From positions 1-33,363 of IMG/VR virus record IMGVR_UViG_3300031687_000060: 33,363 bases of DNA, one strand, 5' to 3'. This stretch comes from a virus. Positions 1 through 33,363 of this stretch are shown piece by piece. The notes beneath the pieces are model-generated. The model was given only the letters and a program-made list of their open reading frames with translations. It did no database searches and had not been told where the DNA came from. Position numbers and translations under genes: made by a program. Numbering within the stretch: position 1 is the first letter of the stretch; every line of letters starts with the position of its first letter.

Positions 1-208
1 TTTTAAAACTAACAAATGCTCTGTCGTTTTTATTGGGTTGATCTATGTAAGGTGCTGACCTTTCAAACCACCAACCGTATCCATCCGTAATATTATCTTC
101 GCACCACATCAAGTAACCGTGATTTATAGCATGACCAGTCATTCTGTAGTTGTACTCATACTTCCGGTTATACTCACCAATCTTAATGCTATTTGAATTG
201 GCCACCAT
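1..208 (-). CDS. Hypothetical protein, C-terminus cut by window edge
   Basis: An open frame starts at ATG 208 and runs off the left edge, giving about 69 residues beginning MVANSNSIKIGEYN. It is rich in aromatic residues (Tyr, Trp, Phe) and charged residues, with a WCED segment and a GYGWWFE segment, and has no signal peptide or membrane segment. The start lies 20 bases inside the preceding 57-aa gene, matching the overlap style of this operon. I do not recognise the family. It lies downstream of the exonuclease gene in the same transcription direction. The call as a gene rests on an open frame, position and plausible composition only. Confidence 0.6.
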   Translation of the reverse strand, partial: MVANSNSIKIGEYNRKYEYNYRMTGHAINHGYLMWCEDNITDGYGWWFERSAPYIDQPNKNDRAFVSFK

Positions 209-362
209 CGACTTCCATGGACATACTCTGCTTCGCTACTACATCTTTTGTAGGAGTAACTTCGCCAAGTGCTATTAGTAATTCACTAATGTCTAATGAA
301 ACTACAGTTGAACCTTTAGATTGATAGAACTTTAAATTTTCAATCAGCGTTTTTAATTTCAT
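189..362 (-). CDS. Small hypothetical protein (57 aa)
   Basis: This short frame starts at ATG 362 inside the end of the preceding gene (stop 340) and ends with TAG at 189. The 57-residue product begins MKLKTLIENLKFYQSKG and continues with a hydrophobic, helix-like stretch (SLDISELLIALGE) before a polar tail. It overlaps genes on both sides, like most small genes in this operon. No known domain is recognised. It is cytoplasmic by composition. It could be chance, but its packing between two neighbours leaves no non-coding gap, which favours a real gene. Confidence 0.55.
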   Translation of the reverse strand: MKLKTLIENLKFYQSKGSTVVSLDISELLIALGEVTPTKDVVAKQSMSMEVDGGQFK

Positions 363-858
363 TACGTTTGATCTTATTAAGTTCTTTAAGTCTAAACCTT
401 AGTTCATCTTTAGTTTTAAATGGACCTTCGTAACCATATTGAAATAGGGTAGTTGCTTTAGGGCAATAACCATGTTTCCAACCTTTCTCAAAGTTAATAG
501 CATACCAACCTGCGGCATACAACACATCGCTATTAGCAGTCTTGCTAAACAGCGGAATATCTCTATTGTATTCAGAGTGATCACTAGCAACCAATTCTGG
601 TGCTGGAAAGGGAATTTCGAATCCTGCGATAAACATTTTATCTGGGTGTACTACGTGGTCTGCTTCTTTCTTAAATACTTTCGCACCAAAGAACTTTTCA
701 ACATCGCGGTCTGAGTAAAACTCTTCCTTAATTTCATTAGATAGGTATTCATATGTTCCTTGAACATTTTGATATAAAACACCTACGTTACCTCGTTGCT
801 GATCTATTACTAACCAACTACACTCATCAACCTTTTTAATTGTTGCTTTCTTACTCAT
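340..858 (-). CDS. Conserved-looking hypothetical protein (172 aa)
   Basis: The product is soluble, mixed alpha/beta in composition, with no signal peptide, membrane helix or recognisable catalytic motif. Two adjacent ATG codons occur (861 and 858). A GGAG ribosome-binding site lies 3 bases from the first and 6 from the second, so 858 is preferred. The start overlaps the end of the 60-aa gene upstream (stop 851), suggesting translational coupling. The C-terminus is very rich in Lys, Arg and Asn. It is the third gene downstream of the 5' exonuclease gene, so a replication-associated or accessory role is possible, but no function can be assigned. Confidence 0.75.
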   Translation of the reverse strand: MSKKATIKKVDECSWLVIDQQRGNVGVLYQNVQGTYEYLSNEIKEEFYSDRDVEKFFGAKVFKKEADHVVHPDKMFIAGFEIPFPAPELVASDHSEYNRDIPLFSKTANSDVLYAAGWYAINFEKGWKHGYCPKATTLFQYGYEGPFKTKDELRFRLKELNKIKRNEIKNAD

Positions 859-1033
859 CATTATCTCCTTCCTTTATTAACTCTCGTTTTCTTGTTATTT
901 TACCAGTTCTACTATTGGTTGTTGTTGTACATTGAAATATTGTTCCGCCCTTATCGGGTGATTCAAATGTAACCAATTTCGATTCTGGTCCGTACTTAAT
1001 TGCATCCCAAATCTTCCTTATTGCTTCTGACAT
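851..1033 (-). CDS. Small basic hypothetical protein (60 aa)
   Basis: The frame is open from ATG 1090, but that start lies 73 bases inside the exonuclease gene. The internal ATG at 1033 (MSEAIRKIWDAIKYGP) gives a 16-base overlap with the exonuclease stop, matching neighbouring gene junctions, and has a purine-rich GGCGAGA upstream, so I prefer it. The product is basic, with a predicted N-terminal helix and a Thr/Arg/Lys-rich C-terminal half. No domain is recognised. Its position after the exonuclease gene suggests co-expression with DNA-metabolism genes. Confidence 0.6.
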   Translation of the reverse strand: MSEAIRKIWDAIKYGPESKLVTFESPDKGGTIFQCTTTTNSRTGKITRKRELIKEGDNDE

Positions 1034-2010
1034 GCGTTTAATATCTCGCCGAACTCTGTTGCGGCATTTGTTAGTTTGGGCATGTTCCATTGATTACAAA
1101 ACTTCATAAAGAAGATGCCTACATTCTGTATCTTTTCTTTCTCTGTTGATTCAACAAACACTTCTTTTACACCTTCTTTAATCTCATCCGGCTGTAGTGT
1201 TAAATCAATTAATATCCTATTACGCTCGTAGTCGTCAATGACTCTATGCTCTTGCTCTTCATGGTCAACCCAACGTTGTAACATAAAGTTATTAAAGTCA
1301 AAGCCACCGCGTTCCATATCAGCGAATGCTTCTTGCATGCCTGTCTTGTTCTTACTGCCCTTCTTCCTAGCACCTGGAAAAGCACTAAAGATGTTATCAC
1401 TTGTATCACCTCTAACACACTTTTCAAACAGTAACCATTTAGGATTAGGTATAGGCTTGGGCTCTCGTGTCTTGTTATCAATAGCACGTTTCATTGTTTT
1501 CATTTCAAATATGCCATCGTGCCTAACAACTTGATCAGTTACACCATTGTACTGGCTTATATTCTCGCTAACCAATTGATAAAAGTCGCTGTCTGTACTA
1601 ATAATCACATGCTCGTCATCTGGGTGCTCTTGTGTCCACATAGCAATTAAGTCATCTGCTTCTGCCTGTGGGTGTCTTAATACAGTACAATTAGTTTTAG
1701 TTTTTAAGTATTCAATAAAATGGTCATATGCTTCAAAGAATATTTCATCTTCTTCTTGCTGATTAGGTGACCTCTGATCCATCGAAACCTTTCTATTCTT
1801 CTTGTAAGGTTCATAGAAGTCTTTACGCCAACTTCTACCTTCTAAACAGAATACAACATGATCTCCATCGAACTGTTTCCATGACTTCTTAACACTATTA
1901 AACATAATGTGCATTGCCATACCAACTTTCATATCAATGTCGCTAGTACGAGCAGTTACATGCTTCGCTCTAAAGAACATGTTCAATGTGTCAACTAAAA
2001 TATATTTCAT
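1018..2010 (-). CDS. rnh: T4 RNase H-like 5'-3' exonuclease (FEN-1/PIN-like family)
   Basis: In T4, this enzyme removes RNA primers from Okazaki fragments and degrades 5' ends of DNA at the replication fork. The 330-aa product is close to T4 RNase H (305 aa). Metal-binding acidic residues appear in family order: D7 in VDTLNMFFRA, the E117/D119/D120 cluster in QAEADDLIAMW, D140 and D142 in STDSDFYQL, and a later CVRGDTSDN that fits the helix-hairpin region contacting DNA. A Lys/Arg-rich arch segment (about residues 61-75, EPYKKNRK) matches the helical arch. The start overlaps the upstream gene stop (TAATG at 2010). Family assignment is strong; the T4-type role is inferred from the phage context. 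Confidence 0.88.
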   Translation of the reverse strand: MKYILVDTLNMFFRAKHVTARTSDIDMKVGMAMHIMFNSVKKSWKQFDGDHVVFCLEGRSWRKDFYEPYKKNRKVSMDQRSPNQQEEDEIFFEAYDHFIEYLKTKTNCTVLRHPQAEADDLIAMWTQEHPDDEHVIISTDSDFYQLVSENISQYNGVTDQVVRHDGIFEMKTMKRAIDNKTREPKPIPNPKWLLFEKCVRGDTSDNIFSAFPGARKKGSKNKTGMQEAFADMERGGFDFNNFMLQRWVDHEEQEHRVIDDYERNRILIDLTLQPDEIKEGVKEVFVESTEKEKIQNVGIFFMKFCNQWNMPKLTNAATEFGEILNACQKQ

Positions 2011-2426
2011 TACTTACCCTTTTTAACTTTTGCTATATCGTCATCAGTTACTTTAACAACATCAGACGGTGAACGATCACCTTCTAATCCAAAGTCCTGA
2101 TCTGCATTATCTTGTAGCAGTATTGTTCTACATAAGTCGTTAAACCATGAATTAACTGTGTCCTCGTCGCTGTTTCCTGTATAACCATTGCTTTGCAACA
2201 TTGTAACAAAATTATCATTAAAGTCAAGCTCTACAAAGCCTTTTTTAGGATTAATTGGATCAACATCCATTTGTAGTACATTAACATAAGGTTCCTCGTT
2301 AATTGTTGCTAGTTCTTTTTCAAGTTCAGCACCTTCGAGGTCTCTCTTTGCTATCGCAATCTTCTTGTCTTTTTCACTCTTGAACCATAACCTAGGGTCC
2401 ATTGTATCTTTCATCTTATTCGCCAT
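2010..2426 (-). CDS. Hypothetical acidic protein (138 aa)
   Basis: The product has a lysine-rich, probably helical N-terminal third (residues 15-42) and a strongly acidic C-terminal part ending in a basic KVKKGK tail. There is no membrane segment or recognisable active-site motif. It starts within the end of the upstream Zn-binding micro-protein (ATGGCGAATAA overlap) and ends overlapping the exonuclease start, so the three are likely translated together. A role as a replication accessory factor is possible from position alone. No function can be named. Confidence 0.75.
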   Translation of the reverse strand: MANKMKDTMDPRLWFKSEKDKKIAIAKRDLEGAELEKELATINEEPYVNVLQMDVDPINPKKGFVELDFNDNFVTMLQSNGYTGNSDEDTVNSWFNDLCRTILLQDNADQDFGLEGDRSPSDVVKVTDDDIAKVKKGK

Positions 2427-2568
2427 TCTCTTTCTCCTTTAATTCCTTTAACTCTGTAAAGTATGCTAAACTACACTCTGCCCCGCAGAATATTTTTGTT
2501 TTATCACCAGTATGATATTTTATTTCTTGTGGAAATACCATCTTGCTACATGTATGACACTTATACAT
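2416..2568 (-). CDS. Zn-binding micro-protein (50 aa, two Cys pairs)
   Basis: Translating the gap between two genes gives a 50-residue protein from ATG 2568 to TAA 2416. It has a CxxC pair (C4, C7) and a CxxxC pair (C28, C32) separated by about 20 residues, followed by a helical tail rich in Lys, Glu and Leu. This pattern fits a small treble-clef or zinc-ribbon-like fold that coordinates one Zn ion. It overlaps the upstream gene (stop 2561) and the downstream gene (start 2426), and its own end supplies the GGAG ribosome-binding site for the latter. It may bind nucleic acid or a protein partner; the specific role is unknown. Confidence 0.75.
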   Translation of the reverse strand: MYKCHTCSKMVFPQEIKYHTGDKTKIFCGAECSLAYFTELKELKEKENGE

Positions 2569-2980
2569 CTTCTAATGCTTTAATATCCGTTACAATACAT
2601 TTATCAATTCTACCAAAAGCATCAACTGTGTTGACTCTTAAGCCTTTTTGAATTCTTTCAAAATAAGATTGATTTAGTGGATTGCCAAGTATAAAAGCAT
2701 TTGCCATATTTAAATTCCAACAAAATGATACAGTTAGTTCATACTTCTTTCTATCTCTCATTTCGATTACTATTGTGTTATCATCTGTAGAATACGCATC
2801 TCTAACTTGCCCTGTAAAAATAATAATAGGCTCTTCTACTTCTACTATGTTTTCTACTATGTTTATCTCATGCCCGTGATATGTAACGTTGTGGTCCTCT
2901 GCTAGAACAAATGCCGTCCATAACGGTAAACTGAGTACTATTGCTATTTTAACTATGTTGTCGTATAAAAATCTTTCCAT
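2561..2980 (-). CDS. Membrane-anchored or secreted hypothetical protein (139 aa)
   Basis: The N-terminus carries one hydrophobic segment (about residues 9-27, IVKIAIVLSLPLWTAFVLA) ending in a possible signal-peptidase site after ALA-like residues, followed by a hydrophilic, beta-rich domain. It is therefore likely exported to the periplasm or anchored in the inner membrane. No known domain is recognised. It lies one base after the QueE gene start-to-end block (QueE stop at 2982) and overlaps the Zn micro-protein by 8 bases, so it is in the same operon as folE and queE. Such membrane proteins in phages may act in host takeover or superinfection exclusion, but nothing here decides it. Confidence 0.7.
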   Translation of the reverse strand: MERFLYDNIVKIAIVLSLPLWTAFVLAEDHNVTYHGHEINIVENIVEVEEPIIIFTGQVRDAYSTDDNTIVIEMRDRKKYELTVSFCWNLNMANAFILGNPLNQSYFERIQKGLRVNTVDAFGRIDKCIVTDIKALEDV

Positions 2981-2981
2981 A

Positions 2982-3857
2982 TTATTTTCCTATTGCGTTA
3001 CCGTAAATGTGTACGTGAACTCTGCTTGTATAATTGTAACCTCTTTGGATAGCCTCATCGGCAATGGTTGCCTCTGTTTGTACTAACCCTTCAAATGTAC
3101 CACCAACGCCCATAATCCATACAGGAAAGTTACATCCTGCTTCGCGGAATAGTTTGGTGTTTTCTTCCACTTCTTTCCAACTTGCTTCAGTACCATTAAC
3201 AACAAATTTCAACTGACCATTGTTTGATGCTTCTGCGTACTGCCCTATTACTTCTGGCTTGATTGCTTTCTTACTCATCTCTCCAGCAGTTGCCCAAAGT
3301 TTAGGACTAAGACTCCAATACCATTCACCTGGATACTCTTTAATGTATTCTACCATTTCCTGTTCAATTGGCCTAGTGCCGTTAGTTTCAACAGTAACAT
3401 AGTTAGGCATGTTATTACGTTTCTTAAACTCTTCCATTATATTAATCATACCAGGCTGTGTCTTCTTAAGCATCGGCTCGCCGCCTGTAAACACCATGTG
3501 CACGTTTTGTTGTGTTAGTGGATGTACGAACTTACCCTTAGGTAGAAGTGCTGTTAGCTCGTCTACAGCCTCCTCTACTGTACGATCAGTAATAAGATGC
3601 TTGTAACGTTTACTCCAAGTGTAACTACTGTCACACCCTTTATCAAACACAGGCAAGTCCATAACATCTGTTATGTCTGTTAGGTCTAACGTTTCGTATG
3701 GTAATACATAAGTGCTAGTATCAGTAGGATCCTTCTGTCCAAAGCCGTTACATTGAAGATTACATAGGAAAAATCTCATCCACAAACTAGGTATACCAAC
3801 GTATTGGCCTTCCCCTTGTGCTGAATAAAATGTTTCGCTATACTTTAAAGGGTTCAT
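2982..3857 (-). CDS. queE: 7-carboxy-7-deazaguanine synthase QueE-like radical SAM protein
   Basis: QueE uses S-adenosylmethionine and a [4Fe-4S] cluster to contract 6-carboxytetrahydropterin to 7-carboxy-7-deazaguanine (CDG), the first 7-deazapurine of the queuosine/archaeosine route. Family marks are the N-terminal SETFYSAQGEG (residues 7-17), a cysteine motif in FLCNLQCNGFGQ (C32, C36) and the SAM-binding FTGGEPML (residues 123-130). The usual third Cys of CxxxCxxC is Phe at residue 39; C75 in FDKGCDSSY could be the third ligand. The length (291 aa) exceeds that of typical bacterial QueE (about 210-240 aa), with an insertion after the cluster motif. The start codon overlaps the FolE stop, so both are co-translated. 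Family call is firm; cluster geometry is inferred. Confidence 0.88.
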   Translation of the reverse strand: MNPLKYSETFYSAQGEGQYVGIPSLWMRFFLCNLQCNGFGQKDPTDTSTYVLPYETLDLTDITDVMDLPVFDKGCDSSYTWSKRYKHLITDRTVEEAVDELTALLPKGKFVHPLTQQNVHMVFTGGEPMLKKTQPGMINIMEEFKKRNNMPNYVTVETNGTRPIEQEMVEYIKEYPGEWYWSLSPKLWATAGEMSKKAIKPEVIGQYAEASNNGQLKFVVNGTEASWKEVEENTKLFREAGCNFPVWIMGVGGTFEGLVQTEATIADEAIQRGYNYTSRVHVHIYGNAIGK

Positions 3858-4549
3858 TACTTGTCACATGCAAATTGTTGTTGAAGTTTAATATTATCCA
3901 TAAATTCTTTCTTTGTACCTGGATCATCTTTGAACGCACCTTTTAGAACAGTTGTCTGTGTTAGACTGCTATGTGCCTTAACACCTCTATTCTCTACGCA
4001 CCCATGTGTGGCTTGTATATAAACACCTAAGTGTTCGGCACCAGTTGCCTTCTGAATCTCTCTAACAATGTCGTTAGCAAGTTCTTCTTGTAGTGTTCCA
4101 CGCATAGCACACCATTGTGCTATTCTTGTGTACTTGCTTAGTCCAATTAGTTTGTCACTAGCAATAATACCAATGTATGCTACACCTCTAACTATCTGAT
4201 GGTGATGCGAACACATACTTGTAAGTTCGCTACGCACAACTAACATGCCTTCATAACGATCGTCGCTATCATTTGGAAATGCTGTTGCGATAGGCATTGC
4301 TTCATACCTACCTGCCATTAGTTCGTTAATATACATTTTAGCAAGGCGTTTGCCTGTGCCCATGCTGTTAGGATCATTCTCAGTATCAATTACAAGTCCT
4401 TGTAATACATCTTCAAACTTAACTGCGAGTTCGTCAATCAGTTGTTGCTTTTCGCCTTCTTGTATGTGGTCAGATATATTATCGCCTGCCCAAAATCTTT
4501 TACCTGCGCCAATTAAACGTTTTTTAATTGTGTCACTAACTCCCATCAT
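3857..4549 (-). CDS. folE: GTP cyclohydrolase I (FolE)
   Basis: FolE hydrolyses GTP to 7,8-dihydroneopterin triphosphate, the first step towards both folate and 7-deazaguanines. Zn ligands are visible: C113 and H116 in the motif CSHHHQIVRG and C184 in THGCVENRGV. The GLSKYTRIAQW segment (residues 136-146) and QEELANDIV follow the family consensus. Length (230 aa) matches the bacterial enzyme. Two ATGs are possible (4549 or 4546), with a GGAG site 4 or 7 bases upstream. The gene overlaps the DUF465-like gene at its start and queE at its end. In this context it probably feeds QueD-like and QueE proteins to make a deazaguanine base rather than folate. Confidence 0.95.
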   Translation of the reverse strand: MMGVSDTIKKRLIGAGKRFWAGDNISDHIQEGEKQQLIDELAVKFEDVLQGLVIDTENDPNSMGTGKRLAKMYINELMAGRYEAMPIATAFPNDSDDRYEGMLVVRSELTSMCSHHHQIVRGVAYIGIIASDKLIGLSKYTRIAQWCAMRGTLQEELANDIVREIQKATGAEHLGVYIQATHGCVENRGVKAHSSLTQTTVLKGAFKDDPGTKKEFMDNIKLQQQFACDK

Positions 4550-4736
4550 CTAACTCCTTAATTTGTTCTCTTAGTTCTTCTATTTCTCTCTTAAGATTAA
4601 GTTTCTCAATCTTCTCATTTGCCAATACGGTATCATCTAAATGATGCTCGTAGTCATCTGTTATTTTACTATCTAACTCTCTATGTCTTTCTTCTAAGAC
4701 TTTAAGATGGTTGGACAGACTTATTGATGTACTCAT
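4536..4736 (-). CDS. DUF465-like small coiled-coil protein (66 aa)
   Basis: The sequence is almost entirely helical and charged, with the spaced pattern seen in DUF465/YdcH proteins: a leading helix (LSNHLKVLEERHRELDSKI), an acidic turn and a second helix rich in Leu/Lys/Glu (KLNLKREIEELREQIKEL). These fold as a helical hairpin. Function is unknown in bacteria; copies are common in marine phages. It overlaps the 66-aa gene upstream by 35 bases and folE downstream by 14 bases, so it belongs to the same operon. DUF465 membership is judged by eye from pattern and length. Confidence 0.65.
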   Translation of the reverse strand: MSTSISLSNHLKVLEERHRELDSKITDDYEHHLDDTVLANEKIEKLNLKREIEELREQIKELDDGS

Positions 4737-4902
4737 TGTCTTCCCTCAATACACCGTTTTCCCAATTCTCGCAGACATCGTTAGCATAATGTATGCTCTT
4801 GTCTTTGACGTTAACTGTACCAAACGGTTCGTAATTCTTAAATAAGTGTACGACAAATCCGTTGTCTTCCACTACCTCTGCTTTTTTATAAACTTTAGTC
4901 AT
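4702..4902 (-). CDS. Hypothetical protein (66 aa)
   Basis: A small soluble protein starting MTKVYKKAEVVEDNG. Its composition suggests a short beta-rich domain (VEDNGFVVHLFKNYEPFGTVNV) followed by a helix containing a CENWENG segment. There is no membrane segment or known motif. It begins 3 bases after the phosphoribosyltransferase stop and overlaps the next gene by 35 bases, so it is transcribed from the promoter at 5401-5429. The family is not recognised. Confidence 0.7.
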   Translation of the reverse strand: MTKVYKKAEVVEDNGFVVHLFKNYEPFGTVNVKDKSIHYANDVCENWENGVLREDNEYINKSVQPS

Positions 4903-4905
4903 GCG

Positions 4906-5394
4906 TTATCTCCACCACTCTTCATATGGAAAGACAATCCATCTTTCCTGATCAGGTAAAACATTATTTGCTGTATAACTAACTTTATCAAATTCGCTTG
5001 ACTCTTTGTCAAATAATGTACAATACTTAAGGTCGTCATGACGGATAAACATATTGTTGTTATCCTTACTATCAAAGTCATTGATAATGCTGTCAATACC
5101 TATTAGTGTTGTACCTGTGTCGTTGATATCATCAACAACTAAAACCTTCTTGCCTATGTATTTAGATAAAATGTGTCTAAGAGTGCCGGAATCTTCGATA
5201 TGCCCGTCTCTTGTTTGCCACCTAAATGCTTCGAATGGAACTTCAAAGTAATGGCTCAACATAACACCAAATGGATATGCGCCTCTACCGGGGCCTATCA
5301 CTACATCTGGATGATATGAATCATGGGCCATCTCTCTAACGATGTGTCTGCAGTCTCTATTAAGGACGTCCCAAGTGTAATATAATTTGCTCAT
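4906..5394 (-). CDS. Phosphoribosyltransferase (PRTase type I fold)
   Basis: The product (162 aa) carries the PRPP-binding signature VLVVDDINDTGTTL (residues 84-97, with D88, D89, T93, G94, T95), preceded by the GPGRGAYPFGVMLS loop (residues 34-47) typical of type I purine phosphoribosyltransferases. Such enzymes attach a purine or similar base to PRPP to make a nucleotide. Substrate cannot be read from sequence; the small size and loop resemble xanthine/hypoxanthine PRTases. It is the first gene after a near-consensus promoter and heads the operon that holds folE and queE, so a deazapurine substrate is conceivable but unproven; base salvage from host DNA is the plainer option. Confidence 0.85.
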   Translation of the reverse strand: MSKLYYTWDVLNRDCRHIVREMAHDSYHPDVVIGPGRGAYPFGVMLSHYFEVPFEAFRWQTRDGHIEDSGTLRHILSKYIGKKVLVVDDINDTGTTLIGIDSIINDFDSKDNNNMFIRHDDLKYCTLFDKESSEFDKVSYTANNVLPDQERWIVFPYEEWWR

Positions 5395-5400
5395 GTGTGT

Positions 5401-5429
5401 ATTATACCATATTTTATGGCAGATGTCAA
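5401..5429 (-). promoter_or_regulatory. Early-type sigma70 promoter for PRTase-folE-queE operon
   Basis: On the minus strand, -35 TTGACA (5424-5429) and -10 TATAAT (5401-5406) are both perfect, with a 17-base spacer. The spacer contains CCAT-N5-ATGG, an inverted repeat also found in promoters at 10820 and 23269. The -35 box contains the TGA stop of the 180-aa gene (5426-5428). The PRTase ATG at 5394 is only 7 bases past the -10 box, so the transcript has almost no leader or the real start is further in. Confidence 0.88.
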
Positions 5430-5968
5430 TCGGAATCTAATAAAACTATCTCATTATTGTCAAAATGTTCTAAATCCAATAGAGCCATGTTGTCGTTGAC
5501 ATTGCGTTTTGTCATTTCTAAAAACATTTCGATCTCATTCGCAAATGCTTTATCTAGTATAGGGTTCAGTGATTCTGCTTCCCCAATTTTACCTGTAATA
5601 AGCTCACAGGCATTCTTAAGTGATATTGTAAGACCTTCTACAAGCATTGCGTCAAACCCTTTCAATCGTTTATTAACAAATATAGAACGGTTCAGCATAC
5701 GCATATAACACTCTGCTGATATCTCTTGTATTTTGATTTCAACTCTACACTCTGCGAAAGTTAAATTCTTAAATGTTAAAATGTGATATGGGTCAAATTC
5801 AGTGTACTTACAAAAGAACTGAATACAGTCAATGATGTCCTCTTCATTAACAGGATAGATGTTTTGAATTTCTTCTAAGTCATACCCTGCTCCAATAGAC
5901 TTGCATACTCCCATCATAGGAACAGCATGTCTTTCTGTTACATAAATCCCACGTCTTTTACTGATCAT
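5426..5968 (-). CDS. Hypothetical protein (180 aa)
   Basis: A soluble, mostly helical protein with several Cys residues (for example VCKSIG, FCKYTE, AECRVE, SAECYM) that are not spaced as a recognisable metal site. There is no membrane segment. The start overlaps the galE stop (ATGA), so the two are co-translated. Its stop codon lies inside the -35 box of the next promoter. The family is not recognised. The N-terminal part (GAGYDLEEIQNIYPVNEEDI) is mildly reminiscent of a helix-turn-helix-containing DUF433-type protein, but this is too weak to assert. Confidence 0.75.
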   Translation of the reverse strand: MISKRRGIYVTERHAVPMMGVCKSIGAGYDLEEIQNIYPVNEEDIIDCIQFFCKYTEFDPYHILTFKNLTFAECRVEIKIQEISAECYMRMLNRSIFVNKRLKGFDAMLVEGLTISLKNACELITGKIGEAESLNPILDKAFANEIEMFLEMTKRNVNDNMALLDLEHFDNNEIVLLDSD

Positions 5969-6954
5969 TTATTTTTAATTGCCTTTGATTTATTATCCAA
6001 CCAATTCTTTGAATGTTCAAACATTTCGTCTAAACTGAATTGTGGTTTCCAATTAAGTAATTCATTAGCCTTAGTAGTATCGGCACACAAATAAGATGGG
6101 TCGCCTGCTCTTCTCGGACCAACCACATATTCTAATTGCTTACCTGTAACTTTTTCGACCGAGGAGATTAGGTCATGGATACTAAATCCAACACCAGAGC
6201 CTAAGTTAAATATACCACTCTTGCCACCGTTATTAAGATACTCTACTGCTTTTAGTTTAGCATCAGCAATATCTTGTATATGACAATAGTCTCTAATACA
6301 TGTTCCGTCTTTAGTATCGTAGTCACTACCACAAATATTAAATATCTTACCATTCATAGCACAATCAATTAAGATTGGCATAACATGGCTAGCCGGTTCT
6401 TGTGTATATCCGTTAGTTGCTAAAGGATCAGCACCAGCGGCATTAAAATACCTAGTGCTAACATAGTTTAAACCATATGCTTTATTATAGTCTTCAAGCA
6501 TTAGTTCAGTCATGTACTTACTCATAGCATACGGACTCATTGGATTTGGTGTCAAATCCTCTTTAAATGGTTCTTGTGTATCTCTTTCACCGTATACACT
6601 ACTTGAACCACTAAAGATAAAGTTCTGTACGTCATGTTGTACACACATATCTAACAATGCCTGTGTTCCAGACACATTGTTTCTATAATACTTACCTGGG
6701 TTATCAATACTGTCAGGTACAACATGACTGGCCGCTAAATGTACAACCGTTTTAGGTTTAAACATTTCTAATATGCCTGCTGTTGATTGTTTAGCAAAAT
6801 CATGTGGGAATGATGTGAAGTCTTTCGACGCCCACTTCCTATTACCATTGTCAATAACTATGACTTCATAGTTTGCCTTGGCAAATGTTTTGCTTACCTG
6901 TGTTCCTATAAACCCGGAACCACCTGTGATAACAACTGTTTCTTTATCACTCAT
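5965..6954 (-). CDS. galE: UDP-glucose 4-epimerase (GalE), extended SDR family
   Basis: GalE interconverts UDP-glucose and UDP-galactose using tightly bound NAD. The Rossmann motif GGSGFIG is at residues 11-17, the catalytic pair Y142 and K146 lies in SPYAMSKYMTE, and the upstream SGSSSVYG (residues 115-122) supplies the active-site Ser/Thr. GIFNLGSGVGFS and AGDPSYLCADTTKA match the UDP-sugar-binding C-terminal part. Length (329 aa) is normal. Related NDP-sugar epimerases cannot be excluded. In this phage it may supply sugar nucleotides for the glycosyltransferases at 9566 or 18075, acting on the host envelope, virion or DNA. It overlaps the 55-aa gene upstream and the 180-aa gene downstream. 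Confidence 0.92.
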   Translation of the reverse strand: MSDKETVVITGGSGFIGTQVSKTFAKANYEVIVIDNGNRKWASKDFTSFPHDFAKQSTAGILEMFKPKTVVHLAASHVVPDSIDNPGKYYRNNVSGTQALLDMCVQHDVQNFIFSGSSSVYGERDTQEPFKEDLTPNPMSPYAMSKYMTELMLEDYNKAYGLNYVSTRYFNAAGADPLATNGYTQEPASHVMPILIDCAMNGKIFNICGSDYDTKDGTCIRDYCHIQDIADAKLKAVEYLNNGGKSGIFNLGSGVGFSIHDLISSVEKVTGKQLEYVVGPRRAGDPSYLCADTTKANELLNWKPQFSLDEMFEHSKNWLDNKSKAIKNK

Positions 6955-7114
6955 CTTCTTCTCCTTTGTCTTCGTCTGTAAACAGACCGCCCCTATCTTC
7001 TACTTCGTCGATAGTGTCACTTAATCCTTGAGCAGGTTGTGACTTGGTCGGCTGAATTACAGTCTCTTTGTCACCTCTCTTTTGTATGAAAGGTATACGT
7101 TTTATATTAGGCAC
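6947..7114 (-). CDS. Small hypothetical protein with GTG start (55 aa)
   Basis: The 152-base gap between galE and the Hc1-like gene holds one open frame in register with operon style: GTG at 7114, inside the end of the upstream gene, to TGA at 6947, inside the start of galE. The product begins VPNIKRIPFIQKRG, is basic at the N-terminus and very acidic at the C-terminus (TDEDKGEEDE), and looks disordered. The end carries GGAGAAG, which serves as the galE ribosome-binding site. No family is recognised; coding status rests on overlap on both sides. Confidence 0.6.
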   Translation of the reverse strand: MPNIKRIPFIQKRGDKETVIQPTKSQPAQGLSDTIDEVEDRGGLFTDEDKGEEDE

Positions 7115-7289
7115 TATTTTTTGCTTCTTGGATTTCGTTTCTTCTAGTTTTACATAGTTTAGTGATTTCCATTAATGCCTTTCTTGCTCTTGTGGCTGAG
7201 GCTTTGATACCTGTGCCTTCTTTAAACTTCTCGTTCTCGTTTACATATTCTTCGAATAATGCTTTTAATTTAATATGTGCTTCTGTCAT
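7107..7289 (-). CDS. Histone Hc1-like small DNA-binding protein (60 aa)
   Basis: The 60-aa product has an N-terminal helix (LKALFEEYVNENEKF) and a basic second helix with the pattern ASATRARKALMEITKLCKTRR, which resembles the Hc1 (chlamydial histone H1-like) family, where a G-N-x-A-A-x-R-x-R-K segment is typical. Such small proteins are common in marine T4-like phages and may bind DNA or RNA non-specifically. Here the basic C-terminal extension of chlamydial Hc1 is missing. It has a good AAGGAG site before its ATG. It lies between the QueD-like gene and galE. Family assignment is by eye and moderate. Confidence 0.6.
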   Translation of the reverse strand: MTEAHIKLKALFEEYVNENEKFKEGTGIKASATRARKALMEITKLCKTRRNEIQEAKNSA

Positions 7290-7307
7290 GATTTTCTCCT
7301 TATGTGT

Positions 7308-7775
7308 TTAATCATCGAGCCCTGGGACATACGTCTCCTGAGCATCGTCTTTGTGCGGATTACCACCTTCATACCAACTGCCCTCTTTGGCCTGCGTTAC
7401 TGGTATTGGTTCATGGTATTCCATTTCACAGCCGTTTTCATTATCCTCGGCTACGGATATCTTTATATAGCGATCAGGATACTTTGCTTGTATCGTTAAT
7501 GCTAAATCGTCAGCGATCATCTCGCATGACTTAAAGTCTAGTTGGAGTTCTGCATTTCCATACAGTTTCTCCAACCATCTTTTAAATTGTATGAACTCTA
7601 TATCTCTATCATCATGGAACACTTCAATCCACACTTTAAAGTGGAATGTGTGTCTATGCGGATAGCCTAGGAAACTGACGTCGTACTCGTCGCCAGTCGC
7701 CAAGTTAGGATCAGTTAATGCCGCAGGATACTTATGTATACCTTCTTTACTAAATGTTACCCAAATACTTCTCAT
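7308..7775 (-). CDS. queD: QueD-like 6-carboxytetrahydropterin synthase / PTPS family protein
   Basis: QueD converts dihydroneopterin triphosphate to 6-carboxytetrahydropterin, the step between FolE and QueE. Evidence is a Zn triad pattern: H14 in SKEGIHKYPAA, then H40 and H42 in GYPHRHTFHF, matching the family H...HxH arrangement, followed by a beta-strand and the DRDIEFIQFKRWLE segment equivalent to the GMVxDFxxLK region. A later CEMIADDLA and ISVAEDNENG fit the T-x-E and Glu-containing substrate segments. The catalytic Cys normally found between the first His and HxH is absent. Length (155 aa) is a little long. Without neighbours folE and queE the call would be tentative; the context raises it. 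Confidence 0.65.
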   Translation of the reverse strand: MRSIWVTFSKEGIHKYPAALTDPNLATGDEYDVSFLGYPHRHTFHFKVWIEVFHDDRDIEFIQFKRWLEKLYGNAELQLDFKSCEMIADDLALTIQAKYPDRYIKISVAEDNENGCEMEYHEPIPVTQAKEGSWYEGGNPHKDDAQETYVPGLDD

Positions 7776-7783
7776 ACTATTCC

Positions 7784-7981
7784 TTAAACAATATTACTTG
7801 CTTGTGGGCCTTTCGGTCCTTCTTCAAGATCATACGTCACTTTTTGATTTTCTTCTAGTGATGTATATCCGTCTCCTTTGATTGCCGAAAAATGTGCGAA
7901 CACATCTTTGCCACCTTCTTCCGGTGTAATAAATCCAAAACCTTTAGATGTATTAAACCATTTTACTGTACCATTTGCCAT
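7784..7981 (-). CDS. csp: Cold-shock protein CspA family
   Basis: A 65-aa single OB-fold protein. It has the RNP1-like motif KGFGFITP (residues 13-20) and the RNP2-like motif VFAHFSAI (residues 27-34), preceded by [10 protein letters not shown], all diagnostic of cold-shock domain proteins that bind single-stranded nucleic acid and melt RNA structure. The ending PQASNIV is also typical. It lies 8 bases upstream of the QueD-like gene and downstream of the small membrane gene group. Phage copies may act as RNA chaperones during infection; that role is inferred. Confidence 0.95.
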
Positions 7982-7997
7982 TTCTTTCTTCTCTCTA

Positions 7998-8191
7998 TTA
8001 TGAAGTCTTACCTTCGTTATTAAATTCTAAAGGTAATTCCTTCAAAATGCGAAACTTATTATTAAGTCTCTTATATCCAACTCCCAACGTATTACGTTGT
8101 TCATCTTCAATTCGTTTATTTGAATCTTTTATGATCCAAATCCTAACTGGCCTTTAATCCAGTCATTAATTTCTTGTTGTGTCAAATCCAT
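7998..8191 (-). pseudogene. Small gene apparently broken by a -1 frameshift
   Basis: An ATG at 8191 overlaps the stop of the 137-aa gene (TAATG) and opens a frame MDLTQQEINDWIKGQLGFGS that stops at 8129. A second frame, offset by -1, is open from about 8158 to TAA 7998 and reads IIKDSNKRIEDEQRNTLGV then a basic stretch and [10 protein letters not shown]. It has no ATG, GTG or TTG near its beginning. Joined, the two would give about 64 residues and fill the gap exactly. A single missing base near 8132-8150, real or from sequencing, or programmed frameshifting, would explain it. I see no classical slippery heptamer. The family is not recognised. Confidence 0.5.
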
Positions 8192-8604
8192 TATGCCTCT
8201 TTGTTTGGGTTCCAAATAGTTAAGTTTTTAGTCTTAAGTCTATTAGCAACAATACTGTATCTGTTTTGTTCTGCCTTCCATTCCTTTAACCACTTGTGGC
8301 CATCGCGTTCAGCATCAATAAAGATAGCATTAGTAAATGCTAATGGTAGTAATACCCCAACATGAACAAAAATGCTTATGAGTGTATTGTATCCAAACAA
8401 ACCTAAATAGTTTGCCGCTATAAAACCAAAGAACACACTCCATACAGTGAACAGCACTAACATAAAGTAAGTCTGTAGACTTGGGTCCGGTATGTATTTC
8501 AATGGATTGTATTTCACATCCATAACTCTTCTCCAACTATTTACAAGACTGAACATGGTTCGTCTAAATAAACTTGGCTTTTTCATAATTGGTTCAATCT
8601 TCAT
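8191..8604 (-). CDS. Multi-pass membrane protein, hypothetical (137 aa)
   Basis: The N-terminus is basic and amphipathic, followed by at least two hydrophobic segments at about residues 46-70 (TYFMLVLFTVWSVFFGFIAA) and 74-95 (NTLISIFVHVGVLLPLAFTN), then a charged, Trp-containing C-terminal tail. It is probably an inner-membrane protein with two helices and both ends in the cytoplasm. The start ATG 8604 overlaps the stop of the 31-aa gene; an in-frame Met at residue 7 is an alternative. It belongs to a run of small membrane proteins after a glycosyltransferase. Function unknown. Confidence 0.75.
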   Translation of the reverse strand: MKIEPIMKKPSLFRRTMFSLVNSWRRVMDVKYNPLKYIPDPSLQTYFMLVLFTVWSVFFGFIAANYLGLFGYNTLISIFVHVGVLLPLAFTNAIFIDAERDGHKWLKEWKAEQNRYSIVANRLKTKNLTIWNPNKEA

Positions 8605-8696
8605 TCTGTATGCTCTCTTATATATTCTTTAACTACATGCATCCCATATGATGCCCATGTAATTACTATTAAACTCCATATTAACAATTCGATCAC
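8601..8696 (-). CDS. Single-helix membrane micro-protein (31 aa, GTG start)
   Basis: The gap between the DUF481-like gene and the 137-aa membrane gene contains one short frame: GTG 8696, overlapping the upstream TGA as GTGA, to TGA 8601, overlapping the next ATG. The product begins MIELLIWSLIVITWASYGMH and consists of one membrane helix followed by a charged cytoplasmic-type tail. Precise four-base overlap at the start and overlap at the end make chance unlikely. Function unknown. Confidence 0.6.
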   Translation of the reverse strand: MIELLIWSLIVITWASYGMHVVKEYIREHTE

Positions 8697-9361
8697 AGCT
8701 CTAATTCAAAGCCGAATGTTAGTATGTTTTCTTTCTTATAACTATCTGTATGCTGATTTGATACATTTATACTAAATTTATCACTAACCTGATATGCTAA
8801 TTCTGTTTCTATACGGATGTATGCTTCTTTGCTAGTTTCGTATAGTGCCTTATTTGTAATACTAATACGTTCAGACATCATGTATGCTACCCACAAACTA
8901 TTTCTTAAAATAAGTTCCGTGGTGTCACCTTCTAAATATGCTAGTGATACTTCGTTACTGACTTTCCACTTGTCGCTTTTGTATAGTTTACGACCGTACC
9001 CTGCGCCTAGCACACTTCTTATATCGTAGTCTCGTATCTCATCGTAGTCTACTTGAAGTACTGTTAGGAAGTAACTTTCATCTGTTAGGTCTTTGTTTAG
9101 TTTAAATTGAGTGTAAAGGTCATGGAATTCCACGTCACCGTTTTCACTGGCATAGTAGTAATCGCTTTCGAATACATACTGCCAACCATTTTCTAGTTCT
9201 GTTCGATGATCAAAGTCTAAATTGACTGTAACTTCGTCCTTGCCACTAGCGAATATTTCACCGCTACCACCTATAGTTGTTTGTGCCGCTACTTGAACAG
9301 TACACAACAAAAGGAATACTATTACAAATATTGATATTACTGATTTCTTAACTGTACTCAT
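8693..9361 (-). CDS. DUF481-like outer-membrane beta-barrel protein
   Basis: The product (222 aa) begins with a clear signal peptide (basic MSTVKKS, hydrophobic residues 8-22, cleavage after VAA near residue 26). The mature part is a series of amphipathic strands with alternating residues (ENGWQYVFESDYYYAS, SYFLTVLQVDYDE, GAGYGRKLY, EVSLAYLEGD) and ends in a strand with a terminal hydrophobic residue (LTFGFELEL), as in outer-membrane barrels. GAGYGRKL plus the strand pattern resembles DUF481 (YdiY-type) proteins. It would be inserted in the host outer membrane, where it could alter receptor access or permeability. It overlaps small membrane genes on both sides. Confidence 0.7.
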   Translation of the reverse strand: MSTVKKSVISIFVIVFLLLCTVQVAAQTTIGGSGEIFASGKDEVTVNLDFDHRTELENGWQYVFESDYYYASENGDVEFHDLYTQFKLNKDLTDESYFLTVLQVDYDEIRDYDIRSVLGAGYGRKLYKSDKWKVSNEVSLAYLEGDTTELILRNSLWVAYMMSERISITNKALYETSKEAYIRIETELAYQVSDKFSINVSNQHTDSYKKENILTFGFELEL

Positions 9362-9573
9362 TTAAAACCTAGTTCCTTTAATGCTTGTTGTCTTGTCTTG
9401 CCCATTTTTTCTAATGCTTCGTTTATTTCAAAGTCGTAGTAAGCACCTGTAAGTTTTCTAAGTGCCGATCTTTCGCTTAACATTACACTACTGATCCAAC
9501 AGCCGTATAACATAAACCCTAGTAGTACTATAGTAAATACTGTATTAAAAATTAATGCCATAATCTCATTCAT
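9358..9573 (-). CDS. Single-pass membrane protein (71 aa)
   Basis: One strong hydrophobic helix at about residues 5-30 (LIFNTVFTIVLLGFMLYGCW) is followed by a charged, helical cytoplasmic-type tail ending in KTRQQALKELGFK. The start overlaps the glycosyltransferase end by 8 bases, and the stop overlaps the DUF481-like start (ATGA). No family is recognised. Position suggests work together with the outer-membrane barrel protein and the two smaller membrane proteins downstream. Confidence 0.7.
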   Translation of the reverse strand: MNEIMALIFNTVFTIVLLGFMLYGCWISSVMLSERSALRKLTGAYYDFEINEALEKMGKTRQQALKELGFK

Positions 9574-10795
9574 ATTTTTGCTTCGCTACTTTTCGTCTGT
9601 AGTATTGTCTATCTCTTTGATACTCTAATCCTAATCCTGCCATAACCTTTAATGTTCTTTCAATAGTACCATTCTGATAATCGCTGATCTTACCTAAGTT
9701 ATATCCATCTAAATTGTGTGCCGATATGTCATCGAACATGTTTTCTAATTTACTTATAGCGTCTTCTAAACTCCAAGGAACGTATAAGTGTCTACCGTTG
9801 TTAGCAAATACTTCTGGAAAACTTCTATATGCTGGATATAGTGTAAGTGTACCAAGTGTGTCTGCTTCGCTAACAGTATTGCTTACCCAATCTTGTAAAG
9901 CACAATTAAACAACACTTTGCTATCTGCCAAGTAGTTGTAGTAATCATTCTTCTTTAAGCCTGTGTATATTTTAAAGTTAGCCGTATTGCCTTCTTGTAA
10001 TGCCATAGCACGATCTACATACTCTTGGTCTGAACTCTTTAGTTCAGGATGTCCACAAAATATAGCAAACTCTGTGTTTGGATCTATTTTATAGTATGCT
10101 TCTGCTAAGTCCATATAGAAATGCGGTTGTTTCTCGTCGTCCCAACGTGCCGCAAATCCAACTCTATTTGATCGTTCATGTAACGGCTTTAGTTCTGGAA
10201 CTCTACTTTGTACTTCTTCTTTACCAAACGGTAAACCTGTTACATATATTGGCTTTTTAAAGCCTGCTGTTCTTAAATGTGCTACAAACTCCTCTGAGGC
10301 TACACAGATGCCATCAACAAATTCATCTACCATTTGTTCATATCTACGCATCCAGTCAAACATACCTTCCCTAATTAAGAAGTCATCTGGGTCTGTTGTT
10401 TGTGCTAAGAATCTAAGGAATACTTTAGGTCTGTACTCCGGTGGGGACTGATCCATGATATACGGTAAACATTCTAAACCAGGTGTATACATATCTTCAT
10501 AAAAGATAACATCATCACTAGTTATTTCACCGTTCTTCATTTTTTGTACTAAGTTCATTGTTTGACTTAGACTGTAATAACTTCTACCATGTGCGTCTAA
10601 CACACTACCTGTAACGATTGCTTTACTATTATCAAGTTCTTCACCTTCGATAATTTCGTAGTCTAACCCGTACTCTTTAAAAACACGTTCGTTCCATTCC
10701 TGTAACTGAAGTGTGTACCTTGCTTCATAAGACTCTAGTCCCATGTAAAACAATTTACGAATACTATTATTAATTAAACCGTTATCTTCTATCAT
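9566..10795 (-). CDS. GT-B fold glycosyltransferase
   Basis: The 409-aa product has two halves. The C-terminal half carries GT4-like features: a strand and donor-loop segment RVGFAARWDDEKQPHFYMDL (residues about 217-236), IFCGHPE, and an acidic motif region in SNTVSEADTLGTLTLYPAYR equivalent to the E-x7-E donor-ribose site. The N-terminal half includes GSVLDAHGRSYYSLSQ and FYEDMYTPGLE. It should transfer a sugar from a nucleotide donor. Acceptor is unknown: host surface glycan, virion, or a modified DNA base. It is the first gene after a near-consensus promoter (10820-10848) and is followed by membrane and outer-membrane genes, which favours an envelope target; the DNA-modification genes directly upstream keep a DNA target open. 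Confidence 0.75.
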   Translation of the reverse strand: MIEDNGLINNSIRKLFYMGLESYEARYTLQLQEWNERVFKEYGLDYEIIEGEELDNSKAIVTGSVLDAHGRSYYSLSQTMNLVQKMKNGEITSDDVIFYEDMYTPGLECLPYIMDQSPPEYRPKVFLRFLAQTTDPDDFLIREGMFDWMRRYEQMVDEFVDGICVASEEFVAHLRTAGFKKPIYVTGLPFGKEEVQSRVPELKPLHERSNRVGFAARWDDEKQPHFYMDLAEAYYKIDPNTEFAIFCGHPELKSSDQEYVDRAMALQEGNTANFKIYTGLKKNDYYNYLADSKVLFNCALQDWVSNTVSEADTLGTLTLYPAYRSFPEVFANNGRHLYVPWSLEDAISKLENMFDDISAHNLDGYNLGKISDYQNGTIERTLKVMAGLGLEYQRDRQYYRRKVAKQKYE

Positions 10796-10819
10796 ATCTC
10801 TCTATCCTCATTATCTACT

Positions 10820-10848
10820 ATTATATCACTTTTTGTGGCTAATGTCAA
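10820..10848 (-). promoter_or_regulatory. Early-type sigma70 promoter for glycosyltransferase operon
   Basis: On the minus strand, -35 TTGACA (10843-10848) and -10 TATAAT (10820-10825) are perfect with a 17-base spacer. The spacer contains GCCAC-AAAAA-GTGA, a slightly weaker version of the CCAY-N5-RTGG inverted repeat seen at 5401 and 23269. The -35 box contains the TGA stop of the 38-aa gene. About 24 bases of leader precede the glycosyltransferase ATG at 10795. Confidence 0.88.
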
Positions 10849-10961
10849 CCTTTTTCTATTTCTGTAAATGCTTCATGTCCTTCAAAGAACATCTGTATCA
10901 TTACATATACTGCTACGTTAACAAACGTTAGTGCCGCAAACAAAATCCATGTAGTCAACAT
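10845..10961 (-). CDS. Single-helix membrane micro-protein (38 aa)
   Basis: This frame starts at ATG 10961, overlapping the upstream stop as TAATG, and ends with TGA 10845 inside the -35 box of the next promoter. The product begins MLTTWILFAALTFVNVAVYV, a single membrane helix, followed by MIQMFFEGHEAFTEIEKG. Composition and exact start overlap support a real gene. Function is unknown; several similar micro-proteins lie in the operon just downstream. Confidence 0.6.
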   Translation of the reverse strand: MLTTWILFAALTFVNVAVYVMIQMFFEGHEAFTEIEKG

Positions 10962-11467
10962 TAATCTATAACCTCGTCTTTTGTGTATTTGGTCCAATCT
11001 GTAAATGTCTCTCTTGTTTGTAAATCATGTAAACTATGACACCATACACCTGGGTTTGTTGCCTTAAAGTCTTTGTCATCTAGTTTAATAGTAGTATTGT
11101 AATTGAACTGATTCATGTATGGCAACTTAACACTTATCATTGGTATGAATGTTGCGTACTCTGTCATACCGCATTCCAGTACTTGTTCTGCTAATGTTAC
11201 ATCAAAGTCTAGTGTTAACCAGATACCTTCCTTGAGCATGTCATTAAGTAATGTATCCCAGGCCGCCCATGCTTCTGCGTCCTTAGGATGGAAACTTTGA
11301 TTGGCTCCTAAGTAAATATGCGGACAAGCATTGTTTAATGCTCTAGCAAGTATTTCTTCTTTGGGCTGATACCCAACTACAAATAACGTCCTTTGACCAT
11401 AAGCAGGAGTATGCTCTACTTCTGTGCCTATAAAAAACTTTGTATCCACGTGACCTTCTCTATCCAT
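10961..11467 (-). CDS. Conserved-type hypothetical protein beside DpdA/oxygenase genes (168 aa)
   Basis: The protein alternates strand-like and helix-like segments (TLFVVGYQ, CPHIYLGANQSF, WLTLDFDVT, YATFIPMISVKLPY, NYNTTIKLDD), which suggests a small alpha/beta or partial TIM-barrel fold. The motifs FFIGTEVEHTPAYG and TNPGVWCHSLHDL look like strongly constrained positions, and there is a possible metal or substrate set of His, Asp and Glu. I recall similar proteins in marine T4-like phages without an assigned function. It follows the 2OG-Fe(II) oxygenase gene by one base and shares its operon with dpdA, so a part in base modification is a reasonable hypothesis only. Confidence 0.75.
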   Translation of the reverse strand: MDREGHVDTKFFIGTEVEHTPAYGQRTLFVVGYQPKEEILARALNNACPHIYLGANQSFHPKDAEAWAAWDTLLNDMLKEGIWLTLDFDVTLAEQVLECGMTEYATFIPMISVKLPYMNQFNYNTTIKLDDKDFKATNPGVWCHSLHDLQTRETFTDWTKYTKDEVID

Positions 11468-11468
11468 C

Positions 11469-12152
11469 TTAATTACCTATTCCAAAATCTGTGTGTAATT
11501 GCTTTTTTAATTTTTCCATAACAAATGAATCTTTGTGTAATGCGTTTTTCAATTGGGAAGGGTCAAAGTATAAATCTTTTTCTTTTCCTTCCTGCTTCTG
11601 AAATCCAATGTACACTGATAATCTTACTTCGCTTTTATTAATTACTTGTTGTATTTGATGAAATAGGGTACCTGGGAATATAACACATCTATTAAACTTA
11701 TGCTCAATTAGTGTTGCTCTATCTTCTCCTAAATAAAAGCCACCGCCTTCATCTTTAAAATATGGATTACCAAACCAAAGAAATATTAAAATATCTTTTG
11801 TAAGATGATCAACATGCCCTTCAAAAGTATCGCACTCTTGTGTGAGATTAACATGACATCTTACGCAATCTGTGTATTTAAAATCTGTTCCATGTTCTTC
11901 ATTCCACTTTGTTACATAAGGAAGTATTGTAGTTGACATCTTAAATACATCTTCAATATCTTCTTTGGTCAATCCTTTTGTAAAGTAAAAAGAACTTTCC
12001 CCTTCTGCGTCTGGATAAGGATTCTCTACAGCACTTAATACAAAACCACTTTTCATATAATATCTAAGCCAGTCGCTACACATTTCTTTGCTGAAAAAGT
12101 CATCAACAATTAGTACTGGCTTATCTTCAACAACTAGTGATTGCGTATTCAT
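11469..12152 (-). CDS. 2-oxoglutarate/Fe(II)-dependent oxygenase (prolyl 4-hydroxylase-like)
   Basis: Double-stranded beta-helix oxygenases bind Fe with an HxD...H triad and 2-oxoglutarate with a distal Arg. Here these are H113 and D115 in FEGHVDH, H165 in GTLFHQIQQV, and R177 in EVRLSVYIGF. The intervening FLWFGNPYFKDEGGGFYLGE and the start VDDFFSKEMCSDWL are typical for P4H-like members. Length (227 aa) fits. Substrate could be protein, nucleotide base or small molecule. It overlaps the 64-aa gene at its start and lies two genes downstream of dpdA, which makes oxidation of a DNA base an attractive but untested role. Confidence 0.85.
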   Translation of the reverse strand: MNTQSLVVEDKPVLIVDDFFSKEMCSDWLRYYMKSGFVLSAVENPYPDAEGESSFYFTKGLTKEDIEDVFKMSTTILPYVTKWNEEHGTDFKYTDCVRCHVNLTQECDTFEGHVDHLTKDILIFLWFGNPYFKDEGGGFYLGEDRATLIEHKFNRCVIFPGTLFHQIQQVINKSEVRLSVYIGFQKQEGKEKDLYFDPSQLKNALHKDSFVMEKLKKQLHTDFGIGN

Positions 12153-12346
12153 TAGTAACTAATGTAACCCCATTCAACTAATTGTGCTTGAAAGAATGTT
12201 GCTTTCCTTACACTAAAATCCATCGGTGCTTGTATTTTACCATCCTTGGTTTCGATGATTGTTACACCTGTATCAGTTACTTCAAAGTTCACGTCATGTC
12301 CTTCGTGTGTATAAGTACCACTGTATACTGTTTTACTCTCCGTCAA
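12152..12346 (-). CDS. Small hypothetical protein, TTG start (64 aa)
   Basis: The frame starts at TTG 12346 with a GAGGG site 6 bases upstream; no in-frame ATG exists before residue 42. It overlaps the end of dpdA by 14 bases and its stop overlaps the oxygenase ATG (TAATG). The product is small and beta-rich (TYTHEGHDVNFEVTDTGVTI) with a hydrophobic helical end, and it looks like a compact soluble domain. It is sandwiched between dpdA and the oxygenase, so it could be an accessory subunit. No family is recognised. Confidence 0.65.
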   Translation of the reverse strand: MTESKTVYSGTYTHEGHDVNFEVTDTGVTIIETKDGKIQAPMDFSVRKATFFQAQLVEWGYISY

Positions 12347-13874
12347 AGTCTGCCCTCATTATGTCTTCTTGCATGTCCATTTCGCTGTCACCAGCGTCGT
12401 ATTCGTCAGTTTCAAACAAAGAACCAAACGTTGATTGTTCAGCACTACCATCTGAGAAACTAATTTCTTTTAAGAACTCTCTACCATCTTCTAGCATTTG
12501 TCTTGCGTTAGTGTTTGCTGGGTCTAATACTTCTTCGGCAAAACTATCAAACATGAGTATGGTACCGGGTACATAAGGTGATGTTTCATTGCTTACACTA
12601 CTGCCTTTAACCTTTTTCCAGTTCTTCCAATGTGTTGGTGTTCTATATTTTTCCATATCAGCCAGTCTATTTGCTTCTTGTGTTGCTGTAATATGATTAT
12701 AAACACTATGACCCATGTAAAGAGCATAACTAAGGGTGTCCCAACTAGTTGTACATTCTTTACCATTTCTATTTGTATCACCGTGTCCTAAAACACAGAT
12801 GTCGCCGACAGTAAGTCTTTCCATTATAGGGGAATGAGCAAAAGGCATAGGCATTGTAGAACCTTTCATGTCTTTGTTATCGAATGCTCTATCCATAAAG
12901 TATCCAAATCGCTTTGCTCTAAACTCATTATGTGTGTATGTCTGACCATATGCTGTATTAACAAAAGGTGATGCCGCATCATACGATACTGTAACATTAG
13001 GATTATCATGTTTTCTTAACTGTCTTTGAATACTGGTGAGGTGACATGCCCAATTTAGGCGTCCAGTACCCAAGAAGTGAATCCAATCCTTTCCTTCAAG
13101 TAGTCCATCGTCTCTAAGATCTAATATTCTACTTAACACACTATGCATGTGTTTCATATTGATACCAGCGAATGCGTAACCTTCTAAGGCTCTGTTCTCA
13201 TCACCGTATGCTTCTTGCACAAAACTTGGATTAGAAAAATGCTTTACAGCCTCATACCATTCTTTGCTATTTTCTTCATTGCTACCACTTAGTACATTTA
13301 GGAACTTAGTAGCACCTGGGTTTCTATTTCTTAGAAAGTAGTCTAAATTTAATAAACTAATATCTAATGTATCTCGGAATTCAGTTAGTCCGGTTCTTTC
13401 GCTCAGTTTGCCTACTGCCGCAAACGCCGGAACGTCAAGTGTCATACTCCAGTCTGCTGTATGCTCTAGCCATGTAAGTATCTTATTACAGAATGCTGTT
13501 CTAACAGGGTCATTAGGATCTTTAGCATTGCTCCAGTCCATTTTAATAACACCAGTAGCAAGTTGGAATCCACCCGAGTCACCAAGTATCATTGTTTGGC
13601 TACGGTCTCTGCCTTGTATCATTGGCTCACGTTCATCACTCTTTACAGGATCTAACTGTGCGTGACCACCTGAGTATAGTCCCCATGGATAAAAGTAATA
13701 ACTATCTTCCGGGTCTAGGAAGTTCATGCCAGCAGTACCTTTCTCAAAGCCTGCCGGGCATCTCCATTCTGTTGGATTAGTCGCCATCTTTTGTAATTGT
13801 GTTACATAGAAGCCACTAATAGCAGGTAAGTATACTGCCCAATCCTGATGCTTCTTTCCTAGATCTACTGTCAT
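12333..13874 (-). CDS. dpdA: DpdA-like DNA 7-deazaguanine transglycosylase (TGT superfamily)
   Basis: TGT enzymes swap guanine for a 7-deazaguanine in nucleic acid; the DpdA branch acts on DNA. The 513-aa product has the diagnostic ILGDSGGFQLATG (D99-Q104; TGT SDSGGFQ base-binding loop), then MTLDVPAF (D147; equivalent to TGT D156), FLNVLSGSN (near TGT Q203/G230 region), FLGTGRLN, and VSYDAASPF (D299; likely the nucleophile, TGT D280). Spacing between these resembles bacterial TGT but with insertions and a long acidic C-terminal tail, and it lacks the tRNA-enzyme C-x-C-x2-C zinc motif in recognisable form. It follows the sliding-clamp-like gene by 3 bases. FolE, QueD-like and QueE elsewhere in the window would supply its base. 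Family call is strong; DNA specificity is from phage context. Confidence 0.85.
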   Translation of the reverse strand: MTVDLGKKHQDWAVYLPAISGFYVTQLQKMATNPTEWRCPAGFEKGTAGMNFLDPEDSYYFYPWGLYSGGHAQLDPVKSDEREPMIQGRDRSQTMILGDSGGFQLATGVIKMDWSNAKDPNDPVRTAFCNKILTWLEHTADWSMTLDVPAFAAVGKLSERTGLTEFRDTLDISLLNLDYFLRNRNPGATKFLNVLSGSNEENSKEWYEAVKHFSNPSFVQEAYGDENRALEGYAFAGINMKHMHSVLSRILDLRDDGLLEGKDWIHFLGTGRLNWACHLTSIQRQLRKHDNPNVTVSYDAASPFVNTAYGQTYTHNEFRAKRFGYFMDRAFDNKDMKGSTMPMPFAHSPIMERLTVGDICVLGHGDTNRNGKECTTSWDTLSYALYMGHSVYNHITATQEANRLADMEKYRTPTHWKNWKKVKGSSVSNETSPYVPGTILMFDSFAEEVLDPANTNARQMLEDGREFLKEISFSDGSAEQSTFGSLFETDEYDAGDSEMDMQEDIMRADFDGE

Positions 13875-13877
13875 GTT

Positions 13878-14621
13878 CTAACTCTTTGCTGGTAAAATGT
13901 ATGTGTACTCGCCTAAGCCACTGTCAATAACAATCTGCATTGCTCCAGCATTAGCAAAACTTACAGTACAATTAGCACTATCACTAAGTCTTAAAATACT
14001 TAATGCTTTATCAATTTCCCACTTCCAGTTACCTGACAGTTCGCCTTCAACATTGTTGTTGATAGGTAGTTTACTTTTGTCTCCAGCACCTTCGCCAATG
14101 CTAAAGAATAAAGCACCGTCTTTGGTACTTGGGGAGAACACAGGTTCAAATCCACCTAACACACCATTGAAGTAACCTAAGTCCTTTAAGTTCTTCTGCG
14201 TAGGTTGAATACTGACATCCCATGGAATATCTTTCATCTTAACAGACTTCAGTTGCTGATTAATAACATCTGCTAACATAAATCTGTAACTACCTGTATG
14301 ACCTTCAGCACTAGAAAAACTAATTTCTACTGGAATGTCATTACCATTTCTTTCTTGAGTCTTTACTTCGACGTTACTACCTTCATCTCCAAACCCTGGA
14401 AACTTTAAGTAGCCGTCTAGTACACTCATTCTGCTTAGACCAACTGTTTGATCTACAAAGTCTGCTACAGGGTTGTGTAGTTTGCCTTTTAGAATAACAG
14501 TTTTATCTGCGTCCATCGCCTCAATCTCAGTACCTTCTGTAGTACCTGTAATTTTAACCATTTCAATGAAGCCTAAAGCATGGGTATGCCTTAACACGTC
14601 TTTAAAAATATCTTTTATCAT
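13878..14621 (-). CDS. 45: Sliding clamp (T4 gp45-like)
   Basis: The clamp encircles DNA as a trimer, tethers gp43 and, in T4, also activates late transcription. The 247-aa protein (T4 gp45 is 228 aa) is beta-rich and acidic with two similar halves: an N-terminal domain with FVDQTVGLSRMSVLDGYL in place of the clamp linker/domain-1 helix and a C-terminal half with WEIDKALSILRLSDSANCTVSFANAG, ending in GEYTYILPAKS, much like the final strand of PCNA-type clamps. The gene directly follows the polymerase gene, as replication genes cluster in T4-like phages. Primary sequence similarity to T4 gp45 is low, so the call depends on length, pattern and neighbour. The start has a GAGGTG ribosome-binding site. 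Confidence 0.7.
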   Translation of the reverse strand: MIKDIFKDVLRHTHALGFIEMVKITGTTEGTEIEAMDADKTVILKGKLHNPVADFVDQTVGLSRMSVLDGYLKFPGFGDEGSNVEVKTQERNGNDIPVEISFSSAEGHTGSYRFMLADVINQQLKSVKMKDIPWDVSIQPTQKNLKDLGYFNGVLGGFEPVFSPSTKDGALFFSIGEGAGDKSKLPINNNVEGELSGNWKWEIDKALSILRLSDSANCTVSFANAGAMQIVIDSGLGEYTYILPAKS

Positions 14622-14651
14622 CTCTTGTCACCTCTTTGTGTAAAGTAATTA

Positions 14652-14671
14652 TTTAGGTCTTTTCGCCTAAA
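14652..14671 (-). promoter_or_regulatory. Short hairpin in the polymerase-clamp intergenic leader
   Basis: Read on the minus strand, TTTAGG, an eight-base A-rich loop and CCTAAA form a short stem-loop about 30 bases ahead of the clamp ATG. The stem is only six pairs, so it may be a weak RNA structure or coincidence. T4 regulates replication genes through RNA operators, which is why it is listed. The 90-base gap contains no other gene or promoter that I can see. Confidence 0.3.
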
Positions 14672-14711
14672 AAGTTTATAAATCCTGGCCGTTTGATACC
14701 TAACGACCATC

Positions 14712-17420
14712 TTAATCATCGAATTCAAACAAACTATGGAATGTACTAGTAGTGTCTGTCGCTGACAGATCCCACTTTAACACACCTAATAAGTTTTCTA
14801 CCTTCTTATCGATGACTGCTTTTTCCATTGCGTCCTCGTCAAAAGGCATTTCTTTGAACCAATCTGGTAATTGTAATTCGTCTGTAGGATAAGCAATGCT
14901 GGTATAACCCATATTGTTACTCTTAAGTCGACATACAATCACTTTCATACCATCAGTAATTGGCATACTGTAGGCATCACTATTTGCTAATAACATGTTA
15001 TTCCAATTAATACTTGCTCTAACATGTCCAGGTATCATTACCTTAGTGTTCTCATCTTTTAGTTTCTCTAACTTATACAGACTAGCACTCTTATTCATAG
15101 TAAATGCTTTGTTGTATGCTTCTGTATAATGTGTTAGGTTGTTTACCCTCTTTGGCATTCCTTTCATCCAAGGGTCCATTACTTTGAAACCGTTTTTAAA
15201 TTCTCTTACAGTTGCTAGTACATCATTTTCTGTACCGCCATCTAGTGTTAATGTTAATACGTCACTTAAGAAGTCTTGTACAAACTCAGGCGTATCAGAT
15301 CTTTTAATATCTAGACCCATAACTTTTAGTTTACCACCCGGTGGTTGGTACCCTTCAATGTCCAGTACATTAATCGCATAACGCTTCTTGGTAATAAACA
15401 AGCCTGCTCTACCAACTACTTCTCTACCTGCTTTTAATATATCACCTGATGACTTTGGAATGTTAAATGCCTGCTTGGCAAACTTTGGAAACGAATCACT
15501 AACTGTATCGGATATGTTATCATAAAGTGCGATAGCACTCTCCATATCTAATTCTAAATTTTGTTCTTTGCTGATTGTGTCAGCACTAAAGTATACAGAG
15601 TCAGTGTCACCATACACAATAGTATCGCCTGTATGGTCATAACTACCAGTCATCATCTTATTTGTTTCAGCACCCATGTGTCTAGTAATTGCTCTACCAG
15701 TAAGTGTAGTTGATTGTCCAATCCTATGATCAAAGAATCTACTACCTGGATTACAAATAGCACCGTATGTACTGTTAAGTAAAATCTTTCTAACCAACTG
15801 CCTCTTATCCCAAAAGGCTATATCAGCCGGGTCAGTTGCTTCTTTCTTTTTCTTTTGTAGTTGCTGTCTTTCGCTGTACCAACGCTCTAGCAGTCCTGGA
15901 ATAACACCTTGTACGTCTGTTCTAAAGATTGTACCATTAGCACTAATACACCAAGGCTCTTTGCTGTTAAACAACATGTTATACACGTCGCCACCTGTTA
16001 CATTAACTTCGGTTCCGTCTTCTAAATCTAATACAATCGGCCTATCAATGTCTTTGCTCATTACTAGTTCGTATTCATTACTGCCAAACTTGCCAGCCCA
16101 CGCATCAGCAAACGATTTCTTGTCTAGTTGTATGCTTGACTTAATTTCAGAGTTAGTATACTCTTGTCTAAGTTGCCCAACTACTGTTTCGGGTGCCATA
16201 TTCAATGCTCTAATAACACTAGGATACAAGGAGTTAATGTCCATTGATCCTATCCACTGATGTATGCCTTTCTTAGGGAATGCCACATAGGCACCTGCTA
16301 CTGTATGCCCCCATGGGTTATCGGAGTCCTTGCCTCGTTTCCTATCTGGTATAACCATGTTACGTCTATGTGCTTCGTTGATAATAGCCGAGTCAATTGT
16401 TTGTACCGCTCCCATTGTTACTGGAAGTAAAACTGTATTCTGATGTGCTATTTCACTAGCAAGACTAATAAACTGTAACTTGTCATCAATCTTCTTAAGC
16501 AACATTGTATCTTGTATGTTATATTCTAAGAACATTTCAAAGTCATGATTATAAAGTCTATCTAAACTACCTTCGTATGGAACTTTCTTTTCACCAACTT
16601 CCATTTCGCCAATGTAATCTAATCTGTAACTGTGACGTTCTTCATAGTTATATTTTCTATAAAGTTGTAAGTAGTCTAAGTGTACACGACCAACTAAGTC
16701 ATATGTCTGTGTGTCTTTGCCATACATGATGTATTCACGTTTAACTACGTTCTTATCTAGTAAGCATAGACGCCTTGTTTCGCTTTTGCCAAGTACCTTA
16801 ATGATTCTATTAACAGTATAAGGGATATCATAACCCTCACTGTTCCAGCCACTAAGCACATCAGCATCTTCAATAAGCGACAAGAACGCATCTAGCATAC
16901 CTGCTTCGTCTTTAAACAGTATAGTGTTGCCTACCTTCTTTGCTATCTCTTGTGCCTGTGTCCAGTTTAATGTCTTAGGCGGAACTGCTACACAAATAAC
17001 TTGATCCATCCAGTCTAAGTATACACTGATACTAGTAATAGGTGTAAACGCATCTTCAGGTGAACTGTAACCCTCTTCTGGATCAAAGTCTACCTCAATA
17101 TCAAAGAAGCACTTATGTAAGGCAGGAGCCTCTTCGCCTAAGTACTGTTCTGCCAACACTCTGTTAACAGGCTTAATGTCGCTTTCGTATGTTTGTCTAT
17201 TTTGATATAATGCGGTATTACGTTTAAAGTCTTTCCAGTTAGATGCTACGACCTTACTGACAGGATTACCATGGATGCTACGTTCTTTGCCTTTTGGATC
17301 ATCTATATAAAAATAGTATCGCATAGGATGATCAATGATCTTTCTTTCGCCACTCTTAGTGCGTTCTACCACACGAACAATGCCGTTTTTTTGATCAAAT
17401 ACTGCGTCAACGTAACTCAA
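14712..17420 (-). CDS. 43: DNA polymerase, family B (T4 gp43-like)
   Basis: The replicative polymerase with 3'-5' proofreading. The 902-aa length matches T4 gp43 (898 aa). Exonuclease motifs: FFDIEVDF (D107, E109) and VLSGWNSEGYDIPY (ExoII), with a later NIQDTMLL (ExoIII region). Polymerase motifs: SMDINSLYPS (motif A, near residues 391-400), KILLNSTYGAI (motif B, near 543-553), and YGDTDSVYF (motif C, near 600-608). The C-terminus has an FHSLFEFDD tail that fits a clamp-binding peptide. The start codon is TTG directly after the upstream TAA, with AGAGGA 8 bases away. The MSYVDAVFDQKN beginning agrees with marine T4-like polymerases. Confidence 0.97.
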   Translation of the reverse strand: MSYVDAVFDQKNGIVRVVERTKSGERKIIDHPMRYYFYIDDPKGKERSIHGNPVSKVVASNWKDFKRNTALYQNRQTYESDIKPVNRVLAEQYLGEEAPALHKCFFDIEVDFDPEEGYSSPEDAFTPITSISVYLDWMDQVICVAVPPKTLNWTQAQEIAKKVGNTILFKDEAGMLDAFLSLIEDADVLSGWNSEGYDIPYTVNRIIKVLGKSETRRLCLLDKNVVKREYIMYGKDTQTYDLVGRVHLDYLQLYRKYNYEERHSYRLDYIGEMEVGEKKVPYEGSLDRLYNHDFEMFLEYNIQDTMLLKKIDDKLQFISLASEIAHQNTVLLPVTMGAVQTIDSAIINEAHRRNMVIPDRKRGKDSDNPWGHTVAGAYVAFPKKGIHQWIGSMDINSLYPSVIRALNMAPETVVGQLRQEYTNSEIKSSIQLDKKSFADAWAGKFGSNEYELVMSKDIDRPIVLDLEDGTEVNVTGGDVYNMLFNSKEPWCISANGTIFRTDVQGVIPGLLERWYSERQQLQKKKKEATDPADIAFWDKRQLVRKILLNSTYGAICNPGSRFFDHRIGQSTTLTGRAITRHMGAETNKMMTGSYDHTGDTIVYGDTDSVYFSADTISKEQNLELDMESAIALYDNISDTVSDSFPKFAKQAFNIPKSSGDILKAGREVVGRAGLFITKKRYAINVLDIEGYQPPGGKLKVMGLDIKRSDTPEFVQDFLSDVLTLTLDGGTENDVLATVREFKNGFKVMDPWMKGMPKRVNNLTHYTEAYNKAFTMNKSASLYKLEKLKDENTKVMIPGHVRASINWNNMLLANSDAYSMPITDGMKVIVCRLKSNNMGYTSIAYPTDELQLPDWFKEMPFDEDAMEKAVIDKKVENLLGVLKWDLSATDTTSTFHSLFEFDD

Positions 17421-17693
17421 TTACCAATTCCTCTTGTAGTCTAGATCATTTATCTGATCTGAAAACTTTAGCATAAACTTCATTTGACTTGCCTCTGATA
17501 TAAATTGTGCGTACACACTAGCAGTAGGTCTGTAACTGCTTTCAAAGTCAACCACTTTACTAAATGTAGTGTTTTTAAAACTAAAGAATGGTATCATCGC
17601 ATCATGTAATCGCTCTTCATATATATGTTCGTAGTCCGCATCTTCAGTCCACGGCATATCGAATAAATGTACTTTGTCTTTAGTCAGATTCAT
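17421..17693 (-). CDS. Hypothetical protein upstream of gp43 (90 aa)
   Basis: A small soluble protein with many aromatic and acidic residues (LFDMPWTEDADYEHIYEERLHD) and a C-terminal helix containing MKFMLKFSDQI. It lacks a signal or membrane segment. Its stop is directly followed by the TTG of the polymerase gene, so their translation is probably coupled. It is not similar in pattern to RegA, which often lies near gp43. It is the first gene behind the promoter at 17701-17728. Function unknown. Confidence 0.75.
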   Translation of the reverse strand: MNLTKDKVHLFDMPWTEDADYEHIYEERLHDAMIPFFSFKNTTFSKVVDFESSYRPTASVYAQFISEASQMKFMLKFSDQINDLDYKRNW

Positions 17694-17700
17694 ATTGCAC

Positions 17701-17728
17701 AGTATAACAGATAGATCTGTTTTGTCAA
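17701..17728 (-). promoter_or_regulatory. Sigma70 promoter with palindromic spacer, upstream of gp43 operon
   Basis: On the minus strand, -35 TTGACA (17723-17728) and -10 TATACT (17701-17706) are separated by 16 bases. The spacer is largely filled by a perfect inverted repeat AACAGAT-2-ATCTGTT (17706-17721) overlapping the -10 box edge. This is the geometry of an operator bound by a dimeric repressor. It would control the 90-aa gene, gp43, the clamp, dpdA and downstream genes. Confidence 0.8.
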
Positions 17729-17751
17729 CCTATTTTTCAGTTAAGTGTTGT

Positions 17752-18018
17752 TTATAATTTGTCTTTACCGACGGCGGCTAAAATAGTTTCTAGTGCGTCG
17801 AACTTATCGTACTCATCAGTAAACGATGCCTTGTGAGCAACTTTAACCGCTTTCATAAGTACAGCAGGTTTGAGATCCATTTCTTCAGCGATTGCTTTCA
17901 CTGTCTCTCTTAAACCTACTTGTAGTGAATCAACTTCATAAAGAACTTGATCACCTTCTTTGATTAATTTGTCAAGCCTTGCGACTTCTTCTGTATTAAA
18001 TGTTTTATTAAATGCCAT
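17752..18018 (-). CDS. dsbA: DsbA-like small DNA-binding protein (88 aa)
   Basis: In T4, DsbA is an 89-residue dsDNA-binding protein that binds late promoters. This 88-aa protein has the same size and plan: a charged N-terminal helix (TEEVARLDKLIKEGDQVL), then LRETVKAIAEEMDLKPAVLMKAVKVAHK, and an acidic end (TDEYDKFDALETILAAVG). The block K/E-rich helix followed by D-x-K-P-x-x-x-x-K resembles the T4 order G-V-D-G-K-M-F-N-R-L. It has both an early-type promoter and an AATAAATA octamer upstream. Assignment is by length and pattern. Confidence 0.6.
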   Translation of the reverse strand: MAFNKTFNTEEVARLDKLIKEGDQVLYEVDSLQVGLRETVKAIAEEMDLKPAVLMKAVKVAHKASFTDEYDKFDALETILAAVGKDKL

Positions 18019-18036
18019 AAATTTGTTTCCTACATA

Positions 18037-18044
18037 TATTTATT
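18037..18044 (-). promoter_or_regulatory. Possible late promoter octamer (AATAAATA)
   Basis: AATAAATA on the minus strand lies 18 bases upstream of the dsbA-like ATG. It is one base from the GATAAATA octamers before the structural genes and from the T4 late consensus TATAAATA. It sits just downstream of an early-type promoter, which would allow expression in both phases. An eight-base AT-rich match is weak evidence on its own. Confidence 0.45.
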
Positions 18045-18054
18045 TGGAATAGTT

Positions 18055-18083
18055 AGTATAGCATCAAATTACGGCTAGGTCAA
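18055..18083 (-). promoter_or_regulatory. Sigma70-type promoter for dsbA-like gene
   Basis: On the minus strand, -35 TTGACC (18078-18083) and -10 TATACT (18055-18060) have 17-base spacing. The spacer begins with the TAG stop of the upstream gene (18075-18077). It has no CCAY-RTGG repeat and so probably lacks the shared operator. It is suitably placed for the 88-aa gene with about 30 bases of leader. Confidence 0.75.
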
Positions 18084-19256
18084 GAACTTTTGTAAAAATT
18101 GTTCCCATTCGTCTAAAATTATGTGGTGACTATATAAAATATTACTGTTGTGAATACATTTTTCTAATGTGTTGTTGTCAATACACTCACTGTCAAAGTT
18201 AAGAACACTAGAACAAATGCTGTCAAATTGATTATCATACGGGTCATGTATTTCATCAAACAGTTCAAAGCCTAAATCTTGTAAGTAGTTAGGGTTACCC
18301 GGCGCATCAAAACTTATGAATGGATGTCCGTATATCATTGGTGTATATGTTTTTTCTGTTACAAGGTAATCAAATGTACAATCCTCTTTACCACCGTATG
18401 CTGTTTCTGGTATTACTGTAAAGTAACTATTATTATATACAGTGGTTTTCCACCTATTCATATTATAGAAATATTCATGTGGGTATTCAGTTAGTGTGTA
18501 TTTTTCTGCTAAGTCTTTAATATGGTCTTTGAGTCGTTCGCGCCAATTGGCATTCCCCAGCATTGGAGCATCGCCGATAGATATATAGTTGTCATCTATG
18601 TTATTATCAATACAGTAGTTTAGGAAATCCATGCGGTATTGCCTATGGGGTGCACCTAAACATGCTATAAAGTTTTTATTTTTCTCTTGGTTGAATTGCG
18701 ATGTTATATGCTTGTCGCTGTATACTTTTTTAAAATCATCTGTGCCTAAGTAACCAACATTACTAGTAGCGTCTACTCTATTGAGTAACCAAAAGTTTAA
18801 GTCCTGATTATGTATAACACCAAAGTTTGAAGTATCTATACCTTTGTCATTTAACACCTCTTTAAACTCACTTAACAAAACATCGCTGTCATATGCTTCG
18901 TCTACGTCATCAAACAGCACTACGGACCCTTGTAGTGCTTTACAATGCTCTATAGTCAAGTACCTTAGTTGTGTGTACTCAATGACAATAATGTCGCAAC
19001 TACTTACATGATCAATAAGTATTTTATCAACACTGATGCGATGATATCTATTTAGAAAGGGTAGGTATTTTTTTAATAAGAATGTTGTGTTGGGTTCATA
19101 GTGTAAGGCATGTCTATTGTAATGATAGCCTTTAAGATGTAAGTTAGGCTCTTGCTCTATAGTTCTTACTTCTCGCCCACCATAGAATTGGTTGTGCTTT
19201 ACATCATTACTTAAATTACTAACAGGCGAGAAAACACCTATTTTTAGTTCAATCAT
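18075..19256 (-). CDS. Glycosyltransferase-like protein (393 aa)
   Basis: The longest frame begins at 19286, but ATG 19256 (MIELKIGVFSP) overlaps the upstream stop as TAATG and is preferred. The C-terminal third has the pattern FTVIPETAYGG...FDYLVTEKTYTPMIYGHPFISFDAPG, then LGFELFDE, which resembles the E-K-T-x-x-P-x-x-x-G-x-P-F-I donor-binding segment of GT10/exostosin-type glycosyltransferases common in marine viruses. The N-terminal half has VVLFDDVDEAYDSD. It probably transfers a sugar, with acceptor unknown. It lies between small unknown genes and the DsbA-like gene. Family-level call is moderate. Confidence 0.6.
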   Translation of the reverse strand: MIELKIGVFSPVSNLSNDVKHNQFYGGREVRTIEQEPNLHLKGYHYNRHALHYEPNTTFLLKKYLPFLNRYHRISVDKILIDHVSSCDIIVIEYTQLRYLTIEHCKALQGSVVLFDDVDEAYDSDVLLSEFKEVLNDKGIDTSNFGVIHNQDLNFWLLNRVDATSNVGYLGTDDFKKVYSDKHITSQFNQEKNKNFIACLGAPHRQYRMDFLNYCIDNNIDDNYISIGDAPMLGNANWRERLKDHIKDLAEKYTLTEYPHEYFYNMNRWKTTVYNNSYFTVIPETAYGGKEDCTFDYLVTEKTYTPMIYGHPFISFDAPGNPNYLQDLGFELFDEIHDPYDNQFDSICSSVLNFDSECIDNNTLEKCIHNSNILYSHHIILDEWEQFLQKFLT

Positions 19257-19561
19257 TAGTTTTCTGTGCTGGCTTCGAAATCCCAATTTTCAACGTTAAG
19301 TTCGTCAGCAAGTATATCCGCAATTTGCGTACCTTCTTGTGCCGATATGTCTTCCTGGGTAAGTACTTCGTATACTTGCACGTCGTCTGATTCATAGTGG
19401 ATAACTTCTGCTTTAACTTTGTTACCACCTCCGTCAAAGGATGAAAACACTTTTGTTGGTGTTACACTTTGAACAATATCAAAAAAGTCGACAATATCAG
19501 CACGTGATATTTCGTTCTCTGTGACGATTCTTACAAAGTGTTTTCTAACCTTATCTACCAT
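19256..19561 (-). CDS. Hypothetical protein (101 aa)
   Basis: A soluble, acidic protein starting MVDKVRKHFVRIVTEN. It has an early helix-strand region, a GGGNKVKAEVIHYESDD stretch that may be a loop followed by strands, and an acidic helical tail. No active-site motif, signal or membrane segment is seen. It sits 5 bases after the EF-hand membrane protein gene and overlaps the glycosyltransferase-like gene. The family is not recognised. Confidence 0.7.
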   Translation of the reverse strand: MVDKVRKHFVRIVTENEISRADIVDFFDIVQSVTPTKVFSSFDGGGNKVKAEVIHYESDDVQVYEVLTQEDISAQEGTQIADILADELNVENWDFEASTEN

Positions 19562-19566
19562 ATTAC

Positions 19567-19893
19567 TTACTTACCTTTACTATATGCTTGTGAACCAAAG
19601 AACGCGGCTACAATACCAGCAACTGCTACAAAGTATGTAGCGGCCATATCACCAAGTATAGCACCTGCTGAATCTAACCCTGCCAATAATGCTAATACCA
19701 CAGCAAATGGATATAATAATAATCCGCCTAACGCAAACCATGTCATGCTTCTTTGAGCATCACGCATCGCATCAGCATCTTCGAGTTCTTTTCTTTTGAA
19801 CTCCATGTACATTGCTTCTTCGGCCTTTGAAACTTTTCCATCACCATTTGTGTCAGCGGGATGATGTATCGCTGTATTACTTTCCTCTGCCAT
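19567..19893 (-). CDS. EF-hand-containing two-helix membrane protein (possible holin)
   Basis: The N-terminal part has a complete EF-hand loop, DTNGDGKVSKAE (residues 14-25), with D14, N16, D18, S22 and E25 at calcium-coordinating positions. It is followed by a charged helix and then two membrane segments, about residues 51-72 and 84-103, with short loop and a KGK tail. Size and two-helix plan suit a class II holin, and no other holin candidate is seen in this late region, but lysozyme lies 13 kb away. Calcium binding could tune its activity in seawater. A virion or host-membrane role is equally possible. Confidence 0.65.
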   Translation of the reverse strand: MAEESNTAIHHPADTNGDGKVSKAEEAMYMEFKRKELEDADAMRDAQRSMTWFALGGLLLYPFAVVLALLAGLDSAGAILGDMAATYFVAVAGIVAAFFGSQAYSKGK

Positions 19894-19906
19894 TTATGTT
19901 CTCCTA

Positions 19907-21451
19907 CTAACTTATGACTGCTCTGTCTGTTACTCGTCTCCAACTAGTGCCATCGCTAAATGCCATTATTGGACCACCATTTTCATTTGACACATAAATC
20001 ATGTGCCCTATGTAGGCAGAAGCATCAGGAACCCCTGATACTGTATATCGTGGAAACTCAACTGGTCCTCCACTACTTTCAACTACACCATAGTCGCTGT
20101 TGACTAATGCTGTAACTGATTCTGTTAAATTACCATAGTCAACACTATCTGTTGCTGTGGTTGAAATTGCTCCGTAATCACTTACGGTTTCGAATAAGAT
20201 TGATGATACAGTACCACCGACTGTTACTTTGGCTTCTGCTTCATCATATGTGAATGAGCCACTACTTCCAAGTACTCCCTCATCATTGTATTGTACATGC
20301 GTGTTGCTTCCTGCTGGTGGTAACGTTTTAGCATCAACGTATGCTTTGACTGATTGCTGTGAAGGAAGTCTAGTAGCACTATTGGATGACAAGGTATCCT
20401 CGTCAATTAGTGTTGCTGTTATTCTAGCATCTGCCCTAGCGTCTGTGTAGTACTTGTTAGTACCTTCAGTAATATTAGTTGTGCTAGGTGTCGTAAATGT
20501 TACTCCACCGGAGCCGTTTGTTGTTAATACTTGGTTAGCACTACCATCGCTAGTAGGAAAACTATAAGCACCGTTTACATTAACAGTACCTGTAACTGTT
20601 ATACCTGTAGCAGTTGTAATAAATTTTATGCTACTGTTATGATTTAATTGTTGTCCACCACCGGAACTAAATATTGCTGATGTTTTACTACCTGCTAAGT
20701 TAGTTATTGTAAAGGCACCCGATCTTAATCTTATAGATCCTGTGCCGGCATCGTCGATGTAACTGTTACTACCATCATGATATATTTGTAAGTCGTTACC
20801 AGTACCAAAGTTTAGTTTATTGTTGTCTCCAAACTTGGCAGATGATGTACCACCAGTGACGATTATTGTATTTGCTTTAACAGTATTTGCCGCGCCATTT
20901 GGTTGAATGCTACCTGTTACAGTACCACTTAAATTACCAATGAATGTACCAGCACTTAACGTATCACCGTTAACTGTCCATTCACCTTCATCTTCGTCCC
21001 AACGTATAAACACATTACTTTCAGCACCCCTGTTTACAAGTATGCCTGCGTTTGCTGTGGCTTGTTGATTTGATGCTAAGTCGCTGTTTAAGACAATTTC
21101 GTTATCGGCTATATTGAGAGTTTCTGTATTGATTATTGACTGTGTACCATTAACTGTTAAGTTACCTGATATTACAACATCATCACTAAATGTAGATGCC
21201 TGGTCAACTCTTGCAAAACTTGTACTATTAACACCGTCTACTGTACCTGCGTCAAGCAGATTCCATGTGACACTTTCGCCACTCACCGTTGCTATTTTTA
21301 GTAATGTATTACTAGAATCGAACCAAAGGTCTCCTGTTGAGATTGCACTAACGTCACTAGGGGCGTCAGATGTCCCGTATATTCTAGAACCACGTCTTCC
21401 AATTCTAAAACTACTTTGCGAGGTGCCTTTGGCATTCATAATGATTGCCAT
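19907..21451 (-). CDS. Tail-fibre-like structural protein (514 aa)
   Basis: The protein is rich in Thr, Ser, Gly and Asn and is made of short beta repeats, as in T4-like distal or whisker-type fibres. A segment with ISGNLTVNGTQSI, then NIADNEIVLNSD and NVFIRWDEDEGEWTVNG, and a second with KYYTDARADARITATLIDED followed by LPSQQSVKAYVD, occur in similar form in the 618-aa protein at 24752. The last 60 residues (IGHMIYVSNENGGPIMAFSDGTSWRRVTD) look like a small C-terminal head domain that could bind a receptor. It has its own late promoter at 21536. Virion location is inferred from composition. Confidence 0.8.
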   Translation of the reverse strand: MAIIMNAKGTSQSSFRIGRRGSRIYGTSDAPSDVSAISTGDLWFDSSNTLLKIATVSGESVTWNLLDAGTVDGVNSTSFARVDQASTFSDDVVISGNLTVNGTQSIINTETLNIADNEIVLNSDLASNQQATANAGILVNRGAESNVFIRWDEDEGEWTVNGDTLSAGTFIGNLSGTVTGSIQPNGAANTVKANTIIVTGGTSSAKFGDNNKLNFGTGNDLQIYHDGSNSYIDDAGTGSIRLRSGAFTITNLAGSKTSAIFSSGGGQQLNHNSSIKFITTATGITVTGTVNVNGAYSFPTSDGSANQVLTTNGSGGVTFTTPSTTNITEGTNKYYTDARADARITATLIDEDTLSSNSATRLPSQQSVKAYVDAKTLPPAGSNTHVQYNDEGVLGSSGSFTYDEAEAKVTVGGTVSSILFETVSDYGAISTTATDSVDYGNLTESVTALVNSDYGVVESSGGPVEFPRYTVSGVPDASAYIGHMIYVSNENGGPIMAFSDGTSWRRVTDRAVIS

Positions 21452-21477
21452 TCGTTGCTCTCCGATATATAACCTGT

Positions 21478-21493
21478 CTAGCAGTAATGCTAG
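21478..21493 (-). promoter_or_regulatory. Hairpin in the 5' leader of the 514-aa fibre gene
   Basis: CTAGCA, a four-base loop and TGCTAG form a perfect six-pair stem about 25 bases ahead of the ATG and just upstream of the CGGAGAG ribosome-binding site. It lies inside the leader that would start at the GATAAATA promoter. It might stabilise the mRNA or gate translation; a stem this short could also be chance. Confidence 0.35.
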
Positions 21494-21535
21494 TCTAAAC
21501 TTAAAGTCTAGTCAAATCCAATATGGACTTAACTA

Positions 21536-21543
21536 TATTTATC
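21536..21543 (-). promoter_or_regulatory. T4-like late promoter octamer GATAAATA (514-aa fibre gene)
   Basis: The minus strand reads TGATAAATATAGTTAA here, 84 bases before the fibre ATG at 21451. The same octamer, with the extended form GATAAATATAGTTA, occurs at 26709 before the 618-aa fibre gene. It matches the T4 late consensus TATAAATA in seven positions. The short intergenic region also holds a plus-strand CATAAATA. Confidence 0.75.
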
Positions 21544-21549
21544 ATTTTC

Positions 21550-21557
21550 CATAAATA
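21550..21557 (+). promoter_or_regulatory. Possible late promoter octamer CATAAATA for the plus-strand gene
   Basis: CATAAATA lies on the plus strand five bases before the ATG at 21563. If it acts as a -10 element, the transcript would begin at or near the start codon and be leaderless. No Shine-Dalgarno sequence is visible upstream, which agrees with that reading. The AT-rich context makes the match only suggestive. Confidence 0.4.
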
Positions 21558-21562
21558 TATGT

Positions 21563-22231
21563 ATGAGTAAAGAATATACATACTATACAGTAGACAAGAT
21601 TATGAATACTCCGCTTATCGACACCGATAAGATGTTTGTAATGAATGTTACAGAATTTATGCATCCTGAATTGTATGCCAATGTAATGGAAGAAGTACAG
21701 GCATTAACTGATTGGCGGGCACCTGAAATAACAGGCAGAAAGAACTATCATATAGGACCAGATCAACAGCACCCACACTGGATTCAAATAGCAAGAGACA
21801 CAACTTGGAAGAATGAATTAGTCAATGATGCAATACAATCAAGGTTCGATCTCCACGAGGACATTATTCTTGGGGAGCCATTGATGTGGCAAGACGATAA
21901 CACCAACGGCATCAGTGATGTACATGTTGATAGTCCGGCATACTATTATACATATCAACATTGTCTAGCAACAGACAACGAATTTGCTCATACTGGTACT
22001 AGGTTTTGGGAGGTTGATTGCGAATACAATCAGGCAATTGATGAAGGACTAGATCCATGTTTTGGTGAGGATAGCACGTTAGTGAAAGAGGGATTACAAA
22101 TGCCTTATGTACCTAACCAAGCATACATATTACCACGTGGTAGCCGTGGCTGGCATTCATGCCCTGATCTAACACTTGAAGCGGACCATATGGAACGCAC
22201 GATGGTTTATATGATTGTTACGAAGGCGTAA
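21563..22231 (+). CDS. 2OG-Fe(II) oxygenase-like protein, only plus-strand gene
   Basis: The 222-aa product has an H-x-D pair (H121, D123 in SDVHVDSPAYYY), a distal His in GSRGWHSCPDL (H198) and a following Arg in MERTMVYMIV (R212), spaced like the Fe and 2-oxoglutarate ligands of cupin-fold oxygenases. Between the two is a Trp/Asp/Glu-rich segment. The family is not certain, since the usual strand motifs are diverged. It is divergent from the 514-aa fibre gene and its 3' end overlaps the minus-strand 252-aa gene by 14 bases. No ribosome-binding site is evident. Substrate is unknown; protein hydroxylation of virion proteins is one option. Confidence 0.7.
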   Translation: MSKEYTYYTVDKIMNTPLIDTDKMFVMNVTEFMHPELYANVMEEVQALTDWRAPEITGRKNYHIGPDQQHPHWIQIARDTTWKNELVNDAIQSRFDLHEDIILGEPLMWQDDNTNGISDVHVDSPAYYYTYQHCLATDNEFAHTGTRFWEVDCEYNQAIDEGLDPCFGEDSTLVKEGLQMPYVPNQAYILPRGSRGWHSCPDLTLEADHMERTMVYMIVTKA

Positions 22232-22976
22232 CGAATTTCACTCTATTAAGATAAGTTTCCGGACCACCTGACTGTTTGCCTATGGTGTGGTCTTTTACAT
22301 AACCAGTAATGGTAGCGGTATCGCCTTTCTTCTGTCCAACTTGTGATGAAAAGAATTTAACAAGATTTGCGTCACTGTCTTTAGCAACAAACAAGTAACT
22401 AGCACTTCTCCAAATATACTTAACATGTATAAACTCTAAAGAAAATGATCCTCTAGTATTCAGTTCACCAACATGTTTGCTATCTTTAGCAAGTTGCTTT
22501 TCTGTTTTATTAAATGCTTTCTGCTTCTGACCGTTAGCATACACATTAGGTAAACTAGCAATTACACCTACGTCTTTGTACTGGACATACTCTTTGCTGA
22601 TTAGGCCTAAAATTGTTTGCTCAAAGTCACTGATGCTTCTTTTGATTGCTTTAAGACTTAGTCCTTTAAAATACCTTACCATGTGATCGACATTAGTATA
22701 GTCGTCATCGATGACATCAACAGTAGGGTAATACTTAGTAAGTGAATGCTCAATGCTTTTGCTCTTGAACTTTTCAATACCCATTGTGTTATTGATAATA
22801 AACAAGTTAGGTAACTTCTCAGCATCACCGTCCTCGTCTTTTTCGTACATAGCATCCTTCTTGATGTATCCACCGTTAATTCGATTAACAGCAATAGACA
22901 AGGTAAGAAGATCTTTTAAATTAAATTGATCTTCAAACCACTTGCCCGAAGGTGCTTTTATTTTTTGTACTTTCAT
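22218..22976 (-). CDS. Hypothetical protein (252 aa), possible OB-fold C-terminus
   Basis: A soluble protein in which the N-terminal 150 residues are helical and charged and the last 60 form a beta-rich domain (GQKKGDTATITGYVKDHTIGKQ, then ETYLNRVKFV) that resembles an OB-fold-like or SH3-like end found in some phage DNA-metabolism proteins. It contains no catalytic motif that I recognise. Start overlaps the upstream 85-aa gene (TAATG). Its end overlaps the end of the plus-strand oxygenase gene. It shares the promoter at 23269 with the 85-aa gene. A nucleic-acid role is a guess. Confidence 0.75.
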   Translation of the reverse strand: MKVQKIKAPSGKWFEDQFNLKDLLTLSIAVNRINGGYIKKDAMYEKDEDGDAEKLPNLFIINNTMGIEKFKSKSIEHSLTKYYPTVDVIDDDYTNVDHMVRYFKGLSLKAIKRSISDFEQTILGLISKEYVQYKDVGVIASLPNVYANGQKQKAFNKTEKQLAKDSKHVGELNTRGSFSLEFIHVKYIWRSASYLFVAKDSDANLVKFFSSQVGQKKGDTATITGYVKDHTIGKQSGGPETYLNRVKFVTPS

Positions 22977-23233
22977 TAAACAGCCTCGATCATGCTCAAT
23001 GGAACATTGTAAGAACGGCCACGCATATCAACGACTGCTTTCTTGATATTCACTTTGGTAACTATACCTGGAGTACGTTTTGTTTTTTGTACTACCCAAA
23101 CATTATCACCAACTGAAATGCTACCCTTTGCGTTAAGTGTCTTAACCGTGTTAACAAATGATGTTAACTCATTAAGTTCTGCTAGGGTGAAATCACCTGT
23201 TCTAATTGCTCTTTTAATCTCTATCATGTTCAT
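22976..23233 (-). CDS. Hypothetical KOW/SH3-like small protein (85 aa)
   Basis: The N-terminal half is a helix pair (AELNELTSFVNTVKTL); the C-terminal half reads ISVGDNVWVVQKTKRTPGIVTKVNIKKAVVDM, the alternating strand pattern with a central G-x-V-x-x-V that is typical of KOW or SH3-like barrel domains binding RNA or protein. It has a good AGGAG site 6 bases before ATG 23233 and is the first gene after the promoter at 23269-23297. No defined function, but similar short proteins occur in T4-like marine phages. Confidence 0.7.
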   Translation of the reverse strand: MNMIEIKRAIRTGDFTLAELNELTSFVNTVKTLNAKGSISVGDNVWVVQKTKRTPGIVTKVNIKKAVVDMRGRSYNVPLSMIEAV

Positions 23234-23268
23234 ATAAAACTCCTACCTTTTTGTTAAACTATGTGCAT

Positions 23269-23297
23269 ATTATACCACATTTCGTGGCAGAAGTCAA
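23269..23297 (-). promoter_or_regulatory. Early-type sigma70 promoter with shared operator-like repeat
   Basis: On the minus strand, -35 TTGACT (23292-23297) and -10 TATAAT (23269-23274) have a 17-base spacer, TCTGCCACGAAATGTGG. Its inverted repeat CCAC-N5-GTGG corresponds to CCAT-N5-ATGG at 5401, with matching changes in both arms, and both share TCTG directly after the -35 box. The leader before the 85-aa gene is about 30 bases. Confidence 0.88.
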
Positions 23298-23298
23298 C

Positions 23299-23886
23299 CT
23301 AATTTACAATTAAATGGTAGATTTCTTCCCAATTTTTAACTACTGTAGCGTCACCTGTGTAGTCCATATTGTGTCCATGCTCGACTAAAATAGCCTTGAG
23401 ACCTGCGTCTGTACCCCAATCAGCATTCTGTGGCTTGTCTTCAATCCAGTATGCTCCAGGGTATTTTTTACCGTACTCTTGTAGTATTACATCCTTGTCA
23501 GCACCTGTGTCTAAACATACTACTTCTTTGAACGCATCGCCCATTAGTTTGTTAAGATTACGTTCTCTTAGATGTTGAGCATAAGGATCTTTGCTTAGGC
23601 TTGTAATTGCTACAAAGTGATATTGATGCTTTTCATGTAGCAGTTTCATATAATACTGTGCGTCTCTCAGTGGAGGCAAGAAGCCTATTGCGGCACTTTC
23701 ATTAAACTGCTTAACTAATTTATGACCTTGGTTACGGCTAATGCCATACCTATCACCAATGCTGTACATGAACTGTGCGCCTTCGACTTTCTCATGTCCG
23801 TGATGCTCCATCCAAATGCTGAAGCCTTCTTCCCAATCTAGACATACGCCATCGCAGTCTGTTAATATTACTTTGTTATTTCTCAT
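23299..23886 (-). CDS. HAD-superfamily phosphatase/nucleotidase
   Basis: Haloacid-dehalogenase fold phosphatases use a D-x-D pair. The 195-aa product has D10 and D12 in ILTDCDGVCLDWE (motif I), ITSLSKDP (motif II Ser/Thr region), and WIEDKPQNAD (motif IV acidic pair), in the usual order. Similar phage proteins are often annotated as 5'(3')-deoxyribonucleotidase or polynucleotide phosphatase-like. Substrate is not shown. It has its own promoter at 23912-23940 and a GAGGAC ribosome-binding site. Confidence 0.85.
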   Translation of the reverse strand: MRNNKVILTDCDGVCLDWEEGFSIWMEHHGHEKVEGAQFMYSIGDRYGISRNQGHKLVKQFNESAAIGFLPPLRDAQYYMKLLHEKHQYHFVAITSLSKDPYAQHLRERNLNKLMGDAFKEVVCLDTGADKDVILQEYGKKYPGAYWIEDKPQNADWGTDAGLKAILVEHGHNMDYTGDATVVKNWEEIYHLIVN

Positions 23887-23911
23887 TGTCTTGTCCTCAC
23901 TATAATTGCAT

Positions 23912-23940
23912 ATTATACAGGATTAGTTAGGATATGTCAA
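23912..23940 (-). promoter_or_regulatory. Sigma70-type promoter for HAD phosphatase gene
   Basis: On the minus strand, -35 TTGACA (23935-23940) and -10 TATAAT (23912-23917) are perfect with 17-base spacing. The spacer TATCCTAACTAATCCTG has no CCAY-RTGG repeat, so this promoter may escape the regulator suggested for the other set. The upstream sulfotransferase gene stop (23927) lies within the spacer. Confidence 0.88.
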
Positions 23941-24667
23941 GTGAATTATATAACTCTACCTCTATGTCTAGTTTGTTATTCTTTAGTAAAGTGTTATACT
24001 TAACAGCACATTCTGATCTAAAACGTGTTATTTCTAATTGTGTTTTATCCCATTGTTCAGGATCAGACTCGCGTGTATAATCTGTGTATTTTCTGGATTC
24101 TAAATCAATGCCTTTAGTCCAGAACGGAACACTAGGCACATGCTTTGCTTTTATATTGTAATGCTCTTGTATAATATTATTAATGTTTTTAATATCTGTA
24201 AACACACAATCTAAGTTTTTAATTTTATTTAAATAATGTCCAGCATGATAATCGTAGTCGGTTAACTCACATGCTTGTGACCATAACTCCTCTAGAGTTA
24301 CTTCGTTGTTATGATACTTTTCCCACATGTCAGGCAGGAACCAACTTATTAATGTTTCAAACGCACTAACACGTCTGTCAACAGGATCTCTACAAAATAC
24401 ATAATGCTTAAAGTTAGGTTGCGTGTATAACTTTCTAAACATTAGATATGAATCAGCAATAGGCAATGAGTAATAAAACTCTTTGTTCTCCAACAGGTCT
24501 TGTATCTGTGCTGGTATAGTGTTACTGGATATCACCTTTAATCGTTGGGCTCTAAAGAACTCGTTAGGTTCAGTTGTTAAATGCTGTAAGTTATATGCTA
24601 GTGCTGTAGAGCCACACTTGCCTGGAGCAAATAAAGTTAGTTGTCTGTCGTAATCAATGATTAGCAT
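23927..24667 (-). CDS. Sulfotransferase-like protein
   Basis: Sulfotransferases bind the PAPS donor with a 5'-phosphosulfate loop and a 3'-phosphate motif. Here the loop is APGKCGSTALAYNL (residues 14-27, with K17, S20 and T21) and the 3' motif is YVFCRDPVDRRVSAF (R93 and S101). The rest is weakly conserved, as in most phage or bacterial carbohydrate sulfotransferases. Length (246 aa) is normal. It begins right after a strong terminator, with no ribosome-binding site; GATAAGTA lies close upstream. It may modify host surface glycans or fibre-linked sugar; the acceptor is unknown. Confidence 0.75.
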   Translation of the reverse strand: MLIIDYDRQLTLFAPGKCGSTALAYNLQHLTTEPNEFFRAQRLKVISSNTIPAQIQDLLENKEFYYSLPIADSYLMFRKLYTQPNFKHYVFCRDPVDRRVSAFETLISWFLPDMWEKYHNNEVTLEELWSQACELTDYDYHAGHYLNKIKNLDCVFTDIKNINNIIQEHYNIKAKHVPSVPFWTKGIDLESRKYTDYTRESDPEQWDKTQLEITRFRSECAVKYNTLLKNNKLDIEVELYNSLDIS

Positions 24668-24681
24668 ACGAATTACTTATC

Positions 24682-24710
24682 AAAAAAAAGCACTCCGAAG
24701 AGTGCTTTTT
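24682..24710 (-). terminator. Rho-independent terminator with UUCG tetraloop
   Basis: On the minus strand, A-tract, GCACTC, UUCG, GAGTGC and an eight-T run form a perfect hairpin with the C(UUCG)G loop often used in phage and bacterial terminators. It ends transcription of the 618-aa fibre gene (stop 24752). The flanking A and T runs could also make it work in the other direction. Confidence 0.93.
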
Positions 24711-24751
24711 CCGTTTGTTTTTGATTAGTCTAAATCAAATCCATACATCAA

Positions 24752-26608
24752 TTATACATACTTGTATTCAACCACGCCTATAACAACACCTGCTGTAGGG
24801 GTTGCTGAGGTAGAACCATTTGACTGTACAAATTGTACTTGTACTGTCGCGTTCTTAGTGAGTGCACTTGCGAATGGTAAATCAATTACATAAGTTCCAA
24901 CTGCGATATCTGTTGAAGTAGCCGCTACTAGTGTATTACCACTACCACCGTTATCTTTTACAATCATACCATCAATTGAACCACCTGATAATGCTGTAGT
25001 AACATTTAGAACAACTCTACTTGCGTAATATGTTCTTCCTGATACGTTAGGTATTGTACCACAATCAAAGTTTGCGTCACTGCTATCTGCTGTGAAACTT
25101 GCTCTAAGTGTAAGTCCGTCACCACCGTTATTATCTACATAGTCTTTGACTGCCGCTGAAGTTGGTAATGAAGTATCATTATCTGAACTTGCAATACCTT
25201 CTGCTTCGTCTACAAACTTAGTTACAGCAATACTTTCGCCACTGTCAGTTAAAGTACCAAATGATACGATTCCTGAAGCAGTTACGTTAACAGCACCTGT
25301 TAAACTACCAGCATTTAAACTTGCAGTTCCGTCTGTTAATGTTGTTGAAGTAACACTTGTTAAACTAGTAAGACTTGAATTCAAGTTAAACGTTACGTCA
25401 TCCGCTGTGTTGGTTGAAGTAATGTTTGTTCCACCTAATAGTTTAAGTTTGTCAGTTGCTAATGCTACAGTATTATCCGATGCGTCATCAGACTGGATAG
25501 TCAATGATGTAGCAATGGAGGCTGTACCTGCCGCTGTCAATCTTCCTTGTGCGTCAACTGTGAAAGTTGCAACAGAAGTTGCTGAGCCATATGCGCCTGC
25601 TGAGACGGCTGTATTATCTAGACCTAATGTTACACTACTTGCGCCGGAGGCTGATGTTATACCAGTTCCACCTGCGATAGTTAATGTAGCACTATCTAAG
25701 TCTAAAGTTCTGCCAGTTGCGTCGTCACCTGTAAATGCTAGGTCATCGTCTCTATCCAAAGCATCAACGTAGGATTTCATGTTAGTGTTAGCCGTTGTTA
25801 TTGCTGAGTTTAAAGTAGATACTGAACCATCTACAAATGCTTTTACAGATTGCTGTGAAGGTAACTTAGTAGCACTATCAGAAGACATGTTGTCTTCGTC
25901 AATTAATGCGTTAGTAATTCTTGCGTCTGCTCTCGCATTCGTGAAATACTGGTTAGTTGAACCTTCTGCTACGTCGTCAGTATCGACTGCGTCGACGTAT
26001 GTTTTGACTGCTTTTTCTGTTGGGACTGCTGTATCACTGTTGCCTGCTAGTGTTCCGTCAGTACTAAATTCAGTAACTGATGCACCAGAAGCGCCTGTGA
26101 AAGATGAGCCCAATATGCCAGCCGCTTCAAAATCAGCAACTGTCATTGTTAAAGAACCAGTACTTGAACCTGTAAAGGTTCCTGTTCCGACTCTTACTTT
26201 ATCTTCGCTTTCGTCCCAACCAATAAATACATTATTGCTGTCACCACGTTCGATTACTAAACCGACGTCGTTTGCTGGCGTACCAGTTGTACCCGTTGCT
26301 AGTTCTAGCAATGAATCCGCAATAGTTGTGTTTGTTGATGAGACAGTAGTAGTAGCACCGTTAACAGTTAAATCACCAGTGATGGTGGCGTCGCCGTTAA
26401 TTGAGATACTAGTTGATGTGATGTCATTTGAAAGTAGTGTTCCTTGAACATCCACGTTGGCGGCTCTAATTGCCTTAAGAGTTGAACCGTCTGATCCAGT
26501 AAATTCGTAACGATCACTCGCACTTACCCACTTAAATCTTCCGCCACTCTTACCTAGTTGAACGTCGTTGGAAACTCCTTTTAGACCAAAATTCTTTACA
26601 TCTGCCAT
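24752..26608 (-). CDS. Tail-fibre-like structural protein (618 aa)
   Basis: The protein is dominated by Ser, Thr, Gly, Ala and Asp in repeated beta motifs. It shares modules with the 514-aa protein: INGDATITGDLTVNGATTT, then IADSLLELATG and NNVFIGWDESEDKVRVG, and later YFTNARADARITNALIDED with LPSQQSVKAFVD. The LPSQQSVK and TSAAVKDYVD segments recur, suggesting internal duplication. The last 110 residues form a separate domain ending in GVVIGVVEYKYV. It has a GATAAATA promoter about 100 bases upstream and a terminator 42 bases after the stop. A fibre role is inferred from composition and paralogy. Confidence 0.8.
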   Translation of the reverse strand: MADVKNFGLKGVSNDVQLGKSGGRFKWVSASDRYEFTGSDGSTLKAIRAANVDVQGTLLSNDITSTSISINGDATITGDLTVNGATTTVSSTNTTIADSLLELATGTTGTPANDVGLVIERGDSNNVFIGWDESEDKVRVGTGTFTGSSTGSLTMTVADFEAAGILGSSFTGASGASVTEFSTDGTLAGNSDTAVPTEKAVKTYVDAVDTDDVAEGSTNQYFTNARADARITNALIDEDNMSSDSATKLPSQQSVKAFVDGSVSTLNSAITTANTNMKSYVDALDRDDDLAFTGDDATGRTLDLDSATLTIAGGTGITSASGASSVTLGLDNTAVSAGAYGSATSVATFTVDAQGRLTAAGTASIATSLTIQSDDASDNTVALATDKLKLLGGTNITSTNTADDVTFNLNSSLTSLTSVTSTTLTDGTASLNAGSLTGAVNVTASGIVSFGTLTDSGESIAVTKFVDEAEGIASSDNDTSLPTSAAVKDYVDNNGGDGLTLRASFTADSSDANFDCGTIPNVSGRTYYASRVVLNVTTALSGGSIDGMIVKDNGGSGNTLVAATSTDIAVGTYVIDLPFASALTKNATVQVQFVQSNGSTSATPTAGVVIGVVEYKYV

Positions 26609-26752
26609 TTTATTTCTCTCCTTGGAGTTTTAGTTGAGGTTATTCAATCCTCATACAATTTTTACATTGTTCCGGAATAATGTGTACTGTCACGATGTGT
26701 TGTAACTATATTTATCGTTTGGGCCAGAAATTATGGTGTTAGGTTGTTTTAA
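26609..26752 (-). promoter_or_regulatory. Intergenic leader of the 618-aa fibre gene
   Basis: This 144-base gap holds no gene. It contains the GATAAATA octamer at 26709-26716, a near-perfect 20-base palindrome at 26664-26683 centred on TTCCGGAA with one mismatched position, a TGAGG...CCTCA stem in the untranslated leader, and the AAGGAG ribosome-binding site. The palindrome may be an operator or an RNA structure. Confidence 0.5.
26709..26716 (-). promoter_or_regulatory. T4-like late promoter octamer GATAAATA (618-aa fibre gene)
   Basis: The minus strand reads CGATAAATATAGTTAC, sharing 14 bases (GATAAATATAGTTA) with the promoter at 21536. It lies 100 bases before the fibre ATG at 26608. Two long matching copies before two related fibre genes make chance unlikely. 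Confidence 0.78.
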
Positions 26753-28765
26753 TTAAATGTATGTTACTTTGACAGTAACATTGCCAGCGGTTGCGGCATT
26801 ATGATTTATTCGTAAGTTTATTTCTAGTTCTGCTGTGTTGCTTGTTGGCCATATGTATTCTGGATTACTAATGTAACCACCTACTGAACCTGGGTCGTTG
26901 TCGTCTGGTCCATGTAAGAGATCAGTGTCTCCAGTAGTACCTACTTCAATTGTAGCATCTGATGAACCACCAGTGAATGCTGTGTGTACATCTAAACTAA
27001 CACTTTGTATTTTACCACCCGGTGATACATTACCTAAGTCATAGTTTTGACTGTTACCGAACCCGCTAATTGGTGCTGTTACGTTCAACGTAAGCGTCTG
27101 TGCGTCGGTATTAGCACTATCTTGGTCACTTACCTTAGTCCAAGCACTACCATCATATAAGTATAAGGCCCATTCGCCTACACCGTTATCTAGTACATAA
27201 GCCTGGTCACCTGTTGCTGGTGATAATGAGTTTCTAGAGGCTATGGTTGCAACCACTGTAATACTTGCGGCTCTTATACCTTGCTCTACATTCATTGCTA
27301 ATGGAAACATACCATTGTGTACACTATAGACACCAAAGCCGTTTTCAAAATTACCTGTGTTATCAAATATATTAATAGGTCCGCCATCTGCTCGAGCAAG
27401 TTTAAGTTTGTTACCTGTACTTGCTACTGTGGATGCTTTTAATCCTGACACATTACTTGATCCTACATAAGGATTACCATTGGCATCATCTGTGCCAGTA
27501 TATATATTAATAGCATTACCGTTTGCTTCTGTGAGTGTTAACACACTACTTGTAAATGTTGCTGTTAAGTTTGGAATACTTGCGGCATTAATATCAGTTG
27601 CCATGTCTTCTGGAATAGCAACGTCAATACCATAAGCGGCCTTGCCCGCGGCATTAGTTGTAAAGGTTACAGTAGTATTACCACTGCCTCCATTAAAGAT
27701 AGCACTAAAGTTAGTGTATCCACCTACTAGTCCGTAAGCAGTACCACTAGCACTTGAATTTACTGTTGTTGGTGCCGGTGTTGTACTTGCTACTATACTT
27801 GTACCACTAAGTGCGTTTATCTGACTTACTGATTCAGTTAACGTGCTACTAAATCCTGCTCCGTTAAACGTATGACTAACACTATTAAATATAACTGTTG
27901 TGCCGTCTGCTATTGTTGGATTAATTGCTGAACCAATAGTATTTGTTTCTATAGCATTTGCTATTTTTAAAAACATTATCTTACCAGTGTCAGTTGTAGT
28001 TAAGTCTCCATCTGTATCTGCGTAAATAAAGTCTCCTGCGTTACCTGGTATTGCTGGTACGAAGTCTATAATTCTGTTGTTTGGTGATACCATAAATGAA
28101 TTTGGTCCTGGACCCGATTCAACTACTACACCAAATGCCTTACTAACAAGAGCGGCATTAGCCTTAACAAACGAACCTGTGTCTGCTACAGCAATAACAT
28201 CACCTATAGTAAAACCGTGTGCAGTTTTTTCTAGTAAGTAATTTAGTTGTGGGTTTAAGTATTGGAATCTACTATTGACGTTAGCATAAAAGTCTGAACT
28301 AACAATACCACTTGGTAGTGGATCTAGCATTGGATGTCCGCTTTCGTTTAGTGTAAATATAACACAACTACCAGTACCGAATATACCATTACCAACATTA
28401 CTTCTAAATGTATTGTAACGTGCCACATCTTCTACAACCGCTGTTACGGCTGATGCGGTTTTAGTTGTTATTGATGTAATTTTTAAACATTGGCCTGTGG
28501 TAGCACCTGCTATCCAGTCACCAACAGTTACGTCTAATCCATTAAATTGTCTATCTTTTCTTGTTAAGTGAGAACCGTGATCTTGTGAAGTTACAGTAAA
28601 TGATATTGTCCATTGATAGTTCTTAGGACTTGCTCCGCCTGATGCCCATCTGTCTGCTGAACCGTTTTGATATGCCCAAATGGCTTTACCTGCAATGCTA
28701 CTAACACTTACACCTAAAACTTTATTTGGTACATTGAGTTCAACTTGACTAGTCTTATACGACAT
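26753..28765 (-). CDS. Large virion-structural/fibre-type protein (670 aa)
   Basis: A Gly/Thr/Ser/Asn-rich protein with many short strand motifs. The N-terminal part (VPNKVLGVSVSSIAGKAIWAY) and the segment YLLEKTAHGFTIGDVIAVADTG resemble phage structural proteins that bind other virion components; the C-terminal third contains LSPATGDQAYVLDNGVGEWALYLYDGSAWTKVSDQD, a short fold seen in some fibre or receptor-binding proteins, followed by a beta-sandwich-like end. Its ATG is 7 bases after the stop of the 1177-aa gene, so it should be in the same transcript. Fibre or baseplate role is inferred only. Confidence 0.75.
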   Translation of the reverse strand: MSYKTSQVELNVPNKVLGVSVSSIAGKAIWAYQNGSADRWASGGASPKNYQWTISFTVTSQDHGSHLTRKDRQFNGLDVTVGDWIAGATTGQCLKITSITTKTASAVTAVVEDVARYNTFRSNVGNGIFGTGSCVIFTLNESGHPMLDPLPSGIVSSDFYANVNSRFQYLNPQLNYLLEKTAHGFTIGDVIAVADTGSFVKANAALVSKAFGVVVESGPGPNSFMVSPNNRIIDFVPAIPGNAGDFIYADTDGDLTTTDTGKIMFLKIANAIETNTIGSAINPTIADGTTVIFNSVSHTFNGAGFSSTLTESVSQINALSGTSIVASTTPAPTTVNSSASGTAYGLVGGYTNFSAIFNGGSGNTTVTFTTNAAGKAAYGIDVAIPEDMATDINAASIPNLTATFTSSVLTLTEANGNAINIYTGTDDANGNPYVGSSNVSGLKASTVASTGNKLKLARADGGPINIFDNTGNFENGFGVYSVHNGMFPLAMNVEQGIRAASITVVATIASRNSLSPATGDQAYVLDNGVGEWALYLYDGSAWTKVSDQDSANTDAQTLTLNVTAPISGFGNSQNYDLGNVSPGGKIQSVSLDVHTAFTGGSSDATIEVGTTGDTDLLHGPDDNDPGSVGGYISNPEYIWPTSNTAELEINLRINHNAATAGNVTVKVTYI

Positions 28766-28771
28766 TAGTTA

Positions 28772-31700
28772 CTACTCCGCCATCACAAACGTTATCCAAG
28801 CATGGGTGCTTGTTCCAAACGATCTACTTGCTCCTGTAATGGCTTCCGTTACTTTTAAGTCTACATTAGCCACAGTAGAGAAACTACCGAATGCTGTTGG
28901 AGAGCCTATTGAACCACCGCCATCTACAGTTCTAACTGTCCAGTCACCAGCAACACCGTTCATCACATATTTGTGATTACTGTAATCATAACCATGAGCC
29001 ATAACTGCTATTGGTGGATAACTAAATCCTGTAAATTGTACTTCTATTTCAGCACCTGCGGCACTTGTAACTGTTGTTGCGTTAATTCCTGCTGTGCTAT
29101 CTGATATACTTGTTAGTGTACCTGATGTGCTGTAGTTTAATTTTAATCTTTCATAAGTACCCGGTCTGGTTGATCCGCCACCGCCACTTGAAACAAACGT
29201 AACAGTATCAGTGCCAGCGTCTGTAGTAATAGTCATACCACTACCGCCAACTAATGTTAGTGTATCTGTTGCCGCGTCTGCGACTACACTACTTTGTCCT
29301 GATACAGCAATAGTTTTAAATACTTCTGAACTACCACCGCCACCTTCACCTTTGTCACCTTTGTCACCTGCCGCTCCAGCCGATCCATTTGATCCAGCAC
29401 TACCAGTTGGTCCTGCGACCGTACTGTTATCACCTTTCTGTCCTTTATCACCTGATGGACCTTGTGCGCCATCGCTACCGTTACTACCAGTACTACCTTG
29501 AGCTCCTTGCGGTCCTATTGAACCAGTTGCTCCCTTATCACCAGTTGGTCCTGTTGGGCCACCTAGTTCTCCTTTTTGTCCTTTATCACCTGTTGGTCCA
29601 TTTGATCCTACGTTACCTTGCGGTCCTAATGGTCCTGTGGCTCCTGCTGGGCCTGTTCCACCCGCATTACCTGTTGTTCCTTGTGAACCCTGTGGACCTG
29701 TTGGTCCTTGTGATCCTATTTCTCCTTTTGATCCTGTTGATCCATCTGATCCATTTGAACCAGTTGTACCTGCAGTTCCTTGTAATCCCTGAGCACCCTG
29801 TGATCCTTGAGCTCCTTTATCACCTGCTGGACCTGTTCCACCAGCACTACCAGTTGGTCCTACTACTGTACTATCTGCTCCAGTGGCTCCCTGAGCTCCT
29901 TTATCACCTGTTGTTCCTTGTGGTCCTGTTGGTCCATTTGGTCCTACTACTGTACTATCTGCTCCAGTGGCTCCTTTGTCGCCATTTGATCCATTTGATC
30001 CATTTGATCCTGCTGGTCCTGTTGAACCATTTGGTCCTGTTGGTCCGGCACCACCTGTTGATCCTACTTCACCTTTGGCACCTGCGGCCCCTGCACTACC
30101 AGTTGTACCTGTAGTACCCTGTGGGCCAATTGCTCCTTTGTCGCCTGTTGTTCCTGTACTGCCTGCTGGTCCAGTAGGTCCTTCTGAACCTGTTGATCCT
30201 GCTGGTCCTACTGAACCAGTTGTACCTGCTGTACCTTGAGCTCCTTGAGCTCCCTTATCACCTGCGCCGCCAGCCGCTCCAGCCGGTCCAGTACTTCCTG
30301 CCGCACCTGCACTACCAGTTGCTCCAGTACTTCCGCCTGCTCCTACTTCACCTTTTGATCCTGTTGCTCCATTTGATCCAGCACTACCAGTTGCTCCAGT
30401 GGCTCCTTTAGAACCGCCACTTGCTGTAGCATCGATAGTAATTGTGTTTGAAGCATTGTCGGCTGTTATTGTTGCGTTAGCACCAGCCGTAAATGTTAAT
30501 GTTTCGCCTGTTCCTGTTGCTACTACACTATTACCACCTGTTACACTAACTGTTTTAAATGCTTCAGTGGCTCCGCCACCTCCGCCACCTGCTGAGTTAG
30601 TGATAATAACTTTATCTAATGATGTATCAGTTGTTAATGTAATACCCGAACCTGCTTCAAATGTTAACGAGTCTGATGTATTCTCTGCTACGATAACGTC
30701 TTGCCCAGCCACTACTACATTTTTAAATGAGTCTTGTGGTTGATTTGAATTAGTAATTGTTACTGTATCGCCTGTGACCGCTGTTGTTATGCCCGAACCA
30801 CCGATAACATTAAATGTGTCATCTTTAGTACTTGCTGATGTTGAACCTGTGTCACCTGTTACAGTTTTATAAAATCTTAATGCGTCAACGTTAGCACTAA
30901 TATATGTGTTAACTTGACTTTTTGTATATTTGTCAATAGAAGCATCATTTAATGTTGCGTCAATGACAACACTATCAGTACCAGCATTTGGTGTAAAACT
31001 AATGTTAGCACCACTGGTAAATGTCATAGTGTCTGAGTTAGTCTCTGCTACAACATAAGTACCATCGAACACTAAGTTCTTAAATGTACCTGTTATCGCA
31101 TCAGACTTGGAAATTTGTATTGTACTGTTAGCCGTGTATTGATTTAAACTAATACCATCGCCACCTTCGAATCTAATTGCTGATGTGGCTGTTGCGGCAT
31201 TAATTGTGTTGGCTGAACCAACTACATTAACTTGGCTAATAGAATTTTGTAATTGTGCTGATGCTATATTGGCATCAACTTGTGCTTTACTGTAAACACT
31301 TAAATTTGTTCTTGCTGTACTTTTAGATGCCAAGTCACTTAGGTTAAGTGTTTTGTTTGACATGTTAGCAAGTGTAGTATAGTCTAAGTTAGTTCCACTA
31401 GTACCAATTCGTAGAGCGTAATCGGCTGTACCTTTAAAGTTACTAGCATAAATGTTTAAGTATACTTTAGATGAACTACCAATGTCGTACGCCTGTGTTG
31501 TACCTGGTGTACTAGATGCGTTCTTAGGAATATAATTTGCTAAGTTGGCTGTTAGTTCACTCGGTGATACACCTGACAATGATACTGATGTCCAACTAAG
31601 GCTACCACTACCGTCTGTTTTTAAAACTTGTCCAGTAGTACCATCTGATGTTGGTAATGTAAATACATTTGAAACTGTTAAACTTCTGTTAGCATTAATT

Positions 31701-32305
31701 TTTAATGCTGGTGTAGTACTTGAACTACTGCCTGCGTAAAATACTGTACTGTTAGCACTTCGTACTTCAATGTGCCCGTCTGCTGTACTAGTACTTAATA
31801 TTAGACCATGTGCTGATTTTAACTCAACATCGGTCTGATCACTTGAACCAATTATAAATCTTGTTTTGGCATCTGATCCTTTGCTCTGACTATGTATTGG
31901 ATAGTTAGCATCATTATAAACACCCGCATACGCATCAATATTAGCATTGTCTCCAAAGTTTCTTCCTCTGTAAACAAATGAGTTGGCGTTAGTGGCGGTT
32001 GTTTGTAATGTTGTGGGTAAACTATATGCTGTTGTTGAAACAGTAATGACATTTGATGCTTCTGTTATTGTAGTTGCGCCGGAACCTACAAACTTTTTAA
32101 ATTTTAGTTGGTCTCCATCCTTCGCAGAAAACACACCAATTCCTGATGCTCCTGTGTTGGACGCACCTGTTACTGCGGCATTGGCATCTGCGGCAAGGCT
32201 ATTTTGTGCTAAAAATACTCCTTGTGCGGCATCATATACTAGTATCTGATTATCAGCAATACTATCTATATTAAATGTTAAATTTTCACCTGTTACGTTT
32301 GGCAT
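28772..32305 (-). CDS. Long tail-fibre protein with collagen-like shaft (1177 aa)
   Basis: The largest gene in the window. Residues about 1-400 are beta-repeat material (TTLANMSNKTLNLSDLAS, SYVYRGRNFGDN-type segments). Residues about 633-990 are collagen-like Gly-X-Y triplets, mostly G-P/A/S-T and GDKGAQG types, about 119 triplets with some interruptions, which would form a triple-helical shaft. Four copies of a 45-residue unit of the form FK-x-V-x-x-x-G...L-T-F-x-x-G-x-x-I-T-x-x-T-D flank it: three before the shaft (about 405, 523, 580) and one after (about 992). The end (about 1060-1177) is a compact domain with AHAWITFVMAE-like finish. It has a GATAAATA promoter 33 bases upstream. Receptor role is inferred. 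Confidence 0.82.
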   Translation of the reverse strand: MPNVTGENLTFNIDSIADNQILVYDAAQGVFLAQNSLAADANAAVTGASNTGASGIGVFSAKDGDQLKFKKFVGSGATTITEASNVITVSTTAYSLPTTLQTTATNANSFVYRGRNFGDNANIDAYAGVYNDANYPIHSQSKGSDAKTRFIIGSSDQTDVELKSAHGLILSTSTADGHIEVRSANSTVFYAGSSSSTTPALKINANRSLTVSNVFTLPTSDGTTGQVLKTDGSGSLSWTSVSLSGVSPSELTANLANYIPKNASSTPGTTQAYDIGSSSKVYLNIYASNFKGTADYALRIGTSGTNLDYTTLANMSNKTLNLSDLASKSTARTNLSVYSKAQVDANIASAQLQNSISQVNVVGSANTINAATATSAIRFEGGDGISLNQYTANSTIQISKSDAITGTFKNLVFDGTYVVAETNSDTMTFTSGANISFTPNAGTDSVVIDATLNDASIDKYTKSQVNTYISANVDALRFYKTVTGDTGSTSASTKDDTFNVIGGSGITTAVTGDTVTITNSNQPQDSFKNVVVAGQDVIVAENTSDSLTFEAGSGITLTTDTSLDKVIITNSAGGGGGGATEAFKTVSVTGGNSVVATGTGETLTFTAGANATITADNASNTITIDATASGGSKGATGATGSAGSNGATGSKGEVGAGGSTGATGSAGAAGSTGPAGAAGGAGDKGAQGAQGTAGTTGSVGPAGSTGSEGPTGPAGSTGTTGDKGAIGPQGTTGTTGSAGAAGAKGEVGSTGGAGPTGPNGSTGPAGSNGSNGSNGDKGATGADSTVVGPNGPTGPQGTTGDKGAQGATGADSTVVGPTGSAGGTGPAGDKGAQGSQGAQGLQGTAGTTGSNGSDGSTGSKGEIGSQGPTGPQGSQGTTGNAGGTGPAGATGPLGPQGNVGSNGPTGDKGQKGELGGPTGPTGDKGATGSIGPQGAQGSTGSNGSDGAQGPSGDKGQKGDNSTVAGPTGSAGSNGSAGAAGDKGDKGEGGGGSSEVFKTIAVSGQSSVVADAATDTLTLVGGSGMTITTDAGTDTVTFVSSGGGGSTRPGTYERLKLNYSTSGTLTSISDSTAGINATTVTSAAGAEIEVQFTGFSYPPIAVMAHGYDYSNHKYVMNGVAGDWTVRTVDGGGSIGSPTAFGSFSTVANVDLKVTEAITGASRSFGTSTHAWITFVMAE
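29320..30410 (-). repeat. Collagen-like triplet repeat coding region
   Basis: The DNA encoding the Gly-X-Y shaft is a degenerate nine-base-type repeat (gly codon GGT/GGA/GGC at every third codon). It is a coding repeat prone to slippage and length variation, and it produces long false frames on the opposite strand that I did not count as genes. Confidence 0.9.
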
Positions 32306-32338
32306 AGATTTTTCCCATTAAACTCTTTATTACTTGAG

Positions 32339-32346
32339 TATTTATC
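32339..32346 (-). promoter_or_regulatory. T4-like late promoter octamer GATAAATA (1177-aa fibre gene)
   Basis: The minus strand reads TTGATAAATACTCAAGT here, 33 bases ahead of the ATG at 32305. A TTTATCAA-3-TTGATAAA inverted repeat overlaps the octamer, with a further TTGAGTA...TACTCAA pair outside it. The inverted repeat may be an operator or a weak terminator of the upstream gene. Confidence 0.75.
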
Positions 32347-32361
32347 AAAAATTGATAAAAA

Positions 32362-32721
32362 TTAATTACTCAATGATATTTGAGAAATTGCACCATAAGC
32401 GGCAAGGTAGTCGACTCCGTTTCCAACAGCAGATCTATCTATAACTGCCCTTAAATAAACGTAATTACCTTTGAATGTATGTATCTCAGTACTAGTGTTC
32501 GATGTTGCTTTAGTAATAAGTTTGATGTCTCCCCAATCTGCGTCAGCAGGATTGAGGCTCAAGGTTGCTTGTAGTTTGACTGTTCCAACAAAGTTGCTGT
32601 ATTTAATACTTACAGAATGAATCCCATCGGTATAGCCATAATAACTATCCGCTTTTGCTTTGTCACCGGTCTTATTCATGGTAGACCCGGTATTTGCTAA
32701 AATTTCAATACTTCTTCTCAT
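32362..32721 (-). CDS. Small structural-type beta protein (119 aa)
   Basis: The product begins MRRSIEILANTGSTM and is Thr/Ser/Gly/Asn-rich with alternating strand segments (HSVSIKYSNFVGTVKLQATLS, NYVYLRAVIDRSA). Composition and length suit a beta-sandwich domain, such as a fibre cap or tail protein. It sits between lysozyme and the long fibre gene and has a GATAAATA promoter 15 bases ahead. No known family is recognised. Confidence 0.7.
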   Translation of the reverse strand: MRRSIEILANTGSTMNKTGDKAKADSYYGYTDGIHSVSIKYSNFVGTVKLQATLSLNPADADWGDIKLITKATSNTSTEIHTFKGNYVYLRAVIDRSAVGNGVDYLAAYGAISQISLSN

Positions 32722-32727
32722 AGTGTC

Positions 32728-32752
32728 CTCAATTAGTATTTATCTAATTGAG
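32728..32752 (-). promoter_or_regulatory. Late promoter octamer inside a 9-base inverted repeat
   Basis: The minus strand carries GATAAATA (32737-32744), with ATAAATA forming the seven-base centre between perfect arms CTCAATTAG and CTAATTGAG (32728-32736 and 32744-32752). The core thus sits in the loop of a 9-base-pair inverted repeat, just 15 bases before the ATG at 32721. The right end of the palindrome also lies near the GAGG ribosome-binding site. Confidence 0.75.
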
Positions 32753-32770
32753 TCTTGAAAAGAATGTTTG

Positions 32771-33238
32771 CTATACTGCTTCTAGTCTTGCCATAAGTCT
32801 TTCAGCACGGTTAGTAACTTGTCGGTACCACTTACTGTCTCTGCCTTCAGTACCTGCCTTTGCCCAGTCACCTTCGTCCAGTGCTTTCTTAAAGTTTTTA
32901 AAGCCACTTAGTCTAGGTCTGCCCATGTTGAACATCATATTAACTAGTACTTCTTGTACTTCGCCTGGCATATTATCAAAGTCTTCATACAACACTGAAC
33001 ATTCTGATATAGCAGTATCTAAGTCTTTCTCAAAACAGTCGTTAACTCTGTCTTCGTCAATAGGCGTGCCAACTGGTTGACCAAACTCTGTGTCTGATTC
33101 CAGTACAAGATGTCCTACACCGAATGTAGGCAATCCTAGATGATCGTGATATACTTCGTATACTACACCTTCATCAATTTTCATTTGTTCAAATACTGCT
33201 TCTCTATCTAAACCTTTGTCTCTATTAAAAAATCCCAT
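32771..33238 (-). CDS. T4-type lysozyme (glycoside hydrolase family 24)
   Basis: The enzyme cleaves the peptidoglycan beta-1,4 bond between N-acetylmuramic acid and N-acetylglucosamine. The catalytic triad of T4 lysozyme (E11, D20, T26) is present as E23 in MKIDEGVVYEVY, D32 in HDHLGL and T38 in PTFGVGHLV. LVNMMFNMGRPRLSGFKNFKKAL and SKWYRQVTNRAERL match the C-terminal lobe. Length (155 aa) is close to T4 E (164 aa), with no signal peptide, so export at lysis would need a holin. It could instead be a tail-associated lysozyme. Its ATG is one base after the upstream stop, with GGAG nearby, so translation is coupled. Confidence 0.92.
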   Translation of the reverse strand: MGFFNRDKGLDREAVFEQMKIDEGVVYEVYHDHLGLPTFGVGHLVLESDTEFGQPVGTPIDEDRVNDCFEKDLDTAISECSVLYEDFDNMPGEVQEVLVNMMFNMGRPRLSGFKNFKKALDEGDWAKAGTEGRDSKWYRQVTNRAERLMARLEAV

Positions 33239-33239
33239 T

Positions 33240-33363
33240 CTATTTCTCCGTTATAGTTTCACTATATAGTTTACAGACTTTTAAGTCTTTTACTGATTCC
33301 TTTTTAAGGACCAGTTTAATTTTTGCGATATCATGCTTTTCATTTGTATATACAATATGTGTA
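33240..33363 (-). CDS. C-terminal fragment of an unknown gene, cut by window edge
   Basis: An open frame enters from the right edge and stops at TAG 33240, giving 40 residues ending CKLYSETITEK. The sequence is basic and beta/helix mixed (AKIKLVLKKESVKDLKVC). The frame is followed after one base by the lysozyme ATG and contains the lysozyme ribosome-binding site (ACGGAG). It belongs to the same operon; the family is not recognisable from this fragment. Confidence 0.6.
   Translation of the reverse strand, partial: THIVYTNEKHDIAKIKLVLKKESVKDLKVCKLYSETITEK

Follow-up and report, generated by a model that had tools for sequence, protein, structure and literature searches.

A candidate QueC-independent module for 7-deazaguanine modification of phage DNA

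We propose that a 33,363-nucleotide stretch of phage DNA (the window; IMG/VR record IMGVR_UViG_3300031687_000060, positions 1 to 33,363) encodes a QueC-independent module for 7-deazaguanine DNA modification, possibly with glycosylation. We give the whole proposed pathway a probability of about 0.6; its DNA target, the identity of the base, and the sugar are what we infer. FolE would form dihydroneopterin triphosphate, a QueD from an unseen part of the genome or from the host would form CPH4, and the phage's QueE would form 7-carboxy-7-deazaguanine (CDG), all three by homology. A 155-residue paralog of QueD would then stand in for QueC and act on CDG; the simplest such reaction would be a decarboxylation that yields 7-deazaguanine. 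A 513-residue protein would exchange guanine in phage DNA for the deazaguanine base via a covalent intermediate at Asp299. A GT4-type glycosyltransferase (GT), which is linked to the QueD paralog in several lineages, would probably glycosylate the base or a precursor of it, and a small protein that we call o168 would assist somewhere in the pathway. The resulting DNA would be resistant to restriction, which could help the phage evade bacterial defences.

Genes of the module

The window comes from an aquatic phage, and its gene set is also kept in many other environmental viruses. The sequence-only reading of the window had described four genes for a deazaguanine pathway, and all four are present on the minus strand at the positions it gave. 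FolE (GTP cyclohydrolase I; 3857–4549) matches PF01227 with E = 3.7e-37. QueE (7-carboxy-7-deazaguanine synthase of the phage type; 2982–3857) matches PHROG 2076 (E = 4e-51), scores above the cut-off for the radical SAM family PF04055, and is 35–45% identical to the QueE proteins of KVP40 and PA5oct. The other two are the 155-residue "QueD-like" protein (7308–7775) and the 513-residue protein (12333–13874), which is related to tRNA-guanine transglycosylases (TGT-like). The DNA polymerase next to the TGT-like gene also held up: it is of family B (14712–17420, minus strand; PHROG 262, E = 1.4e-201). Between these two genes lies a 247-residue protein (13878–14621, minus strand), which had been labeled a clamp; its only match is to PHROG 12062, a family of unknown function.

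Two conserved members of the module had been overlooked, both on the minus strand: the GT (GT4/GT-B type; 9566–10795) and o168 (168 residues, an orphan; 10961–11467).

Conservation across loci

We examined 62 loci with a TGT-like gene and at least 6 kb of sequence downstream of it; these loci are not phylogenetically independent. They contained QueD-like (59 loci), GT (59), o168 (56), FolE (52) and QueE (32). Among 79 loci anchored on QueD-like instead, 61 had the TGT-like gene, 65 had GT, and 24 had a separate QueD. Because the arrangement is conserved across so many loci, it is not due to chance. The DNA polymerase is a constant neighbor upstream of the TGT-like gene, and it and the 247-residue protein each had 108 matches in the loci that we fetched.

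Two other neighbors are frequent, and both are on the minus strand in the window. A phosphoribosyltransferase (4906–5394; PF00156, 1.2e-16) has 50 homologous ORFs in the loci, and in phage BUCT-ZZ01 an annotated xanthine-guanine phosphoribosyltransferase adjoins QueE; it is possible that this enzyme salvages the guanine that is set free by base exchange. A nucleotide-sugar epimerase/dehydratase (5965–6954; PF01370, 2.8e-55) has 38 homologous ORFs, and might supply the sugar donor for GT. A 2OG-Fe(II) oxygenase (11469–12152) is variable: with 8 matches in over 100 loci, we rejected it as a member of the module.

A TGT-superfamily protein apart from DpdA1 and DpdA2

Sequence searches with the 513-residue protein found no match in Pfam, PHROG or NCBIfam, and searches with the protein or its family profile against these databases and the PDB gave nothing useful. 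Its AlphaFold2 model (pLDDT 88.9) was more informative. When compared to the PDB with Foldseek, the top four hits, and six of the top seven, were chains of TGT or QTRT2 (probability 1.00, E values from 6e-4). The DSGGFQ motif, the second aspartate and the nucleophile-type aspartate that had been noticed in the sequence are invariant across 36 members of the family, as D99, D147 and D299 (their minus-strand codons begin at 13580, 13436 and 12980), and D299 aligns with the aspartate of FDCVMP in E. coli Tgt. The canonical zinc site of Tgt (CxCxxC...H) is not kept: only C360 (34 of 36 sequences) and H389 remain. The predicted fold and the three invariant catalytic-type aspartates place the protein in the TGT superfamily, as the earlier reading had it.

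We compared the protein with known DpdA families. There was no BLAST match to the DpdA of phage 9g (DpdA1), and hhalign gave a probability of just 0.1. The DpdA2 profile (PHROG 10773) does not match the 513-residue protein, whereas it does match the proteins from ACP17, X1 and BUCT-ZZ01; remote HH similarity links it to the DpdA2 proteins of ACP17 (probability 91) and Illi-2 (probability 97). It might be related to DpdA3 or DpdA4, although tblastn found no match to it in any Campylobacter phage or haloarchaeal virus record. By sequence comparison, then, the protein founds its own DpdA-like group, apart from DpdA1 and DpdA2, and a large one, with homologs in over 580 stretches from IMG/VR.

From its genomic context, we propose that this protein is a DNA-guanine transglycosylase. 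Since its nearest solved folds are tRNA-guanine transglycosylases, we also considered that it might act on tRNA or another RNA, in a queuosine-like modification that might be glycosylated; animal tRNA does contain glycosylated queuosine. However, the TGT-like gene constantly adjoins a DNA polymerase, as does the DpdA of phage 9g, and to our knowledge, the characterized phage members of the TGT/DpdA superfamily all act on DNA (PMC6884629). Furthermore, the same module in ACP17, X1 and BUCT-ZZ01 uses DpdA2, and the DpdA2 of nt-1 was assigned to the insertion of preQ0 into DNA (PMC6884629). An RNA target seems very unlikely.

QueD-like is probably an enzyme other than QueD

The 155-residue protein had been taken for the pathway's QueD, which its residues do not bear out. 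Searched by itself, it matches PHROG 17812 (2e-32; unknown function) as its sole profile and no PTPS model; among 35 family members, 3 matched the PTPS family PF01242, at best with E = 0.058. The zinc-binding histidines (H14, H40 and H42) and E110 are invariant in these 35 sequences, but the alignment has no equivalents of QueD's catalytic Cys27 or Asp70-His71 (E. coli numbering). The similarity to QueD is statistically weak (hhalign probability 38, E = 3e-4) and rests on the layout of these motifs. When we compared the family's profile to the PDB, the only matches were to bacterioferritin, which we judged to be due to chance.

Many carriers also encode a true QueD, separately: PA5oct, Phosso, ACP17, phiST, BUCT-ZZ01, RHph_I1_18 and many contigs. 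Together with the missing catalytic residues, this makes it probable that QueD-like has a function other than that of QueD.

QueC was not seen in the window by the earlier reading. The window's record is a fragment, and we extended the search to a 66.7-kb contig that holds the same virus (99.9% identity); QueC was not found in either. Nor was it found at any of the 79 QueD-like-anchored loci or the 62 TGT-like loci. In close relatives, weak matches to QueC models were ORFs of 333–336 residues with SGGIDS, which resemble NAD synthetase (NadE-like), and two other PP-loop ORFs that we inspected are not canonical QueC. Among isolates, QueD-like without QueC occurs in PA5oct, Phosso, ACP17, phiST, RHph_I1_18, Bakedbeans, Ahp1, BUCT-ZZ01, phi13:1 and MA9V-3, and QueD-like was not found in the QueC-bearing nt-1, 9g, Illi-2 or Vibrio 2.275.O. 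(In phage D479, QueD-like is accompanied by a partial match to QueC.) Because QueD-like is present in genomes that lack a canonical QueC, it probably acts on CDG in QueC's place. And because the module is consistently without QueC, and this absence coincides with QueD-like, the earlier suggestion of preQ0 made with a host QueC becomes less likely.

One alternative is an ordinary preQ0 or CDG pathway, in which the 155-residue protein is a diverged QueD, the base is CDG or preQ0 made with host QueC, and GT and o168 are unrelated neighbors. This would explain why the zinc histidines and E110 are kept, and no true QueD was found in close relatives of the window (up to 92 kb). Also, CDG was already suggested as the base of Bipper, another phage without QueC (Hutinet et al. 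2019, PMC6884629). Several findings speak against an ordinary pathway: the lack of the catalytic residues, the true QueD alongside QueD-like in 24 of 79 loci and several isolates, the systematic lack of QueC, and the association of GT with QueD-like across lineages, including in Phosso, whose TGT-like gene is about 170 kb away from the pair. We consider it improbable.

The glycosyltransferase and o168

The window's own GT scores below the curated cut-off for Glycos_transf_1 (PF00534), which 10 of 34 family members match (at best with 3.4e-7). Conserved residues include R217, E221-K222, and (D/E)302-x7-E310, which is an Ex7E-type motif. In the 65 of 79 loci that have it, GT is on the same strand as QueD-like and at most 3.3 kb downstream. 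GT is also found in PA5oct, Phosso, ACP17, BUCT-ZZ01 and X1 and in none of four QueC phages (nt-1, 9g, Illi-2 and Vibrio 2.275.O). In ACP17, BUCT-ZZ01 and X1, it is paired with DpdA2 in place of a protein of the 513-residue type.

Does the GT act on the deazaguanine? In 2023, Cui and colleagues reportedly described dCDG and dDG, bases that do not depend on QueC, in some phages, along with a predicted CDG decarboxylase, DpdL; such bases and such an enzyme would fit the window's gene set. If plain dDG or dCDG were the final base, then GT would serve another target, such as a protein, the cell surface, or another base. Seven isolates have QueD-like without GT (phiST, phi13:1, RHph_I1_18, Ahp1, Bakedbeans, D479 and MA9V-3), so the product of QueD-like must be usable alone. 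About half of the isolates with QueD-like lack GT, and the enrichment of GT, taken in 16 genomes alone, is not significant (p = 0.24). Decarboxylation of CDG would also leave GT no obvious group to glycosylate except C7, which counts against our proposal and for a plain base. On the other hand, a plain base leaves unexplained why GT is near QueD-like in most loci and in three DpdA2 phages, and why it is also found in bacterial clusters with YhhQ and a TGT-like gene. We view the plain base as less likely than the glycosylated one, yet as the most serious competitor.

The AlphaFold2 model of o168 has a pLDDT of 91.8. We could not assign it to a known fold, as structural search found no PDB match at E ≤ 0.001; its best viral structural match is a protein from the module of ACP17 (E = 1.3e-7).

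Relation to known systems

Phages of the nt-1/KVP40 type, which have DpdA2 (PMC6884629), share FolE, QueE, QueD, a TGT-superfamily transglycosylase, and a large phage genome with our module. Unlike the window, they have QueC and they lack QueD-like, GT and o168. Also, their transglycosylase belongs to another subfamily, with only remote HH similarity to the 513-residue protein and no BLAST match at E ≤ 1. The cluster of Acidovorax phage ACP17 is closer, with FolE, o168, GT, QueD-like and QueE and without QueC, but its transglycosylase is DpdA2 (37% identical to nt-1's, E = 1e-49) and QueD is inside the cluster. The Pseudomonas jumbo phage PA5oct (Wroclawvirus) has the same TGT-like subfamily (50% identity), in a single cluster with the polymerase, GT, QueD-like and QueE. 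It differs in having two PTPS/QueD genes elsewhere and a distal o168, and its genes are annotated as hypothetical.

If our proposal is correct, it adds a large uncharacterized subfamily of DpdA-like proteins, a deazaguanine route that does not pass through preQ0, and a candidate for a glycosylated purine in DNA. As far as we know, the sugar-bearing bases of phage DNA known so far are all pyrimidines. The module has cultured carriers, namely PA5oct-like Pseudomonas phages and ACP17.

Seven loci in alphaproteobacterial chromosomes have related pairs of GT and TGT-like genes with a YhhQ-type transporter. More speculatively, then, a widespread form of DNA hypermodification might exist, in phages and in this related bacterial cluster, in which a QueC-independent 7-deazaguanine replaces guanine and is then glycosylated. 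Its toolkit would be the new DpdA subfamily, the repurposed QueD paralog, the dedicated GT4 enzyme and the orphan o168; we hold this broader reading tentatively, at somewhat less than even odds. Vibrio 2.275.O has a homolog of the 513-residue protein alongside QueF, YhhQ, QueC, FolE, QueE and QueD.

A QueC-less gene module

In the window, we confirmed four genes proposed by the sequence-only reading: FolE (3857-4549), QueE (2982-3857), a 155-aa QueD-like protein (7308-7775) and a 513-aa TGT-like protein (12333-13874), all on the minus strand. Family models make the identities of FolE and QueE certain. In Pfam, PHROG and NCBIfam, the QueD-like protein matched only the unnamed PHROG 17812, and the TGT-like protein had no match. 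The window is a 33-kb fragment; the same virus lies within a 66.7-kb IMG/VR contig (99.9% identity). That reading rightly recognized a deazaguanine modification system with a TGT-type enzyme and without QueC, presumably acting on DNA. The corrected picture is a discrete and widespread module: a TGT-like protein from a new DpdA-like subfamily, a paralog of QueD, a dedicated glycosyltransferase (409 aa, 9566-10795, minus strand) and an orphan 168-aa protein (10961-11467, minus strand). The data show conservation and structure; we infer the substrate, the DNA target and the final base.

We used HMMs to call genes in 62 loci anchored on the TGT-like gene, each with at least 6 kb downstream. These encode the QueD-like protein (59/62), the glycosyltransferase (59/62), the 168-aa protein (56/62), FolE (52/62) and QueE (32/62), and none encodes QueC. 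In a second sample, anchored independently on the QueD-like gene, 61 of the 79 loci have the TGT-like gene, 65 the glycosyltransferase, 49 the 168-aa protein, 24 a separate true QueD, and none QueC. In all 65, the glycosyltransferase gene shares the strand of the QueD-like gene and lies no more than 3.3 kb downstream of it. ACP17, Xanthomonas phage X1 and Synechococcus phage BUCT-ZZ01 have the same gene set, except that DpdA2 (the nt-1 type) replaces the TGT-like protein. The glycosyltransferase is found in these three phages, PA5oct and Phosso, but not in the QueC-bearing comparison phages nt-1, 9g, Illi-2 and 2.275.O. Across 16 genomes, this contrast between QueD-like and QueC phages is not significant alone (p = 0.24); our argument rests on the adjacency counts.

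The predicted structure of the 168-aa protein is confident (pLDDT 91.8), with no PDB match at E ≤ 0.001; among viral structures, it most resembles the ACP17 module protein.

The TGT-like protein

The AlphaFold2 model of the TGT-like protein (pLDDT 88.9) is most similar to murine and human TGT chains, which take the first four places among its PDB matches and six of the first seven (best E = 6e-4, probability 1.00). Asp99 (in DSGGFQ), Asp147 and Asp299 are invariant across 36 sequences, and Asp299 aligns to the nucleophile of E. coli Tgt. The protein has no BLAST match to the 9g (DpdA1) or nt-1 proteins, does not match the DpdA2 PHROG (10773), and shows remote likeness in HH comparisons (probability 91 to ACP17 DpdA2 and 97 to the Illi-2 protein). 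Therefore, judged by sequence, it stands apart from both DpdA1 and DpdA2 and forms a new DpdA-like subfamily. We infer that it is a DNA transglycosylase.

Among 50,697 phage records, tblastn found homologs in PA5oct-type Pseudomonas jumbo phages (50% identity), in Sinorhizobium phage Phosso and Vibrio phage 2.275.O (about 30%), and, weakly, in the P. putida Illi-2 group. In 2.275.O, the gene clusters with QueF, a YhhQ-type transporter, a QueC-type protein, FolE, QueE and QueD. A profile scan of IMG/VR found at least 580 related stretches.

A QueD paralog in place of QueC?

The 155-aa protein had been given QueD's place in the pathway. Aligned motif by motif, it retains QueD's zinc histidines (His14, His40, His42) and late glutamate, but QueD's catalytic cysteine and Asp-His pair are missing. 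Profile similarity is weak, so the claim of homology rests on motif layout. Furthermore, true QueD (PTPS) is encoded elsewhere in PA5oct, Phosso, ACP17, phiST and 7 of 13 large contigs. On this evidence, the QueD-like protein is probably not QueD.

We found no canonical QueC in the 13 large contigs, in 15 closer or intermediate relatives or in 11 of the 12 isolates with the QueD-like protein; in the twelfth, D479, there is a partial PP-loop match. Conversely, all four QueC-bearing phages tested lack the QueD-like protein (Fisher's exact p = 0.003, with D479 counted as QueC-bearing and with QueC phages that were chosen, not sampled). The QueD-like protein is probably a QueD paralog that acts after 7-carboxy-7-deazaguanine (CDG); the simplest role would be to act on CDG in place of QueC. 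Cui et al. (2023) reportedly found dCDG and dDG in phages and named a predicted CDG decarboxylase DpdL. Close relatives of the window's virus (L130, L131) encode a 333-336-aa NAD-synthetase-like PP-loop protein with an SGGIDS motif and a weak match to the QueC model.

The glycosyltransferase and bacterial clusters

The glycosyltransferase family has Glycos_transf_1 matches and conserved GT4-type motifs. The natural reading is that it would glycosylate the base. This would fit awkwardly with a fully decarboxylated base, because only C7 would be on offer.

In a genome scan, chromosomal relatives of the TGT-like protein were mostly from Alphaproteobacteria. Seven chromosomal loci encode a TGT-like protein, the same glycosyltransferase family (HH probability 100) and a Vut_1 (PF02592) protein of the YhhQ-type transporter family. 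We checked six of the seven transporters; their E-values lie between 1.5e-6 and 4e-5, in most cases slightly under the curated cut-off. This grouping ties the glycosyltransferase and the TGT-like protein to a supply of 7-deazaguanine, with the phage genes for its biosynthesis absent. These alphaproteobacterial clusters (L223, L230, L233, L235, L237, L238 and L244; mostly Rhodobacteraceae) possibly serve bacteria in DNA modification or in defence. Some of them, including those of Shinella and Ciceribacter, have a TGT-like gene that faces a gene for an 880-aa protein whose C-terminus resembles a further glycosyltransferase by eye.

Other genes of the virus

In the radical SAM cluster motif of QueE (CNLQC ... 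GCDSSY), an insert of about 40 aa separates the second cysteine from the third, as it does in nt-1, PA5oct and others. A phosphoribosyltransferase gene (4906-5394), a recurrent neighbor of FolE and QueE in many loci, could recycle the guanine freed by base exchange. Between the genes for the 168-aa and TGT-like proteins lies a 2OG-Fe(II) oxygenase-like gene (11469-12152), mostly missing in relatives; a second one lies at 11213-11794 of L134, a stretch of the same virus. Upstream of the window, the virus also encodes an amidinotransferase/arginine-deiminase-like protein (L134:6530-7603; PF02274, 3.8e-5). Finally, 28772-32305 encodes a tail-fibre-like protein of 1177 aa with a long region of collagen-like G-x-y repeats.

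Follow-up and report, generated by a model that had tools for sequence, protein, structure and literature searches.

The closest described relatives of the locus considered here are the DpdA systems of Enterobacteria phage 9g, CAjan, and Vibrio phage nt-1 (Hutinet 2019, PMC6884629). The window, by which we mean the whole 33,363-nucleotide stretch of viral DNA that was analyzed (IMG/VR record IMGVR_UViG_3300031687_000060, positions 1 to 33,363), resembles these phage 7-deazaguanine systems in carrying a TGT-like transglycosylase gene near clamp and polymerase genes and a base supply of the FolE-QueD-QueE type, and exchange of guanine is expected here as well; it differs in that QueC is missing and that a glycosyltransferase (GT), GalE, a QueD-fold protein, and a 168-aa protein are encoded in addition. 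In the T4-type glucosylation of hydroxymethylcytosine, a phage GT-B enzyme likewise adds a sugar, taken from a UDP-sugar of host or phage, to a modified base; however, that system works through a modified dNTP, whereas the window would produce a purine analogue by base exchange and use a GT4-like GT. In 2023, Cui and colleagues reportedly described DpdL, DpdM, and DpdN as tailoring deazaguanines in phages that are QueC-less or of the preQ1 type, with DpdL acting as a decarboxylase of 7-carboxy-7-deazaguanine (CDG); the window would share with them the tailoring of deazaguanines in QueC-less phages, and we know of no GT among those tailoring enzymes. In vertebrates, dedicated GTs glycosylate the queuosine of tRNA to give manQ and galQ, which is alike in that such an enzyme acts on a 7-deazaguanine nucleoside but differs in that the target is tRNA, not DNA, and the acceptor is the cyclopentenediol. 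This cyclopentenediol is made by queuosine-specific enzymes that have not been reported in viruses (PMC6884629).

The earlier note on this DNA had described a gene run at 9566–13874, and every open reading frame of that run is present at its place on the minus strand. FolE, QueE, the QueD-fold protein, and GalE, none of which that note had used, are encoded elsewhere in this window and fill in the rest of the picture. The features are as follows.

2982–3857, minus strand: QueE-like radical SAM 7-carboxy-7-deazaguanine synthase (PF04055; motifs)
3857–4549, minus strand: FolE, GTP cyclohydrolase I (PF01227, E 3.7e-37)
4906–5394, minus strand: purine-type phosphoribosyltransferase, recurrent in the clusters (PF00156, E 1.2e-16)
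5965–6954, minus strand: GalE, UDP-glucose 4-epimerase (TIGR01179)
7308–7775, minus strand: QueD/PTPS-fold protein, 155 aa (structural model, conserved motifs)
9566–10795, minus strand: GT4-like (GT-B) glycosyltransferase, subtype A, 409 aa (PF00534, motifs, neighborhood)
10820–10848, minus strand: perfect promoter sequence of the sigma-70 type ahead of the GT gene, its position conserved in near relatives
10845–10997, minus strand: putative membrane micro-protein, 50 aa, seen only in this virus
10961–11467, minus strand: 168-aa DpdA-linked family protein (linkage; no confident fold match)
11469–12152, minus strand: 2OG-Fe(II) oxygenase of the PF13640 type, 227 aa, a clade-limited accessory
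12152–12346, minus strand: 64-aa protein, overlapping dpdA, in near relatives only
12333–13874, minus strand: DpdA-like DNA-guanine transglycosylase, 513 aa (DSGGFQ at 99–104, D147, nucleophile-equivalent D299)
13878–14621, minus strand: probable sliding clamp, phrog_12062, named from its position between polB and dpdA (compare phage 9g), not from a profile
14712–17420, minus strand: family B DNA polymerase (PF00136, phrog_262)

We consider it likely that these genes specify a QueC-less 7-deazaguanine modification of DNA that ends in glycosylation. What is observed is the gene content, the catalytic motifs, the folds, and the conserved linkage.

The assignment of the product of 12333–13874 draws on its active site and its relatives. 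The protein gave no convincing sequence-profile match in Pfam, PHROG, NCBIfam, or the PDB, but it contains the catalytic Asp pair of the TGT/DpdA enzymes, in which the Asp of DSGG[FL]Q is the general base and a second Asp is the nucleophile. D99, S100, G102, Q104, D147, and D299 are invariant among 25 diverse relatives, and D299 aligns with the Asp of the E. coli TGT motif FDCVMPTR (hhalign E 9e-4). A relative, the Illi-2 protein, scores above the Pfam cut-off for TGT (PF01702; 29.3 versus 26.3 bits) and is matched by the DpdA-like profile at E 4e-10, which connects the window protein to PF01702 indirectly. The family appears distinct from DpdA1: 9g DpdA is not recognizably homologous to it (hhalign probability 0.1%, E 0.55), and tblastn gave no match to this DpdA in nt-1 at E<0.01, a level at which remote kinship is still possible.

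The base supplied to this enzyme is suggested by what accompanies it. QueE carries the motifs QGEG, C32/C36, and CDSSYTW and matches TIGR04508 at E 1.6e-9, under the cut-off. PA5oct, Phosso, BUCT-ZZ01, and ACP17 have no QueC; among the contigs of the window and its relatives, which are fragments, only weak partial QueC matches in a 330-aa frame were seen in some relatives. Because QueC is almost always missing, the base would be CDG or a CDG product and probably not preQ0, ADG, or G+. Searches of the window's near relatives, themselves fragments, did not reveal a canonical QueD, so the completeness of the CDG pathway rests there on the QueD-fold protein. This protein occurs in 68 of 69 loci, at the core of QueC-less clusters. 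Sequence searches of Pfam, PHROGs, NCBIfam, and the PDB were unhelpful, with no canonical PTPS match detected; however, its predicted model matches E. coli QueD (4ntk) with probability 1.00 and a TM(target) of 0.69, and HxxP...HxH and E110 are conserved. There is reason to doubt that it just takes the place of an absent QueD, since PA5oct, ACP17, BUCT-ZZ01, X1, and Phosso encode both it and a canonical QueD. It also lies beside FolE and QueD in Cellulophaga phage phiST. It is a candidate QueD substitute or CDG-processing enzyme and could correspond to the CDG decarboxylase DpdL.

The enzyme at 9566–10795 had been called a GT-B glycosyltransferase in the earlier note, and this call holds: it is GT4-like, with PF00534 matched by 8 of 10 family members (best 8e-12; the window GT itself at 3e-4, under the curated cut-off). 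The motifs RxxxxK and [DE]x7E are present in nearly all 295 GT loci, the window's subtype having mostly Dx7E; at E<=0.01 the GT profile matched no PDB chain, the T4 enzymes included. DpdA of either type is present in 106 of 107 GT loci of at least 20 kb and in all 36 GT-retrieved loci of at least 20 kb, the GT is present in 23/24 DpdA-retrieved loci, and both are found in 17/17 loci retrieved by the 168-aa protein. The pair stands side by side in hundreds of environmental phage contigs, and cultured phages with the GT are PA5oct, Paride, ACP17, BUCT-ZZ01, and X1. In the phage collection, six lineages with the GT were found, and each of them has deazaguanine genes. When 257 Gb of cellular genomes were scanned, 15 GT relatives came up, every one in a 7-deazaguanine cluster. 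On four bacterial contigs the GT gene overlaps or closely follows genes for DpdA or a YhhQ-type transporter: Methylobacterium has overlapping genes for DpdA, the transporter, a QueD-fold protein, and the GT in a row, and in Azospirillum, Devosia, and one Rhizobiales bacterium the GT gene is overlapped by the transporter gene, with DpdA adjacent. Every combination of the two GT subtypes with the two DpdA types occurs, and on the DpdA tree the GT subtype has switched 9–12 times (at least 9) with cluster membership kept. The viral cluster is embedded beside polB and the clamp gene, so part of the linkage reflects shared ancestry. The GT is the best-supported partner of the DpdA-like protein in hypermodification and is predicted to glycosylate the deazaguanine base.

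GalE, which passes TIGR01179 at 326.7 bits against a cut-off of 262.3, points to the sugar. It is present with GT subtype A in 85/101 cases versus 3/35 (p 7e-16, uncorrected); in independent pairs the association never ran in the opposite direction, and the phylogeny-corrected test, with too few pairs, gave a median p of 0.125. GalE is predicted to supply UDP-galactose, and the sugar in the window phage is probably galactose.

The 168-aa family is present in 64 of 69 non-redundant loci, with homologues in PA5oct and ACP17. Sequence searches of Pfam, PHROGs, NCBIfam, and the PDB were unhelpful; the AF2 model is of high confidence (pLDDT 93.7) and has no confident PDB fold match, Foldseek against the PDB and BFVD returning the ACP17 homologue only. 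DpdA is present in 79 of 80 loci found with the 168-aa protein, which supports reading it as a DpdA-linked family.

Together, we infer DNA as the target, the order of steps, the sugar, and its attachment point as follows. GTP would be converted to CDG or a CDG product by FolE, the QueD-fold protein, and QueE, and the DpdA-like transglycosylase would exchange guanine in the phage DNA for the CDG-derived base. The GT4-like enzyme would then move a hexose onto the deazaguanine, most likely galactose from UDP-Gal made through the phage GalE. The 168-aa protein may assist some step, the oxygenase would be a clade-specific accessory, and the phosphoribosyltransferase may recycle the guanine that DpdA releases. 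CDG has no obvious hydroxyl acceptor, which counts against this best explanation. In the minimal modules of bacteria the 168-aa protein is absent, as is the QueD-fold protein in most of them, so different lineages may use different acceptors.

A reversed order, in which the GT acts on the free deazaguanine base or nucleotide and DpdA then inserts the glycosylated product, is improbable, if slightly less so than the other alternatives. DpdA/TGT enzymes accept free bases, and the overlap of bacterial GT and transporter genes is consistent with such an order; however, the base pockets of the TGT family are small, and known phages glycosylate hydroxymethylated pyrimidines post-replicatively.

We give little credence to the notion that DpdA and QueD/QueE/FolE modify the DNA while the GT gene serves the envelope or host takeover, has nothing to do with the modification, and lies downstream by chance. 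Envelope glycans are common GT4 targets, an outer-membrane-type DUF481 gene adjoins the GT gene in the window, and the promoter between micro-protein and GT, noted earlier, is real as a consensus match (perfect TTGACA-17-TATAAT, 10848–10820, minus strand), one of three such sites in the window against 0.10 expected. The earlier note took both this promoter and the envelope genes as grounds for excluding the GT. Neither ground was borne out: FolE/QueE likewise stand behind a perfect promoter of their own (5429–5401), and the GT remains in deazaguanine clusters with DpdA, FolE, and QueE, some gene pairs overlapping, in unrelated phages and bacteria where those envelope genes are absent. The subtype swaps, too, preserve the location.

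An equally small probability attaches to a tRNA system, in which tRNA would receive a deazaguanine from the transglycosylase and the GT would glycosylate that base as in vertebrate manQ/galQ. Queuosine of tRNA has the same base pathway, its galactosyl and mannosyl forms are precedents, and GalE accompanies the GT. However, the CxCxxC zinc motif of tRNA TGT was found in none of 312 DpdA loci. In the window's phage group the probable clamp gene is directly upstream of dpdA, and in most loci dpdA adjoins polB and the clamp gene, an arrangement comparable to that of phage 9g, whose DNA contains dG+. QueA, QueG, and QueH are reported to be absent from viruses (PMC6884629). From the missing zinc motif and the setting among DNA replication and deazaguanine genes, the DpdA-like protein is predicted to be a DNA enzyme as opposed to a tRNA enzyme.

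The oxygenase does contain the HVD...H...R motif noted earlier, with PF13640 matched at E<0.01 by 4 of 5 family members (best 2.3e-5). It is confined to the window's clade, and in about half of the closest relatives it is missing: there the 64-aa gene leads directly into the 168-aa gene, and DpdA, the 168-aa protein, the QueD-fold protein, and the GT are retained. No homologue was detected by tblastn in 50,697 phage records, and three subfamilies of 2OG oxygenases combined occur in 16 of 295 GT loci (about 5%). As a core pathway step, the oxygenase was rejected on this distribution; it appears to be a clade-limited accessory, and a central role of oxidation is unlikely. The reading of the earlier note, that the oxygenase oxidizes the deazaguanine or its precursor and that the resulting hydroxyl accepts the sugar, is thus the least probable of all, even though the gene lies within the dpdA-to-168-aa run in the window's clade and a few other clusters have unrelated 2OG oxygenases. 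Of the hypermodification by oxygenase and GT put forward there, a deazaguanine pathway with glycosylation is supported and the oxygenase step is not; the co-occurrence with DpdA that was proposed there as a check is found for the 168-aa family.

The open-access literature searched yielded no description of DNA containing a glycosylated deazaguanine. On balance, we favor a glycosylated 7-deazaguanine (galactosylated here) as a DNA base that is widespread and has so far escaped description; it would be the product of a CDG pathway lacking QueC, of a distinct DpdA family, and of a dedicated GT4, with phages swapping the two GT4 subtypes together with the matching sugar-nucleotide genes. The bacterial core module of DpdA, YhhQ-type transporter, and GT is apparently on mobile DNA and would draw on imported or host-made base. 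Glycosylated DNA bases are known as modified pyrimidines of phages, and the known 7-deazaguanine modifications are small groups only. If the proposal is true, a sugar on a deazaguanine unites the two strategies, and a purine analogue joins the sugar-bearing DNA bases; strong protection from restriction would be expected, giving phages a new means of shielding their genomes.

The window, a 33-kb virus record that encodes a family B DNA polymerase, belongs to the same virus as the IMG/VR contig L021 (66.7 kb), with 100% identity for all proteins tested. Every gene named in the earlier note was found on the minus strand where that note had placed it. In the proposed pathway, DpdA would put a base derived from 7-carboxy-7-deazaguanine (CDG) into phage DNA and a glycosyltransferase (GT) would add a sugar. 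The genes are as follows.

12333–13874, minus: DpdA, 513-aa predicted transglycosylase
11469–12152, minus: 2OG-Fe(II) oxygenase
10961–11467, minus: 168-aa protein
9566–10795, minus: GT, GT4-like, subtype A
7308–7775, minus: QueD-fold protein, 155 aa, QueD-like fold
5965–6954, minus: GalE
4906–5394, minus: purine-type phosphoribosyltransferase (PRT)
3857–4549: FolE
2982–3857: QueE, with C32 and C36, then an insertion, then CDSSYTW

GT homologues occur in six lineages of the phage collection (BUCT-ZZ01, ACP17, X1, PA5oct/Paride, Phosso, and PhiXhv-12), all six with deazaguanine genes. Among IMG/VR loci of at least 20 kb, DpdA is present in 36/36 GT loci, GT in 23/24 DpdA loci, and both in 17/17 loci of the 168-aa protein; a second scan gave 26/27. 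A search through 257 Gb of genomes from bacteria and archaea yielded 15 GT relatives, each with DpdA, FolE, QueE, or the QueD-fold protein as a neighbor. Methylobacterium has four genes in succession, for DpdA, a putative transporter of the YhhQ type, the QueD-fold protein, and GT, of which the last three overlap at their ends. Beside DpdA in Azospirillum, Devosia, and a Rhizobiales bacterium, the transporter and GT genes overlap. The transporter was assigned by PF02592 (above cutoff in Azospirillum, just below in Devosia) and, in the other two, from position and sequence. The compact DpdA, transporter, and GT modules are these.

L301, 90–3428: Methylobacterium
L302, 7902–11103: Azospirillum
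L306, 8093–11056: Devosia
L308, 7547–11044: Rhizobiales bacterium

Integrase-like genes lie near some of these modules, which are possibly mobile DNA-modification cassettes using an imported or host-made base.

The earlier note doubted that GT should be included, given the promoter before it and the envelope genes that follow; GT would then be unrelated to the DpdA pathway and merely downstream of it, near an outer-membrane-type gene. The placement of GT in deazaguanine clusters across phages and bacteria argues strongly against this explanation. Downstream of GT, the window encodes a DUF481 outer-membrane-type protein with a signal-like N terminus (8693–9361) and, by sequence, a cold-shock-like protein (7784–7981).

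Raw GT–DpdA counts overstate independence, because polB and the clamp gene are also linked to the cluster in the viral group. Beyond linkage of that type, GT is found with two DpdA types; the two GT subtypes (~23% identical) change 9–12 times on the DpdA tree, always within the cluster; and the four bacterial modules listed above show no polB.

The window DpdA matched none of the curated families searched. Residues D99, S100, G102, Q104, D147, and D299 are invariant in 25 diverse relatives, and in a profile alignment D299 pairs with the Asp of E. coli TGT “FDCVMPTR”. A relative from Pseudomonas phage Illi-2 exceeds the Pfam TGT cutoff (29.3 versus 26.3 bits) and matches the window family (E 4e-10); the tRNA-TGT zinc motif occurs in 0/312 loci scanned. 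Further relatives come from PA5oct-like jumbo phages, at ~50% identity, from Sinorhizobium phage Phosso, and from Vibrio phage 2.275.O, where neighboring genes are annotated as 7-cyano-7-deazaguanine reductase, vitamin uptake transporter, queuosine biosynthesis protein, and FolE. The second DpdA type (motifs DSGGLQ, SFDEIP, and SYDSTTH) belongs to phages X1, ACP17, and BUCT-ZZ01.

As QueC is essentially missing, the modified base is expected to be CDG or to derive from it. In the radical SAM motif of QueE, an insertion of ~38 residues separates the second cysteine from the third. The QueD-fold protein, whose predicted structure gives E. coli QueD as top Foldseek matches (probability 1.00, TM 0.69), is present in 68/69 nonredundant loci and 26 phage records; the clusters read have FolE, QueE, or both beside it. 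It may act downstream of QueE, since several phages also carry canonical QueD, and its family is a candidate for DpdL, the CDG decarboxylase, or for some other enzyme that processes CDG. Members of the family also occur in deazaguanine clusters, whether these include GT or not (phiST, RHph_I1_18, Bakedbeans, D479, and Ahp1). Loci of the family are listed here.

Window, 7308–7775
L288, 8989–9336
L289, 8971–9348
L290, L291, and L292

The PRT gene recurs in the clusters; its product could salvage DpdA-released guanine back towards GTP for FolE.

The oxygenase, which the earlier note had considered as a possible pathway step, is accessory at most: it is missing in about half of the nearest relatives, has no tblastn match in 50,697 phage records, and was found at seven loci in the IMG/VR scan, and three 2OG oxygenase subfamilies together account for 16/295 GT loci. 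Co-occurrence with DpdA, raised there as a check, holds for the 168-aa protein (79/80 loci). This protein has 11 invariant residues and a structure model (pLDDT 93.7) with no confident fold match; it was undetected in X1, BUCT-ZZ01, and the bacterial modules and is thus not strictly required.

GalE accompanies GT subtype A in 85/101 cases versus 3/35 for subtype B, an association whose direction is consistent on independent pairs in an underpowered test. Because the window GalE scores above its equivalog cutoff, UDP-galactose is the likely donor in this phage. Among the subtype B loci examined, some have different sugar genes (cytidylyltransferase, UDP-glucose/GDP-mannose dehydrogenase, and DegT aminotransferase). 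Genes of these kinds, together with HIT hydrolase and SAM methyltransferase genes, lie in the other clusters listed next and hint at diverse sugars or extra tailoring.

L236, 15270–16663
L261, 8177–8761
L065, 2357–2728
L062, 5074–5895

The adjacent Gat-QueC, PIG-L deacetylase, and GT of PhiXhv-12 (L035, 5621–8855) may represent a variant in which a preQ0-type base receives an amino sugar. In BUCT-ZZ01, FolE and DpdA are separated by another GT4-like gene (L031, 12010–13353), which possibly adds a second sugar.

A perfect promoter sequence of the sigma-70 type, conserved in near relatives, precedes GT, and another precedes the PRT–FolE–QueE genes; with a promoter sequence for each, the pathway genes are probably spread across several transcription units. 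Perfect TTGACA-17-TATAAT matches are expected by chance 0.10 times per window; besides the one before GT, there are these two.

23912–23940, minus: promoter sequence
5401–5429, minus: promoter sequence, the one before PRT–FolE–QueE

No report of glycosylated deazaguanine in DNA was found among the open-access papers searched, which did not include Cui 2023 on deazaguanine tailoring. Whereas known DpdA systems add small groups (PMC6884629), the window system would, as predicted from sequence, join glycosylation to deazaguanine modification, and this is its new element.
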